From Branchiostoma floridae (taxonomy: Eukaryota > Chordata > Leptocardii > Amphioxiformes > Branchiostomatidae), in the NCBI RefSeq assembly GCF_000003815.2, contig NC_049991.1:9804506-9868505 (forward strand): a stretch of 64,000 nt of DNA, in the 5' to 3' direction. The translations under genes were made by a program, and so were the position numbers. Shown piece by piece: positions 1-64,000 of this stretch; positions within the stretch are counted from its first letter, which is position 1, and the number at the start of each line of letters is the position of its first letter. The notes beneath the pieces were generated by a model. The model saw only the letters and a program-made list of their open reading frames with translations, ran no database searches and was not told where the DNA came from.

Positions 1-1852
1 AATTCTGTCCTACTACTTGCTACATATATTTGCCCAAAGGGTGGCTGTTTTTTACAGCTACAGTAACCTTCAAGTCGGTACCTTTGCAACAGCCGCCTGA
101 TTTACATTATTCAAACCAAACCGTAATTGTTTGGAGAAGAACAAGAAGAAGATAAGAAGAAGAAGAAATGGAGCAAAAAAGGGACCGTACTTCTTTAGCC
201 ACCGTAAACTTCACAATTTGACGGCTCATACTATGAAGATGACTGTTTACGATAGGTCATCACTCCTGACTTTTTAGTTACCCAGTTGATATGGCTCCTG
301 TCCGTTTGACTAAGCATTCTTGTCCATACCCTGCATTTAGCCGTTACTGCATTTGGAGAATGCTGCTAATAGCTTGCTGGCCTCGGAATGCCTCGCGACA
401 GCTAAGAAATCATCAACAACTCGAAGTTTATTTTCATTGCTTGTTGCTGCACCAATAGAGGATGATATTTTTGCATGATGCATGACACAAATTCTCTGAT
501 ATCTAGCAACGTGGTAAATAATTAGAAAGCTTACCACGGATAGCTTGAGTGTTATATTGAATGTTTGTTCACCCAACTCTCTTCTCAAGAAGGGGAGGGT
601 ATTGGAGTCCCCGGCACTCCCGGGTACACTTTAGATGTAACGTTACACTCTTTCATTGAAGTGCCTACTAGATATTCCACGTTCAAATACTTCATTCCCG
701 TTTTGCGATTGAATACTCAAGCAGAACTCATCTTGGCATTTCCCCATGTGACAACAGGCCTCTTAAGCATGTTACAAGTGCAACATATGGTACAAAAGAA
801 AGTATTAACATAGTTATTCTGTGTTTGTGATGTATTGATTGGGCGTATGTAAGTGTGTTGAGGCGGCTAACATGGAAAATTGGGGGATGATAAGCTACGC
901 GAGCGCTAGATAAGGTGCACACAAATTGCCAGCCGCTGGCGAGGAACTTGATTGGCTGAATCTTATATATTATGCTAATCAGCACGCAGCAACAGATGGT
1001 TAGCCGGTAAATTGATTTGTGACTGCGCCTTAATGACGTCATCCACTCCTTTGTGTGTACACGGTAAACCAACAAATGAAGTTGACATGTGGGTCTCGCG
1101 GCACGTACACGTGAGGTATAGAAATTACAGTCATGAGTCCTAAAAGCTAGAGGATGATGCGTGGACGCCAGAACTTTACACTTACACAAACAACCCACCG
1201 AAACATTGGGTCGCCAGGTAGCATACGATGTAAGTCACTCAACCGTAGTTCTTGTGCATTTGAATTAACTACAAAACCCCGTAACTGTCAAACCGTATCA
1301 CATTTAATGAATAGCTGAGGCTGTGAGACTGAAAACCCGCATATCAGCGCAACCCCGTGTTTCTCTCGTGTCCCCGCGCAAATTACCAGGGTGTGTTTAA
1401 TGGTAAACCTGCGCGAGATGGATTGAAATGTAATTGCACCTGGCAACGGTTTGCTCTCGGCTGAACCCATCCGTCAAGCTGCATCGTTCAAGCCCAGTGA
1501 TTTTGAATACATGTGAAATAATGCACGTTAGAATCGTCAGGTTATCGTTCCAGTACACGTTCTGAGAGTGAGCCCTGGTAGTGACCTTTCATTCAGAAGC
1601 ACAGCAACAGGTATCAAGTAGTAGGAGATATATTAACAGTTGTTCACTGGATGTCGCGCTGAGCAATGGCATTGAAAAACATTGAAAATATGGTTATCAC
1701 TAACAGTTAATTACAGACTTAAAGCCGATGCCAAAATGTCGCTTTATTTCAGCAGAGTTGAACCGGTCGCAGTTTGGTGCGCCGTCCACATCGAGAAACA
1801 TATTGAATCTTTGACTGTTCAAGCACATTGGCAGTGGGAAACTCCACAACCA
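1..1852. other. Intergenic, no supported gene
   Basis: Only short scattered ORFs are present. None shows a recognisable domain, repeated splice-phase logic or codon bias, and they overlap on both strands. Near 140-170 there is a purine-rich GAAGAA stretch. I see no RNA gene here. Confidence 0.6.
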
Positions 1853-2059
1853 CACTCTCCAAGCAGAGGTTAGGCTCCGGCTGTTTTTTTAACGTTTTTT
1901 TAGTCGTTTTTATCGGGCTTTCTATTTTTTTATATCTTGCTGTGTCAAAACCTAACTGGCTGGCGTACTTCAAGAAAAATGACAAAATAGACTGCCCGAT
2001 AACAACGGCTAAAAAAACCGTTAAAAAACAGCCGGAGCCTAACCTCTGCTTGGAGAGTA
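1853..2059. mobile_element. Fold-back MITE, family A copy 1
   Basis: This 207-bp element is nearly palindromic. Its terminal inverted repeats begin CACTCTCCAAGCAGAGGTT on the left and end with the complement on the right, and the homology runs well inward (GGCTCCGGCTG...CAGCCGGAGCC). It is flanked by an exact 8-bp direct repeat CACAACCA at 1845-1852 and 2060-2067. Three relatives lie at 15629, 29272 and 34596. There is no internal coding region, so it is a non-autonomous DNA transposon. The 8-9 bp target duplication suggests the MULE or hAT superfamily, but the termini do not decide it. The overlapping ORFs on both strands are artefacts of the palindrome. Confidence 0.88.
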
Positions 2060-3950
2060 CACAACCAGTCTTGCTTGTGTGGTTTTTTTTTTCATATCTG
2101 AAAGCGATTTTGTGTGCGAAGTCGACACAGGTGGTTGATTTGTGACGTATTGTGTTAATGTTAGATGGCCGGTTTGGGTCGCCAATCCACCAACTCAGCT
2201 CGAAGGTCAAGATTCTTTTTTTGTTTCAATCTTTTTGACCTTTTGCAGATCTATCTGACGTGGGTCTCTAACGTTACCACATGTGACATGGGTTTTGGGT
2301 AAAGTATCGGATTTAGTTGGAAAATCGTCTAATGGCATTCAACACACACATAAGCACTAAGTAATAATAAGTATGGATAACATTTGGCGTTAGTGCCCAG
2401 CATCATATTTAATAAAGACCACTAAAGATGACCACGCTGACTGTGTGGTTGAGATATAGTATTCGGTAGTAAAATAGCGGCCTCACATGTGTCAGGGCAA
2501 TGTTTAATGGTGGATAATGGGTAAAGAAAATCGTTGCGCGCTGGTCTGTTTTCTCGTCAGTTGGGAACGCCCGGCCAATGGCCATGAGACGTACTGTTAT
2601 GTATGAAGTAGTGGAGCGGGTACAAGACCTGACTGGACTGCGCCAAATTGCGCAAGGATTCTCAATTTGTCGCCTGAAAGTGATACTTTATAGTTTTCGA
2701 AAGACTTTATTCCATTCAGAAAATGTCGAAATTCATATATCTTACAATATCACCACTGCGGTCATGGGTCGTGAGTGAGTAAGTGATCTTATCTAAGTTG
2801 CACGCCAAGTATCAGAAGTTAACATATGCATCATTTTATCACTGCAAATCTGCATTATTAATAACTTTGATGTATGATTTATAGTGGCACCACCGATTTG
2901 ATTTCCAGCTCATTTGGGTTACATTTGCATTAATGCATCAGGTCGATCTCAAAATAAAATTGGCATGAATTCGCAAAGTTGGCAAAATTTGGCACGTTGC
3001 ACCATAAAAACCATATAGGCCACACCACGTTATCTTGCATACGACTGTGATGTAATGAGCTGTAAAAAGAGACAGATTACATATCCTTCAATTTGCAGAC
3101 ATCTTGATTAATAAGGATATATGTTCAAACGACGGGAGTTAATTGACTCATTGCGTCAACCTTGTCTTGACATTGCTTTACTTTGGTTCCTATTGGACTA
3201 TCGAAAATTGTGTTCATCTCTTTTGCATATCAATTCAATGGTAGGTATAAAATTAGCTCTTCGACGAGGTTTCTCCGGTGTCACTATAGTGGACGCTGTC
3301 TGAAACGTCTGACCGTTTCCCAACTCGTAGCCAATAACCGTTCTTTTACTCATGTTTTTACCTGTATGTCTAACCTTCATGAATAAAACAACTTCGCTGG
3401 ACTAAATAAGGAGCATGAAAGAGAAAACTAAAATAGGACGCGAACGAATGTTTGATTTTCATGTCCAACTTAAGGATTGCTCTTCCAACAAGGCAGCAAT
3501 CGATTGCTGGAACCCTTACGTATAACTAGAGAAAAGTACAAACCAGGACAAGATTTCACTCAGGGTTACTTATCGGATTGATTATGTGAACACGAAGAGC
3601 TGGAGGGGTAAAACCGTACTGTAACGTTACCCGCCACGCATACCGATTCCGCACCAGGTGACAATAACAACCCTGAAAGCGCTGCGTGTGCGGCATCCAG
3701 TGACATAAGTTCACCCGTAACACGTCTGTAAGTGCAAACACTGACCCAGGTCCCGGCTTTCTTGAAACATGCATTTTGCCTGAAGTCACAGATGATGAAC
3801 TTTGCATGGCTTCCTGTTTGGAAATCTGTAGAGCCACCAGACTGGATGACAGGGGAATGGAAAACACATCAGAGGGCTGACTTTTCGATTGATTTGGTAG
3901 ATCTTTGGTTGGTTTAAATGGCGTAGGTGAACTGCTGTAGATTTTTGCTG
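2060..3950. other. Intergenic, no supported gene
   Basis: AT-rich sequence with short, unconvincing ORFs on both strands. I found no domain, RNA gene or clear repeat. Confidence 0.55.
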
Positions 3951-4053
3951 TGTCGTAGTATTGTCTGCCGTAATGTTGTGGTGTCGTAATGTTGTCTGCC
4001 GTAATGTTGCGGTGTCGTAATATTGTCTGCCGTAATTTTTTGGTGTCGTAATG
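3951..4053. repeat. 31-bp minisatellite, about 3.3 copies
   Basis: Three consecutive 31-bp units, each with the core TGTCGTAATGTTGTCTGCCG and ending TTGYGG or TTTTGG, plus a partial fourth. The units differ at a few positions. The short minus-strand ORFs across them come from the periodicity. Confidence 0.85.
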
Positions 4054-6910
4054 TATGTATGGCTGGTAGTGGTTGGCCAGAAAGACGTTCTATGCAATGG
4101 CAGTGTTGCACAGTACTAGGAATAACTGTTCTTAAAATTATCTTGTTTTGTATGAATGCACGAATGAATTATGAAAGGAGAAAGACCACTCCCATAGACG
4201 CAGGTGCCTCAGGATAATTTCGTCAATTTTAGAAAATAGAAAAGGCTGAAAGGGCAAAAATCGTATTATATTTTGTAAACTAGATAATGTCTTTTTGAGG
4301 CCGGCTTTACTTTATCATACATACGTAATACCAGGCTGATATCCCAATCAGTCAACGGGTATATTGCGGATCTCTGTAATTCAGCTACACATGAAATATG
4401 GGGTCCCTTCATTTATCAAACCTGATTTCAAGACAGAAGTGCAATAAAGTTAAGATCATCATTAATCAACGAACATTAAGAAGATTTTCGCTGATCCCAA
4501 TGTGCAAATAAGATTTGATTAAAACAGAAATATACCTGGCTTGTACGCGCCGATATGCTGACAGGATGTAGGTATCTTTATACAATCTTATATTTTGTGT
4601 GGGTATGCTACATGACATGTATGTGAGTATTAACATGCATTAATATAAAAAACATGTTACCCAGCAAATATATTAACAAAACTACAAATAAAAAAATAAC
4701 TATGAATAGTATAGGTAGTGTAGATTCAGTTGTCAAATTAATTCATACATCATTTTCATTGTTAAGTATAACCACGCTGTATATCACTAGTATCTTTAGG
4801 GTATTGTTCGTAATATAAAGTTATCACAATTGATAAGAGGTCTTTTTTTGCGAAATCCAGCTCGAGGCCTGATTGCAAGTAACATAAAAAGACCCGACAA
4901 ACATAATAGCATGTTTTTACTCGAAAATGTTGTCTCTAAAGTTTCAAACTATTTGGTTCTACTTCTATGTGCATGTATTCAGCAGGGTCTACACTAAATT
5001 ACTCAACGTCAAATCTAATTACCCATTATCCGCCATGGGTTCCCCCCATTCTCTGTCGAGATTCTCTTCTTCTGAACTTGAACAGATGAAATATTTGAGT
5101 CGTTACAGGCAAACATAATGTTCTAATTCACGATGAAGCTAGCGATATACACTCAGCACAAAAGGTTTGGAATATCAACTTCAGTAGGGTAATTTCAGCA
5201 CTTTTGTGACCCCCTGACGTAAGCAGACCTGTTGCTTGTTAGATAACTTTACAATCATAAGAAACTCTAGTCAAAAGTGCTAAGATATACTTCTATGTTC
5301 TGCATACCAAAGATTACATGAAAAAGGATTGATTGAATCATTGACACCCGCGACCGTACTAATCGGACGATACAGTGACACAAGCAGGGAAATTGGGCCA
5401 CATTATTTGTGTGACCCACTCACGTTAGCAGGCCTGGTGCTTGTTCCTTGAGTTTACAATGATAATGAGTTTGATAACATTGGAAAGGAAATCACACACG
5501 CTTTCTATTGATACATTGAAAATTTGAAATTGATGCAGAAACAACGGAAATATGATGTAAAAAACGTTTTGTGCCGAGTTTAGTTGAACACCAACATATG
5601 GTGTATAGGTGGCGTTTTCACAGCCCTTGGGGCACAAAGAAGGAAACCCGCATATGTTCGGCAAAATCAAACACCACAACCGCATCTTGTAATATTGGTG
5701 AGACTTTGCCAATATAACTCACGCTGTGGTCATACGGAGAAAGCCGCTATAAAAGGTACCAATTAGCCTGCAGCATGTTAGAATGCACTCTTCTGTAGTC
5801 ATCAATATGTACACGCTTGGGGTGGAAATAAGAGCTTTCATGTTCCAACCCTAGAATAACGTTACATCTTGGCAGATATTCGGTTGCAGACATTCGTTCA
5901 TTACTCTTTAATGTGATATTCAGTCGGCGTCTTGGTGGGTACCCTGTCTTGGAAACTTGCCCAGACTTGTATACATCCTTGGCCTTCTGGAGCTCTTGTG
6001 GTTACGCGACAAAACTACGGCTTATCCGAAAACCCTCCCGATAGACGAAGTTTATCCTAAAGCCATCTTAAAGTCAGCACTGAAGTTCAATTTCACAGGC
6101 AAAACCTTGGCATACACAGTGGATCACGCCAACGGCGTTATATGCTATACACATGGCTGGTTAGAGTCTTAACGTCTTGTGCCTCAAAACTCGACGATGG
6201 AACAACTTCACACTGTTATATGTACTGGCTAAACCCTCGGCTCCTTGTTATTTTCCATGAAAACTCTGATATAAAAATATAATGTAAATTTGTCATTCCC
6301 TTGTTCAGTTGTCCTCCTTAGAACTTTTTTAAATGCCCCTGCAGTTCCAGAGCAACCTGCTAAGGAGATCCAAAACATGTACACCATGTATTCCCTGCGT
6401 TACAAGTTATCTGCCACCAAAAAATAAAGACTACAGCGCATCCAGGTCACAAGGTATAAAAAACGGAATTTCTGTTGCAGTACCAAGTCACATACAAGGG
6501 AGCCCAAAATTGACCTTTACCTTCGGCTTCCTAACACCTACCCACATACCAAATATCATCGTAATTTATCCAGAGGTTTATGAGTTAATGCTGACCACAA
6601 ATATCCGGAAAAACAAACAGACACACAAACACACAGACAGACACACCAGAAAACATTTTTCATGGAGATAAATATCTCTCGGCTCACCAACTACGCTCCC
6701 CTTTATGCGGTAAAATATTTTTCGTAGTGCTGCAACCGTTGTGCGCTGAAACCGGAAGTGACGCGAGTATACGTGACTCCTGACCTTTCTGCTTGCTTCT
6801 TGGAATATGTTACTGCGCAGACTCCAACACTTCGTGTGATTCGCTCGGGCAAGGAGGCTCGGGCTACCACCGGTGTACTACATCTTTAATAGAGAGCATC
6901 TTTCATTTAA
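4054..6910. other. Intergenic with a diverged direct repeat
   Basis: No gene can be supported. A diverged direct repeat of about 60 bp occurs at 5209-5272 and 5413-5475. Both copies start GACCC, share AGCAG.CCTG.TGCTTGTT, and then TTTACAAT.ATAA. They probably derive from an old local duplication or a repeat family. An ORF at 5957-6172 has a hydrophobic start but no recognisable family. Confidence 0.5.
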
Positions 6911-9120
6911 CTACAGGCCAGGTGAGACACTGTACATGTCAGTAAGGTGTGTTATCTTTTCATGCAGGCCAAGTGAGACGCTGTACAGGTGTGTAAAGTG
7001 CATTTCCATTGTCTACAAGTACAGCCCAGGTCAGACCCTGTAACGTTACATGTGTGTATTAAAGGGTTTTTCCAGCGTCTACAGGCCAGGTAAGACACTG
7101 TAGAGGTAGCTAAGGTGTGTTTGAACAGTGTTTCCATTGTCTACAGGCCAGGTGAGACTCTGTACAGGTGTGTAAGGTGTGTTTCCATTGTCTACAGGCC
7201 AGGTGAGACTCTGTACAGGCGTGTAAGGTGTGTTTCAATTGTCTACAGGCCAGGTGAGACCCTGTACAGGTGTGTAACTTACTGTAAGGTGTGTTTCCAT
7301 AGTCTACAGGCCAGGTGAACCCGTACAAGGGTGTAAGGTGTGTTTCAATAGTCTACAGGCCAGGTGAGACTCTGTACAGGTAACTAAGGTGTGTTTCCAT
7401 AGTCTACAGGCCAGGTAAGACACTGTAGAGGTAGCTAAGGTGTTTCTCCATTGTCTATGGGCCAGGTAACACACTGTAGAGGTAGCTAAGGTGTGTTTCC
7501 ATAGTCTACGGGCCAGGTGATACCCTGTACAGGTGTGTAAGGTGTGTTTCAATTGTCTACAGGCCAGGTGAACCCGTACAAGTGTGTAAGGTGTGTTTCA
7601 ATAGTCTACAGGCCAGGTGAAACTCTGTACAGGTAACTAAGGCGTGTTTCCATAGTCTACAGGCCAGGTAAGACACTGTAGAGNNNNNNNNNNNNNNNNN
7701 NNNNNNNNNNNNNNNNNNNNNNNNNNNNNNNNNNNNNNNNNNNNNNNNNNNNNNNNNNNNNNNNNNNNNNNNNNNNNNNNNNNNNNNNNNNNNNNNNNNN
7801 NNNNNNNNNNNNNNNNNNNNNNNNNNNNNNNNNNNNNNNNNNNNNNNNNNNNNNNNNNNNNNNNNNNNNNNNNNNNNNNNNNNNNNNNNNNNNNNNNNNN
7901 NNNNNNNNNNNNNNNNNNNNNNNNNNNNNNNNNNNNNNNNNNNNNNNNNNNNNNNNNNNNNNNNNNNNNNNNNNNNNNNNNNNNNNNNNNNNNNNNNNNN
8001 NNNNNNNNNNNNNNNNNNNNNNNNNNNNNNNNNNNNNNNNNNNNNNNNNNNNNNNNNNNNNNNNNNNNNNNNNNNNNNNNNNNNNNNNNNNNNNNNNNNN
8101 NNNNNNNNNNNNNNNNNNNNNNNNNNNNNNNNNNNACAGGTGAGTAAGGTGCGTTTCCTTTGGCGACACACCAGGTAAGACACCGTACAGGTATTAGGTG
8201 TGTTTCCTTTACGACACACCAGTCAAGACACCGTACAGGTAAATTAGGTGTGTTTCCTTTGACGACACACCAGGTAAAACACCGTACAGGTGAGTAAGGT
8301 AAGTTTTATTTGACTGTAGACCAGGTAGGACATCTACAGGTGAGTAAGATGTGTTTCCTTTGGCGACACACCAGGTAAGACACCGTATAGGTGAGTAAGG
8401 TGAGTTTTATTTGACAATAGACCAGGTAGGACATCTACAGGTGAGTAAGGTGCGTTTCCTTTGGCGACACACCAGGTAAGATACCGTATAGGTGAGTAAG
8501 GTGAGTTTTATTTGACAATAGACCAGGTAAGACACCGTATAGGTGAGTAAGGTGTGTTTCTTTGACTACAGACCAGGTAAGACACCGTACAGGTGAGTAT
8601 GGTGTGTTTTCTTTGACTATGAAACAGGTAAGACACTATACAGGTGAGTAAGGTGTGTTTTGTTGACTACAGATTAGGTAAGACACCGTACAGGTGAGTA
8701 AGGTGCCTTTGCTTTGCCTATAGACCATGTATGGCATTAAAAAGGTGAGTATGGTGTCTTTCCTTTGCCTATACACCAGATAAGGCATTATACAGGTGAG
8801 CAAGGTGTTTTGGCTTTGCCTATAGACCAGATAGGGCATTATACAGGTGAGTAAGGTGCCTTTCCTTTGCCTATAAACCAGATAGGGCATTATACAGGCA
8901 AGTAAGGTGTCTTTCCTTTGCATATAAACCAGATAGGACATTATACAGGCAAGTAAGGTGCCTTTCCTTTGCCTATAAAGCATATAGGGCATTATACAGG
9001 TGAGTGAGGTGCCCTTCCTTTGCCTATAGATCTGATAGGGAAATACACAGGTGAGTACAGTCTCATAGTGTCTTTCCTTTGCCTATAGACCAGATTAGGC
9101 ATTATGCAGGTGAGTATGGT
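6911..9120 (+). repeat. 51-bp minisatellite array, plus-orientation arm
   Basis: A tandem array of a 51-bp unit. Three sub-families follow in blocks: type A (about 6911-7683, core TCTACAGGCCAGGTGAGAC), type B (about 8136-8690, GACACACCAGGTAAGACACC) and type C (about 8690-9120, CCTATAGACCAGATAGGGC). Almost every unit carries a donor-like CAGGTGAGTAAGGTG and a pyrimidine-rich TTTCCTTTG..YAYAG acceptor-like tract. Because 51 is divisible by three, the array makes long open frames with a 17-residue period; these are not evidence of a protein. A 452-N gap interrupts it, so its true length is unknown. Confidence 0.93.
7684..8135. other. Assembly gap (452 N)
   Basis: A run of N inside the minisatellite array, probably where tandem repeats could not be resolved. 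Confidence 0.99.
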
Positions 9121-9129
9121 CATTTGGAA

Positions 9130-10868
9130 AGACACCATAGTAACTGTACTCACCTGTATGATGCCTAATCTGTTTTATAGGCAAAGGAAGATATCTTAGT
9201 GACCATACTCACCTGAATAATGCCTTACCTGGTCTATAGGCAGAGGAAGGGCACCTTACTCACCTTTATAATGCCCTATCTGCCATATAGGCAAAGGAAA
9301 GACACCACAGTGATCATATTCACCTGTATAATACCCTATCTGGTCTATAGGCAAAGGAAAGACACCATACTTACCTGTATAATGCCCCATCTGGACTATA
9401 ATCAAAGAAGAGACATCTTACTCACCTGTATAATGCCCAATCTGGTCTATAGGCAAAGGAAAGACATCTTACTTGCCTGTATAATGCCCTATATGCTCTA
9501 TAGTCAAAGGAAAGACACCATAGGGACCGTACTCACCTGTGTAATGCCCTATTTGGTCTATAATCAAAGGAAGGGCACCTTACTCACCTGTATAATGCCC
9601 TAAATGGTCTATAGGCAAAGGAAAGACATGTTTCTCACCTGTATAATGCCCTACATGGTCTATAGGCAAAGGAAAGGCACCTTACTCACCTGTATAATGC
9701 CCTATCTGGTGTATAGGCAAAAGAAAGACACCTTACTTAACTGTATAATGCCCTATGTGGTCTATAGGCAAAGGAAAGGCACCCTATTCACCTGTATAAT
9801 GCCCTATCTGGTCAATAGGCAAAGGAAAGGCACCTTACTCACCTGTATAATGCCCTATCTGGTCTATAGGCAAAGGAAAGACACCTCACTCACCTGTATA
9901 ATGCCTTATCTGGTCTATAGGGCAATGAAAGAAACCTTACTCACATGTATAATGCCCTATCTGGTATAATAGGCAAATGAAAGACACCTTACTCACATGT
10001 ATAATGCCCTATCTGGTATATAGGCAAAGGCAAAACACCTTACTCACCTGTATAATGCCTTATCTGGTCTATAGGCAAATGAAAGACACCTTACTCACAT
10101 GTATAATGCCCTATCTGGTCTATAGGCAAAGGCAAAACACCTTACTCACCTGTATGATGCCTTATCTGGTCTATAGGCAAAGGAAAGACACCGTACTCAC
10201 CTGTATAATGCCTACATGGTCTATAGTCAAAGGAAAGGCACCTTACTCACCTGTACGGTGTCTTACCTGGTCCATAGTCAAATGAAACTCACCTTACTCA
10301 CCTGTGCGGTGTCTTACCTAGTCTGTAGTCAAAGAAACACATGTTACTCACCTGTACAGTGTCTTACCAGTTTCATAGTCAAAGGAAACACACCTTACTC
10401 ACCTGTACTGTGTCTTACCCGGTGTGTTGTCGAAGGAAACACACCTTACACACCTGTAGATGTCTTACCTGGTCTATAGTCAAATGAAACTCACCTTACT
10501 CACCTGTACGGTGTTTTACCTGGTGTGTCGTCAAAGGATACACACCTTATTTACCTGTAAGGTGTCTTGACTGGTGTGTTGTTAAAAGAAACACACCTTA
10601 ATTACCTGTACGGTGTCTTGACTGGTGTGTCGTTAAAGGAAACACACCTTAATTACCTGTACGGTGTCTTACCTGGTGTGTCGTCAAAGGAAAGACACCG
10701 TACTTACCTGTTGAATGCCCTATCTGGTCTATAGGCAAAGGAAAGACACCATACTTACCTGTATAATTCCCCATCTGAACCATAATCAAAGAAAAGACAT
10801 CTTACTCACCTGTATAATGCCCTACATGGTCTATAGGCAAAGGAAAGACACCTTACTCACCTGTATAA
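9130..10868 (-). repeat. 51-bp minisatellite array, inverted arm
   Basis: The same 51-bp unit continues here in reverse complement (ACTCACCTGTATAATGCCCT...GGTCTATAGGCAAAGGAAAG). The order is type C (about 9150-10240), type B (about 10240-10690), then a few type C units to 10868. It therefore partly mirrors the left arm. The switch point lies near 9130, where AGGCATTATGCAGGTGAG faces CTCACCTGTATGATGCCT across about 25 bp. The repeated MPYLVYRQRK-type translations are products of the array. Confidence 0.93.
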
Positions 10869-12678
10869 TAGTGGAAATAATTAATCATTATGTTACTTCA
10901 TGAATATGAGGCTAAGACTATTGGTAAGTTTCTACACTTTTCTCCATCCACACTCCAGGTGTTCTTCTAGCTCATTGTTACAATCTTCAATTACCAGTGT
11001 CATATTTGGACAAATTGACAAAATGCTATTGTTGACAAACTTTTTGAGTCGTGAGAGTAATATCACCTGCCAACACTTGTTATAGTGAACTATTATATTT
11101 TATACTGTTCCAAGGTGGACATTGGATTGTCCCTGATCAATTTTTGTGAAATACTCCTGTTGGGTTGATCCCATATCTTTGTCTTATTTCATTCTTCTCA
11201 AAATAATTTGTCAGTCGGTTTGATTTTGACAGGCTTTTTTTTACATTGCAGGTACCAGTGACAACATCTATGCAAGATGGAAACCTTCATTAAAAACTTC
11301 CTGCATTTCTATTACCCAATTTGTTGATATGATATTCCTAGCTTGTCTTGAAAGTTTGGATTTTTGTAGCCTATATACATATATATATATCGCAAAGTAT
11401 CTAAAACACCACTGTACCANNNNNNNNNNNNNNNNNNNNNNNNNNNNNNNNNNNNNNNNNNNNNNNNNNNNNNNNNNNNNNNNNNNNNNNNNNNNNNNNN
11501 NNNNNNNNNNNNNNNNNNNTTTTGTGCGCGTATTTCGATCCATTCCCCTATTTCACAAGTTTTTTTTTTTTTCAAAAGTCCATAAGCTCAATCATGGGAT
11601 CGTATTGGGAATATGCGGTAACGTTATATTAGTTTTACATTCACAGATGTTTGAAAACAGTCATTTAAAACTACACGTGTATTACAAAGACAAATGAACG
11701 AGGAATTGTCTATGTTCTTGCTTTATTTATCTTAATTCAGTGACTTACCAATGAACAGGCGGAACAAAATTACCGTTAGTTTAGAAATACAAAATAAAGA
11801 TATACTGGTCAGTAAATAACTTATATAAATTAACTTACTTATTAATAAGTAATATTTATTCCCTGTCCATTACTAACACTGTAATGTCTAAACATATACC
11901 ATTTCATTCATTCAGACTTTGGATTAAGCTGATAAACCAAGCACTGGTTTGTACTGCTTTCCGGGACAGGGTGACAAACAAAGGAAAGTACTAGTACTTC
12001 ATAAAGAGTAACGTTAACGTAAATATACATTGTAACGAGTCGCTTACAACTTCTGTATTAGCTCTGCATTTACGCATTATTATAGGAAAACTATTTTACA
12101 ATGCATATCTTTGAGGTATAAGATGACATTGTAATAACTGAGGACTAGTGCGGAGGATTACGTCTTCTGGCTTACTTTATTTGTTAGTAACACCGACTGA
12201 AGCTAGCGGGTATCGATAATTTACATGGTCGTAAGTTTGATGTGGATACAATGCTAAGTTACAACCCCAAGGTGTCTTTCAGTACGGCATATACCATGGT
12301 CTAGGTTACTATATGGAATACAATGATAAAAAGTAAATACCAAAAACCTTTAGTGGCATTTACCTTTAGAGTTGCTGCACGCTTTGACACATACATGTAT
12401 AACTTTAACTACCTTAACAAATACAACTATAAACTAGGGTTAACTACAAGCGACCCTCACCGTAACTGTGCTACTGATACGCATATTCTTATTCAGACTT
12501 TTGTAACCAATCAGCTCTCAATACCTTTTGATCACTTCATTGTCTGTCTTGAAGAGACGATGGGTCACTTACATGACTTATCATGACTCCAAATATGGTC
12601 ATACCTAATCAATACCTAATTACATCACAGATCATGACCGATAGAATACTTCAATTGGCACATATTATGTCTTGGCGT
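10869..12678. other. Intergenic with a 100-N gap
   Basis: AT-rich DNA, with N at 11420-11519 (a round-number gap, so its real size is unknown). I found no gene. TTTATT at about 12176-12181, read on the minus strand as AATAAA, could be a poly(A) signal for the death receptor that ends at 12679, but it is 500 bp away. Confidence 0.5.
11420..11519. other. Assembly gap (100 N)
   Basis: Exactly 100 N, the usual placeholder for a gap of unknown size. Confidence 0.99.
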
Positions 12679-15600
12679 CTAAACCATCTCGGGCCACTGC
12701 ATTTTTCCAACCTGACGGGCGATAATGGGGTGGAAGGACCGGCGGAGTCCCTGCTGAAGACCCTCAAGGGAGGCTTTGTTACCGTTCATTTGCTTCCATT
12801 CTAGTGAGAGAAGAAAAATTGACATTTTTATGAAATCTACGTTGAATACATGTGCGCAATTGGAAATGTGAATCTATCATCGGATAAGCTTTGAAAACCT
12901 ATTTTGTTGAAATACACAACATTGCATACACCATACATTTTTGCATATGTTTGAAATTACTTCTATTATGAGAATTAATAGAATGATTATTCCTTTTGAA
13001 TACTGTCTGTATGATTACATATGGTTTCCTGTTTATTCATATGCAACATAAAAATTTCTTACTCAGGAGCATCTGAAAAGCCATTTCTTTAACGTCCGGA
13101 CGATGCCTTTCGTAGATGCTGTCAAGGTCGGCCTGTGTCGGGAGGTTACCGGGCAGATGTCTTGCGAGACGCGACCAGCGACTGCCGACATGGTCAGCCA
13201 CATAGTTGAATACTTGTCTCAAGTCAACGTCTGTGCGGGTATAAAACATGTAACAATGGTTGATAAAAAGGGTAAAATCACAAAGATTATCTTTAGAAAT
13301 CGATAACTGTAATATTGTCTGAAATATGCAACCAAAGTTTATTTGTGTTAAACGTCAAACAGAAAACCGATGCGTAAATATTGAACATGTTGTTGACGAA
13401 CTATTACGAACTTTTGTTGATGTTGCTTTCCGTCTCCTTATTTGGAGTAGATTGGTCTTTGCAGCATGCCACGATGACAACAGCGGCCACAGCAATGCCC
13501 GCCAGACTAGCAAGACCGCCAGCAAGAGGTACAACGAATGATTCACTCTCCGCTAGGTCATAGGACAGCGTGTCATTGGCTAATGATGAGTCTAAGTCCC
13601 ATTTTGTTGTGTCTGAAATAAACAATAACAGAAGCATTAAGGGCCTGGTTCAAAACGATAGATATATTTCGTAAGTAGCTTGTCAGTGATACGGTTTCAT
13701 AATGTTTTGTCATTTGAACATCTACGCGTTACATGCTTGATGGCTTGATGGCAAAACAAAGAGAAATGTATCCAGAAAGCCATTTAGATTGCCATATGGC
13801 AAACTTGTAATCTTGATTTTTTTTTTTTAAATAAATGTTTGGAAACGTACTTCCTGTACTACTAGTGCTGGTAGTAGTCTTCTGTGTTGTTTCATTGTGG
13901 TCAGGATTTCGCAGTGATGTAGCATTGCCATGTTTGGAGTCTGTTGTACCTGGAATTGACAAAAATACATCTGGTGAGTACAAATGTATAGGGTTTTCTT
14001 TCATGTGTACCGCATCGCATTGAGTTGTAAAGGTAACTACTTCTATTCAAACATCTATCGGGTATGAAAAGAGAGGGTATAATCACAATTTGATTGAGGG
14101 AAATACCTGTGCCTGTTTTAACAGGCGAACACATCGCAGGTCCGTTTGACCCTCGGTACACCTGTCTTGTTCCCGGCTTGCAGTCACAGCGCCGCGGTGC
14201 GGTTGGAGAACACTCCTGCAGGGTGACCAGGTTACGGTCATCATCACAGGTATCGCCGCAGCTGAGACACCTGTCACCGTTGTTGTAATACCGCATGTAG
14301 AAATTGTGGGGACACTGTTCACATATCGTGCCATGTTCAGTGTCACAGTGCCTGGTGATTGGATAGAATAGTAGTCAAATTTGAAACAACTAGACATAAG
14401 TATGATAAGTATCACTTAATGTAACAGGAATGGTAAACGTTAACAAATAGGCCATGTTATCAAAATGTTTGACATGAAAAATGGCTTACTTGACAAGAAA
14501 ATGACCTGGTTCGCACAGATCACATGTCAGCGACTGTTGTCCATTGTATTCTAACGGGTAGACGCCAGGCATGGACCGGTATATCGGGGGTGAACGATGT
14601 TGCGCAATAGCGATGACGTCATCTCCCGACGATCGTGGCGAAGTCTGGAATTTGAGAAAGAAGCAAGTTTTACGTTTACGTTAAAAGGGCAGCGGGTTGT
14701 GTGATAAATTTCTCTAGATTGGACTTTGCTGACATCTATTATATGTAAAGCAAACAACGAATTGATAGGTACAAACATTGTGCAAGCTATAGTGTGAGGG
14801 TTTGTCGTGTTTTAAACTAATTGTATTGATTCTTTACGTAAACATAAGCTGACGAGAAGACTGGAGCATTTCCATCAGTATATGTATCCTATACCTTGGG
14901 GAATTTTTAGAGTGCTGCAAGCTAGAAGTAGGTACGGTCTTACATTGTGTAAGTGTCATAGTCATGTGATCCGCAAGACATCTATACTGTACACAATAGC
15001 AGGCATGGGTAAACTCAATTTGTGGCAGATCATGGACTTTGGACTCTAGAAATCACCTGTTGGCGCAAGTCCAGACACGCTCACAAATTCTAGATCATTC
15101 TACTAATTGTGGCGCAAATGTTTCACAAAATATAAAAGAGACACTTTACTGGAAAGCTAGATTGCATCCACACACGCGTACGCACACACACACGCACACA
15201 CACACACACGCATACCATCAAACTTTCAGTCCCATTAGTCGAAATATTTGCTCCACTAAACTGTAGAAACAACACTACATCAGAAACACAGTGGATTTTT
15301 AAACCCACGTCACAAAGTCATCGGATTTTGAATCAGTTTGTATTGATACCTTCCACCAGGCCTAACAAGTCTCTAAGCGAAATTTCACACACAAGACAAA
15401 GCCATGGCAAACCGCACATACCATAAATAGTCATATGAATAGATTGTAAGAAAATGGTGTGACCACACAAAACACCATAAATGTCGGAAATACAAAATTG
15501 TCCCTACAGAAATATTTCCATTCCGCTTCATCTTTAACACTTAACATCATTAAGAATCTTATCAGAGTCAATGGCAACATTGGCTGCAAATGTAGATGTG

Positions 15601-16242
15601 GATTTTGTGCATTTAGTTCACTTAGAATTACTCTCCAAGCAGAGGTTAGGCTTCGGCTGTTTTTTTTTAACCTTTTAGGCGGTTTTATCAGGTTTCTATT
15701 TTGTACTGTAGTTTTCTTGATGTGTCGCGGCCAAAGACAATCAAGAAAACAATGCAAAATAGAAACCAGATAAAAACGCCTAAAAACGTAAAAAAAAGCC
15801 TAAGCGTAACCTCTGCTTGGAGAGTAACCTAGAATACCATACAGTTTTGCTGATTCAACAAAGCAGCAAAACAAACAACAACGTGTGCAGGTGAAGATGT
15901 TAATTATCTTATTTAATCATCCACAAAAATCATTCCATTTAGAACGCAACTTTTCAAACCCAGGAATTAAGGTACGCAATCAGTTCCCACCATACTTGTT
16001 TCATTCCAGAGATCAAATTTAAGATCACTTGTGACGCAGCTTAAATGGAGCCATATATACTTTGTAAGCTTTGTATATAAACCACCACGGGAAACACACT
16101 GTTCGTTATTACGTATACGTAGGGCCCTACCATAAATTTAAAAAAAAAAGGACTTGGAGCTTACCTTGATGTTCTCTTTTGCGGCCACCCATTGCGATCC
16201 AAGTTGTAGCGTAACGGCAACAAGGATCCAAAATGTAGACAT
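12679..16242 (-). CDS. TNF-receptor-superfamily death receptor
   Basis: A type I membrane receptor of 355 aa, assembled from seven exons with matching phases: 16242-16165, 14644-14490, 14351-14107, 13949-13851, 13612-13412, 13230-13063, 12800-12679. Exon 1 encodes a signal peptide (residues 1 to about 21). Residues 67-152 hold 12 cysteines in TNFR spacing (CDLCEPGHFL at the start), about two and a half cysteine-rich modules. A Thr/Ser-rich stalk follows (about 160-190). Residues about 218-242 are a transmembrane helix, and about 261-352 a Death domain split over two exons (GSRWSRLARHLPG, then WKQMNGNKASLEGL). By family knowledge it would bind a TNF-like ligand and recruit Death-domain adaptors. 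The exon 5 donor (GTTCGT) is weak. I cannot assign orthology to a particular vertebrate receptor. Confidence 0.9.
15169..15210. repeat. CA-rich microsatellite
   Basis: An imperfect CA/CG dinucleotide run in intron 1 of the death-receptor gene. The ORFs across it are low complexity. Confidence 0.85.
15629..15826. mobile_element. Fold-back MITE, family A copy 2
   Basis: This 198-bp near-palindrome has termini TACTCTCCAAGCAGAGGTTA and their complement. The flanking duplication is 9 bp with one mismatch, ACTTAGAAT (15620-15628) and ACCTAGAAT (15827-15835). The arms share the interior with copy 1 (GGCTTCGGCTG, AACCTTTTAGGC). It sits in intron 1 of the death-receptor gene. Confidence 0.88.
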
Positions 16243-17142
16243 CGGCGCCTGAGCTTTGTAACCTCCTTGGCAGTGTCCCTGAGTCAACTCAACCAACTCT
16301 ACCGGATTCAAAACCTCCGGATATACTAGTCTGTAGCGCACAGTGTAACTTTCAAAGTCTTTGATGAGTAGTATTGACGTCTCGCTGCCGTTTGCAAGGT
16401 CCGTCCATAAACTTAGTTGAGCAAAACTTTTGATGTCGTAATTCCTACGTGTCCTAAAGTCGAATGATTCGTGTATGGGACCTACGTATGTATATGTGGA
16501 GGGTCTGACGATGGGGAATCCCCAAAACCCTGATTTTGGCGCCATGGCATTCTTCCAACCAGCAATCGGACTTTGCCCAATCACAAGCTATGACATCATT
16601 GCTGACTAAAAACTAATGACCTTAAATAACTCGAAGATGGCGTAAACCCAATTGACCCTTACTGTTTACAGCAATCTTTCTAAAGAGTCATTAAGAGTGC
16701 ATCAAGAGTTTATGATTAGGACATGACATGATACGACATGAAACGGACCACATCTTTACAGTGGATGAACTGACCTGACCCCAAGAGGAAGGACAACAAT
16801 CAAGACCTGGGTCAGCTACGCAGTCAAATTCAGCTAACTCCTCACTATAATCACGTTCTTAAGATGAAGGTGAACTTTGAAGTTTAACTTTTTAAGTTAA
16901 CAAAATAAACCAGCTGCATCGACATTTGACGAATTTGATAATAACAATATTAATTTTATTTATATCTAATGACACATAGGAAAACCATACGTACATTATT
17001 GTAAATATGGAAAAAGAAAACAATGAGAGCAAAGTGATAAAGTACAAACATAACATACAATGTAGTACCCGAAAGAATTCATACTAGTAGTAAAAGTAGC
17101 CAAATATAATCATTACCAACTATTTAAACGTCAAATGATATC
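16243..17142. other. Upstream region of the death-receptor gene
   Basis: Directly upstream of the receptor start codon the minus-strand frame stays open to 16584, so an earlier in-frame ATG is possible. I prefer 16242 because the signal peptide begins there. Beyond about 16600 the sequence is AT-rich and I see no other gene. Confidence 0.45.
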
Positions 17143-17402
17143 TTATAGAAAATGCTAAACTTTCTTTCCAACACTGAATTAGTATATAGGGACTTACCCT
17201 AAATTTTCGGTCGAACTCCGTCAACCTTGTTCACAGAATGACCCTATCTCCAGCAGTGACGTCAGGAACATACCACTTTTGCAGGCGGGGGTCATAAGTA
17301 TCAGAAAGCCTATGTCGCCCCCCGTCTCTGTTGAGCGAAAATTTAGGGTAAGTCCCTATGTACTAATTCAGTGTTTGAAAGAAAGTTTAGCATTTTCTAT
17401 AA
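17143..17402. mobile_element. Inverted-repeat (fold-back) element
   Basis: Two arms of about 67 bp, 17143-17209 and 17336-17402, are inverted complements with only a few mismatches (TTATAGAAAATGCTAAAC outermost, ACCCTAAATTTTCG innermost). About 126 bp lie between them. There is no clear target duplication, although GTCAAATGATATC occurs just outside the left arm and again at about 17438-17450. It is probably a MITE unrelated to family A. Confidence 0.75.
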
Positions 17403-17624
17403 TGTATTCTACCAACACAGATGAACTTTCATGCTAAGTCAAATGATATCGGTCATCCAGTGTAATGTCATGGCAAAAAAATTCGACGGTGGCAAACACC
17501 ACTGTTATTTCAAGTTGTACTAATACGTAGTCATACGACATCAAGTAAAGCAAACCCATCTCTTTCCTAAACTTCAAATTTACCGTGGTATTAAATGAGG
17601 CCTATGTTCTATGCTAACGTAGCT

Positions 17625-20600
17625 TCAGGCTGGCGTAACTTCCATCCACATCCCGCCCTTGGCACACATGACGATCAACATCTCTTTCTGCGCAGGGCGT
17701 GTCGGGTCGACTTCAAAGACAAATCTGTCAAAACAAAATGCAGAGGGAGTGTCATTTAGGCCTACGTCACCCCATACCCGGGGCCCGGCTGGGCTGTTTG
17801 CGGAAACGAAAGATTAAAGTTTTTGCGTTTTGTGTTTGCGTTTTGTGGTTTTGTTGTCTTTTATATCGTTTCCCCAAACTGCCAGGCCCCTTTGTGAAAA
17901 TGTGACGTTAGCCTTATATAAAATTACCTTTTTTTTTCAGTTGTACCGAAGCATTGTTTGTAACGATTTACATGTAATACGTCTAGTGACTATAGTCATA
18001 ACCTTAGCATATATTACACAGCTGCTCGAATAGGTCTACAAAGAAACAAACACGTCAGGGCACTCGCTGTTGCTTCATGTTTGAGGAGATACATATTCCT
18101 GGCATATGCATTTGTTAATTCCTTTATAAAGACTGAAAACGGTAATTCCCTTACTTGTGTATCAGCCTTGCAAGCAGCACCTTCGCTTCATTCATCGCAA
18201 AGTTCTGACCGATGCAGTTCCTGAACAGGGATGACAATGTGATGTATTAATTGGATATGGCTCGATCATATCATGACAAAGACGGCTAACCTACAAACTA
18301 GAGTTTCTTCAATCCATGCAGATAAAGAAGGACTGACCTCTGTCCTGCAGAAAACGGCAAGAAGGCGTGAGAGTCTCTGTCTTTCATGCGCTCAGGGCGG
18401 AAACGACTCGGATCAAACTCCTGTAACGTAACAGGTCATGTCATCAAACTATACCAAAATAAGATTTATAACATAATAACGATTAAAAACCTGTTGAAGA
18501 CTAGACATTTGGGGTAAGTTATGGTGACAATCCAAAAGTTAATATCGAACAACATACTAAATAGGAAACTAGGGGAGGGATGTGGAAATACGTATGACAG
18601 TTTGTCATGTCTGCCAGAGAATGTTTGACCTTAAGAGCTTAAGCTTAAACAATAGGTCCCGATTTTCTGAGTCTATATGAGCAAGTATCGGTGAAATAGA
18701 TAGTTTCATCAGGTTTGTAAGCCACTGAATAGAAAAATCCGGTGTTCGTCTGTCGCCTTCCTCGAGATTGCACTGCATTAACTACCTATTCACATGTATG
18801 TATATGCTAAGTAAGTACTTAACGCTTGGAAACGTATGTGCCAGCAGCGACACCTATCTGTCTTGCGTTATAAAAGCAGTCAGAATTACCCATCAAAAGA
18901 AGGTGAAAGATCTAGAGGGTCACCAGAAATGTCAGTATTGAATAAACGCTTGTGTACAAACAACGTTGAGCTAATATAAATCTCCACATTTGATAAATTG
19001 CAGAGACTCGAATGGACCAATTAAAGTCCATACCATATGATCGGGTCCCCAGACAGCCGGGTTATGGTGCAGTCCGTACAGGTGTATGCCTATGTCAAAC
19101 CCCTTTGGCACAGTCACACCGTCAATCACAGTGTCCTCCAGCGTGGCGCGCGTGATCATAGGAACAGGAGTGTGTAGCCGCATGGCTTCTTTCAGACACA
19201 TGGTCAGGTAGGGGAGTTTGTGTAGGTCTGCCCTGAAATGACATTTGGCAAAAAATATTTACAGCTGTTCAAGCTAAGAGCTAACAAGAAGCATTAAATC
19301 CTCTTGCATATTACAATGAAATTCTGTTGTTTATTTCAACTTTGAACCCAGTAGCTCATTTTTTTTTTCGTAAAAGGTTCGTGACTCACGGCAGATAACC
19401 ACCATTCATATAATTTGCCTCGTGTAAGTTAGTCACATATTGAAGTGAATCATACTGTTTTTCTTCCGACTGAAAGTGCAACGTTCTATCATAACCTCCG
19501 TCACAAGCTGCTTAGGCCCTTGTAGAGCCAAGTACAAACGGTGCCAAATTCCCTTGCTGTTTCAGTATTAGCAACGAGGGTTGATTAAATCGCCTTGGTA
19601 TAAGACTATATTTCTATAAGGAGCTAGCCTTTCAACGTGCGCGAGGTAACTTTTGGAACATGGGACCCCATTTTATGTCTCTTTCAAAAGAAGGGTGACT
19701 GGGTGTGGCCCCAACCGAGATGCCCTTTCCAGGATTGAACCGATATCTTCCAGTTACTAATGGTTTTATTGAGTATTGAGTAAATATAATTCACATTGTC
19801 ACGTCAGTGGCAACACATATACATAGTCATGCGTTGAATTGCGATACGGACATTACATACAAGTAGTTAAAAGTCATCAATAAGAGCAACATCAAGAATA
19901 AAAGATCTTTACATAATTAAATTTTACTGTAAAAGTTAACTTTCAATTTACAAATAAACTTACTAATTCTAAAAACATGTGGCATTACGCACAATATCGT
20001 CCAAGTAAAAGATAATTGTACGACTACGTGTTGAGCATACGTGTCATATACGGGACAGCGCTGTTTCTACATCGTTCTGTTCTACAATGAACCAAGTCCA
20101 AGTTGTTTGAGGAGCGAGTCTATCTGCCACTAATATGGCTCTGTCTGTCCGGTGGCAGGAGATGACGGTACTGGTTGGAATTGAGAAGAGATTTGGCAAA
20201 CTTCAGTGCAGTTACCAACTAATTGGAACCAGGAGCTCAACTGTGAGGCTACTATACCAGCTGAGCTACAGGGACATTGCTTTACAATGACACCTTACCA
20301 TTGAATCGTGTCATCCTCCCTCCCGGACAGCAGATGATTCACCTCTTCCCGCACCTTGTCCTGATGATGGGGATGTTGGGCAAGGGAGTACAGGGTCCAG
20401 GAAAGGGCACTTGCTGTCGTCTCATGCCCTGATAAAACGATCCTTCCAGCGTAAATCTCTTTACAATCATCCTTAGTATTTAAAGTTACAAGCTAAGAGT
20501 ATGTCAGTAACAACTCTGCAATGTAACTATATTGTATGCATCTTGAACATTGTATGGAACTTTATATTTCATGACTTTCCTGGATATTTGCGCCGATATT

Positions 20601-22584
20601 GCCGTAGTTTCTCGCCATTACGGGTTAAAATACGAGATATTATTTACAAGAATTGCTATGAAGCATTGTTATAGAAAATGAACAAACAAACAAACAAACA
20701 AGCTGTAAGGTCACCAGCAAACAAGAAGGTGTCCACCTCTTCCCTGATCTCCAGATCCGTCAGCCCCGTCCCGTCCTCGTGCCGTGCGGACAGCAGGATG
20801 TCGATGAAGTCCAGCCTGGTGTTCTGGCCTGGACGTCCGTTCCGGTTCTAGACACAAACAAATGTTTACATTTATTTGCTTAGCTCCGTGAAGGAGGTTC
20901 ACCTCCTAGGGCGTATTGCGATTGATTGTATCTGCGTGATGTCAGCTATAACCCAAGATATTTTTCATGCATTTGTAAGCGCTTTGGAATTTTGTCTGTC
21001 AGTACCATCCCATGTGTTCACATCTTTGAAAGAGAAATGTCGAGTTCGAAGCGGGGCATCACCAAATGCCAACGTTATGTTTGATGATTCTAATCAACAT
21101 AGAGTGTACATTTAGATCTGGAGCATTGTGACATTCGCTTTGTGCAGATAAGGCTTAGGTCCCAATTGCACCGGTGCCCGTCAGGGATGTAGCCCCGGCC
21201 GGGCTCCGGAGCCACAAATTTGCCTTGGTGGCCGTGGACTGCCGGATACCGGGGGTATACGTACCCCTCGGTGTTCCCTACAGGTATGTCACGGTGCCTA
21301 TTTGTTTCTGTGTCCCGGGCTCAGTTTAAGTCTGACTTAGATTCAACCCGGTGCCTGGCCGGGCCCCAAAATACCACCGGAGCCGCAAGGTGTCCCACGG
21401 GGCCACGTAGGGATCACGCCCGAATCTGGATCATCACCAGAAGACTACTTACTTGTTGCTGTCTCCTCTTCGTAATGATGGATCCTGCTTTGTCCTGGAT
21501 GGATTTACACAAGCGAATGTATTCTCGCCCACTGGGAAGCCGGTTGTACGCGGAAACCGATAGCCAATATATCGGGTTGCTACACAAACAACATGACGAA
21601 AAACATTGGAAGTCTTCTAATGTCTGTATTCAGTGTTCAGTTGCGATTGCAGATCCACAAATGGTCTGGCATGTCGTTTTAGAACGTGAGTACGCATCAG
21701 CCTGTGATTGGATGATTGACTGATGATGATTAAAACACTCAACATCAAATTGTACTTACAACTGCATCTCGACAAACAGGAGTTTAAGCTTCCGAATCGC
21801 TGCGACGTACTCATTCTTGGTCCTGATGAGGGAAGAAATAAGTAAAGGGCCGGGTGGTATGTGAACCTAGTCCTCGACAAGAATTTTAGCAGATTACTTC
21901 GTCAAACCCTATAAAAAATCGATAAATGATGTTGCTTTTAAGACTGACCTTAGACTACGTACTGACGAAAACCATACGGATATTATGTGTCGTTTTCGTT
22001 AATCATAATCCCTTTTTGATTTATATCTGACTTACTCATCTGACATCTGTCCCCCTGAAAAAGCACACTGTAGGATGATTTCCAGGGTACACATGCTGGC
22101 CTCTTGGAACATCTCAAAAGCATGACGGATTTTAGCAGTCTCTGATAGCTTGCTCTGTGGAAGCAAGGAAAGGTATGTCTGTCCTTATAACAACGGCAAG
22201 TTTATTTATATTCTTCAAATGTGCAAGTTTGAGTGACTTCTATATAAGAAGTTACGTTGAATAAATCTATAGCCACAGTGAATGTTTTCTTAAGTTAACA
22301 GAATGAAGGCAGCAAACATGATACTGCTCTAGATCATCATAATTGGCCACGACAATTATTTCGAATTCAAAGAAAAAAATATCAATATTTACTATCATTT
22401 CCGTGGCTTCCTTGTTGTAGACACTGACGTACTGTTTGAGGATATCGAAGTGAAAGGCAGGCGTGAGGAGTCGGCGGTGAACCCTCCACTGGTCTCCGTC
22501 ACTCAGGAACAAGCCGTTACCTGGCAACGCGAGGAAATACAGTCATACTTAATCCATGTATCAGTACGTGTGCGTGTGTTTGTG

Positions 22585-22673
<89 letters not shown>

Positions 22674-24583
22674 TCATCATCATCATGTCCGTGTATGCGT
22701 GTGTGCAGTCACGGTAGAGACTCCGATCCGATCTGGTAGAATCGACGGTTGTGTTGGTAGAGATCCCGATCGGAGTCCAGTGTCATGCATATACAGCATT
22801 ACAAGATATTTAGTCGTAATATAGTTCCTTACGTATATATCATGGTTCTACATTGAATGATCGCAAATGATCGCATGTCAGTGTGACTGCAAGGGAAGAT
22901 TTGTCCCAACTTCGCAACGTTGGCACACCCTAGTGAGATACCCGCTGAAGAACTCACCTAGCCACGGTCGTAGAGAGCCGTACACACTTCCCTTTTCACC
23001 TTTAAACACACAGAAGACATGTCAAAGTATGAATGAATGAGATATTATTGCCTTCTTCGGGAGAAAACAGTGCTTTTGCATATCGCGCCAGATTACCAAA
23101 TGAATATGGTATGTTTTAATTGTCCGAAGAAGTAATTTCACACCATATAAACTCGAAATACACTTTACACGAAAATTGTATTTGATATATCGCCCTTCCA
23201 GATAATGTCAAATTGTTTTCGAATGTAAGATTGCATTATGGTAATAACTTTATATTGTACAAAAATTGTACAAGGTACAAAGTATGGTATCTAATGGTGA
23301 AGTAGATAATTATGTACACATTTACTGGTAGAGTACATAATAATATTATGCCGCACTTTGAATGACACGGATCTGGCTGTGTTTAAAAAACGTAATTGTA
23401 GAGAGAGTCACACTTAAAATGATTTGTTCTGTGTCACAAAATAACTTACTCTGGGACCTCAGAAGCTGCCTGATGGTTTCTGGATGAGTTACCACAACAA
23501 CATTGAACAATCCTGCCCAGTAAGTGTGCGCCCGCGCGTGCTTCTCCACAACGTCCCGTGTCATGGACAGGTACTTCTCACCAAACGTGCCGTCAGTCTG
23601 TGTGTCATACGTAACTCCGTTATTAATAATAATGATGATCTTTATTTGCAAGTTCTTGCCCTCATGGGCTAAATGAATGTGATTCGATAGTATTGAATGA
23701 GATACTGAAGACTAGATACTATTACAAGTAGTACTACAAGTGAACAAAACATATGGAGCTATGCTAATATCATTTTGCGAAATGGTGTTCTTTCAGATAT
23801 TTCAAAAATGTTATTGTCTTAAAATCTTCCAACTACCAACGATATTCTAACTTTTCATTTTCACTTTCATCTGCCTTCAAAGAAAAATGTCAAACCCACG
23901 AATATGTAATGTAGAACCTTGTAGTAGACTAGGTAACTAGGATACCATGCACTGTTGGTTAATCTATATACATCATTAATTTTTAACGTGGATCTAAAAA
24001 ATAATGCCAGGATTTGCAAATGTCGATTCGATAGACAGTCCTCGATAGTTCGAATTGGTGCGGGTAATTTGTACATATTATAGATTTATACACTCAAAGT
24101 ATCTATCTGTAAGCGCTTTTGTATTAACGTCACTATATTACAACAGTTCCGCTGTAAGTTTAAATGTATGAGCAGTTCATACATTTTGTATTGCTTTTTT
24201 TTGGGGGGTGTATTTGTGCAGGGTATGGCTCACATATAGCCATAGTTCCCAACCTCTGGCAGTACAACAGTATTGTAGTACACACCCCTTTCCTACAATG
24301 ATAATCTACCGAGAAGCTGAATATGTTAGTGTCATTCGAATGAAATGTTAGTGCCGTGTTGTGAAATGCCATGAATTTCATAGTTGTAATCGTAAGAACG
24401 TTTCAGGCCCACCAAGTGATGGTTGCCGTAGAGCCAGTGGTAGGGAGGGCAGGGGAACTTGCTTCCAAGACGTATGTGCTCCTGAAGACTTAAGAGAACC
24501 TTAACGACCGCGTACACAAGTGCTGAGAGAAGAAGTCCGACCAGAAGGCCTGAGAGGTCGTGAATTTCTACCAGGCCGATCAT
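17625..24583 (-). CDS. Cytochrome P450, CYP4 family
   Basis: A microsomal haem-thiolate monooxygenase of 502 aa, assembled from 13 exons with consistent phase: 24583-24413, 23597-23450, 22999-22958, 22520-22393, 22154-22036, 21822-21760, 21579-21453, 20847-20715, 20428-20299, 19232-19034, 18420-18338, 18220-18155, 17724-17625. The N-terminus has a membrane anchor (about residues 10-32) and a proline-rich hinge ([11 protein letters not shown]). The I-helix reads [13 protein letters not shown] (about 301-315), the K-helix ExxR is E369-R372, and the haem loop is FSAGQRNCIG with ligand Cys450. The motifs and [10 protein letters not shown] match CYP4, which typically omega-hydroxylates fatty acids or eicosanoids. 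The Glu that binds haem covalently in many CYP4s (FEGHDTT) is Ala here. The exon 1 donor (TTG/GTGGGC) is the least certain junction. Confidence 0.93.
19690..19741 (-). mobile_element. SINE-like relic with B box
   Basis: On the minus strand GGTTCAATCC (19741-19732) resembles a tRNA-type B box. It is followed by GGAAAGGGCATCTCGGTTGG and GGCCACACCCAGTCACCC. The tail resembles a stretch at about 36110-36140. There is no A box, so this is a truncated relic. It lies in a P450 intron. Confidence 0.4.
20120..20275 (-). mobile_element. tRNA-derived SINE-like element
   Basis: On the minus strand the head reads like a tRNA gene: an A-box-like TAGCTCAGCTGG (20268-20257), then a B-box-like GGTTCCAATT (20230-20221), in correct order and spacing for an internal Pol III promoter. 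No full cloverleaf forms and no CCA or terminator is obvious, so a SINE is more likely than a functional tRNA. It lies in the intron between the P450 exons at 20715-20847 and 20299-20428. The left end is approximate. Confidence 0.5.
21150..21440. other. GC-rich intronic block, probable repeat
   Basis: A GC-rich island with CCCGGCCGGGCTCCGG-type words in an otherwise AT-rich P450 intron. A related GC-rich phrase (CCCGGGGCCCGGCTGGGC) occurs at about 17776-17795. It is possibly a dispersed repeat, but I do not recognise the family and see no coding signal. Confidence 0.35.
22592..22672. repeat. (TG)n microsatellite
   Basis: About 40 uninterrupted TG dinucleotides, followed by a short CAT repeat, in a P450 intron. 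Such alternating purine-pyrimidine DNA is known to favour Z-DNA and is usually polymorphic. The ORF across it is spurious. Confidence 0.97.
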
Positions 24584-26009
24584 ATCTGGATATGTAAAAC
24601 AGAAATGGGACGGGATTTTTTCAGTGGCAAAGAGCAAACAAAAAAAATCTAAAAAAAAACACGACTTCATCGATTTTCTTGATATATACCCTAAGAATCC
24701 ATGAAATGTTGATGACATTTGGCATGCAACGTGATGTCGTTGTGATAGCATGCGTTATGATACTCGTAAGTTATTATTACGAGCAAATGTCTGTAAGGAT
24801 CAAACAATAGTGCTCAGGGTCAAAAAATCGATTTGGCTCATGCACAGTGATAGTACTTGACCCACAAACCCTCAACATAATTTTCTTTTCGGTCAAAACT
24901 CATTGTTGCCGTTTCATTGGCAGTAATCAGGTCCCAAACTTGGCCAATTTTCTATGTTGTTAACATGCAAAAATCTGTCAAAATGGCCTCAAAACTTGTT
25001 TGGGCAGTTGCCATGGTTTTGACCGAAAAGAAAGTTATTTTGGGGGGTTGGGGGCCAAGTACTACCACTGTGCAAAATATGAGCCAAATCGAGCACTATT
25101 GTTTGATCCTTACAAACATTTGCTCTTAAGGAGTCGACGTATCTGTGGATTTTGAGCATGTTCCCATTATTTCTACCAGGTCGACAAATCTAGTCTAGTT
25201 CAAATCTCTCAGATTCAGATTCAGCTTTATTTCTGATTAACTCGGCATGTGATATTCAATATGGGATACAAAATACACATGAAATGCGCCATCAGTCACA
25301 GAAAACGGTACACAAGACCTCGTAAATAGATGCTGGTTTGCCCAACTCTGTTTCTGCATCTTAACAAAAATGAATTCGGTACAATGTTCTATGTACACGC
25401 GCCTGTAGACCTAAGATTTTACCATTGGTCATACGCCGACCGAAGGAGGCCACATAAAGAGTCAGCATACCAACCGTTTTCCTGACCACAATTCAGAAAA
25501 AATTAATATTTAATAGATTGCGGTACGCGATACCTCAACCATGTTTACACCTGGAGGTACTTCTAAGCAAAACCAGATATCTGAGAACACAAGCAAACGT
25601 ACCTGTAATTGATAGAGGATCAATCCGGACAGGTAGGGTGTGAATGTGTAATGTTGTATGGTGCCTGGTGAGTGTGAGAGAGGACTATGATAACGGCCAT
25701 ATGTACAGGTGGCCTTTGCGCACTGATGAAACAAAACAAACTAAAGCCTGACCCACTTTTCAAATATGTAGATAATAAGTCACAAGTAGTTACTGTGTAT
25801 CGAGTCAGAGACACCCAGAGTGGTGCTTTAGTCGCATTCTCGCCCTTGTCTGAATGAATTTTAAAAAGACATGATTTCGAAATTCATGCCGAATTAATCA
25901 ACTACGTCATGCTGTTTCCCTAAAAAAAACCAGCAAAAGTTACCAGCATGATAGTTTGCTCTAGGGATACGTTGCTAACGTTTTTAGTTTTTTTTTCTGT
26001 ACTTTGTTA
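24584..26009. other. Upstream of P450; no gene seen
   Basis: This stretch holds the probable P450 promoter side and the fold-back element at 24781-25125. The rest is AT-rich, with no recognisable gene. Confidence 0.5.
24781..25125. mobile_element. Long fold-back MITE
   Basis: A 345-bp inverted-repeat element. The outer arms GAGCAAATGTCTGTAAGGAT and the complement of ATCCTTACAAACATTTGCTC match, and the similarity continues for about 115 bp on each side (CAAACAATAGTGCTC, CACTGTGCA/TGCACAGTG, TTTTCGGTCAAAAC). The flanks are ...TTAC and TTAA..., so a TTA or TTAN target site is possible but unproven. The ORF at 24917-25129 lies in the repeat and is not a gene. Confidence 0.82.
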
Positions 26010-27360
26010 TTTTGGTTCTGAATGCAAGCGAGACGCGTCGAATGCGTCTCCTTACGGCATGTACATGCATTGCAAACTAGTCACCATGTTGCAAAAGAGA
26101 GGGCTTGTCGCACTTAACTCAGGCAGGGACTTTCCGTTATACTAGTAGCTCTTGTATGCAGGTTCTTCCGGGTCATTACGTGTTATACAGGAGCCGATGG
26201 GCGAGTCGAACGCTCACATGTGAAGGGGGCGTGCTGTGTATGCTAAATGTATAATAAATAACTTCTCGTGTTATATTTTTTTCCTCACCCGTTCACTGAG
26301 ACATCAAACACAATGTAAAAAGCAGTCCATTACAGGTCAAATGACAGAAGACCTAAGAGGCAACGCATAATAAAATTAGATTGTCCAATAGGACTTTAAG
26401 TGTCATTAAAATGTGTGTAACAAATTAACTTTTTAAATTGCAATGCAACTTGCCCCGTCTATATCGCAACCGATACGCGTAAACGGTTAACGGACGACTT
26501 CGTAAAGATGAATGATCATAGATGATATCATTCTGTAGTACATATAGAGTTATGAATATGAACTCCCTCTTTCCGTATGGTTTATGCCATAACTTATTAA
26601 CTACATGTTTCAAAGATGACGTGTATGTGTAAAAGGCCACACGGCCGGAAATACCCGCTTATGCAGACCAGTCAGAACCAGTATTTGGTGGTTATTTTCC
26701 AGACTCAAGGCTGCTTAACTTTCGGACCAGTTTAGTCTTGCTCAACACGAGTACAGATACTGTCTGTACAGACATCATAACCAGTATTTGGTGGGTATTT
26801 TCCTGAATCATTGCTGTTTCACTTTCGGACCAGTTCTGTTAAGGTCCGTAGTAACGCGACACTTGTAATGTTACAGATCCTGTTTGGGGTTAAATACAAA
26901 AGTACACGTCTATCGTGTTCACGGACAGCTTCCCATGTAATCTGAGGTTGCAGCGTCAACTCGTTATCTACTCAACCTGTAGCGGACCAACGGCCTGGCA
27001 AGTAGACACGTATCTGTGGGTACAATTAGGAGAATGCAAGTGCCTACCGAGTAACTTGAGTAAGTCGATCAAACGGACGGAGAATGAACGTTTAACGGTA
27101 TAATAAGAATGAATCTGTATGTAATGGCACATTGTATATTGATTTTTATACAAAAAAAATGTGCACTAACTACCAAACGTTCCAACACTGTACGTGTGTT
27201 TTGAAGAGGGTTTCCCCACTAAATGGGGAAATAATTTAAGGTTTGCTGTGTTGCATTCATATTTATGATGTCAATGTACATGTTGAACAGGTATATGCAA
27301 TTGCTTTATAAAACACAATCATTATGGTGAGTATATATTTGCTATGAAGTAAAGATGACA
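26010..27360. repeat. Segmental duplication, copy A
   Basis: This block is repeated in the same orientation at about 27520-29598. Shared anchors in order: GCGTCTCCTTACGGCAT-like text, the GGACTTTCCG box, GCTAAATGTATAAT.AATAAC, CAGAAGACCTAAGAGG, a 125-bp identical core (26809-26933), and TATATTTGCTATGAAG at the end. Overall identity by eye is roughly 75-85% with indels. Copy A also has an internal duplication of about 60 bp (near 26677 and 26780). I found no open reading frame under constraint. Edges are approximate. Confidence 0.85.
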
Positions 27361-28425
27361 AATCGTAACTTCATGCCATAGTCACAATTAACTAAATGCC
27401 CATGTTGATAATTTTCAAACCCTTATGATGAATAAATAAATAAATTTTCATTCATTCATTCATCCATCCATATATCATACAAGGTATTTTGGCATGGAGG
27501 TCAATCTGTTTGGTTCCATGATTTGGTTCCGAATGCAATTGATGCGTGTCGAATGCGTTTCCTTGTGGCATAAACATGCCTTGTAAAACAAGTCACCAAG
27601 GAGAAATTGCAAAGGAGAAGGCTTGTTGCGTGTCTGAAAACGGTACGATTTTTCCGCCTTACAAGATCTGCTTGGATATCACTTGTAAACCGTCGCAGGG
27701 TACGTCGTTTTGACCAGTAGTGAAAACTGATTGGGACGGGTGGTTGGGTTTTGGCCAGGAAAACCGCTTTTGATGCGTACCCAACATACGTTTTCGGTGA
27801 ATTCCCTATTCAACTGATGAAGCAGGGACTTTCCGCTAGTAGTATACTTAGTCTAGCACCCTAGTCGCTTCTCGGGTCTGCAGGTCCTTCCGGGTCACGC
27901 GCTATACGGCAATTGGTGGACAAGTCAAAAGTTTACGTGGGAAGGGGGCGTGTTCTATATGCTAAATGTATAATGAATAACTTCTCGTGTTATATATTTC
28001 ATCACCCTGTTCACTGGGACATCAAATACAATGTGAAAGCAGCACATTACGGGTTAAATGCCAGAAGACCTAAGAGGAAAAAGCATGAATAAAATCTATT
28101 GTCCAATAGTCATTCGGGGCCTCTTTCGGAGTGTCATTAAAATGATCGCGTGGAACTAATTATGTGCAACAAATAAACATTTTAAATTGCAATTGGTCGC
28201 GTCCATATCGCAACTGATACACGTTAAGCTACGATTGCGTAAAAATTAAAAATCAGCGGATATGTTATATCATTCTGCAGTAGATAGAGTTATGATCATG
28301 AACTCCCTTTTTGTGTGTGGTTTATTCCTATATATGATCAAAGGTGACGTGTGTTTTGTTTTAAAGGCCACACGGAAATACCCGCTTGTACAGACGTCAT
28401 ATATTTGGTGGGTATTTTTCAGAAC

Positions 28426-28614
28426 CATTGCTGTTTCACTTTCGGACCAGTTCTGTTAAGGTCCGTAGTAACGCGACACTTGTAATGTTACAGATCCTGT
28501 TTGGGGTTAAATACAAAAGTACACGTCTATCGTGTTCACGGACAGCTTCCTATGTAATCTGGGACTGCAGCGTCAACTCGTTATCTACTCAACCTGTAGC
28601 GGACCAGCAGCCTG
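28426..28614 (+). promoter_or_regulatory. Conserved core: possible promoter / 5' non-coding exon
   Basis: The first 125 bp are identical between the two duplicate copies while the flanks have diverged. It contains an AT-rich TATA-like GGGGTTAAATAC, and the block ends at a consensus donor (GTAAGT, 28615-28620). A matching acceptor, TTTTTTTCAG/TGATTC, lies at 30362-30371, 120 bp upstream of the ROCO start codon. A first non-coding exon of that gene would fit, but this is inference; RNA evidence is needed. Confidence 0.35.
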
Positions 28615-28765
28615 GTAAGTATACGTAAGTACACGTATCTGTGGGTACAATTAGGAGAATGCAAGAGCCTACCGAGTAATTTGAACAAGTCGATCAAAAA
28701 ATAATAAGCGTGCACCTTTATGTAATGACACATTAATGTATATTTATAAAATAATGTGCGGTAAC

Positions 28766-29212
28766 TGTTGTGATATCAGTAATCATCAGACATCGGTCGA
28801 CGTGATCGCACATGTTCGCACATGTTTACACACGACGGGGTTATACTGCCCCTTACGGAGTGGTATACCCTTTCGAGGCTAATTACAAGACGGGGATGCG
28901 CCAGGTCTCCCGTCCGGGTGAATGACGTAAATCACCGTGTGGCTGATACGGTATATCAGTAATAATACTAGTTAGAAAACACCCCTCTACTCCAATGTGC
29001 ATAGCCCAGGCAACATCTAAATATTAAGTAGTCCCAGAAGTTCAAGTAAGAGAACCCCGGACTCTGACTTCCTCTTTGCACCACCACCCGAGCACTGAGC
29101 ATGTGCCACCACCGACTCCTCTGTACTTTACTAACCCTACCTCAGATTAAAAGTTATAGCAACAACTGAGTGTCTACGACTGAGTCCATTTGAAAAGCTA
29201 AGAAGCACAACA
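28766..29212. mobile_element. Solo LTR
   Basis: A 447-bp insertion starting TGTTGTG and ending CACAACA (TG...CA ends with a 7-bp terminal inverted repeat). It is flanked by an exact 5-bp direct repeat GTAAC at 28761-28765 and 29213-29217. The corresponding empty site in duplicate copy A reads GTGCACTAACTACC at about 27161-27174. Length, ends and 5-bp target duplication fit an LTR of a Ty3/gypsy-like retrotransposon left after LTR-LTR recombination. No internal region or coding sequence remains. Confidence 0.82.
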
Positions 29213-29271
29213 GTAACTACCAAATGTTCCTACACTGTATGTGTTTTTGGAGGGTTTTAGTACATGAGCCA

Positions 29272-29412
29272 TACTCTCCAATCAGAGGTTGGTGGGGAAA
29301 ATCGTGACCTTTTCCTTTCATAATTTTTTGGAAATTTCTGGGAAGGCCGGTCGACAAAAAAATTATGAAAGGAAAAGGTCACGATTTCCCACCAACTTCT
29401 GCTTGGAGAGTA
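29272..29412. mobile_element. Fold-back MITE, family A copy 3
   Basis: A 141-bp near-perfect hairpin with termini TACTCTCCAATCAGAGGTT and the complement of CTTCTGCTTGGAGAGTA. The interior CGTGACCTTTTCCTTTCATA is repeated in inverted form. The flanks CATGAGCCA and CGTGAGTCA are a probable 9-bp target duplication with two mismatches. The interior differs from copies 1 and 2, so only the ends are shared. Confidence 0.85.
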
Positions 29413-29598
29413 CGTGAGTCATACAGAACTGAATGGGGATATCATTTAAGGTTTTCTGTGTTGCATTCATAATATGATGTCAATGTATATGTTGAACATG
29501 TATTTGCAATTGCTTTCTAAAACACAATGGTAAGTGTGGGAAATGTAAATATGGACATTGGTTGCAACTCAGAGTATATATTTGCTATGAAGCAAAGA

Positions 29599-30371
29599 TG
29601 AAAGCAAATCCAGTCAAACCTGTCCTGAGCAACCACTCAAGGGACCGAGGAAAATGCTTGCTGATGACAGGTCGTTGCTCCCAACAAGTTGGTTGGTTGG
29701 TAAAACAAATGATACGGTTTGCATGATGTACACCTTTTAGTTAATTCCCAGGAAACATATCTATAAGAGATGCACACAGTTTTTAATCTCCATGCTGTTA
29801 TGTAAACAAACTTCAAGAAACCATTAACTATCAGAGCTGAGTTTGTCTAACAGTCAAACATGGTTTGTTTTGTAGTTGTCTGTTTTCTTGAACAGCCCAA
29901 ACAAGTGCTTTCAATTTCTGTGCCCAAACAAGTGCTGTCAAAATTCTCACTGATAATCATTTTGCACGGTGCACATTGTTGATATGCTTGACTGATATTC
30001 ACTTACATATTAAGGTATCTAGGTTGGCTAAATTGGCATTTTGACCTTCCCATGTAAAAGAAGACTCAAAGTCCAGGGTAACTGTGCCCACATAATTCTG
30101 CATATAAAATGGCTGCTAGCTGCTGCCAATCAATTTTGGTTGGGAGGGGCAGGTTGAATGCCCCTTAGGGACTGTAAAAAGTGGTTGCTGGTTGGGAAAG
30201 ACAGTTGGTTGCTTGGGTTTATCTTTGGTTAATCTCACTATATTAGTCACAGTTCACTTGCCATGTACTTGTACATGTGCTTGTATTTCCCCTACCAATT
30301 TTCCTACATGAAATTATATTTAGTCAATCTGAACCATTTCCTGATACACTTGTTGTCCATGTTTTTTTCAG
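29599..30371. other. Upstream of ROCO gene, repeat relic
   Basis: CAGTCAAACCTG at 29611-29622, followed by CACTCAAGGGACCG, matches the end of the Tc1/mariner-like MITE at 57598-57775. A degenerate copy of that family therefore starts here. Its right end is not clear. The stretch ends at the acceptor 30371. Confidence 0.5.
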
Positions 30372-30491
30372 TGATTCATAATTCAGCTGTGATGTCAAAA
30401 GAGGAACTACAACACTAACTAAATCAGTAACTTGACTAGCAACATATAACGTCAACGCTACAGACTCCAGGGTTGAGAAAAAAACAACAAC

Positions 30492-33400
30492 ATGGATTCG
30501 CCTCAGCCTCTGGAAGAATTCCTCCCAGTTCAAAACCAGGAAACAAATCTCCTGGAACTAAACCTGACCGGGAAAGACTTAAACCAAATCCCACAAACAG
30601 TTCTGCAGTACACAGATTTGGAGGTTCTAAAGCTTTCCTTTAACAAGCTGAAGACTTTGCCAAAAGGCATTGCCAGACTGACCAAGTTGAAATACCTATG
30701 GCTGGACTTCAATCTGTTTGAAGAATTTCCTGAAGTTGTGTGTGAGCTGACTTCACTAGAACATTTGTACCTCTCACAGAACAAACTGAGAAATGTATCA
30801 CCAAGAATCACACAGCTTAAGAACTTAAAGAAGCTTTTACTCCATAAAAATGAACTGACTACACTGCCAACTGAAATATTCCATATCCTAAGTCTTATTG
30901 ACTTGCATTTCTCAGAAAACCAAATAGTTGAGCTACCAGAAGATATTGGACTCCTCGAGAACCTCACAGTCCTTCGTGGCTGGGACAACCTGATAAGGTG
31001 TCTGCCAGATTCAGTTTGTAAACTAAAGAAGCTCAGACTTATTGACTTTGCCATGAATCAGCTGCAAGCACTACCTGGTGGCTTTGGTGCAGCACTGAGT
31101 GGAGCAGAGGTGAGCCTATACGGTAACCCTTTAGTGCAGCCTCCATTCGAGGTGTGTAGTCAGGGCATTCAGGCCATTGCAGATTACCAAGACCAGCTCA
31201 GCAAAGACTCAGCAGCTGTGGAAGACACGGTCGACCCCTGCCTTAAGATGTTGATCATTGGCGAGACCTGTGCTGGTAAGACAAGTCTGAAGAAAGCTTT
31301 GGTTCTGAACAAGTTTCAACTTGTAGATGTGCTGAGCAGGACACATGGCATCGAAATCACACCCTGGGACACGGGTAGTGAGATCAAAATCAACATTTAT
31401 GACTTTGGCGGTCATGAGGCATATTTCCTGACCCATCAGTTGTTCCTGACACACAGTGCACTCCACCTTTTGGTGGTTAATCTCAGTGGCTATCATGAAA
31501 GCAGGTTTTACACAGAGATTGGGAGGTGGCTGGATATGCTTGCAGTACGTGTGCCTGGGGCCATTGTGAGAATCGTCGGAACTCACATTGACAAGATGTC
31601 ATTAGAGGAAGTGGATACAAAGTCTTCTCTGATCAGTGATCAGATAGCAGCTTACCAAGATAACAGAGATGCCACTGTACAGGAAAAAATAGACAAACTT
31701 GAGCACAGTATGGCCTCCCCAGATGTGATGAGCTCCTACAGTATGAAAACAATGTTTCAGGAACTGAATGAAAGGCTGGACAAGGCAAAGAAAGCAGCCC
31801 ATCAGAAGCTCTGTATTGGACAAACCGTGATTCCTGTGAGTTCTGCCTCAGGACTAGACGGCATTCAAGCCTTGAGAGAAGAGATTGTTAGCATGGCATG
31901 TACTGGCCAGTACTTCCCAGACCTGAGAAGGAAGCTACCCCGCAGCTGGATTATTCTGGAGAGGTTACTCAGTGCAAAGCGTGATGAGGCAAACTGTCCG
32001 CTGTACATAACACTAGAGAACTGCATGCAGATGGGAAACAGTGAAGGTCTATCAATCGAGTCCTCCCTAATCAATTCTTTGCACTACCTTCACAGAACTG
32101 GAGCTGTCCTTTACTACGAAGCCTTGCCTAAGTTTGTCTTCCCTAACCCAACCCAACTCATTGACATCTTCAAAGTCCTCCTCAAAGACCATGCTGAGAT
32201 GGAGGCAGAATTCTTAAAGGTACCGAGGGTAACTGCAGGAGAACTGCAACGGATTAACGATGGCTTCACTCACCAGGCAAACCTTCCGCACAAAGTTGTG
32301 TCAATGTTATTGAAGCAACACACAGAGCAGAGTGAGGAAGGGCTGGATCTCTTACTGAGATTGATGCTGAACTTTGGTATCTGCCATATGCTTCCTGAGG
32401 CTGACAAAAACTCTCTTGCCAGGGCATACAGTATGCCATACAGGACGTACCATTTTCCTTGGTACCTCAGAAGGTTGAAACCCGCCAATCTACAATGGCC
32501 AAGGTGTCCACAGGAAGATGAAGAACACATTGAAATTGTGTGTGAAATGGCAACACCCAGCCCCTGGGGTTTATTTGAGAGATGGTGTGTGCTCTCAACA
32601 AGGCACCTGAGTTACAGACAAGCTTGGGAAAATGGCATGTATGCCTTCAGCGAAACTGACATGAGCGTTGCCGTCATGATGCAACATGTACAGGAAGGTG
32701 GAGCTTCTTCTCTGCATGTCGCTGGAAGAGGGACAAGAGAGAGACTGACAACAGTGTGGACTACAGTTAAGAGCATTGTCAGTGAGCTGAACACTCTGCT
32801 GAAAGAATGGCCAGGTATTCTTGTTTATTGCTACTGTATGAATTATCTTTCCCCTGGATTTGTCATCCAAGTATATATAGATGTGCTAGCAGAGGATTTT
32901 GTCACTTTGATCATTCAAGCTTTTTTTTAATACATGTATGTGGAAGGATTTTGTTTTCCTCATTCTGATACATTACTCATAAAAATTGTTAACATATCTG
33001 TAATCTTGCTTTGCATGATTTCATGTACAGGACTGTACACAGACTCGATCATCCGCTGTGCCCACTGTATGAAGACCTGCACAGACAACCCAGGATACTT
33101 CAATGGTAAGGCAGTACATGTATTTAAATTTTCCCTTTTAGACTAATCTGTATTCTCATGTGTTTCGAATAACGTGACACATAGCATTGATAAATGTGCT
33201 TGTGTATAGAATCTATGAAAGCATGCAGTTCTAAGATAAAATTTGTTAATCTCAGTACTCGTATTTTCCAGCAGCCTTTGGAATTATCGTAGCAGATCTA
33301 CACATAGCAAGGAAAATTTTTAATGTTTTTAAAGCTGGTATTTTGACTATTACATGTATGTTGAGATGACAATAATGAAGTTGAAGATGAAATAATAAAG

Positions 33401-34049
33401 GCCAAACTTTCTATTTCCTTGTGCCAGGAGAGCTCCTGTACTGTACAGCACCTGGAGGTATCCAGTCTTTGCGTTGCCGTAGAACCAGTGCATTGGTGGA
33501 TGTCAACCTTGTATACCCTCCCTCAAATCCTACAGGTGGGATAGGGAAGAATAGCTCCAGAGCATTTTTACCGCAATGCCATGTTTCTTGCATGATTTAC
33601 CATTTTTGTGTTGAAAATGAAAGGAAGCCTCTAGTTTTGTATCTTATTTTTTACAAAAGGTCAGGTATTCTTTCAAAATATTCCTTAATCCAAATCTTGG
33701 TATTTCCCAACAAGAAATGGCTTCACCCATTCATCTCATTTCAGATCAACACATCAGCAATGAGTGCGTACAGCTTGTGTCCAAAAAGTTGTCCAGAACA
33801 AATTGGAGGCCCCTTGGACATGTCCTTGGTTTGGAGGAAGGAGACATTGAAGCAATAGAGGTGCGACATAGCGGGGACCTGAATGAGATGAAATACCAGA
33901 TGTTGCAATGTTGGCAAAGGAAGGCGGGACAGTCTGCAACAATGGCAGCCCTAATATCAGCTCTCAGAAACACCACCGTGCAAGAAAATGGAATTGCAGA
34001 TGAACTGGACAAAAATGTCTGCCCAGTGAAGAAACCAGTTGTGCCCTGA
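30492..34049 (+). CDS. LRR-ROC-COR-Death protein (ROCO family, MFHAS1-like)
   Basis: A 936-aa signalling protein in four coding exons: 30492-32814, 33031-33105, 33428-33535, 33745-34049, all phase 1 junctions. Residues about 18-235 are leucine-rich repeats (LxxLxLSxNxLxxLP spacing, about nine). Residues about 249-440 are a ROC GTPase: P-loop GETCAGKTS (257-265), switch II DFGGHE (304-309), and THIDK (364-368) in place of NKxD. A COR region follows (to about 700). The last exon (836-936) is a Death domain (NWRPLGHVLGLEEGDIEAIE). LRR-ROC-COR matches the vertebrate MFHAS1 subfamily, which I recall as lacking a C-terminal Death domain; ROC-COR-Death also occurs in DAPK1. A 5' UTR acceptor is at 30371. 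A role in apoptosis or innate signalling is inferred from the domains. Confidence 0.92.
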
Positions 34050-35607
34050 AAGGAAATCATAGGCAACAAGGGCTGTCTGGCATTTAGTCATGTCATGTAT
34101 CAAACCCATATGTAAAGCATATACTATATACAATGTATAGACATATTCAGCATTGTGCAATAAGTAAGGTAACTGTTAAGAGTTGTGTATGTATTGCACA
34201 CCACATTGTTGCAATTACAGGAATTAATGCAAATTTATGTAAATGTCAGAGAACATACACAGCATCCTGATTGGACCAGTTTAACTTGGTATGTTCCAAC
34301 CCAGCTTGTCTAATTAGTCATTGCTTATGTTCCAATTCCACTGTGAACACTGCATGTAAAACATTTGCCTCAACTTGCCAATATTTTACACTATGGGATA
34401 GCTTTAAATTAGTAGTCCGCAGTTATCACTCATGGTAAAATTAAGGAGGTATGTTTTGGAATATGGAAATTAGTCAGTATTTGCACTATAATAGGACTTG
34501 CATTAGCCCAATGTATTACTTCACAGTAAGCAATGTGACAGAATACTGCCATATAGAGGTCACATTTAAGTATTCCTACGCTCCCATTGCACAACTATTC
34601 TCCAAGCAAAGGCAAGGATCCGGCTGGTGTTGGACATTTATTCAGGCATTTTTATCAGGCTTCTTACCTTTCAGGTTTTCTTTTTGTGTCTGCCAGTTTG
34701 GAGAATATTGCACAACAGCATGTATCATATTGGGCCTTTATGTTGAGAGGAACAATTCTAAATGCACAACAGCTGCTGCAAGAACAACATGTCATTGAGT
34801 AATATAGAAGCTCTGGGAGTAACTTTATTTATTTCTTATATGCCTTGGAAACAAACCACTCACCAGTACTCATAGCTCTCAATATGGTATTATTCTGGAA
34901 GTGCAAGATAACCTGTCTGATCTTTTTATCTAATAAATATTTCAAAACACCTCTAATATTTTGGTACTTTGTTTAAAGATAAGAGAATTTACAATACAAA
35001 ATTACTTACTCTGAATCACAAGCATACGATAGCGATATTATACCTTGATGAAGAAAACCTAGCATCCTACAAAATGATGATCATCATCATCATCCTCTAG
35101 TTGTGCCATAATATCACTATCTTTGCTTACTGACACAATGGGCCACTGGTACAGGTAGCTCAAATTTCAGGACAACTTCAGTAACACAACTTCTGCAGAA
35201 GCTTATTGCTCCACACATGACAAGACTATCAAGTGGTCAAAGCCCAAATTTCAAACTCTATCTACTTTTCTTTTGGAGACTTTTCACCTTGTGACTCTAA
35301 AGAAATTCAGCAACCATTGGCACAGTCTGTGTATTGTTACATCAATTGGCTGTAGATTTACCTACATGTTGCAGAAAAGTGTCTTGGAAGCTTTATAACA
35401 CTACTATTATGTCTCCTTTCATGATGAACTTCACGTAAATGCACAATTGTAAAAGGCCTCTTTTTTTCAATGATTTGTAATTTTTTACATTTTATCATCC
35501 ATTGTTGTCTTGTAATTCTTTCTAAGGAGACATGCAATAATTGTCACTAGGGAAACCTTTGGAGACAGATACATGGCAGGGTCCAATTTTCAACCTTGCA
35601 GAGTCTG
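34050..35607. other. Intergenic between convergent genes
   Basis: The ROCO gene and AIMP2 converge here. Contents are the MITE at 34596-34707 and otherwise AT-rich sequence. AATAAA near 34933 on the plus strand and TTTATT near 34825 (minus-strand AATAAA) are candidate poly(A) signals. Confidence 0.5.
34596..34707. mobile_element. Fold-back MITE, family A copy 4 (short)
   Basis: A 112-bp element with termini TATTCTCCAAGC and the complement of GTTTGGAGAATA, flanked by an exact 9-bp direct repeat TTGCACAAC (34587-34595 and 34708-34716). The left arm keeps the GGATCCGGCTG interior related to copy 1; the right arm is shortened. The exact 9-bp duplication is the best evidence for this family's target-site length. 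Confidence 0.85.
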
Positions 35608-38600
35608 TTATGACTGAGTAAGTTTCAGTGCAGACTGGAAGGCAGGCTGACCGTTACAGGCCACCATCCACCTTTTAACATTAGCAGGAACCCCTGCAGC
35701 CTGGCCTGTCTGGTGCAGGGCTGACCACATCACAATATCGGCCAAGGTTAACCCACTCCCAACCAACCAATCATGCTTCCCCAGCCGAGAGTTCAACGAC
35801 CTCAGGGACGCTGCCCTCTCCTTGTTGTTACCCAGCAGCACCTGGGTGCTGGCCATGTCGACCCAGGTGTCGATCTCGGTGGCAGTGACAGGATCTAGGG
35901 AGTCGTAGCTTGGCTGGAGGATCCGACCCAGATATCTCGCGACGTTGGACTCTCCGTGGATAGGAGTCTGGTATGCAGCACTCATCATCATTTGTGGAGA
36001 AGGTTTGACTGAAAAAAAGATGACGGCAATGTTTAGACTTCTGCCCTTTTCCCATTGACATGCTTGGGAGGGTCTTGAACACAAGACCACCATTTACATC
36101 CCTTCTGAAATATGGGTGCAGCCCCAACCATGATACCCTTCACCAAAAATCTGTTAGTCAAGCAACTGGATATGATTTCAGGTTTCCAACATATCCAGTT
36201 ACTTGAGTAACTGCTTTTTGGCATATCTTATTGCCTGGATGTCTAACCTACATCAACTGCATGATACCCTTCCTGCGATTTGAAGCATGATACCCTGTCC
36301 TTAGATTTTGAAGGGGGGCTCCCAACTACTAGTAATTGGAACCAAGCGCTCAGCTGTGATGCTGCTGCGATATTGTTGTGTTACTTGTTGTGTTAATATC
36401 ACCTCAACAATTTCACATATAGAAGTACAAACTAAGAAGCCCCCTTGCCAAAACATTCACAGATGAAGCAATAATGATACAGAGACCCTTCCCTTACCAT
36501 CCTTCCAAATCAGAGTGATGGCCAGTTGGAAGTCTGTTCTATTCCTCAAGTCGCTCCTTATGCCGTTGCCCAGGCACTTACACAGGCCCTCAGGTACGTT
36601 CTCCACAGATGAGTGGACATGTACGGAACCAAAGCACCTGAACTGTTGCTTCAGCAGCTCATACATGATGAACAGGGAGAGGGGTGGGGAGCTGGGGCTG
36701 GCATTGATGACAATGTCTCGTACTGGACCTTCAAGCTGGAATGTTCAAAAGGTGCTGTTAACTCTACAGCACTGATGACATGATCTTACTGTTTTCTCGA
36801 TAATTACATGTAGTTTCAAACACCACACATTTAGCACATTGCATTATGTTGTGTAAAAATGGAATATCTTGTTTCATTACGTTTTTAACTTGGTTTAATT
36901 ACCACATTAGCAGATGTACCTACATGCTGCAATCAAACATGGTATAGCTGTATCTGTGTGGTCAACTTACTTAACATTACGCACACAGTGCAAAATCCTA
37001 CAAAGTACAACAAATAGGGAGGTAAAGACATATCTGTAGTTCTCTTTATTCTATCTCCTTACTTGTGCTTGTCCGCATGTAGCCCCTGCGGCAGTTGCTG
37101 ACGCCTGCTGTTTTACAGATGCTGGCAGGTGCTGCATCATCGCAGCTACTTCTGTCTGCAGGGCGTCCAGGTCTCTCAGGATGTTCTCCTGCCTCTGTTC
37201 CAGGGCCTCAAGTGCTCCACTGCCACTAGAGCTCTGCAGTAGATACGAACATGAGGATGTTATTAAGTTATGTTGGCCCCTAGGCAGACATAGCCCAAAT
37301 TAGTAAACATAAATGTTCCTCTCGGGAACAGACTTGTTACAGGAAGGTATACACCTGTAAGTGACTAGCAACTCTTAAACAATACTGAAAAAGGTGTTAA
37401 TTGCAGTGTAAACTGTAATTAGATGCTCACCAATCCAACTCAACCAGTACAATGTACCAAAAATACTATTAAAATTTAAATACACTTTGCCACATAGCAA
37501 TTCCAGCAATCATTTAGAAGAATGACAGGCACACATCAAAACATATGCATTATTCTCTTTTCAATTGAGAGCTCCCAATCATGACATGACTTGTACAAAC
37601 ACAAATTGGTTCTTCCTGGCATATATACCCGTACATAGTTACATGCCTACATGCATGTGTTTTTCTTATTTTTTGACAAATGACTCTCAAAGAATTTAAT
37701 GCAAGCTGCATGTATCAACACAGGGAACAGATTTCTGTCTTGCATGCAAGATGATCCAAAATACTGCATGAGTCCATGAGCCCAGTGTTAAGCAATCTAA
37801 TACTAGTATCGGACAAAGACTGCAAGTACTACTCTGTACTACAAGAACTGACAGGCCACCTGTATATAGTAACAATTTAGCTTATTTATCAGCAAAACAT
37901 GCAGCATGACAAATAAGCTGGTAGTGCTAGGTATCTATTTCTTATAGTTATTGTTTCCAATACAGATACAATAGCAAAAGCCAAAGTGACTTGCAAGAAA
38001 AACTTTATCATGAATTGTACCATTAAGGGAACTGTCATAGTCTTTGTCCATGTCAATTCCGCAACGTACATAATTTTCTTATTTGTGGCACTACTGACTG
38101 CCTTGTGCTTTCTGTTGGGTTTGGGCTGTGGTACATACAGGGAATATCAAACAGAACATAGTCATTGTGACAGAATGCAGTGATCATCATGAACTTCATG
38201 GGTTTTCAGCAAGCATCAAATTCCAAAACAGGCATTAACAGCAGCTTAGAGCCAACAAGCATTCTGTCAAGCTACTAGCACACAATACTAGTACTAAACC
38301 ATTAGGCTTGCCCTACGGTATTGTGTGCGAGTGAGAAAATTGCTCATAATACAACAACAACAGTTGGCTACTGACAGGAGAAGAACATATCAGCAAAAAC
38401 AATACTGTAAATGCATTTAAGTTGCAGGGATTTAATTTCGCGGTAACGGGAAAAGGGCTGTTTGCGGTGGTTTACGTTCACAGTAGCACCATGCACTGTA
38501 GTCTCTTATACTGCCATGGAAAAATGTTTGCGGTGGTTTTAAGTTCACTGTGAATGGTTGTTGTTGTTGTTGTCCTCGTTTAACGTCTATCATTTCGCTA

Positions 38601-39971
38601 GACGTGGCCTCTTGGTACTGAGTAATACATGGTTCGTTTTTGAGTCAAGTGTCTCTCTTGGTATTTAACGGTGCACACACCAGTTCTTCCGCGACAGGGG
38701 TCCGAGCTAGTGCGCGAGAAAAAAGTGACGAAAGGCTTCCGAGGGTCCATGTTTGAGTTGACATTTCTCATTATTTCCTGCGAAATGACATTAAACGGTT
38801 ACATGGCTGAAAAGCGTAGGAAATGGTGTGTTTTCGGTGCAAATTGTGTTTTGGTCCGCGTCTTACTTCCGGGATATTCCTACGCCTGAATGTGATTAGG
38901 CTCGTGACCTAGATTAACCTCTGAAGCGCTGTGTTAAGCCTAGTTGTAATGCCGCGCGCCGTGGATGATTAAAAAAACTGTAGTACTAGAATTTTCTTTA
39001 TAATTAGCTGGATTACTCGTTAGGTTTTCCTCTTTCTGACAGTATCAGTCGTGTTTGCCGGAAAAATCATCTTCATGTTTTTCTTTCAATGCCAAAATGC
39101 CCGATTTTTTGCATTATTTTTTACATGAAAATAATGTTTTTTCCCTCTAATTTTTTAAAATCAAAGAAGTTTGAAGGATCGAAACTTAGTTTGTCTTGTA
39201 GCCAAAGGAATATGCTTTCACCAGATATACAGTTATTTTGCTTCAGGATAATTCCCTGGTAGAGCTGGTCGCTAGACTTTAGGGTATGCCGCCTCCAATT
39301 GAAACCCCAAATAAACTGGTGTGTGCCCCCTTAACTCTTAGTTCCTAGTGCTTGAGAGTTGCTGGAGGAGTTTCTAGGAGAGTACGTCAATGCGAAAACC
39401 GCAAACATAAAACCACAGTGAAAATTTCTGCATTTACAGTATGTCACCGTGGAAAACATAAATCATAATGATCATTCCTATGATTTAGCACATTGTGACG
39501 TCGTTGTTTCAAAATTCTTAAATCCCTATAGAAACAATTTTATACATCATCATTGCTCGCTTGACAGTTTGACTTTTTTCCTGGTCCATATGTGCTTGCT
39601 ATCAGTATTTAAGACATCCAGGTTTATAACTAAATATAAGCATTCAAAACCAAGAAGCTCTTCTGGAAACTTTGTAAAAGGTCATGTCAGCATTATCAGC
39701 GGCAGCTATGCTGTGGCACCATTACAACACTGATTCAAATCTTGCATCACATAATTTTAGCCCAAGAAACAGACTGCAATTTAGTGCAAAGTGTAACACG
39801 AGAAGCCGGTTATATAGCCAGGATACATACCCCTCTTTGGGCACTTTTTGGGCCGTCTGATTGTTCCTTATGCAGATTCTTCATCTTGTACATGCACTTT
39901 GGGAGCTCTATGTTATTCAGATCGTCTAATTTGTAATACGGCTCCGCTTTGTACATGAGAATTCCGCTCAT
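35608..39971 (-). CDS. AIMP2: AIMP2 (p38), multisynthetase complex scaffold
   Basis: Aminoacyl-tRNA synthetase complex-interacting multifunctional protein 2, 316 aa (I recall about 320 for human). Exons: 39971-39831, 37233-37063, 36735-36498, 36008-35608, phases consistent. Exon 1 has the conserved N-terminal ELPKCMYKM motif, which in AIMP2 contacts lysyl-tRNA synthetase. Exon 2 encodes a coiled coil (about residues 50-85: ALEALEQRQENILRDLDAL). Exon 3 is the degenerate thioredoxin-like GST-N fold, and exon 4 the GST-C domain (SLNSRLGKHDWLVGSGLTLAD, VPANVKRWM). The protein holds the synthetase complex together in the cytoplasm; in mammals it also has pro-apoptotic roles. Intron 1 (2.6 kb) carries a 1-kb transposable element. 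The start lies 724 bp from BPTF on the opposite strand. Confidence 0.95.
36060..36345 (-). mobile_element. SINE-like relics in AIMP2 intron 3
   Basis: Minus-strand GGTTCCAATTA (near 36343-36333), preceded by CACAGCTGAGCGCTT, resembles the head of the element at 20120-20275. Minus-strand GGTTGGGGCTGCACCCA (about 36128-36112) resembles the body of the relic at 19690. These are decayed pieces; boundaries and single-element status are uncertain. Confidence 0.35.
38403..39441. mobile_element. 1-kb TIR element in AIMP2 intron 1
   Basis: The ends are TACTGTAAATGCA (38403-38415) and its exact complement TGCATTTACAGTA (39429-39441), so a TA target duplication with CTGTAAATGCA termini is possible (Tc1/mariner-like). 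Subterminal GTTTGCGGTGGTTTACGTTC near the left and AACCGCAAACATAAAACCAC near the right are also inverted. The interior has no transposase ORF. It is a non-autonomous element, or two nested ones. Confidence 0.6.
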
Positions 39972-40695
39972 ACTTCTGTTCCTCCGCTGCCCTACTTGGT
40001 CTGTGACAGAAACGTGGCTGAAAGGTCAAAGGTTAAAACTCTCTTCAACTCACGGAAAATCTCGCGTGAGTGTATGATATTAGGATAAGCGTGTAAGCGT
40101 CATGAAGCAGTAGTAACGTGTGCTGTGATTGGTCCATTTGTACCCGCCGAAGATTTACGAAGAGGAAGATTTTGGGGGATGTATTATATTTTATGATCAT
40201 ATCACACATGAAATGATATAATATCTATCAATTTATTGCATATAAATTGCTGGATTGGTTCATATTTGCGTACTAGTCTGAGGGACGCAGTTGAAAGCGA
40301 GGGCCGGTGGCGATGTCGGGCACGCCATTTGGACCAATCATATTTAGCGTTACTATTCCCAAATTGCAATATGTTATTTTTCATAATTGTCTAATTTTTG
40401 CCAAAGTCTGAAAGTTTCGGTGATTTTGAAATGATGAATAGTTAGAGTATAGATGTGACGTTCACGGCCATTATCACATGGTTCCAAAAACCGCAACATT
40501 TGCTGGATTCTGGCGCTTTTAGGTCACGTGATCAAATCATTTCAGAAATGGCGGCTTGCTACAGTTCCAATATGGAGGACGGAAAAACAGAGCGTGAAAA
40601 CGGCAGATAGACGACAGCAGGACAGTAAACAATCGGACACAGGGACCCTCTGCACAACCGAGGTTTAGCTGGTACGGTTCAAATCTGGGGCCAAA
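39972..40695. promoter_or_regulatory. Bidirectional promoter, AIMP2 (-) / BPTF (+)
   Basis: A 724-bp gap separates the two start codons. It contains a DR1-type nuclear receptor site AGGTCAAAGGTTA (40023-40035), an E-box in the palindrome TCACGTGA (40524-40531), and AAATGGCGGCTTG (around 40547), which matches the YY1-type ATGGCGGC element found downstream of many TATA-less start sites. No TATA box is evident on the BPTF side. A shared promoter is inferred from the head-to-head layout. Confidence 0.6.
40548..40610 (+). promoter_or_regulatory. uORF in the BPTF leader
   Basis: A 20-codon ORF starts at the ATG inside the ATGGCGGC element and ends at TAG (40608-40610), 85 bp before the BPTF start. 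If transcription begins upstream of it, it could reduce BPTF translation. If the YY1-like site marks the start site, as is common, the uORF may be only partly in the mRNA. Confidence 0.4.
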
Positions 40696-43600
40696 ATGAA
40701 GCGTGGCAGGGGGCGGCCACCCAAAAGTCCCTTTGTCTCAATCGATAGCCGAGTGAAACGGTTCAGAAGTGGCCGTGGCGGCGGCGGCGGAGATGCGGGC
40801 AGCAGTGGCGGGACCCCGGCAAGTTCCCGGTCCAGCACGCCCGTGCACTCGGGATCCTCCAGGACCCCGTCTCGGGAGATGCGGAGCCGGGCCCGGGAGG
40901 CGGCACAGCGAAGCAAGCAGCTAATCCACGAGGTGATGAAAGTGGTGGGTGGTGACGATGAGGAGGAGGATGTGGACGATGTGAGCGACGACCTGTCAGA
41001 GGAGGAGTCGGACGAGTCCGACTATGCTGAGTCCGAGTCAGCTCTGAGTGTCTACTCCGAGAGTAGCTTCAGCACGGTCAGCAGCTCCAAACGGAGGTAC
41101 ATCCGTCACCCCCGCCCAAAATCCCCCGTGGTGTTCGATGATGAGCGCGAGGTACCGCCCCTGACCCTGCCCAAGTCAGGCGAGGACCTCCTCCTACCCA
41201 CAGAACACCTGATGGACGCCATCGCCGTGTATGAGGTCATCAGGCACTTCAGGATCATCCTCCGAGTGTCTCCATTCAGGTTTGAAGATTTCTGTGCTGC
41301 ACTTCTCAGCCAAGAGCAGTGCAGCCTCATCGCAGAAATCCACATAGCATTGCTCAAGGCTCTGGTTCGCGAGGACGAACAGAACAGCACGACTTTCGGT
41401 CCTCACGATCTAAAAGACAGCATCAATATAAAAATGTATTATCTTGATGCTATGACCTGGCCAGAGCTGGTACGTTGTTATGTGGAGAGCGACAAAGAAT
41501 TTCGTGACGTCTTGCCCTCATGCAGTGGCCCAGACTGGCCGTATGTACCACTAGATGACAAGTTGAAGGTGCTCCGCCTCCTGACTGACCAAGTGCTTGT
41601 TTCCAATGCTATACGTGACTATATTTACACAGAGGGCACCGTGCAGTATGACGACCATTGTCGGGTATGTCACAAACTTGGTGACCTCCTGTGTTGCGAG
41701 ACGTGCTCAGCTGTGTACCATCTGGAATGTGTGCGGCCACCGCTAGAAGAGGTGCCAGAAGATGATTGGCTGTGTGAAGTTTGCGTCGCCCATCAGGTGG
41801 GTGGTGTCACCGACTGCGTCCTGGAAGCAGAGAAAACGGGCCAGATGAGCCGCCAGGAGCCGCTAGGGTACGACCGCCATGGACGGAAGTACTGGTTCCT
41901 ATGCAGACGTGTCGTGGTGTAAGTACAGTTTCATCAGTTTGAAAACCATCTACAGCAGCAGTTTGTAATGATATTACTTTCCAATTCCAGGCATTGAAAA
42001 AAGGTGCATCATAGTATTTGCAAACACTACTATTGTATTGATGATATTAGAATAGCTGTTTGTTCGTTTCTCCAATTGGCAAGTCGTGCAACAACATTCC
42101 ATTTCACCTTTATTAAAAAGGTTGTCCAGTTTTCAGATATCTGACATGATAGATGAGTTTCCTTGACCACCCCTGTTTGATATTTGAGTGGTATAGTCCA
42201 GTTGTGTTTGCCAGATGTCTCATGGCCATGACTTTTCCTCAGCAGCTACATGTGTGACTTTACAAGGCAAAGGTAACTCTAAACCAAGAACGAACAAGCT
42301 TATAACTTAAGTAAAGTCTGAAAATCAAGCGCAATAACATGTAGCTGCATGAGCATAGTGTGGGCAGGTACGGTGGTCAGATGCTATCTTCTTAAGGTCA
42401 CAGGTTACCCAATGTAAAGTGAATTTCTTATATTTGTTATTATGGAGGTTTAGTTTGATGATAGGGAAAAGTTCCAGGGTCTCCAGAGACTAAAGAATAC
42501 CAAAAATGTTCACAAATTAATCAACATTAAACCCAATTAGGGAAGAGCAACACATAATCAGGTCGTTAGAAATCAGATACATATAATTATTTCATTCAGA
42601 AATACACCTTATGTATTCAGATATAACTGTGAACCAGTACTAGTGTGAAGAGGGTCAACCTGTCAGAAGTAGGATAGTGTAGTTTTGATTTTACCTCATT
42701 AACATAATTTATGTTGCCTGTCTGATCCACAGGTTGTCCAACCTCAGGCATTTATCTTCGGAAAATAAAAGCTAAGAAATGCATCTATGAGCCACAAGAC
42801 TGTTACTAGTACATTATGAATATGTACACGAATTAATCGATCAATTACCTTCGAGTCAAATCTAGAGATATGTTACAACAGCCTAAATCATTAATATTCT
42901 AGAGAATCTAACAAAGTGTGTTGTGACATTATTGGTATAGAAACTCTACCGATGAGGTTAAGGAAAACTCAAATAAGGCTATAAGTTACTCAAAAATTAA
43001 AACAAGAGAAAGGGAGATACAAGAAGATACCCATGAATGCCCCTCTGCTATATCTTAATGGAATAGCCCTTACAGTAACGCTCATCAGAAGGTAATGAGT
43101 AATAATGGCATTATGGCACTCCTGCTGGTAATGTTGACTTTTGTATGACAGGAGGGTGGTAATGGAAATTAATATCTTAAACATGAGTAACATAGAAATT
43201 ATGCTAGTGCAATGTGCTTATGTCAGATGCTAATTCGGAATATAAAGTTGTTTTCGAGATGTCTAGTGCCAAAATAGGTCTGGAGTTTGTAATCGCTTGC
43301 CATGGTGGAACAATATTGAAGATACATGTATCAGAATGCAGGTTTTAATTATATCAAGATTTAATATACATGTACATAAACTTGATAAACTCATAAAGGT
43401 ACAATTGCAAGAAAGGCAAAAATTTACCTGCAGTGCTTATTCTTATTTGTACTTGCTATTTCATAATGGAATTTGGCAAGGACCGACCAGAACCACAAAA
43501 ACCAGCAAGGCAGATATATTGGCATGGCTCAACATTCTGTCTGTGTTACTTAGTAGCAGGGGCTCGAAATACTGGGTGCGTGTGCACCCAGGTGCTCCCA

Positions 43601-46600
43601 AAATTGGAGCTGTGCACCCAATTATTTTCTGTGGGTGCACAGGGTGCACCCAAATATTTTCTTACGTTTATGTTATGTATGTAAAGATATCAAAGTATAC
43701 TAAGTATACATCATTTTCTTGACGTCTAAGTGATAGAAAGATTAAAAATGTCTGTCATGGTACTTGTTTAAGAATTTGATAGCTTAACTCAGTTTTATAA
43801 CTTAAATTTGAGTTGTGCACGCCAAAATTTTTCGGTGCACCCAATTTTTTAACTGGGTGCACCAGTGCACCTATTCCCCAAAATGAATTTCGAGCCCTGC
43901 TTAGTGTTTGTGTTACAATGTATGCTGGAGTGGACTACCACATCGGGTTGGGAATACATGACATTGTAATGCTGCACTGCCTTTGCCCATAATGAAACAA
44001 ATCATTTGGAATGATTCATTTTGGTATGACTGAGCAAAGGCATTGCAGAACAAAATGTATTTCTATTGGAGTAAAGCCAAGTCGTTCTGTTTTTCTACAG
44101 TGTACATGAATATAGTGCCCAGAATGTTTCTGCATAATATCTAGATGCAAATAAATATAATGTAGGTCATGCACATTGTACATAAACAATGTTCAGTCAT
44201 GACTCTAGGAGGCTTTCTGTAACATCGTTTTATATGGATCAGTGGTGTGATATGAAAACTGATTTGTGTTGAATTAGATTTTAGTGCACACTACAGTGTA
44301 TATACAAAATGTACATGACATGACTGATTTAACTTTTTTAAATTTACACTTTGGAAGAAATATAGATACAATGGTCAATATTGATAGTATCGTTGAGCTA
44401 AATACTTAAGGAAGGGGAAAATTTCCAATTTTTTATCATTCTTTTTGTCTGTATAGATGTATCTAAAATACAGCTAAATTGTACAAAGTGTGTGTGCACA
44501 ATTGACAATGCACATGTACATGTACATCATAGTTTTTTCATACATAGTGTGTCATTTTAGAAACACGATGAAATAATATGACTGCCAGAGATTGCCAATC
44601 CTCCCATCCATAATGCGTGTTATCGGTTAGATATTGGCATTCATGCCATACACAATGACAAGTCATGTTGAGATTCTGAATTATATGTATTGCAGGTACA
44701 TGTACTAGTACGTAAAGTAAAGAAGGCAATCTGTGAAAGTCTGAGATTGAGTGAGTTTTGGTTCACAATCACGTGATTAGGAACACAGGTAATTGTAGGG
44801 GTGTGGTCGAAGGGAAGTCTTCATATGCTTCATTGACCATACATGAAATGTGGTATGGTTACTAGTAGCCTCATGCATGACAACAGCATATAGAAAATTG
44901 TCATTAGTAATATGGCATGAAATGCCATAAATCCTTTTTTCCTATTGAGACAAAACAAGCCTTATGAAGTCTGAACTTTGTAGTGATCACATGTCCACAT
45001 AGACCAGATATTGTCAGTGCACTGAGTGGTCTTATCTTGGGCATGGTTGACTGTCATTGCTAACGCATTAAAATGATTATGTTAGCCTGGGTGCCATCCG
45101 ATTTCTTCTGGGGCTCCTATACAGTATACTTGCTGCCAGGCGTATAGCTAGGATTTTATTATAGGGGGTCCAAATTTCTTGGTGAGTCACAGTAAGTGAT
45201 ATAGGCTATTGTAGGGGTGTCCGGGGGCATCCACCTTCCATGGAGTTTTCAAGAATTTTAAGTTAAAATTACTGTCAGAGAGGTCACAGTGGAATAATGT
45301 GGCCACAAATGACCTTGTGGTATCCCTGGTCAATCAGAATGTCATGCTTGTCAGAGGATCAGCCCTAAAAACTCTAGTAAATTTTAGACAATGTAGAAGA
45401 ACTGTTGACTGAATCTACGTTTGAATCCCCAGGGAGAGCGACACAGAGACCTGGTACTACAGCACCAAGCTGCAGCTACAGGAGCTCCTGGGGACCCTGG
45501 ACAGTCAGAACTACGAGAGGGACCTGTGTATGGCCGTGGAGGAGACCAAGGACGAGCTGGTCAAGCACATGAACGTGACGGAAAGACTGACCAATGAGGC
45601 GCGAGGAAACCAGCGCTCCATCATCCAATCATCCAATGGTATGTGTCAGAGGCGGCAAATCAAGCTTTAGCATTTTTTCATGCCCCTACATCTAATGTAG
45701 GGGCACAGAAAATTTGGGTACACAACAGAAAACTAAGTAGAATGTTACTTAGTAATTTTATTTAGATTTTTGTACTTACATTTCTGTTACCTTATGTATT
45801 TCTTTTTATGCCTGCTTTTTCTGTATTGTACTGTGTATTTTTGAAAAGCAATAAAAAAAAAAAGAATCTTTTTAAAAGTAGAATGTCGGAATAACCTACA
45901 CAAGTATCCGCTTATATGCTTCCATAGTAAAAACAATCTCCATTTTTTGATGCAGGAAAGTGAATATGCACGTCATCCTATATACATTTATACACTTTTT
46001 ACAGTTAAGATTCTTGGTAAGGCTGAACAAATGCCTTAGGGTCTTTTTGACTAAGAAGTCTTATTGCTTCAACAGAGGAAATTGATAAGCGCCTTGAAGA
46101 GAAGCGGAAACTGGAGGAGGAGAAGAGAAAGAAAGAGGAGGAAGAGGCCATGAAAAGACAGGAAGAAATGAGAAAGAGGGAGGAAGAACTGAGAGCTCAT
46201 CAGATCGGTAAGAGTGCTACATTAAGTTTTTTCTATGTCTAATTTAGTAAAGATGCAATATCATTATAATAATAGATGATTATTAGATCTGAAAAATAGT
46301 TTAGGAAAAAAAAGTACCTTGGATTTTTACAATGCTTGTAGCCTTTGTGAACATCCTTTTATGAAAACACATGAATATCCAATGTGTTATGTTAATTGAT
46401 GCACTGTGACCACCACTGATACAATTCAAACTTTATATGATAGCCTCCAGTTTGGAGCAGCTGGCCCAGATGACTGCACCTGTGAGTGGAGAGATGGGAC
46501 CTCTCGCACCTGTAGCAGCTGTAACACAGCCTGGGGATGCTGTACCGCAGCCTGCACCTGCGCCAAGTGAAGTTACCGCTGTCTCACAGGTAAAGGATGG

Positions 46601-49600
46601 GTGCTGGACAGCAGATATTCTGTATGAATAAAAATAACTTGTTTATAAAAGAACAGATTCTACTTTCAGAATATTTTGTGTCATGTTTATTAGTTACAAT
46701 GCTATGTGTTTTGCTTTGGGAAATCTTTGCATACACTTGAGTAATAGCATTTTAAAAGTCCTGGTCCAGTCTTGAAGATTTACAAACAGGAGGTACGTGG
46801 ACCTTTAAAAAACTGCCAATAGAAAAATTCTTATTACGTTACAAACAAAAGCTATAGAAATCTTTTATTTCTTTCTTTTGAAATAGCAGACTACCACAGA
46901 AGAGACTACTACTACCACATCCACATCATCAGAGACAACTAAAATGGAAGTTGCAGAATCTGCCCCAGACGGCAGCACTGTGACCTCCAGTGTCGTACAG
47001 GTCACGCAGTCAGTCACCACCACCGTTACTACGGTTACCAAAGTGGAGGAGACCAAAGTCGAGCAAAATCAGGATGGCGACTCTGTGTTGTCTTCAGCAG
47101 AAAATGTCTCAGAGAAGAAGGAATCTTCAGCTGACAAGAATGAAGAGGAAAAGAAGGAAGTGTCAAGTGGCCCTACTGTAGTTAGCGTACAGTCTATTCG
47201 CAGCGATGTGAAGGAAAGGCAGTTGGATGTCACTGAAAACAGCTCCGATGACAAGGGTGCCTCCAGTACAGTCCCTTCAACTAACTCTATAGTTGTAACC
47301 TCTGTCCCAGTATCAACAGTGTCAACAACAGTGTCGGACCCCAGCCAACAGGTCCAACCTAAGGCAACCGTTATCGTCATGAACAAGGACGGGACCAAAG
47401 TGACGTATGCCATCCTCCCTAAAGGTACTACAGCTAGCACTACATCTGCTTCATCAGCCAGCAGCACCTCTGCAGGTACACTTACAACCACCACCACTGG
47501 CTCATCTTCTACCGATGGCAACCTGACTTCCTCCTCATCTCAGCCTACTTCCACCACAGTTACCACAAGTTCTGATGCAGACACAGCGTCCAGTTCTACC
47601 GGCTCCAGCCCACCCAAAACCCGCATGGTCACTCGCTTGCAGAACCCAGAAAGCAAGCTGAGTCAGCGGTTGGCTGCTGCTCCCGTGGCAAGCACGGCTA
47701 ACCTAACAGGCAAGGGCGGAGGAAAGGACTCCATCTTGGTCATCAATGCACAGGGAGAAATCAAACAGATTGATGGGAAGGGCTCCAGCATGGTCAGCAA
47801 CTTGTCCAAACCCAACCTGTTCCGGTTGGGTCAGGAGGGAAAGTTCCGTATGTACGTGAACCAGTACACGTCCAACCAGCTGGCTCTGAACAAGCACCAA
47901 CACGCAGAGGACAGGGACAGGCGGCGGGGTCTCACACATAAGTTCTGCCTCAACACACAACAGGAGTTCAAATGGCAGGGAACGGTGCACGGCAACAAGG
48001 CCCTGACGGTCTCAACCCTCCGGCTGACCCTGGTTCACCTGGAGAACTCCATTCCCAAGCCCTTCCTGCACCCCCACTGGGCCACGTTTCGCACCAACTG
48101 GATCAAGGCGGTCCACATGTGCACTGCTCCCAAGGAGTTTGCCCTGGCCCTGTCTATCTTTGAGAGTGTGGTGAAGCCATGTGTGCTGCTGAATGTATGG
48201 AGGGACTCCCTGGGACATGTCAGGTACGATCAAGCATTTGTAAGATATAGCTTTCTGTGTATAACGTTCATGTACATGTGCATCGTACAGTATGTTGGTA
48301 TCATTTAGGCCACAGCAATTTGCAAGTAAATTTTTTGGATGGTATCCATGTTATCATTGATTTTTACCAGATTTACGAAAAAACATAAGAGATATACTTG
48401 TCCTCCGGTAGTGGTTAACATGGCAAGAAAATAGCTAAAGTGGGAAAATATGAGTGTATTTGTAAAAGTGATACAAGTTTGGCAGTTATACTTATAGAAG
48501 TAAAATTGGTCACAGCCTTGAGTGTAGTTGATAAGTGATGCTAGGCTACCACACTAGTGTCACTTTTTGTACTTCTTGAAATAATAGCTTACAGTAACTT
48601 AGCAACAGGCTAGTTACTGTAGTTACTTAGCAACATTGATATGCATTATACTATTTATAGATAATGTTTATCTTTGCATGGTTGTGAAACATTTGTATCT
48701 CCATCCTTGTTTTTTCCTTGTGCATTGATTTGTTCATTATTAATTGTCATAAACCCATCAGGTTGCAGCGGGTTACGGCTCTGGAGAAGGATGACAAGAA
48801 GAAGAAGAAAGACCAGGGAAAGTTGTTTGAGGAGGAAGAGGTCGAAAATCCAGTGTATGTCAAGTACACCATCCCACTGAAACATCAGGTGAGACACTTA
48901 GAACTTCAGGCCTTTCACTTTGCATTGTATAGGACAAAATGTCATTGTTGTGTGTGAGTGTTGAGTAGGCCCATTTAAACATTTATAGCTGTTCCTTTTT
49001 AAACCAAATGAGAAATGTTGGCTTGCTTTGCTCATCTGTATATGGTGTGTGTGTTTGTGTAGCTCCTTTTGTTTCTTTAAAAGTTACCTTGACCTCCCTA
49101 TATTTGCTGGTTTTATATTATTCTGTGTGTGTTTGCCATGCAGGTGTGGAAGTTGAAGGGAGAGGAGTACCGTATCACAGGAATGGGGGGCTGGATGTGG
49201 CTAAGTGCCACCAGGACGCCACGCTTCCAGCCGGCCCTCCCCGTCCCAGACACCACCAAACCTCTCCCAGGCATCAAGGATCCCGTCCCAGAATCCTCCA
49301 TCAAGGAGGAGGGGGCGGCAGGGGCTGCCAAAAACTACCTGGATGCCAAGGTCAAAGTTGAAGAACCAGAGATCTCTCCTGTCAAACAGAAAGCCAAAGA
49401 TGGAGAGGAGCCAATGGATGTGGATGTCATGAGTACACCCATGAAAGAGGAGAATATGGAAGTTGATCAGGAGTCCTCTGCCAAAAGGAAAGAAAAAGCA
49501 AAGGTCAAAGTTGAGACTCCAGGTTTGAAGGGGTTAAAGCGGAAAGCAGACTACTGGGAAAAGGGTCTAGGGATTGAGACAATCAATGTAAGTGAAGGGT

Positions 49601-52288
49601 TAAAAAAGCACTTACTGTACAAAAAGCTCAAGCCAACCAAACTGGACGGTTTCCTGGACAGGAGAGAGAAACAGTTTGACCTTGAACAGAGGCAGATTCT
49701 GTCATCGGGGCCGCAGGGTGTCAAGGTTGAAGGACAAAAGGTTGAGGTTAAGAAGGAGGGAAGTGTAGCTGCAGGAGCGGCACAGTCCACTACAGGGTCT
49801 TCTGGGAACCAAGCGTCTGTTGCCAAAACAGTGACCTCGCCTGCTGCTGTCACCACGGCAACTACATCGCTTACGTTGCCTGCACTCTCGACCAAGGTTA
49901 CCAAACCATTACCCACACCAGCTGCTGTGAAAGCAGCTTCAAGCCCAACCCCCCAGGCCAGTTCTCCAGAGAAGCCATCTACCAAGTCTGGCCTGGGGAG
50001 CCCAGAAGGTGATCCCAAGACATTCGAAAATGCATTTAAAAACTTCCTCGGAATTCCCGAACCCATCGCAAATGGAGAAGTTGACTCCTCTCAGTCTCAG
50101 ATGAACAGTATGGTTTCCAAAGGTTGTCACCAGTGTTACTCTCCCTCCTGTTTGTCAGGTTCAGGGTCATGTTACTCTACTGTGTGTAGGTGGCAGAGAC
50201 ACATAGCAAGAAGTCATGGAGAGGCTGACAAGGCAGTAGTCTCTCCTGACAGGACTAAGCAGCACCTCTCCCCTGTATCAGGGAAATCAGATACAAACAC
50301 AGACACAAACACAGACCCTGACACAGCTTGTGGCAGAAAAGGTGTTCCCAACGGGTCCATTTTGGATGGTATGGTCTCCTCCAGGGGTTCTGAGGTCCCT
50401 GTGAGCGGAGCATCGTCGCTGTTGTCCAGCATTGTTAGTCAGTCTAAAGGGCAGGTCCCGGCAGCCTGCAGTACTGCACAAACTGCCTGCACAGGGGTGG
50501 CAACACAGGGTACAAATGCAGTGCCTACGAATGTGCCAAGCACCAATGTGGGACCAACTTCAGCCTTACCACAAGGCAACAACTGTGGCAGCCCAGTCGG
50601 TACAGTCCAGGGATGTGGGGAAAATGACAGCTCATTAACAAACAAAACGCAGCAGGCAAGCACGCAGTCATCGCCCTCTGTTACAGAGAGAGTGCAACCG
50701 CCATTAACAAATTGTGTTGGTTACGCTAGTCCAGCAAAGACCAAAACTACGGCTGCTACCGTCTCCCCTGTATCTGCCACTGCAACAACAAATACAGCAA
50801 AGTCTCTTCCATTCGGTAATGGGGTAAGTGGTATGGTGACAACAGTAGCAAGCATTGATGGGGTGGTAAGAACAGTTCATACTGTAACCAAGTCAGTTGT
50901 GAAGACCACCACTCAAAGTTCCACCCACACAGTTGTAAGGACTCAACAGTCGGGTACTGTTGCTCAAACATCAACTGTTAGTAGTTCAATGGCTGCTACT
51001 GTCAATGCCACAAAAACTGAAACTAGTTCCAAAGTATTGAGTTCTGGAATTGCAAGCAAAGGTACTTCAAGTGTTGTTACTTCTCAAGCATCTGCTGTGA
51101 AAGCATCTCTCACTGTTTCGAAGTCCGATGGCGACGTAACGTACTCGACCACAGGAAAGGTGTACCTTGCAAAGTTTACCAGAGTCAAGAAGAAGAAAAG
51201 TCAGAAAGTTTTACTTCCAAGTAGTAATAAGTTTTCCACTCGAGTAGGGAAGAAGAGCATATTTATCCTCCCACCCCAAGAGCTCAGGAAGCTTGCCAGG
51301 CGAGGGGCAAATAAGGAAGTTGCGTGCTTCAAGTATGATGCCAAAATGGTGGGTGCCCACTGGCCTTATTTAGCTCCAAGGCCAACCTTCCGGCTTGCTT
51401 GGCGGTACCACGTGCAAATACTGCGTTCACTGTCGTCCGTGGCCTCGCTGATACGAGTCCTGTGGGCGTGTTTGCGTTGGGAGGACATGAGTATCAAGCC
51501 ACCGACGGGGACATCCAACACGATAACGACAGAAACAGAGATCACTACGACAGAAATTACCAAGAGAAGAGACGTGGGGACGTTTGGTCTGCGGTCAGAG
51601 TACTGCGTGAGGAAGATCATCTGTCCAATCAACACACCTTCTCAAAAAGGTACTCTAATTCTTGACATTTTTGTTCAGTTTGCAGTTTATTTGATGACTG
51701 CTTCACCATAAGATTGAAACCTGTGTTTGCATTACTGTACAGTATGTAATGTAGTGCTACTGCAAACCACTGTTAACACTCCATTTCGTCCCTAATAATT
51801 GCAAAATCATATCCCTGCAAACATAAGTATTGTTTGTGTTCATTGTGTTCTGCTGTTTTTCTGTTATGTGATACATGTATATCTGACTGAAATACTTGGT
51901 ATACATCTACATGTATTACTGAATTTTTGTGATGATGCATGTTTCAATGTGAAATATAGCAATGCAAGCTGAAGATACATGTACTTTTTTGTATTTGTCT
52001 TGATGGAGTAAAAGAGAGATCATTAGTGATGTTCTCCTATGGGTACCAAAATATGGACGTGCAAGAGTAGGAAGACCATGTAAAACTTATCTACACCACA
52101 TTTGAGAAGACACTTACTGTTTAATGGAAGATCTGCCCAAGGCAATGAATGGAGGATAGTGTTGGATGGAGAGATAGAGTCATGTTCATCTGTGCAACCA
52201 GCACGACAGTATGGTGATGATTATGATGATATGTTTGCATATGGAGGATAGGGATGGATAGAGGGAGAGAGTCATGTTCATCCGACCA

Positions 52289-52322
<34 letters not shown>

Positions 52323-55300
52323 TGTTTGCGTATGGAGGATAGGGATGGATGGAGGGAGAGAGTCATGTTCGTCCGTACGATTGGATGATGATGATGATGT
52401 GTTTGTGTTTTACAGAAACCCACCGTCCACAGAGGAAGGGTCTCCGCTCCAGTTCCCAGACACCCAAGGCTGAGGCCCCCCAGCCCAGCGGCCCCATGGT
52501 GATAGAGACCTGGGTGCCGGAGGAGGACCTGGAACTATGGGAGATCAGACAGTTTGCTGAGAAGTAAGCTTGCTATGTTTGTTTCTTTTGCACAACCAGT
52601 ACATGTATAAACTGCCTTTAGGGTTAACAGTACTTCCACTAACTGTACAAGTTGCACAAACTACACTGTACTGTGTAGTGTGAGGTTTGATTCACTGACA
52701 CTGGGATAGACTCCTACTCTTACTGTAGGAGCTGAAATTACACCTGTATAATTGATGTCTATGGGTTACATACCATTTTGGGGGGACTCTACTTTACTCT
52801 ACAGTAACTGTTGTTTTTATTTCTTTCATTTATTTGAGGCTCATGACTTTTTTATTGGATTTGTGTGGTGAGTCATAAAGATTTAAGCCACATACAAGTA
52901 TTTTCAACATATTTTGACACGACAAACAAAATAGAACATTAAATAGAATACTCCTGGATAAGCATTCCTACACAAAAAAATCTCGTTTGTCATAAAGATA
53001 AATGGTGTGGATAAGTGTCTTCAGCAAAGGCCAACATTTTGGACCATTGGCAATACAAGTTTGGTTACCAAGTCTGTAACATTATGGCCATTGTATAACT
53101 TGTACCTTGTAAGCATAGCATTGCTTGCTGCAGTGTTGACCGCCATGTCTGGTGTTCCAGGCTAGAGAAGCAGCAGGAGCAGGCCCGTCAGAAGGTGGCC
53201 CAGGCGGAGGCTGCGACCAAGGCTGAGCAGGTGAAGGCCCAGCTGGAGGTGCAGCTGAAGCAGCAGAGGCAGGCCATGCAGCAGAAACGCCTGCAGGAAC
53301 AGGCTACCAAGACAAAAACACAGGTCCACATATATACATGGTTCTACACATGTAGTCTACAGGACAATAGTGAAAGAAAGGTGTTTTTTGTATGTAGGCA
53401 GGGTAAATTGGAGTACCATTCAGGGCTAGTAATATGCAGCAGAAATGTCTGCAGGAACAGGCTACCAAGACAAAAACACAGGTCCACAAATACCCAAGGT
53501 TCTAGTCTATAGGAGAGAGTGAAAGAAAGGTGTTTTACATTTTGTATATACAGTGTACTAATATAGGCAGTGAGATCTTAAAAACATTTTAGAATACCAT
53601 TCAGGGCTTGAAATACTGGGTGCACATGCACTGTCTTTAGTGCACCTAGAATTGGAGATGTGCGCTTAAATTTTGACATGGGGTCCACTGATGTGTGAAT
53701 TGTTTTGTGACATTTAACTTAATTTCATGCTGTGCACCAGAATTTTTTAGTGTTTAGTGTATCTAAATGTGTAGTTAGGTAAGGAGCACCACTGCATGTA
53801 TTAGTAGTAGTCCACTGTATTCTGCTGATGCAGTGGTCTGGACACTCTGCATGTATTCCCCAAAATAAATTCAAGCTCTGCCATTGATGAACCTTCATTG
53901 TATTTTCTAGATAGAGAAGGCAGATAGGGTGTCTCTTTAGGAAGTATTAAGGGCATGAGCAACTTGAGAAGTTTATCTTTTTTTCATGTAACCAGATAAG
54001 TGTAATGATGATTGTTTCACATTTCTCTACAGACACCACAGACTCCCCAAGCCACCCCGAAGGTTGTCACTGTGTCCATCACCCCCGAGCAGATGAAGTT
54101 GGTACAGTCCGGCGGGGCGACACCAGTCACCAGTATCACCACGGCGACCACAGCTGTGGTGCAGACCCCGACAGGTGTGAAGAAGGTGCAGATACCTGTC
54201 CGGAGGATCATCACTGTTGGAGGGGCTGCAGCCGCGGCAAGGGCATCAGCTGCCTCCTCAGGTGGGTGGACTTGCGGGGTCACGGGGTCATTGGAAGATA
54301 CTACTAATTCACCAAAGATATTGTTTTTGGTCTGTTGTGTTATCTCGAATATTTTGCACATGCTAGTCAGGTTAAACATAGTGTGACAGGAAGTGGTCAA
54401 TGAACATGATGTGAAATGTTAATTAAAATCGTATGTTCATAATTGAGGAACTACAATTAATCAAGACATGAGAAACTACAAATAGTTCTTGTGAGAGATG
54501 TTTGAACTCTTGTTTTACAGGCATTCTTGGAACCACCAAGACAACTCCAAGTCTTCTGCCCGCTGTATCCAAGCAGACCTTCCCACCTTACCCGTCCCAG
54601 GGGATGACAGCCACCCTCTCCGGTACCCCCACCTCCTCAACAATGGTACGGCTTCCCATCTCACAGCTGCAGCAGGCAGGAGGCAAGGTAGGAATGAAAA
54701 CAGTGGAAAAAACTCTCGTCTCTCTTGTCTTCATTTTTGACTTAGTTATACCCCAATTTAAACAGGAAACAAAGTGTCTTGTATAGGCTACTGGAGAAAT
54801 TCCAAAGAAGGACTTCTTCCATTTTCATTGTTTTGAGATATGTACTAAATTGCATATGTAGATTAGCACCAGGGCATAGTAAATGGTAGGGTAACTGTGT
54901 AAGATTAAAGGAAAAGTGCCAAGAAAAGTCAAGTGTATTGTACAATGTAAAATTGTTGGATCAGGATTCTGACAAGGGGAGTTTGTAAGGGCAGTGGGGA
55001 AGGTGATCCTGTAGCCTGTATAAACATGTATGCAACTGTCACATTATAGTCAACATCATCAGTTGCGGGACAAGAAGGCAAGATCTGACTCAACGGGCTA
55101 AAGTAGGAGATATAGAGTCCCCAAACGTCCCCAATTATAAGATATTTCGTAGAGAATATGTTGATGTTCCTGTTCTTTTCCCTCAGATCCAGTTCAAGAC
55201 CGTGACAGTACAGGCCCCAGTCCTGGGACAAGGCCAAACACAGGTCATCCAGGGTCAGGGTGTGTCGAGTCAAGGTCAAGGACAGGTGCTGCAGGCCCAC

Positions 55301-58300
55301 ATGACCCCCCAGGGTGTGCTCCAGTATCGTCTGATCAAGCCTACAGGCCAGGCAGTACAGGCACAGGTGGTGGCCAGCACACAGGGACAGGCTGTACAGG
55401 TAAGGCTGTAGAAAGTGTGTTCTAAGGGGGAGGGGGGCAGGGACAGAACATGACTGACTGACAGGCAGTACATGCACTGCACACAGGGACAGGCTGTACA
55501 GGTAAAGACGTAGAAAGAATGTTCTGAGGGGAGGGGGACGGGGACAGGACTGATGACAGTTGACAGGTTTAAATGTCCTCTGTAGCCATGTGACACAACA
55601 AGTATGACTAGTAATGTGATAATAAGTGCATAATCAAGAATAATATGGATATGAGTTTTATGATCATATGCTAATATTTAATTTCCAATACAAAAGATTA
55701 ATTTTCTGGCTTGTATCTTGTGACCCTGCAGTCCCAGACTGCCCAGATCCAGGTGCAGGCTGGTGCGACCAGTCAGACGGTGCAGGTGCCAGTCCAGACC
55801 CAGCAACAGGTGCAAGCACACCCACAGGTGGTGGTCAAGCCCTCACAGGTCAGTAGGGCGGCACCATAGCACTGACAAGCACAGTTTATGTACAGTGCCA
55901 CCTACAGTGAATTGTAGATGTACATGCCAATGCCTTGTCTCAGTGTTAGTTTTAGCTGGTGTTTGAGCAGTGTTTCCTTTGCATATTGCTGTATGCTTGC
56001 TCCACTTCCTCTTGGAAATGCCACCAAGTTTTCAGGATCTCCACTTGATCATGTAAGAGAGTATTCATGCAGTGAAGTTGAAACTCCTGAACATGAATAC
56101 GTAGATTTCTTTGTCGTAGAGGTCAGTCAGCTAGATTTGTAGTTTCATCCAAACCATTTACATGTATGACCTTGTATTTTGCCCGGTGGCCATGATACAA
56201 TGACTTATTTTGCTCTTGTTCCCAGAGCGGTGCTGTACAGGGTACAGTCCAGGCCCAAGGCCAGGCTGTCCAGGGACAGCGCCTCATCTTACCAGCTGTT
56301 AACACTCAGGTATTCACATTTTCTTTTTACTCTTAGATAAGGGACAAATTTTGATATTTGTTCTACTGTACCAGGCTTTCAACTTTTACAAAGTACAGTG
56401 ACTGTACTACTAACGCTGCAACCTGTCCTGATACAACAGATCGCTCAATGAATTTGTTGATAAAAAAAACTTTTAAACAACAGATAGTGAGTCAGTGAGT
56501 GAAATCTTGCCCCATATTCCAATTATGAAATCAAGGTCTACACAATCCAATTTTGGTTGCTGTATTGTTCCTCAGCGATCACTGTCTAAAAGAAAGGTGG
56601 CCTAACATGTAACATGTTCTCCAGGGTGCTAGTGCAACTGTCCAGACCAGTGCAGCCTCTGTGTCCGGGCAGGTGTCTGGTCAGCCCTTGCAGGGCCAGG
56701 CCACCGTGTCTCAGACCCCGGGGATGCAGACCCAACCCCTGAAGATCCAGACGGCCCAGGGACAGACCATCGTGTTACAGCCACAGTCCCTGGTCACTCC
56801 GACTGGACAGGCCCAGCTGCTCCCTGGACAGCAGATCTTTAGGGCCACCATGCCTGACGGGACGGTCAAGCATTTCATCATCACACCCAAGATCGTCACT
56901 CAGAGTAAGTCGGAGCAACAGTCATTCATAGAAAAGTGGCATTTACACAATTTCTGTAATGGTTGAAGTACAAAGTATGATATACCGTTGTTTGGTTCTG
57001 GAAGGTATGGTGGAACAGGTGTTTCTTGCAGCCTCTTTCTTGTTAGAAGACACCTTTTCAAGGTCGTCATACAAAAAAATACATTTTGTTTAGACTTATT
57101 TGAAAAAATGCACGCACAAAAAAAAACATACTGTTTATACTTATTTGAAAGGAACACTTCTTACAGTTGGATAAATGATATCTTGTGTCTATTGACTTTT
57201 TGCTAGATGCCATTATTTTACTTGTACATTATTTTACTTGTACATTTATGTCCCTTCCCTTTTTCCCAACCTCCCACAGCTGTGCAGCCCACCACCAGCA
57301 CTCCGCAGCCCATCAAGAACGTGGTGAGCCTGCAGACGCCCAGCGTGCAGCAGAAAATCCTGCAGATGCAGCAGCAGCACCAGCAGCAGCAGCTGGCCGC
57401 CATCCAGGAGGCCCAGAAGAAGGACAGGGAGCTGCAGCAGAAATATCAGCAGCAGTTGATGCAGAAACAGGTAGGGGGCGCTTCTTGGCTCATTACCCCA
57501 ATAGCAGTACTGGAAAATAACATTCAGGTTTTGTTGGCAATGTTTTAGTATAAATTCCTGTGAAGTATTAATATTATAGAATACATTTTTGTATGTACAG
57601 TCAAACCTGTCTATAGTGGCCACTCAAGGGACCGGACAAATGTGGCCACTATAGACAGGTGGCCTCTGTATAGAGGTGGTAACTTGTAGATAAAATACCC
57701 AAGGGACCGACAAAAAGTGGCCACTATGGACAGGTGGCCCCTCTGTAGAGGTGGCCCCTAATACAGGTTTGACTGTACATGTATGTCTTTGGGAAAAGGA
57801 TAGAAGCAAGTAGACTTTAGTGGATAATGCAACATACAATAGTGTTGAAAGGCTCTTGTTTACCATGATTCTAGGAAATATAGTTTGATCCACTGTTTTG
57901 ACTTACATACGTGTAGTAGGTGGCTTGTACAATGTTTCTTGTGCTGGAGTTTGATGAATACGAAGTTAATTTGGTAACTTACAAGATGGTAGCTGATGTA
58001 CAAACTTTGTGCTACAGGAGTTGAAGCTATGGATCATCATATTTCTTGATAAACATGATATCTTTTTTTTTTACTGTTAAGTAGGGTGCCCTTTAAAGCC
58101 ATCAGCAAAAGTTAGAAAGGCAGCTTTTCAGTGGTTACTTGAAATTTCAAAGAAAGTTGTGTAGAAAGCCAAATACCTGCCTCTGGATTCTATTTAACAA
58201 TAGTATAAAGAATTGTACCGAAAACATTGCGTGAAACAAATGGTAAAAGTAGCGCAAACATTAATCATACTCTTATTTCTCGTTTCCGGAGCTTTCTGAT

Positions 58301-61300
58301 TCACCATTGGCAGTTGGAAAACAAGCAAAGGTACGGCTGAAGTACAGGTCAAAACATGCCATCCCTGAAAAATTGACCAGTAAACCAAAACTGTATGCAG
58401 GAAGGAAAACAAAAAAGGACAAGGCCAATGTTTTTACCTGTAGTTTGAGTTTGTTTCTTTAACAGTGTGGATTTCTGTTTGAACCTTTAGAATTGTAAAG
58501 ATTGCTTGAGCCTGTGTTGTAGCATGCCTTTAAAGGCTTGACATTTTTTTTCTAAACTCACCTTGTGTGCGGTGCACTAACACATCCGTGATCATAGTGA
58601 AAAGTAGTTAACGTAAACCTTACAACTATGAAGAGCCCTTGATATACCCACAGATATTTCTTTTGGCAAAATTACTCATGTTGACAAACATTCAGTAGAG
58701 GCTAAACAAGAAAGTAGTTAAAGAAATCTCAGCCAAGTTGAAAATATTTTGATCCATTTGATGTCACAACTTAGTTTACATTTATTCTGTGAATTGATAA
58801 TAGGAACATAGGAACGTTTCAAAGTCTATCATTTTCAACTGTGACAAGCTTTATCGTACTGTGTATCAAAACTAGACACAGCTCTTACAATGTATGTATA
58901 ACTAAACACTTGTTACAATGGCCAAAAACTTATTATAATAATCCTTCCTCTAAACTAAAATGTATGGCTATTATTGACTCGTTTAAAGAGTGTGATCTTC
59001 AAACACACTGCCACAATATTTGAGATTATTTACATTCCATACCTGAAAGATATTTGATTCTGTATGATGCTAACAAACAAGAGTAGATAGTTTGTAGTAT
59101 ATCTTTACCATGGTGAAATGAATAACAGTCTGCATGTAGCTTGCACCTATGATACTTTTGTTATTTATTGTGTGTTTCTCCTACAGTAGAGGCAGTTATA
59201 GAACTGTGGTTGGTTTTGTTCCCCCAGGTGCAGATTAAGCAGAACAAGCTGATTGAGAACCTCCGTGCCAAACAGAAGACACTCACACCTGAGGAGAGAG
59301 AGGACAACCAAAGGTGGGAGAACGGTCCCATAGATACATGTACATGTATATGTACCCCCTTCCCACACCCACCCACCCAATATGTACAAGACATCTAACA
59401 TTTGCAAGCAAAAGTATTTACCCTCATAGGGTCTAGCCTAACATTTATACCAAGAAACAACACATATCCTATACCATAGGTTTGCCGTGTATGATAAACA
59501 GTGTAAAAACCAAAATGTTGATGTATTTTCATTGTTTAGAAGGGAAGAAGAAAGTGACCTGAAATAGCATGTTTCTCTTCTGTGAAGGAAAAATGTCACT
59601 ATCATGTATTCCATTAGTGAATTCTTTCCATGTACCTTTAGGACCAGCTTACTCAAGATATGCCAATAAAGTTGTGCCAAAAATGTGTGTAGTGGGAGGC
59701 TTGTTAAACCATTTTCTCCATGTCTGACCCTGTTGTCACCCCCCTCCCCTCCCTGCAGGATGATCGTGTGTAATCAGGTCATGAAGCACATCCTGGACAC
59801 GATCGACCGCGAGGAGAAGGCCGATCAGAAGAAACGCAAGAAGGAAGAGACGGCAGAACAGAAACGCAGCAAGGTCAGCTCCACTGTTTGTTTATTTATT
59901 TATTTGGTTCACATTCATCACAGTGAACAGGACAAGAGTAACAGGATACAGCCTTTTTCATAGCTTTTGTTTAAGCCAATAATGCTAACAAGTTGTAGTT
60001 AATATCATCATACACATACAGTTATGGTAATACATTGTATGCCTAACAGAAGTATCTCCAAATGCATACAAAAACGAATACATATGCAAAGGAGATAAGC
60101 AAGTCTGGCATAATATCATTCTGCAAATTGAATGTTAAAATGTTTGTTTTTCAACTTGTAGAACCTAACTGCAAAGCCTAGGTGATGTGCAGGTTGTGCA
60201 TTGTTGTATAATGTAATAGATAGTACAGTAAATATTGAAGGTTTGGTTTTACAGGCCATGGCTCTCAAACTGCAGACAACACTCTTCAAACACAAGGAGC
60301 AGCTGAGGAAAGACATGCTGAAAAAACGCTCTCTCATGGAGAAGGAGATTACAAAGGAAGTTCAGGTAGGGCTTAGTCTTTGGATAGGGATTCCTAATGT
60401 ATAATAGACAGTATTACAATTTCTTATAAGAATGTATAGGTTGGAAAGAAAAATTCAAATATTACACAGGAATTTTGCAAGATGAGTAAGGCCTGTTATT
60501 AAAAGAAGGACACAAGAGAGGAAGATTTTCAATAAATTTGAAAGATAACATTTGCAAGGAAATGCATTATGTGAACTTTCACATGGTGTAGCCTAACAAA
60601 CTACTCCTCTGATTATTCTTAAACAAAGGCATTTATTGTGTATGATAATGAGCTACATTATGTAATAGAACACCATAGGGTGTCTGACACACTTCCAGTA
60701 ACCATGGTGACAGCCGTCTGGTACGGGTCATATAATTTATTTGTTTGGAGAAGTGGAAGAGGAAGAAGAAGAAACAGTGCTAAAAACAATGTTTCCCTTC
60801 CGTGAAAGTAAACCTAGGTAAGAAATCACGGTTGTTACTTGATGCAGGATGAACTGAAACATGAACTGAAGAAGAAGGGTCACAAGAGAAAGGGGAGCGA
60901 GACAGCCTCCTCCGGTCTGGAAGACACGCCCAAGAAGAAGAAGAAAGCAGAGAAGCCTGCGAAGGCAGAAGGGAAGTCTAAGATGATCCGAACCAGCCAG
61001 TCTAGTAGGGACAAGGACAGGAAGCTGTACTGTGTCTGCAAGACTCCGTACGACGCAACACAGTGAGTAGATGTGATTCTTAGAAATGTTTTAGCGAACT
61101 TCTTTTGTTAAACATGTTTGCTCAGTACAAGGCCAAGAGACCACTTCTAGGTAGATTGAGTATACAAATTAGTGTGTTAAGTGAATGAATGTGTGTTTAC
61201 AAAGCAACAGGGACTTCAGCGAAAACTTGGTGACTTTGCACCTGTGGTGGGGATTTGTGAGTTTTGAAAGAAAACACTGAAGTAGAACTAACTTTGGATG

Positions 61301-64000
61301 ATGTTGAGTGAATACTAGCAAGGCAACTCAAGGTCATCTTGTTTATTTTGTGCAGTACTAGTACTGGTGTAACTGTAAGTGCACAGTTCAACCATGACCA
61401 TTGAAGACTGTTGCAACTAATTTTTTCTAGGTTCTACATCGGCTGTGACCTGTGCAGTAACTGGTTCCACGGTGCGTGTGTCGGCATCACGGAGAAGCAG
61501 GCGGAACAGATGGACTCGTACACCTGTCCTGACTGCAGCCGACTCACCGAGGACGGGGAACAGGAGCTGTACTGTCTCTGCAGGACACCGTATGATGAGA
61601 CACAGTAAGTGTGACAAGATATTTGTGATGAGCCCTTAAAAAAGCATTTTTACAGTGTACGTTGATAAAGGTTAGACATCCAAGTACATGTAACATTAAT
61701 AATATACATAACACAAAAATCAATCAAGCAACTGGATAGATTTTAACAGAGGAGAAGTTTGGCAGGATATTTGTGATAAGACCTCAAAAAACAAAAGCCA
61801 TTTTACATTGTACGTCACATTGAAGGTGACATCCAGGTACATGTAAGATGCAAGAAGATACACAACACATAAGTCAATCTAGCAACTAGCAACCTTTTAC
61901 ATTGTACATCATGTTATTGAAGGTTAGACATACAGGTACATATATCAAGATGCACAACACAATTGTCAATCTAGCAACTGAATAGATTGTATAAACAGAC
62001 CTTTTACAATGTACATAGTACATCATGTGGACGAAGGTTTGACAAAACTCAATTGAGCAATTGGATGGGTTGTATAAACAGACAGTTCAGATACATTCGG
62101 TTAGACTCAGTCACTGACAAAAGATAGTGGATGCTATCTCAAACGTCGGACCATTTATACAAAATCTGTCCGATTATTTAGATAAAGTTTGTACTGTGTA
62201 CATTGTAGGAATTTGAAACTGTACATACTAGTAGTAGTAGTAGTAGTCCCTGTAGATGTAGTAAGATGCCATTTTCTTATATCAGAAATTGTGCCTTATT
62301 GCTACGACCTGTAGCTTGTTTGAGCATACATGTACCAAAAAAAGGGTCTAAGTGGCAAGTGTGCAGATGTTGACACACTGGCAGCACCAAATCCGTAGGT
62401 GTTTTTGGCACCTTTAGACAGATCAGCCGTGAGGCTCGGTGGGCGTCACTCCACCCTCATGGGGACAGGGACATGTCGAACTTAGGACCTACTGATTCTG
62501 ATTCCAATGCTCTAGCCGTTGCACATAGACACACACGTGTAGAATAAAGGCTTTTATTTTAATATAATTCCAATTGTTAACCGTTCTATGTGCTAGGTTC
62601 TACATTGGTTGTGACCGGTGCAATGACTGGTTCCACGGCCGGTGTGTGGGCATCCTGCCGGCCGAGGCCGACGAGATCGACTACTACATCTGCCCCAACT
62701 GTCAATCATCCAAAGACATGCAGATGCACAACAAGTCTCTGAGTGAGAAGGACACGGATCAGCTGAAACGACTTCTCAAGTCCCTACAGGTTTGTTTAGA
62801 ACTGTCATTGTGAAATAAGATTAATTCAATTAATTTTACTGTGGTTAATGTTGGAGAATGAGGTTTTTGCAGTCTTAAGAATCTGCTGTTGAAACTATTT
62901 TCTACATGTACATACATTTAAAATGTAATGATTTCACAATAACTTAAAAGGAGAGGTCTCCATAAACTATGAAAAATAAAACCGCCACAAACATTTCAAG
63001 ATATTCATAAACAATGGTTTTTACCAGAAGTAAACTGTAGAATACTGAATTACCTTTCTTTAACTTGAAACGTGATGAAACTGCCAGGGCTGCCCAACAA
63101 GCCAGTGTCTATTACAAAGGGTTTGACATGGTGATGATCACAAAGATGTTGCAGAAGTTGTTGTACCAGTACTCCTTCATTGCAACTAAAGATTCAGAAA
63201 GTTTTTATTGGGATATATTTGAGTTTGGTGAAAAATTGACCAGACAGAATTAAGAACACGAGGTGTAGAAATAAAAGTAGAAATCTGTTGTTATTGGGTA
63301 CTATTGCATGTATGCAGAGTAACTTTGATTATTTCTATCTACAGTCTCACAAGATGGCCTGGCCCTTTGTAGAGCCAGTGAGTGAGCTGGAGGTACCAGA
63401 CTATTACCAGGTCATCAAGGAACCCATGGGTGAGTACTTAATATGCTCAGTTACTGGTGAGGCAATAGAATTAGTATTTCAGGATGAAAGTTATTCTGTG
63501 TTGTTTACTAATTGTAGTTAATATATAGTACAGATTGACTTCAAAGGAAGATTGCAATATTGTACTTAAAAATTTCACCAATGTCGACAATTTGACATCT
63601 TAAATCGGAATGGCTATGGCATTGGTTTTGAAGCGGGAATTTCAGTACAGCTTATTATGTTTCTTTTGTTGGTGATGTAAAATGACGAAACAGATCAAAT
63701 TTATACAGTACACATTTGTATTCCTAACGATATCTTTCTGTCATACACATGGAGGTAAAGACTGTTTGTTTGCAGTGGAAGCTCTTCCTGTTTTCAACCT
63801 ATTGATATGCCCAATTCTGTCCATTCCTGTTCTTGTGCAGACCTTTCAACTGTGGACAAACGACTCCGGCAGAAATATTACAAGACTCTGAACCAGTACG
63901 TAGCCGACATTTCCAAGATATTCGACAACTGTCGCTACTACAATCCCAGCGACTCTGCTTTCTGCAAGTGCGCCGAGGTTCTGGAGGGATTCTTCCTACA
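40696..64000 (+). CDS. BPTF: BPTF / NURF301, nucleosome-remodelling factor subunit (3' end cut)
   Basis: The largest NURF subunit, a nuclear reader of H3K4me3 and acetylated histones that guides ISWI remodelling. Exons: 40696-41918, 45433-45638, 46076-46207, 46444-46589, 46887-48223, 48762-48888, 49144-51649, 52416-52563, 53161-53323, 54033-54261, 54521-54687, 55187-55399, 55732-55848, 56226-56309, 56625-56904, 57280-57470, 59228-59313, 59759-59873, 60255-60365, 60848-61062, 61431-61604, 62597-62789, 63345-63429, 63841-64000+. They give about 2800 aa in phase. Domains: basic/acidic N-terminus, DDT (about 163-225), PHD1 (about 321-365), a conserved WALL/WHIM-like region (exons 5-7, LGHVR...GGWMWLS), the DMSIKPP...[14 protein letters not shown] block at the end of exon 7, glutamine-rich exons 12-16, lysine-rich coiled coil, PHD2 and PHD3 (exons 20-22), and a bromodomain (about 2722 on) truncated by the window edge. 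The 2.5-kb exon 7 is Ser/Thr-rich. Confidence 0.96.
43557..43899. mobile_element. hAT-like MITE in BPTF intron 1
   Basis: A 343-bp element with ends CAGGGGCTCGAAATACTGGG and the complement of CCAAAATGAATTTCGAGCCCTG, and internal GGGTGCACC words repeated in both orientations. It is flanked by CTTAGTAG (43549-43556) and CTTAGTGT (43900-43907), an 8-bp target duplication with two mismatches. CAGGG ends and 8-bp duplications are typical of hAT. A relative lies at 53602-53880. Confidence 0.75.
45681..45705. repeat. Short perfect hairpin
   Basis: TGCCCCTACAT, a 3-base loop CTA, then ATGTAGGGGCA: an 11-bp perfect stem in BPTF intron 2, just after the donor at 45639. It may be a repeat fragment. Confidence 0.6.
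52148..52408. repeat. Minisatellite with (GAT)n next to BPTF exon 8
   Basis: Three units of about 90-100 bp share ATGGAGGATAG...TGGATGGAGRGA.AGAGTCATGTTC and end in GATGATGATG runs of different length followed by TGTTTG. The last unit runs to within about 10 bp of the exon 8 acceptor (52415). Confidence 0.85.
53434..53488 (+). pseudogene. Partial tandem copy of BPTF exon 9 end and donor
   Basis: A segment matching the last 46 bp of exon 9 plus its donor (source 53278-53332) recurs here with two or three changes. It keeps GCTACCAAGACAAAAACACAG/GTCCAC and is followed by a similar downstream stretch. The copy lacks an acceptor, so it is an exon fragment that carries a usable-looking donor. Confidence 0.75.
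53602..53880. mobile_element. hAT-like MITE, second copy
   Basis: Ends CAGGGCTTGAAATACTGGG and the complement of CCAAAATAAATTCAAGCTCTG match the element at 43557-43899. Internal GTGCACC words are also shared. The target duplication is not clear. It lies in BPTF intron 9. Confidence 0.65.
55376..55548 (+). repeat. Tandem duplication across BPTF exon 12 donor
   Basis: A segment of about 100 bp, holding the exon 12 end GGGACAGGCTGTACAG, its donor, and GTAGAAAG..TGTTCT.AGGGG, occurs twice (about 55376-55446 and 55478-55548). The second copy reads CAG/GTAAAG, so it offers an alternative donor. Confidence 0.75.
57598..57775. mobile_element. Tc1/mariner-like MITE
   Basis: A 178-bp element with ends CAGTCAAACCTG and the complement of CAGGTTTGACTG, flanked by TA on both sides (57596-57597 and 57776-57777). 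Internal inverted GTGGCCACTATAGACAGGTG words give a strong hairpin. It has no coding capacity and lies in BPTF intron 16. A decayed relative begins at 29611. Confidence 0.85.
61615..62085. repeat. Degenerate tandem repeat between PHD exons
   Basis: Roughly four diverged units of about 105-150 bp share TTTTACATTGTAC, GAAGGTTAGACAT, ACAACACA..AGTCAAT and AGCAACTGRATAGATTG. They fill the first half of the intron between the PHD2 and PHD3 exons. Confidence 0.7.

What the first reader, a model, noticed from the sequence alone, without database searches (positions are those of the whole stretch)
6911..10868. Array of about 70 units that each mimic a micro-exon with both splice sites
Each 51-bp type C unit can be read as TTTCCTTTGCCTATAG / 21-nt 'exon' / GTGAGTAAGGTGCC. 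The donor is near-perfect and the acceptor has a pyrimidine tract and AG, in almost every unit. The 21-nt exon and the 30-nt 'intron' are both multiples of three. It could have arisen by amplification of a real exon-intron boundary and could act as a splice-factor sponge or cryptic-exon source if transcribed. I recall reports of amphioxus minisatellites spanning exon-intron boundaries, but cannot verify them here.
Basis: partly seen in the sequence, partly recalled or inferred. Interest (0 to 1): 0.75.

Follow-up and report, generated by a model that had tools for sequence, protein, structure and literature searches.

The report
Jumping gene built from splice-like repeats
The "array of mini-exons" is the double-armed core of a mobile DNA element (a Mutator-type, foldback-like transposon) found at several places in this lancelet-like genome; its repeats do resemble RNA splicing signals, but nothing here shows that they are used.

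Summary
The 51-bp units are real (66 alignable) and their splice-donor resemblance exceeds chance (post hoc). "Both sites in almost every unit" is overstated: 35 of 66 units have an AG acceptor plus the following GT.

The array is not local: an own-genome search gave 280 matches on many contigs. Copies share [terminal inverted repeat][leader][A-B-C units] facing [C-B-CCC units][right part][terminal inverted repeat]. Nine near-identical left ends exist; 6 of the 7 loci with both a left and a right end show a perfect 9-bp target-site duplication. One copy interrupts a coding exon. A related 10.76-kb element with a 9-bp duplication carries the same units and a MULE transposase domain.

Verdict: a non-autonomous, foldback-like Mutator-superfamily transposon. 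A transcript entering from either side meets donor-like sites before the opposite arm. Splicing use is untested, and signs of selection on the sites are mixed. Known kind, new variant.

The parts
6700..6708 (.). CCTTTATGC, left copy of the presumed 9-bp target-site duplication
   Evidence: Sits immediately outside GGTAAAATATT. It occurs once in the window; a right copy is not visible because the right end lies in the 100-N gap.
6709..6786 (+). left terminal inverted repeat (GGTAAAATATTTTTCGTAGTGCTGCAACCG...)
   Evidence: 75-78% identical to right ends of complete copies; sharp boundary in the alignment of copies, except L009, which lacks the tip; 9 near-identical left ends in the genome
6787..6892 (+). 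leader between the terminal repeat and the array
   Evidence: 97-100% in the F1 copies (C11 in two pieces), 89% in the transposase-bearing C7 element, no other match in the own-genome search
6893..7683 (+). type A units, plus sense: acceptor-like ...CTACAG, inner donor-like GCCAG|GTRAGA, weak outer donor
7684..8135 (.). assembly gap of 452 N inside the left arm
8136..8693 (+). type B units, left arm; both donor-like sites, acceptor AG often lost
8694..9120 (+). type C units, left arm; outer donor CAG|GTGAGT, acceptor-like TTTGCCTATAG
9121..9130 (.). centre of the inversion, almost no spacer
   Evidence: strand switch of units; the arms are colinear: 975 aligned bases, 88.9% identical, 8136-9116 against 10711-9419
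9131..10868 (-). right arm, minus sense: C (9131-10250), B (10251-10707), CCC (10708-10868)
   Evidence: same overall order in the other F1 copies readable on both arms
10869..11419 (+). right unique part of the element, as far as the gap
   Evidence: 97.9-98.7% identical in seven fetched loci over window 10861-11419 or parts of it
11234..11251 (+). acceptor-like site CTTTTTTTTACATTGCAG| (exon side begins at 11252)
   Evidence: identical in the 3 F1 and 4 F2 sequences aligned; L012 has one T more. Highest sense acceptor score in L014 (11.7), third highest in L013.
11420..11519 (.). 100-N gap that hides the rest of the right part and the right terminal repeat (about 1.5 kb in L014)

Best explanation
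The array is the double-armed core of a non-autonomous, foldback-like DNA transposon of the Mutator (MULE) superfamily, here called F1. SHOWN: dispersed near-identical copies, terminal inverted repeats, 9-bp target-site duplications, insertion into a coding exon, and a shared leader and units with a larger element that has terminal repeats, a 9-bp duplication and a MULE transposase domain. INFERRED: a MULE transposase acting in trans on the terminal repeats moves it by cut-and-paste. The array grew by unequal exchange or slippage and was once duplicated in inverted orientation in the F1 ancestor. The splice-like signals travel as part of the unit: a transcript entering from either side meets sense-oriented donor-like sites before the reverse-complement arm, and could fold into a long hairpin. 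Their most likely effect is passive, as occasional cryptic splice sites in host transcripts. Whether the unit began as an exon-intron boundary of an element gene is open.
For: Dispersal: 280 matches to a 61-bp query, with identical 61-mers on C2, C3, C13 (own) and C19. Same overall unit order in the F1 copies readable on both arms, L009, L010, L012, L013, L015 and the gapped L014 (L010, L013 and L015 also have a few B units within the right-arm C block). Left boundary. Right end and terminal repeats. TSDs: C3 TCTGTCTCC, C7 CTACGCCGG, C10 CATCTCTCG, C11 GTGAACTGG, C12 AGGCCAGGT, C2 outer pair CACAGCGGA. Nine left ends at 98-100% over at least 156 of 162 bases. Low divergence: 0-1.7% among 8 left parts, 0.4-1.8% among 6 right parts (L015 left and L010 right were left out because of an insert and Ns). 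Insertion in a GT47 exon: the frame is open across the flanks; the Pfam match of a 98-residue piece runs profile 49-112 across the join (29.4 bits, below the cut-off of 33.4), against 80-291 and 88.2 bits for the right flank alone. MULE link: F2 terminal repeats at C7:8212823 (+) and 8223579 (-) with CCGCTCTCT on both sides enclose ten type A units and a PF10551 match of 29.0 bits against a cut-off of 27.6. A second element on C9 with related subterminal sequence has GGGCCAAGT on both sides (read) and PF10551 at 35.3 bits. Two further families with the same units have 9-bp TSDs: F2 in L021 and L022, F3 in L023 and L027.
Against: In the window itself only the left end is visible; the right end is in a gap. 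C19 lacks the left tip, and the inner C2 left end (CTGACGGGA) has no partner. The C2 outer pair is 22.7 kb apart and includes the inner left end and N gaps. The C12 copy is only 4.3 kb between its ends and was not read whole. The tips of F1 and F2 differ, and no transposase-bearing element with F1's own tips was found. PF10551 is near its cut-off in the C7 element, and PF21056 (ZSWIM1-3 RNaseH-like) scores higher (51.6 bits), so that copy could be decayed or domesticated. Most of the C7 and C9 elements was not read. Classical foldbacks have the tandem repeats inside long terminal repeats; in F1 the terminal repeats are short and the inverted arrays are internal.
Confidence: 0.93

Rival explanations
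1. A 'mirage': a local minisatellite made by tandem duplication of a real exon-intron boundary of a gene at this place, as reported for amphioxus Adh, globin, TnC and PGBD5 genes.
For: Mirages are reported in lancelets. The GT47 gene around the L014 insertion shows three copies of an acceptor/exon-start unit. The unit looks like acceptor-exon-donor.
Against: The array sits in a dispersed element with terminal repeats and TSDs. Both edges are element sequence; the nearest gene-like feature found is a TNFR-like death-domain gene whose stop codon is about 1.8 kb away. No single-copy match for the leader.
Confidence: 0.04
2. The splice-site field is a selected device of the transposon: donor sites on the strand read from either end recruit U1, or pair with the downstream acceptor, so that host or element transcripts survive the insertion.
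For: In L013, 46 strong sense donors lie in element positions 214-3220 and 35 antisense donors in 3263-5189, against 7 and 4 per strand in 52 kb of window. The acceptor after the array is identical in 3 F1 and 4 F2 sequences. The donor 9-mer is the same in all four group consensuses and its columns rank 4, 10, 2 and 8 of 51; for window B+C pooled they rank 6 of 51.
Against: Within the window classes, donor columns rank 51 (A), 22 (B) and 34 (C) of 51, and acceptor columns 20, 51 and 36; pooled B+C acceptor 45. Acceptor columns across groups rank 44, 26, 33 and 51. Acceptors scoring above 9 are common in ordinary window sequence (40 per strand in 52 kb), and 3 and 10 per strand score above 12.5. 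No RNA data. The C9 MULE element shows no units near its left end.
Confidence: 0.12
3. The 51-bp array is protein coding, 17 codons per unit.
For: Long open frames: 391 aa in L043, 289 aa in L040, 404 aa in L010.
Against: Variability shows no codon-phase pattern in F1, F2, F3 or L019 (permutation p 0.88, 0.62, 0.53, 0.22). Several units are 49, 50, 52 or 59-62 bp. A homogenised 51-bp unit with one open frame stays open by itself.
Confidence: 0.02
4. An assembly artefact: two haplotype contigs of a simple array joined head to head.
For: Gaps lie inside and beside the feature.
Against: The same inverted order occurs at other places with different flanks, including the gap-free loci L012, L013 and L015, two of which have exact TSDs.
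Confidence: 0.01

Closest known systems
Tetris, foldback transposon of Drosophila virilis (PMC4079207; passages seen)
   Same: Non-autonomous, inverted arms with internal tandem repeats of variable number, no conserved ORFs, 8-10 bp TSD, assigned to Mutator by its authors on TSD length and foldback structure
   Different: 220-bp repeats inside long terminal repeats; F1 has 51-bp repeats in an internal inverted pair, short terminal repeats and splice-like units
Tm1, Mutator/Foldback family of root-knot nematodes (PMC3169594; passages seen)
   Same: Tandem repeats within inverted repeats, mostly 9-bp TSD, asymmetric tips outside the inverted repeat as in F3 (CGCAT/GGGAG), some members encode a Phantom-like Mutator transposase
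   Different: 13-15 bp repeats, other sequence, nematode
Rehavkus (described in PMC6446971; passages seen)
   Same: 9-bp TSD, terminal repeats of 26-400 bp, a minisatellite before the 3' terminal repeat; the C7 element has its array between the transposase pieces and the terminal repeat on the transposase's 3' side
   Different: PHD finger not found in the pieces scanned; stated there to be restricted to insects and annelids; no inverted array pair in the passages seen
Amphioxus mirages (PMC3087553, PMC3902484; passages seen)
   Same: Tandem repeats with splice-like signals in lancelets
   Different: Mirages are local, at a real exon boundary of one gene; this one is mobile
Human IFI6 (G1P3) minisatellite, repeat units used as splice donors (passage and reference title in PMC4526556; the original paper not seen)
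   Same: Tandem repeats that can serve as splice donors
   Different: 12-nt units by recall, single gene, not mobile

Membership tests
Mutator superfamily (MULE) | 8-11 bp target-site duplication (PMC6446971) | tested here: met
   9 bp, perfect at 6 of the 7 F1 loci with a left and a right end; C19 has lost its left tip
Mutator superfamily (MULE) | terminal inverted repeats | tested here: met
   about 80-90 bp, 75-78% between the two ends
Mutator superfamily (MULE) | MULE transposase in the element or in an autonomous relative | tested here: met
   none seen in F1 itself; PF10551 in the related C7 and C9 elements with terminal repeats and TSD. An autonomous partner with F1's own tips was not found.
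Foldback elements | long inverted arms of tandem repeats with variable copy number | tested here: met
   inverted arms in F1 and F3; 67 to 112 readable units in the window, L009, L010, L012, L013, L015
Foldback elements | the tandem repeats lie inside the terminal inverted repeats | tested here: inconclusive
   nearly so in F3 (inverted arms of 1.6-2 kb in L023, L025-L027 that include array); not in F1, where leader and right part are unlike. F1 is therefore called foldback-like.
Rehavkus | PHD finger in the transposase | tested here: inconclusive
   no PHD hit in the four pieces of L054 and one of L056 scanned; most of both elements was not read
Mirage (exon-intron minisatellite) | a real exon of the host gene at the edge of the array | tested here: not met
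   both edges are transposon sequence
Functional micro-exon array or splice-factor sponge | transcription and use or binding of the sites | not testable with these tools
   no RNA data available

The most novel reading that the evidence does not exclude
A transposon that carries an orientation-independent splice-donor field: inverted arrays put dozens of near-consensus donors ahead of the opposite arm in any transcript that enters the element from either side, a conserved acceptor follows on one strand, and the two arms fold together. This would let host pre-mRNAs tolerate insertions, or protect element transcripts through U1 binding, and would explain why the same unit is shared by families with different ends (F1, F2, F3).
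Probability: 0.12. Interest if true: 0.85.

Novelty: new variant of a known kind. Interest (0 to 1): 0.5.

Why it matters
It turns an apparent array of micro-exons into a datable mobile element. It shows MULE transposase domains inside elements with terminal repeats and TSDs in a lancelet-like genome, where PMC6446971 states that its authors could not detect MULE transposases for Branchiostoma floridae (the species here is my inference). It also offers a clean system for asking whether repeats that look like splice donors help a transposon live inside genes: near-identical copies, one of them inside a GT47 coding exon. If the donors are used, the elements would be a ready source of new introns and exons in a genome type already known for mirages.

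Tried and rejected
Local mirage: rejected for this locus. Coding array: no codon-phase signal. Known RNA families and tRNAs: none at threshold. Viral and prokaryote collections: 0 exact matches to a 29-mer of the unit (the tool warns that records near the window's own genome may be left out). Array as part of the neighbouring TNFR-like gene: its last exon ends near 12680 and I saw no exon beyond it. Promoter reading of 6740-6790 (ETS-like motif, recalled): the motif lies in both terminal repeats, so it belongs to the element. Coding reading of the exon after 11252: open at first in F2 but a stop at codon 14 in F1; dropped by eye. L015 leader as a spliced cDNA: rejected, because the 'intron' in the window copy is a TTAA-flanked insertion and the leader insert is a repeat with a CAA tail. 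Selection on splice sites: mixed. My first acceptor column was off by one and was corrected. Papers: the listings of ten searches showed no paper that I recognised as reporting this element; the original Adh minisatellite paper was not held (one search was a wrong DOI). The splice matrices, the minimum intron length and the U1 ideas are recalled.
Full report
OBSERVATION. The window (64 kb, in the own genome at contig C13:9804506-9868505 of a 513-Mb assembly in 431 contigs) holds 51-bp tandem repeats from about 6893 to 10868. Sixty-six units could be aligned (14 A, 20 B, 32 C); one partial unit beside the 452-N gap and one 30-bp edge unit were left out. Units point + up to 9120 and - from 9131. 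The arms are colinear: 975 aligned bases at 88.9% identity, with a unit-order score reached by 0 of 1000 full shuffles and 3 of 1000 within-class shuffles. As RNA, 8136-10711 would fold at -1630 kcal/mol against -715 to -761 for six shuffles, with 896 pairs between the arms.

SPLICE RESEMBLANCE. The B and C consensus donor CAG|GTGAGT is near the maximum of a recalled matrix. Shuffled units reach both the donor and the acceptor score in 1 (A), 0 (B) and 0 (C) of 4000 cases. Most A and B units have a second, inner donor. Only 35 of 66 units have both AG and the following GT. Signs of selection are mixed. In the window the donor columns rank 51, 22 and 34 of 51 circular shifts for A, B and C (6 for B+C pooled), and the acceptor columns 20, 51 and 36 (45 pooled). 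Across 961 units of the other loci (F1 516, F2 146, F3 224, L019 75) the donor ranks 4, 10, 2 and 8 and the acceptor 44, 26, 33 and 51. Thus the donor is somewhat favoured when classes are pooled and the acceptor is not.

A DISPERSED ELEMENT. A 61-bp query found 280 matches in the own genome, with identical copies on C2, C3, C13 (own) and C19 (not all rows are listed, and counts are lower bounds). By reading the listed rows I count 23 places; 22 lie in or beside the elements or arrays described here, and C2:2328977 could not be fetched. Twenty stretches were fetched. F1 copies share the window's overall order A-B-C facing C-B-CCC, a left end GGTAAAATATTTTTCGTAG, a right part that continues past the window's second gap, and an inverted right end. 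Copies with both ends on one locus are 6.2-8.1 kb (L010, L013, L014, L015); the C12 copy is 4.3 kb between its ends and was not read whole. Nine left ends match at 98-100%, and copies differ by 0-1.8% in unique parts (8 left parts, 6 right parts), so transposition looks recent.

TARGET-SITE DUPLICATIONS. Perfect 9-bp duplications flank C3, C7, C10, C11, C12 and the outer pair on C2 (22.7 kb apart, with an inner left end and gaps between), that is 6 of the 7 loci with a left and a right end. C19 has lost its left tip, the inner left end on C2 is unmatched, and the window's right end is hidden. The C7:17.29-Mb copy sits in a coding exon of an Exostosin GT47 gene: the frame runs on across the joined flanks, and the Pfam match spans the join (short piece, 29.4 bits, below the cut-off of 33.4; right flank alone 88.2 bits).

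FAMILIES AND TRANSPOSASE. The same units occur in F2 (tips GGTGGCGGATAGATCC; exact TSD in L021 and L022; L017 and L020 are joined to F2 by their right part) and F3 (inverted arms of 1.6-2 kb at 94-98% in L023 and L025-L027; L024 88% and L028 in two blocks; exact TSD in L023 and L027, and by reading in L025; none in L026; 8 of 9 in L028). For F3, 40 of 342 candidates were scored, and by my count 12 inverted pairs lie among them. PF10551 (MULE) has 27 matches in the genome, 27 of them over its cut-off. One lies inside an F2-tipped element, C7:8212823-8223579, with CCGCTCTCT on both sides and ten A units just inside the left end. Another lies inside a 16.3-kb element on C9 with GGGCCAAGT on both sides, whose subterminal sequence is 79% like F1; no units were seen near its left end. 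F1 itself shows no transposase-like ORF in the lists (only some ORFs were scanned). Hence F1 is filed as a non-autonomous Mutator-superfamily element with foldback-like architecture. MULE TSDs of 8-11 bp, the 9-bp Rehavkus TSD with a minisatellite, and foldback membership in Mutator come from passages of PMC6446971, PMC3169594 and PMC4079207.

HOW IT WORKS. Inferred: transposase in trans cuts at the terminal repeats and inserts with a 9-bp stagger; the array changes length by unequal exchange (67 to 112 readable units in the window, L009, L010, L012, L013, L015). In L013 (7217 bases, no gap) strong donors number 46 on the sense strand (positions 214-3220) and 35 on the antisense strand (3263-5189), against 7 and 4 per strand in 52 kb of window; in the gapped L014 they number 41 and 9. 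An acceptor of score 11.7 follows the array and is identical in the 3 F1 and 4 F2 sequences compared, but acceptors of this strength are not rare in the window. A transcript from either side therefore meets sense donors before the opposite arm. Whether this is used is unknown. The default is a passive by-product; a selected splice or U1 function is the bold reading, at about 0.12.

AGAINST MY READING.

Noticed in passing
L014, about 1768-2010 on the reverse-complemented locus (C7:17.29 Mb): A mirage-like structure: three copies of the intron-acceptor/exon-start unit of an Exostosin GT47 gene, 81 and 91 bp apart, just upstream of the transposon insertion.
   Followed up: partly
window 38557-39388, minus strand; L015 about 7256-7462; L038 about 1660-1780: A short repeat with a CAA tail (SINE-like); in the window it is split by a roughly 660-bp insert flanked by TTAA; in L015 it sits in the F1 leader between CTACC repeats; the L038 copy was seen by eye.
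   Followed up: partly
window 1854-2059 and 15630-15826; L025 9524-9733: A palindromic repeat of about 210 bp, 74-77% between copies, probably a MITE.
   Followed up: no
G000, 27 places: PF10551 (MULE) matches over the cut-off, two of them in frames of more than 1000 aa, although PMC6446971 states that no MULE transposase could be detected for B. floridae.
   Followed up: partly
L022 4184-5380: A reverse transcriptase (PF00078) inserted between array blocks of an F2 copy.
   Followed up: no
L043 4-1176 and L040 310-1176, minus strand: Arrays of A units with open frames of 391 and 289 aa; on C12 a right-part match lies on the other strand beside the subterminal match, an arrangement I cannot explain.
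   Followed up: no
C2:33990879-34013559: Two F1 left ends and one right end; the outer left end pairs with the right end by TSD, suggesting a tandem rearrangement or an assembly problem.
   Followed up: no
L019 2333-6810: A single-orientation array of 78 units between inverted 56-bp ends, with no TSD found.
   Followed up: partly
window 12680-14550 (-), 18974-22542 (-), 30477-34046 (+), 40669-64000 (+): A TNFR-like gene with a death domain (both Pfam matches below their cut-offs), a cytochrome P450, LRR-Roc-COR and Death domains, and DDT/PHD/bromodomain exons that look like BPTF (name recalled).
   Followed up: no
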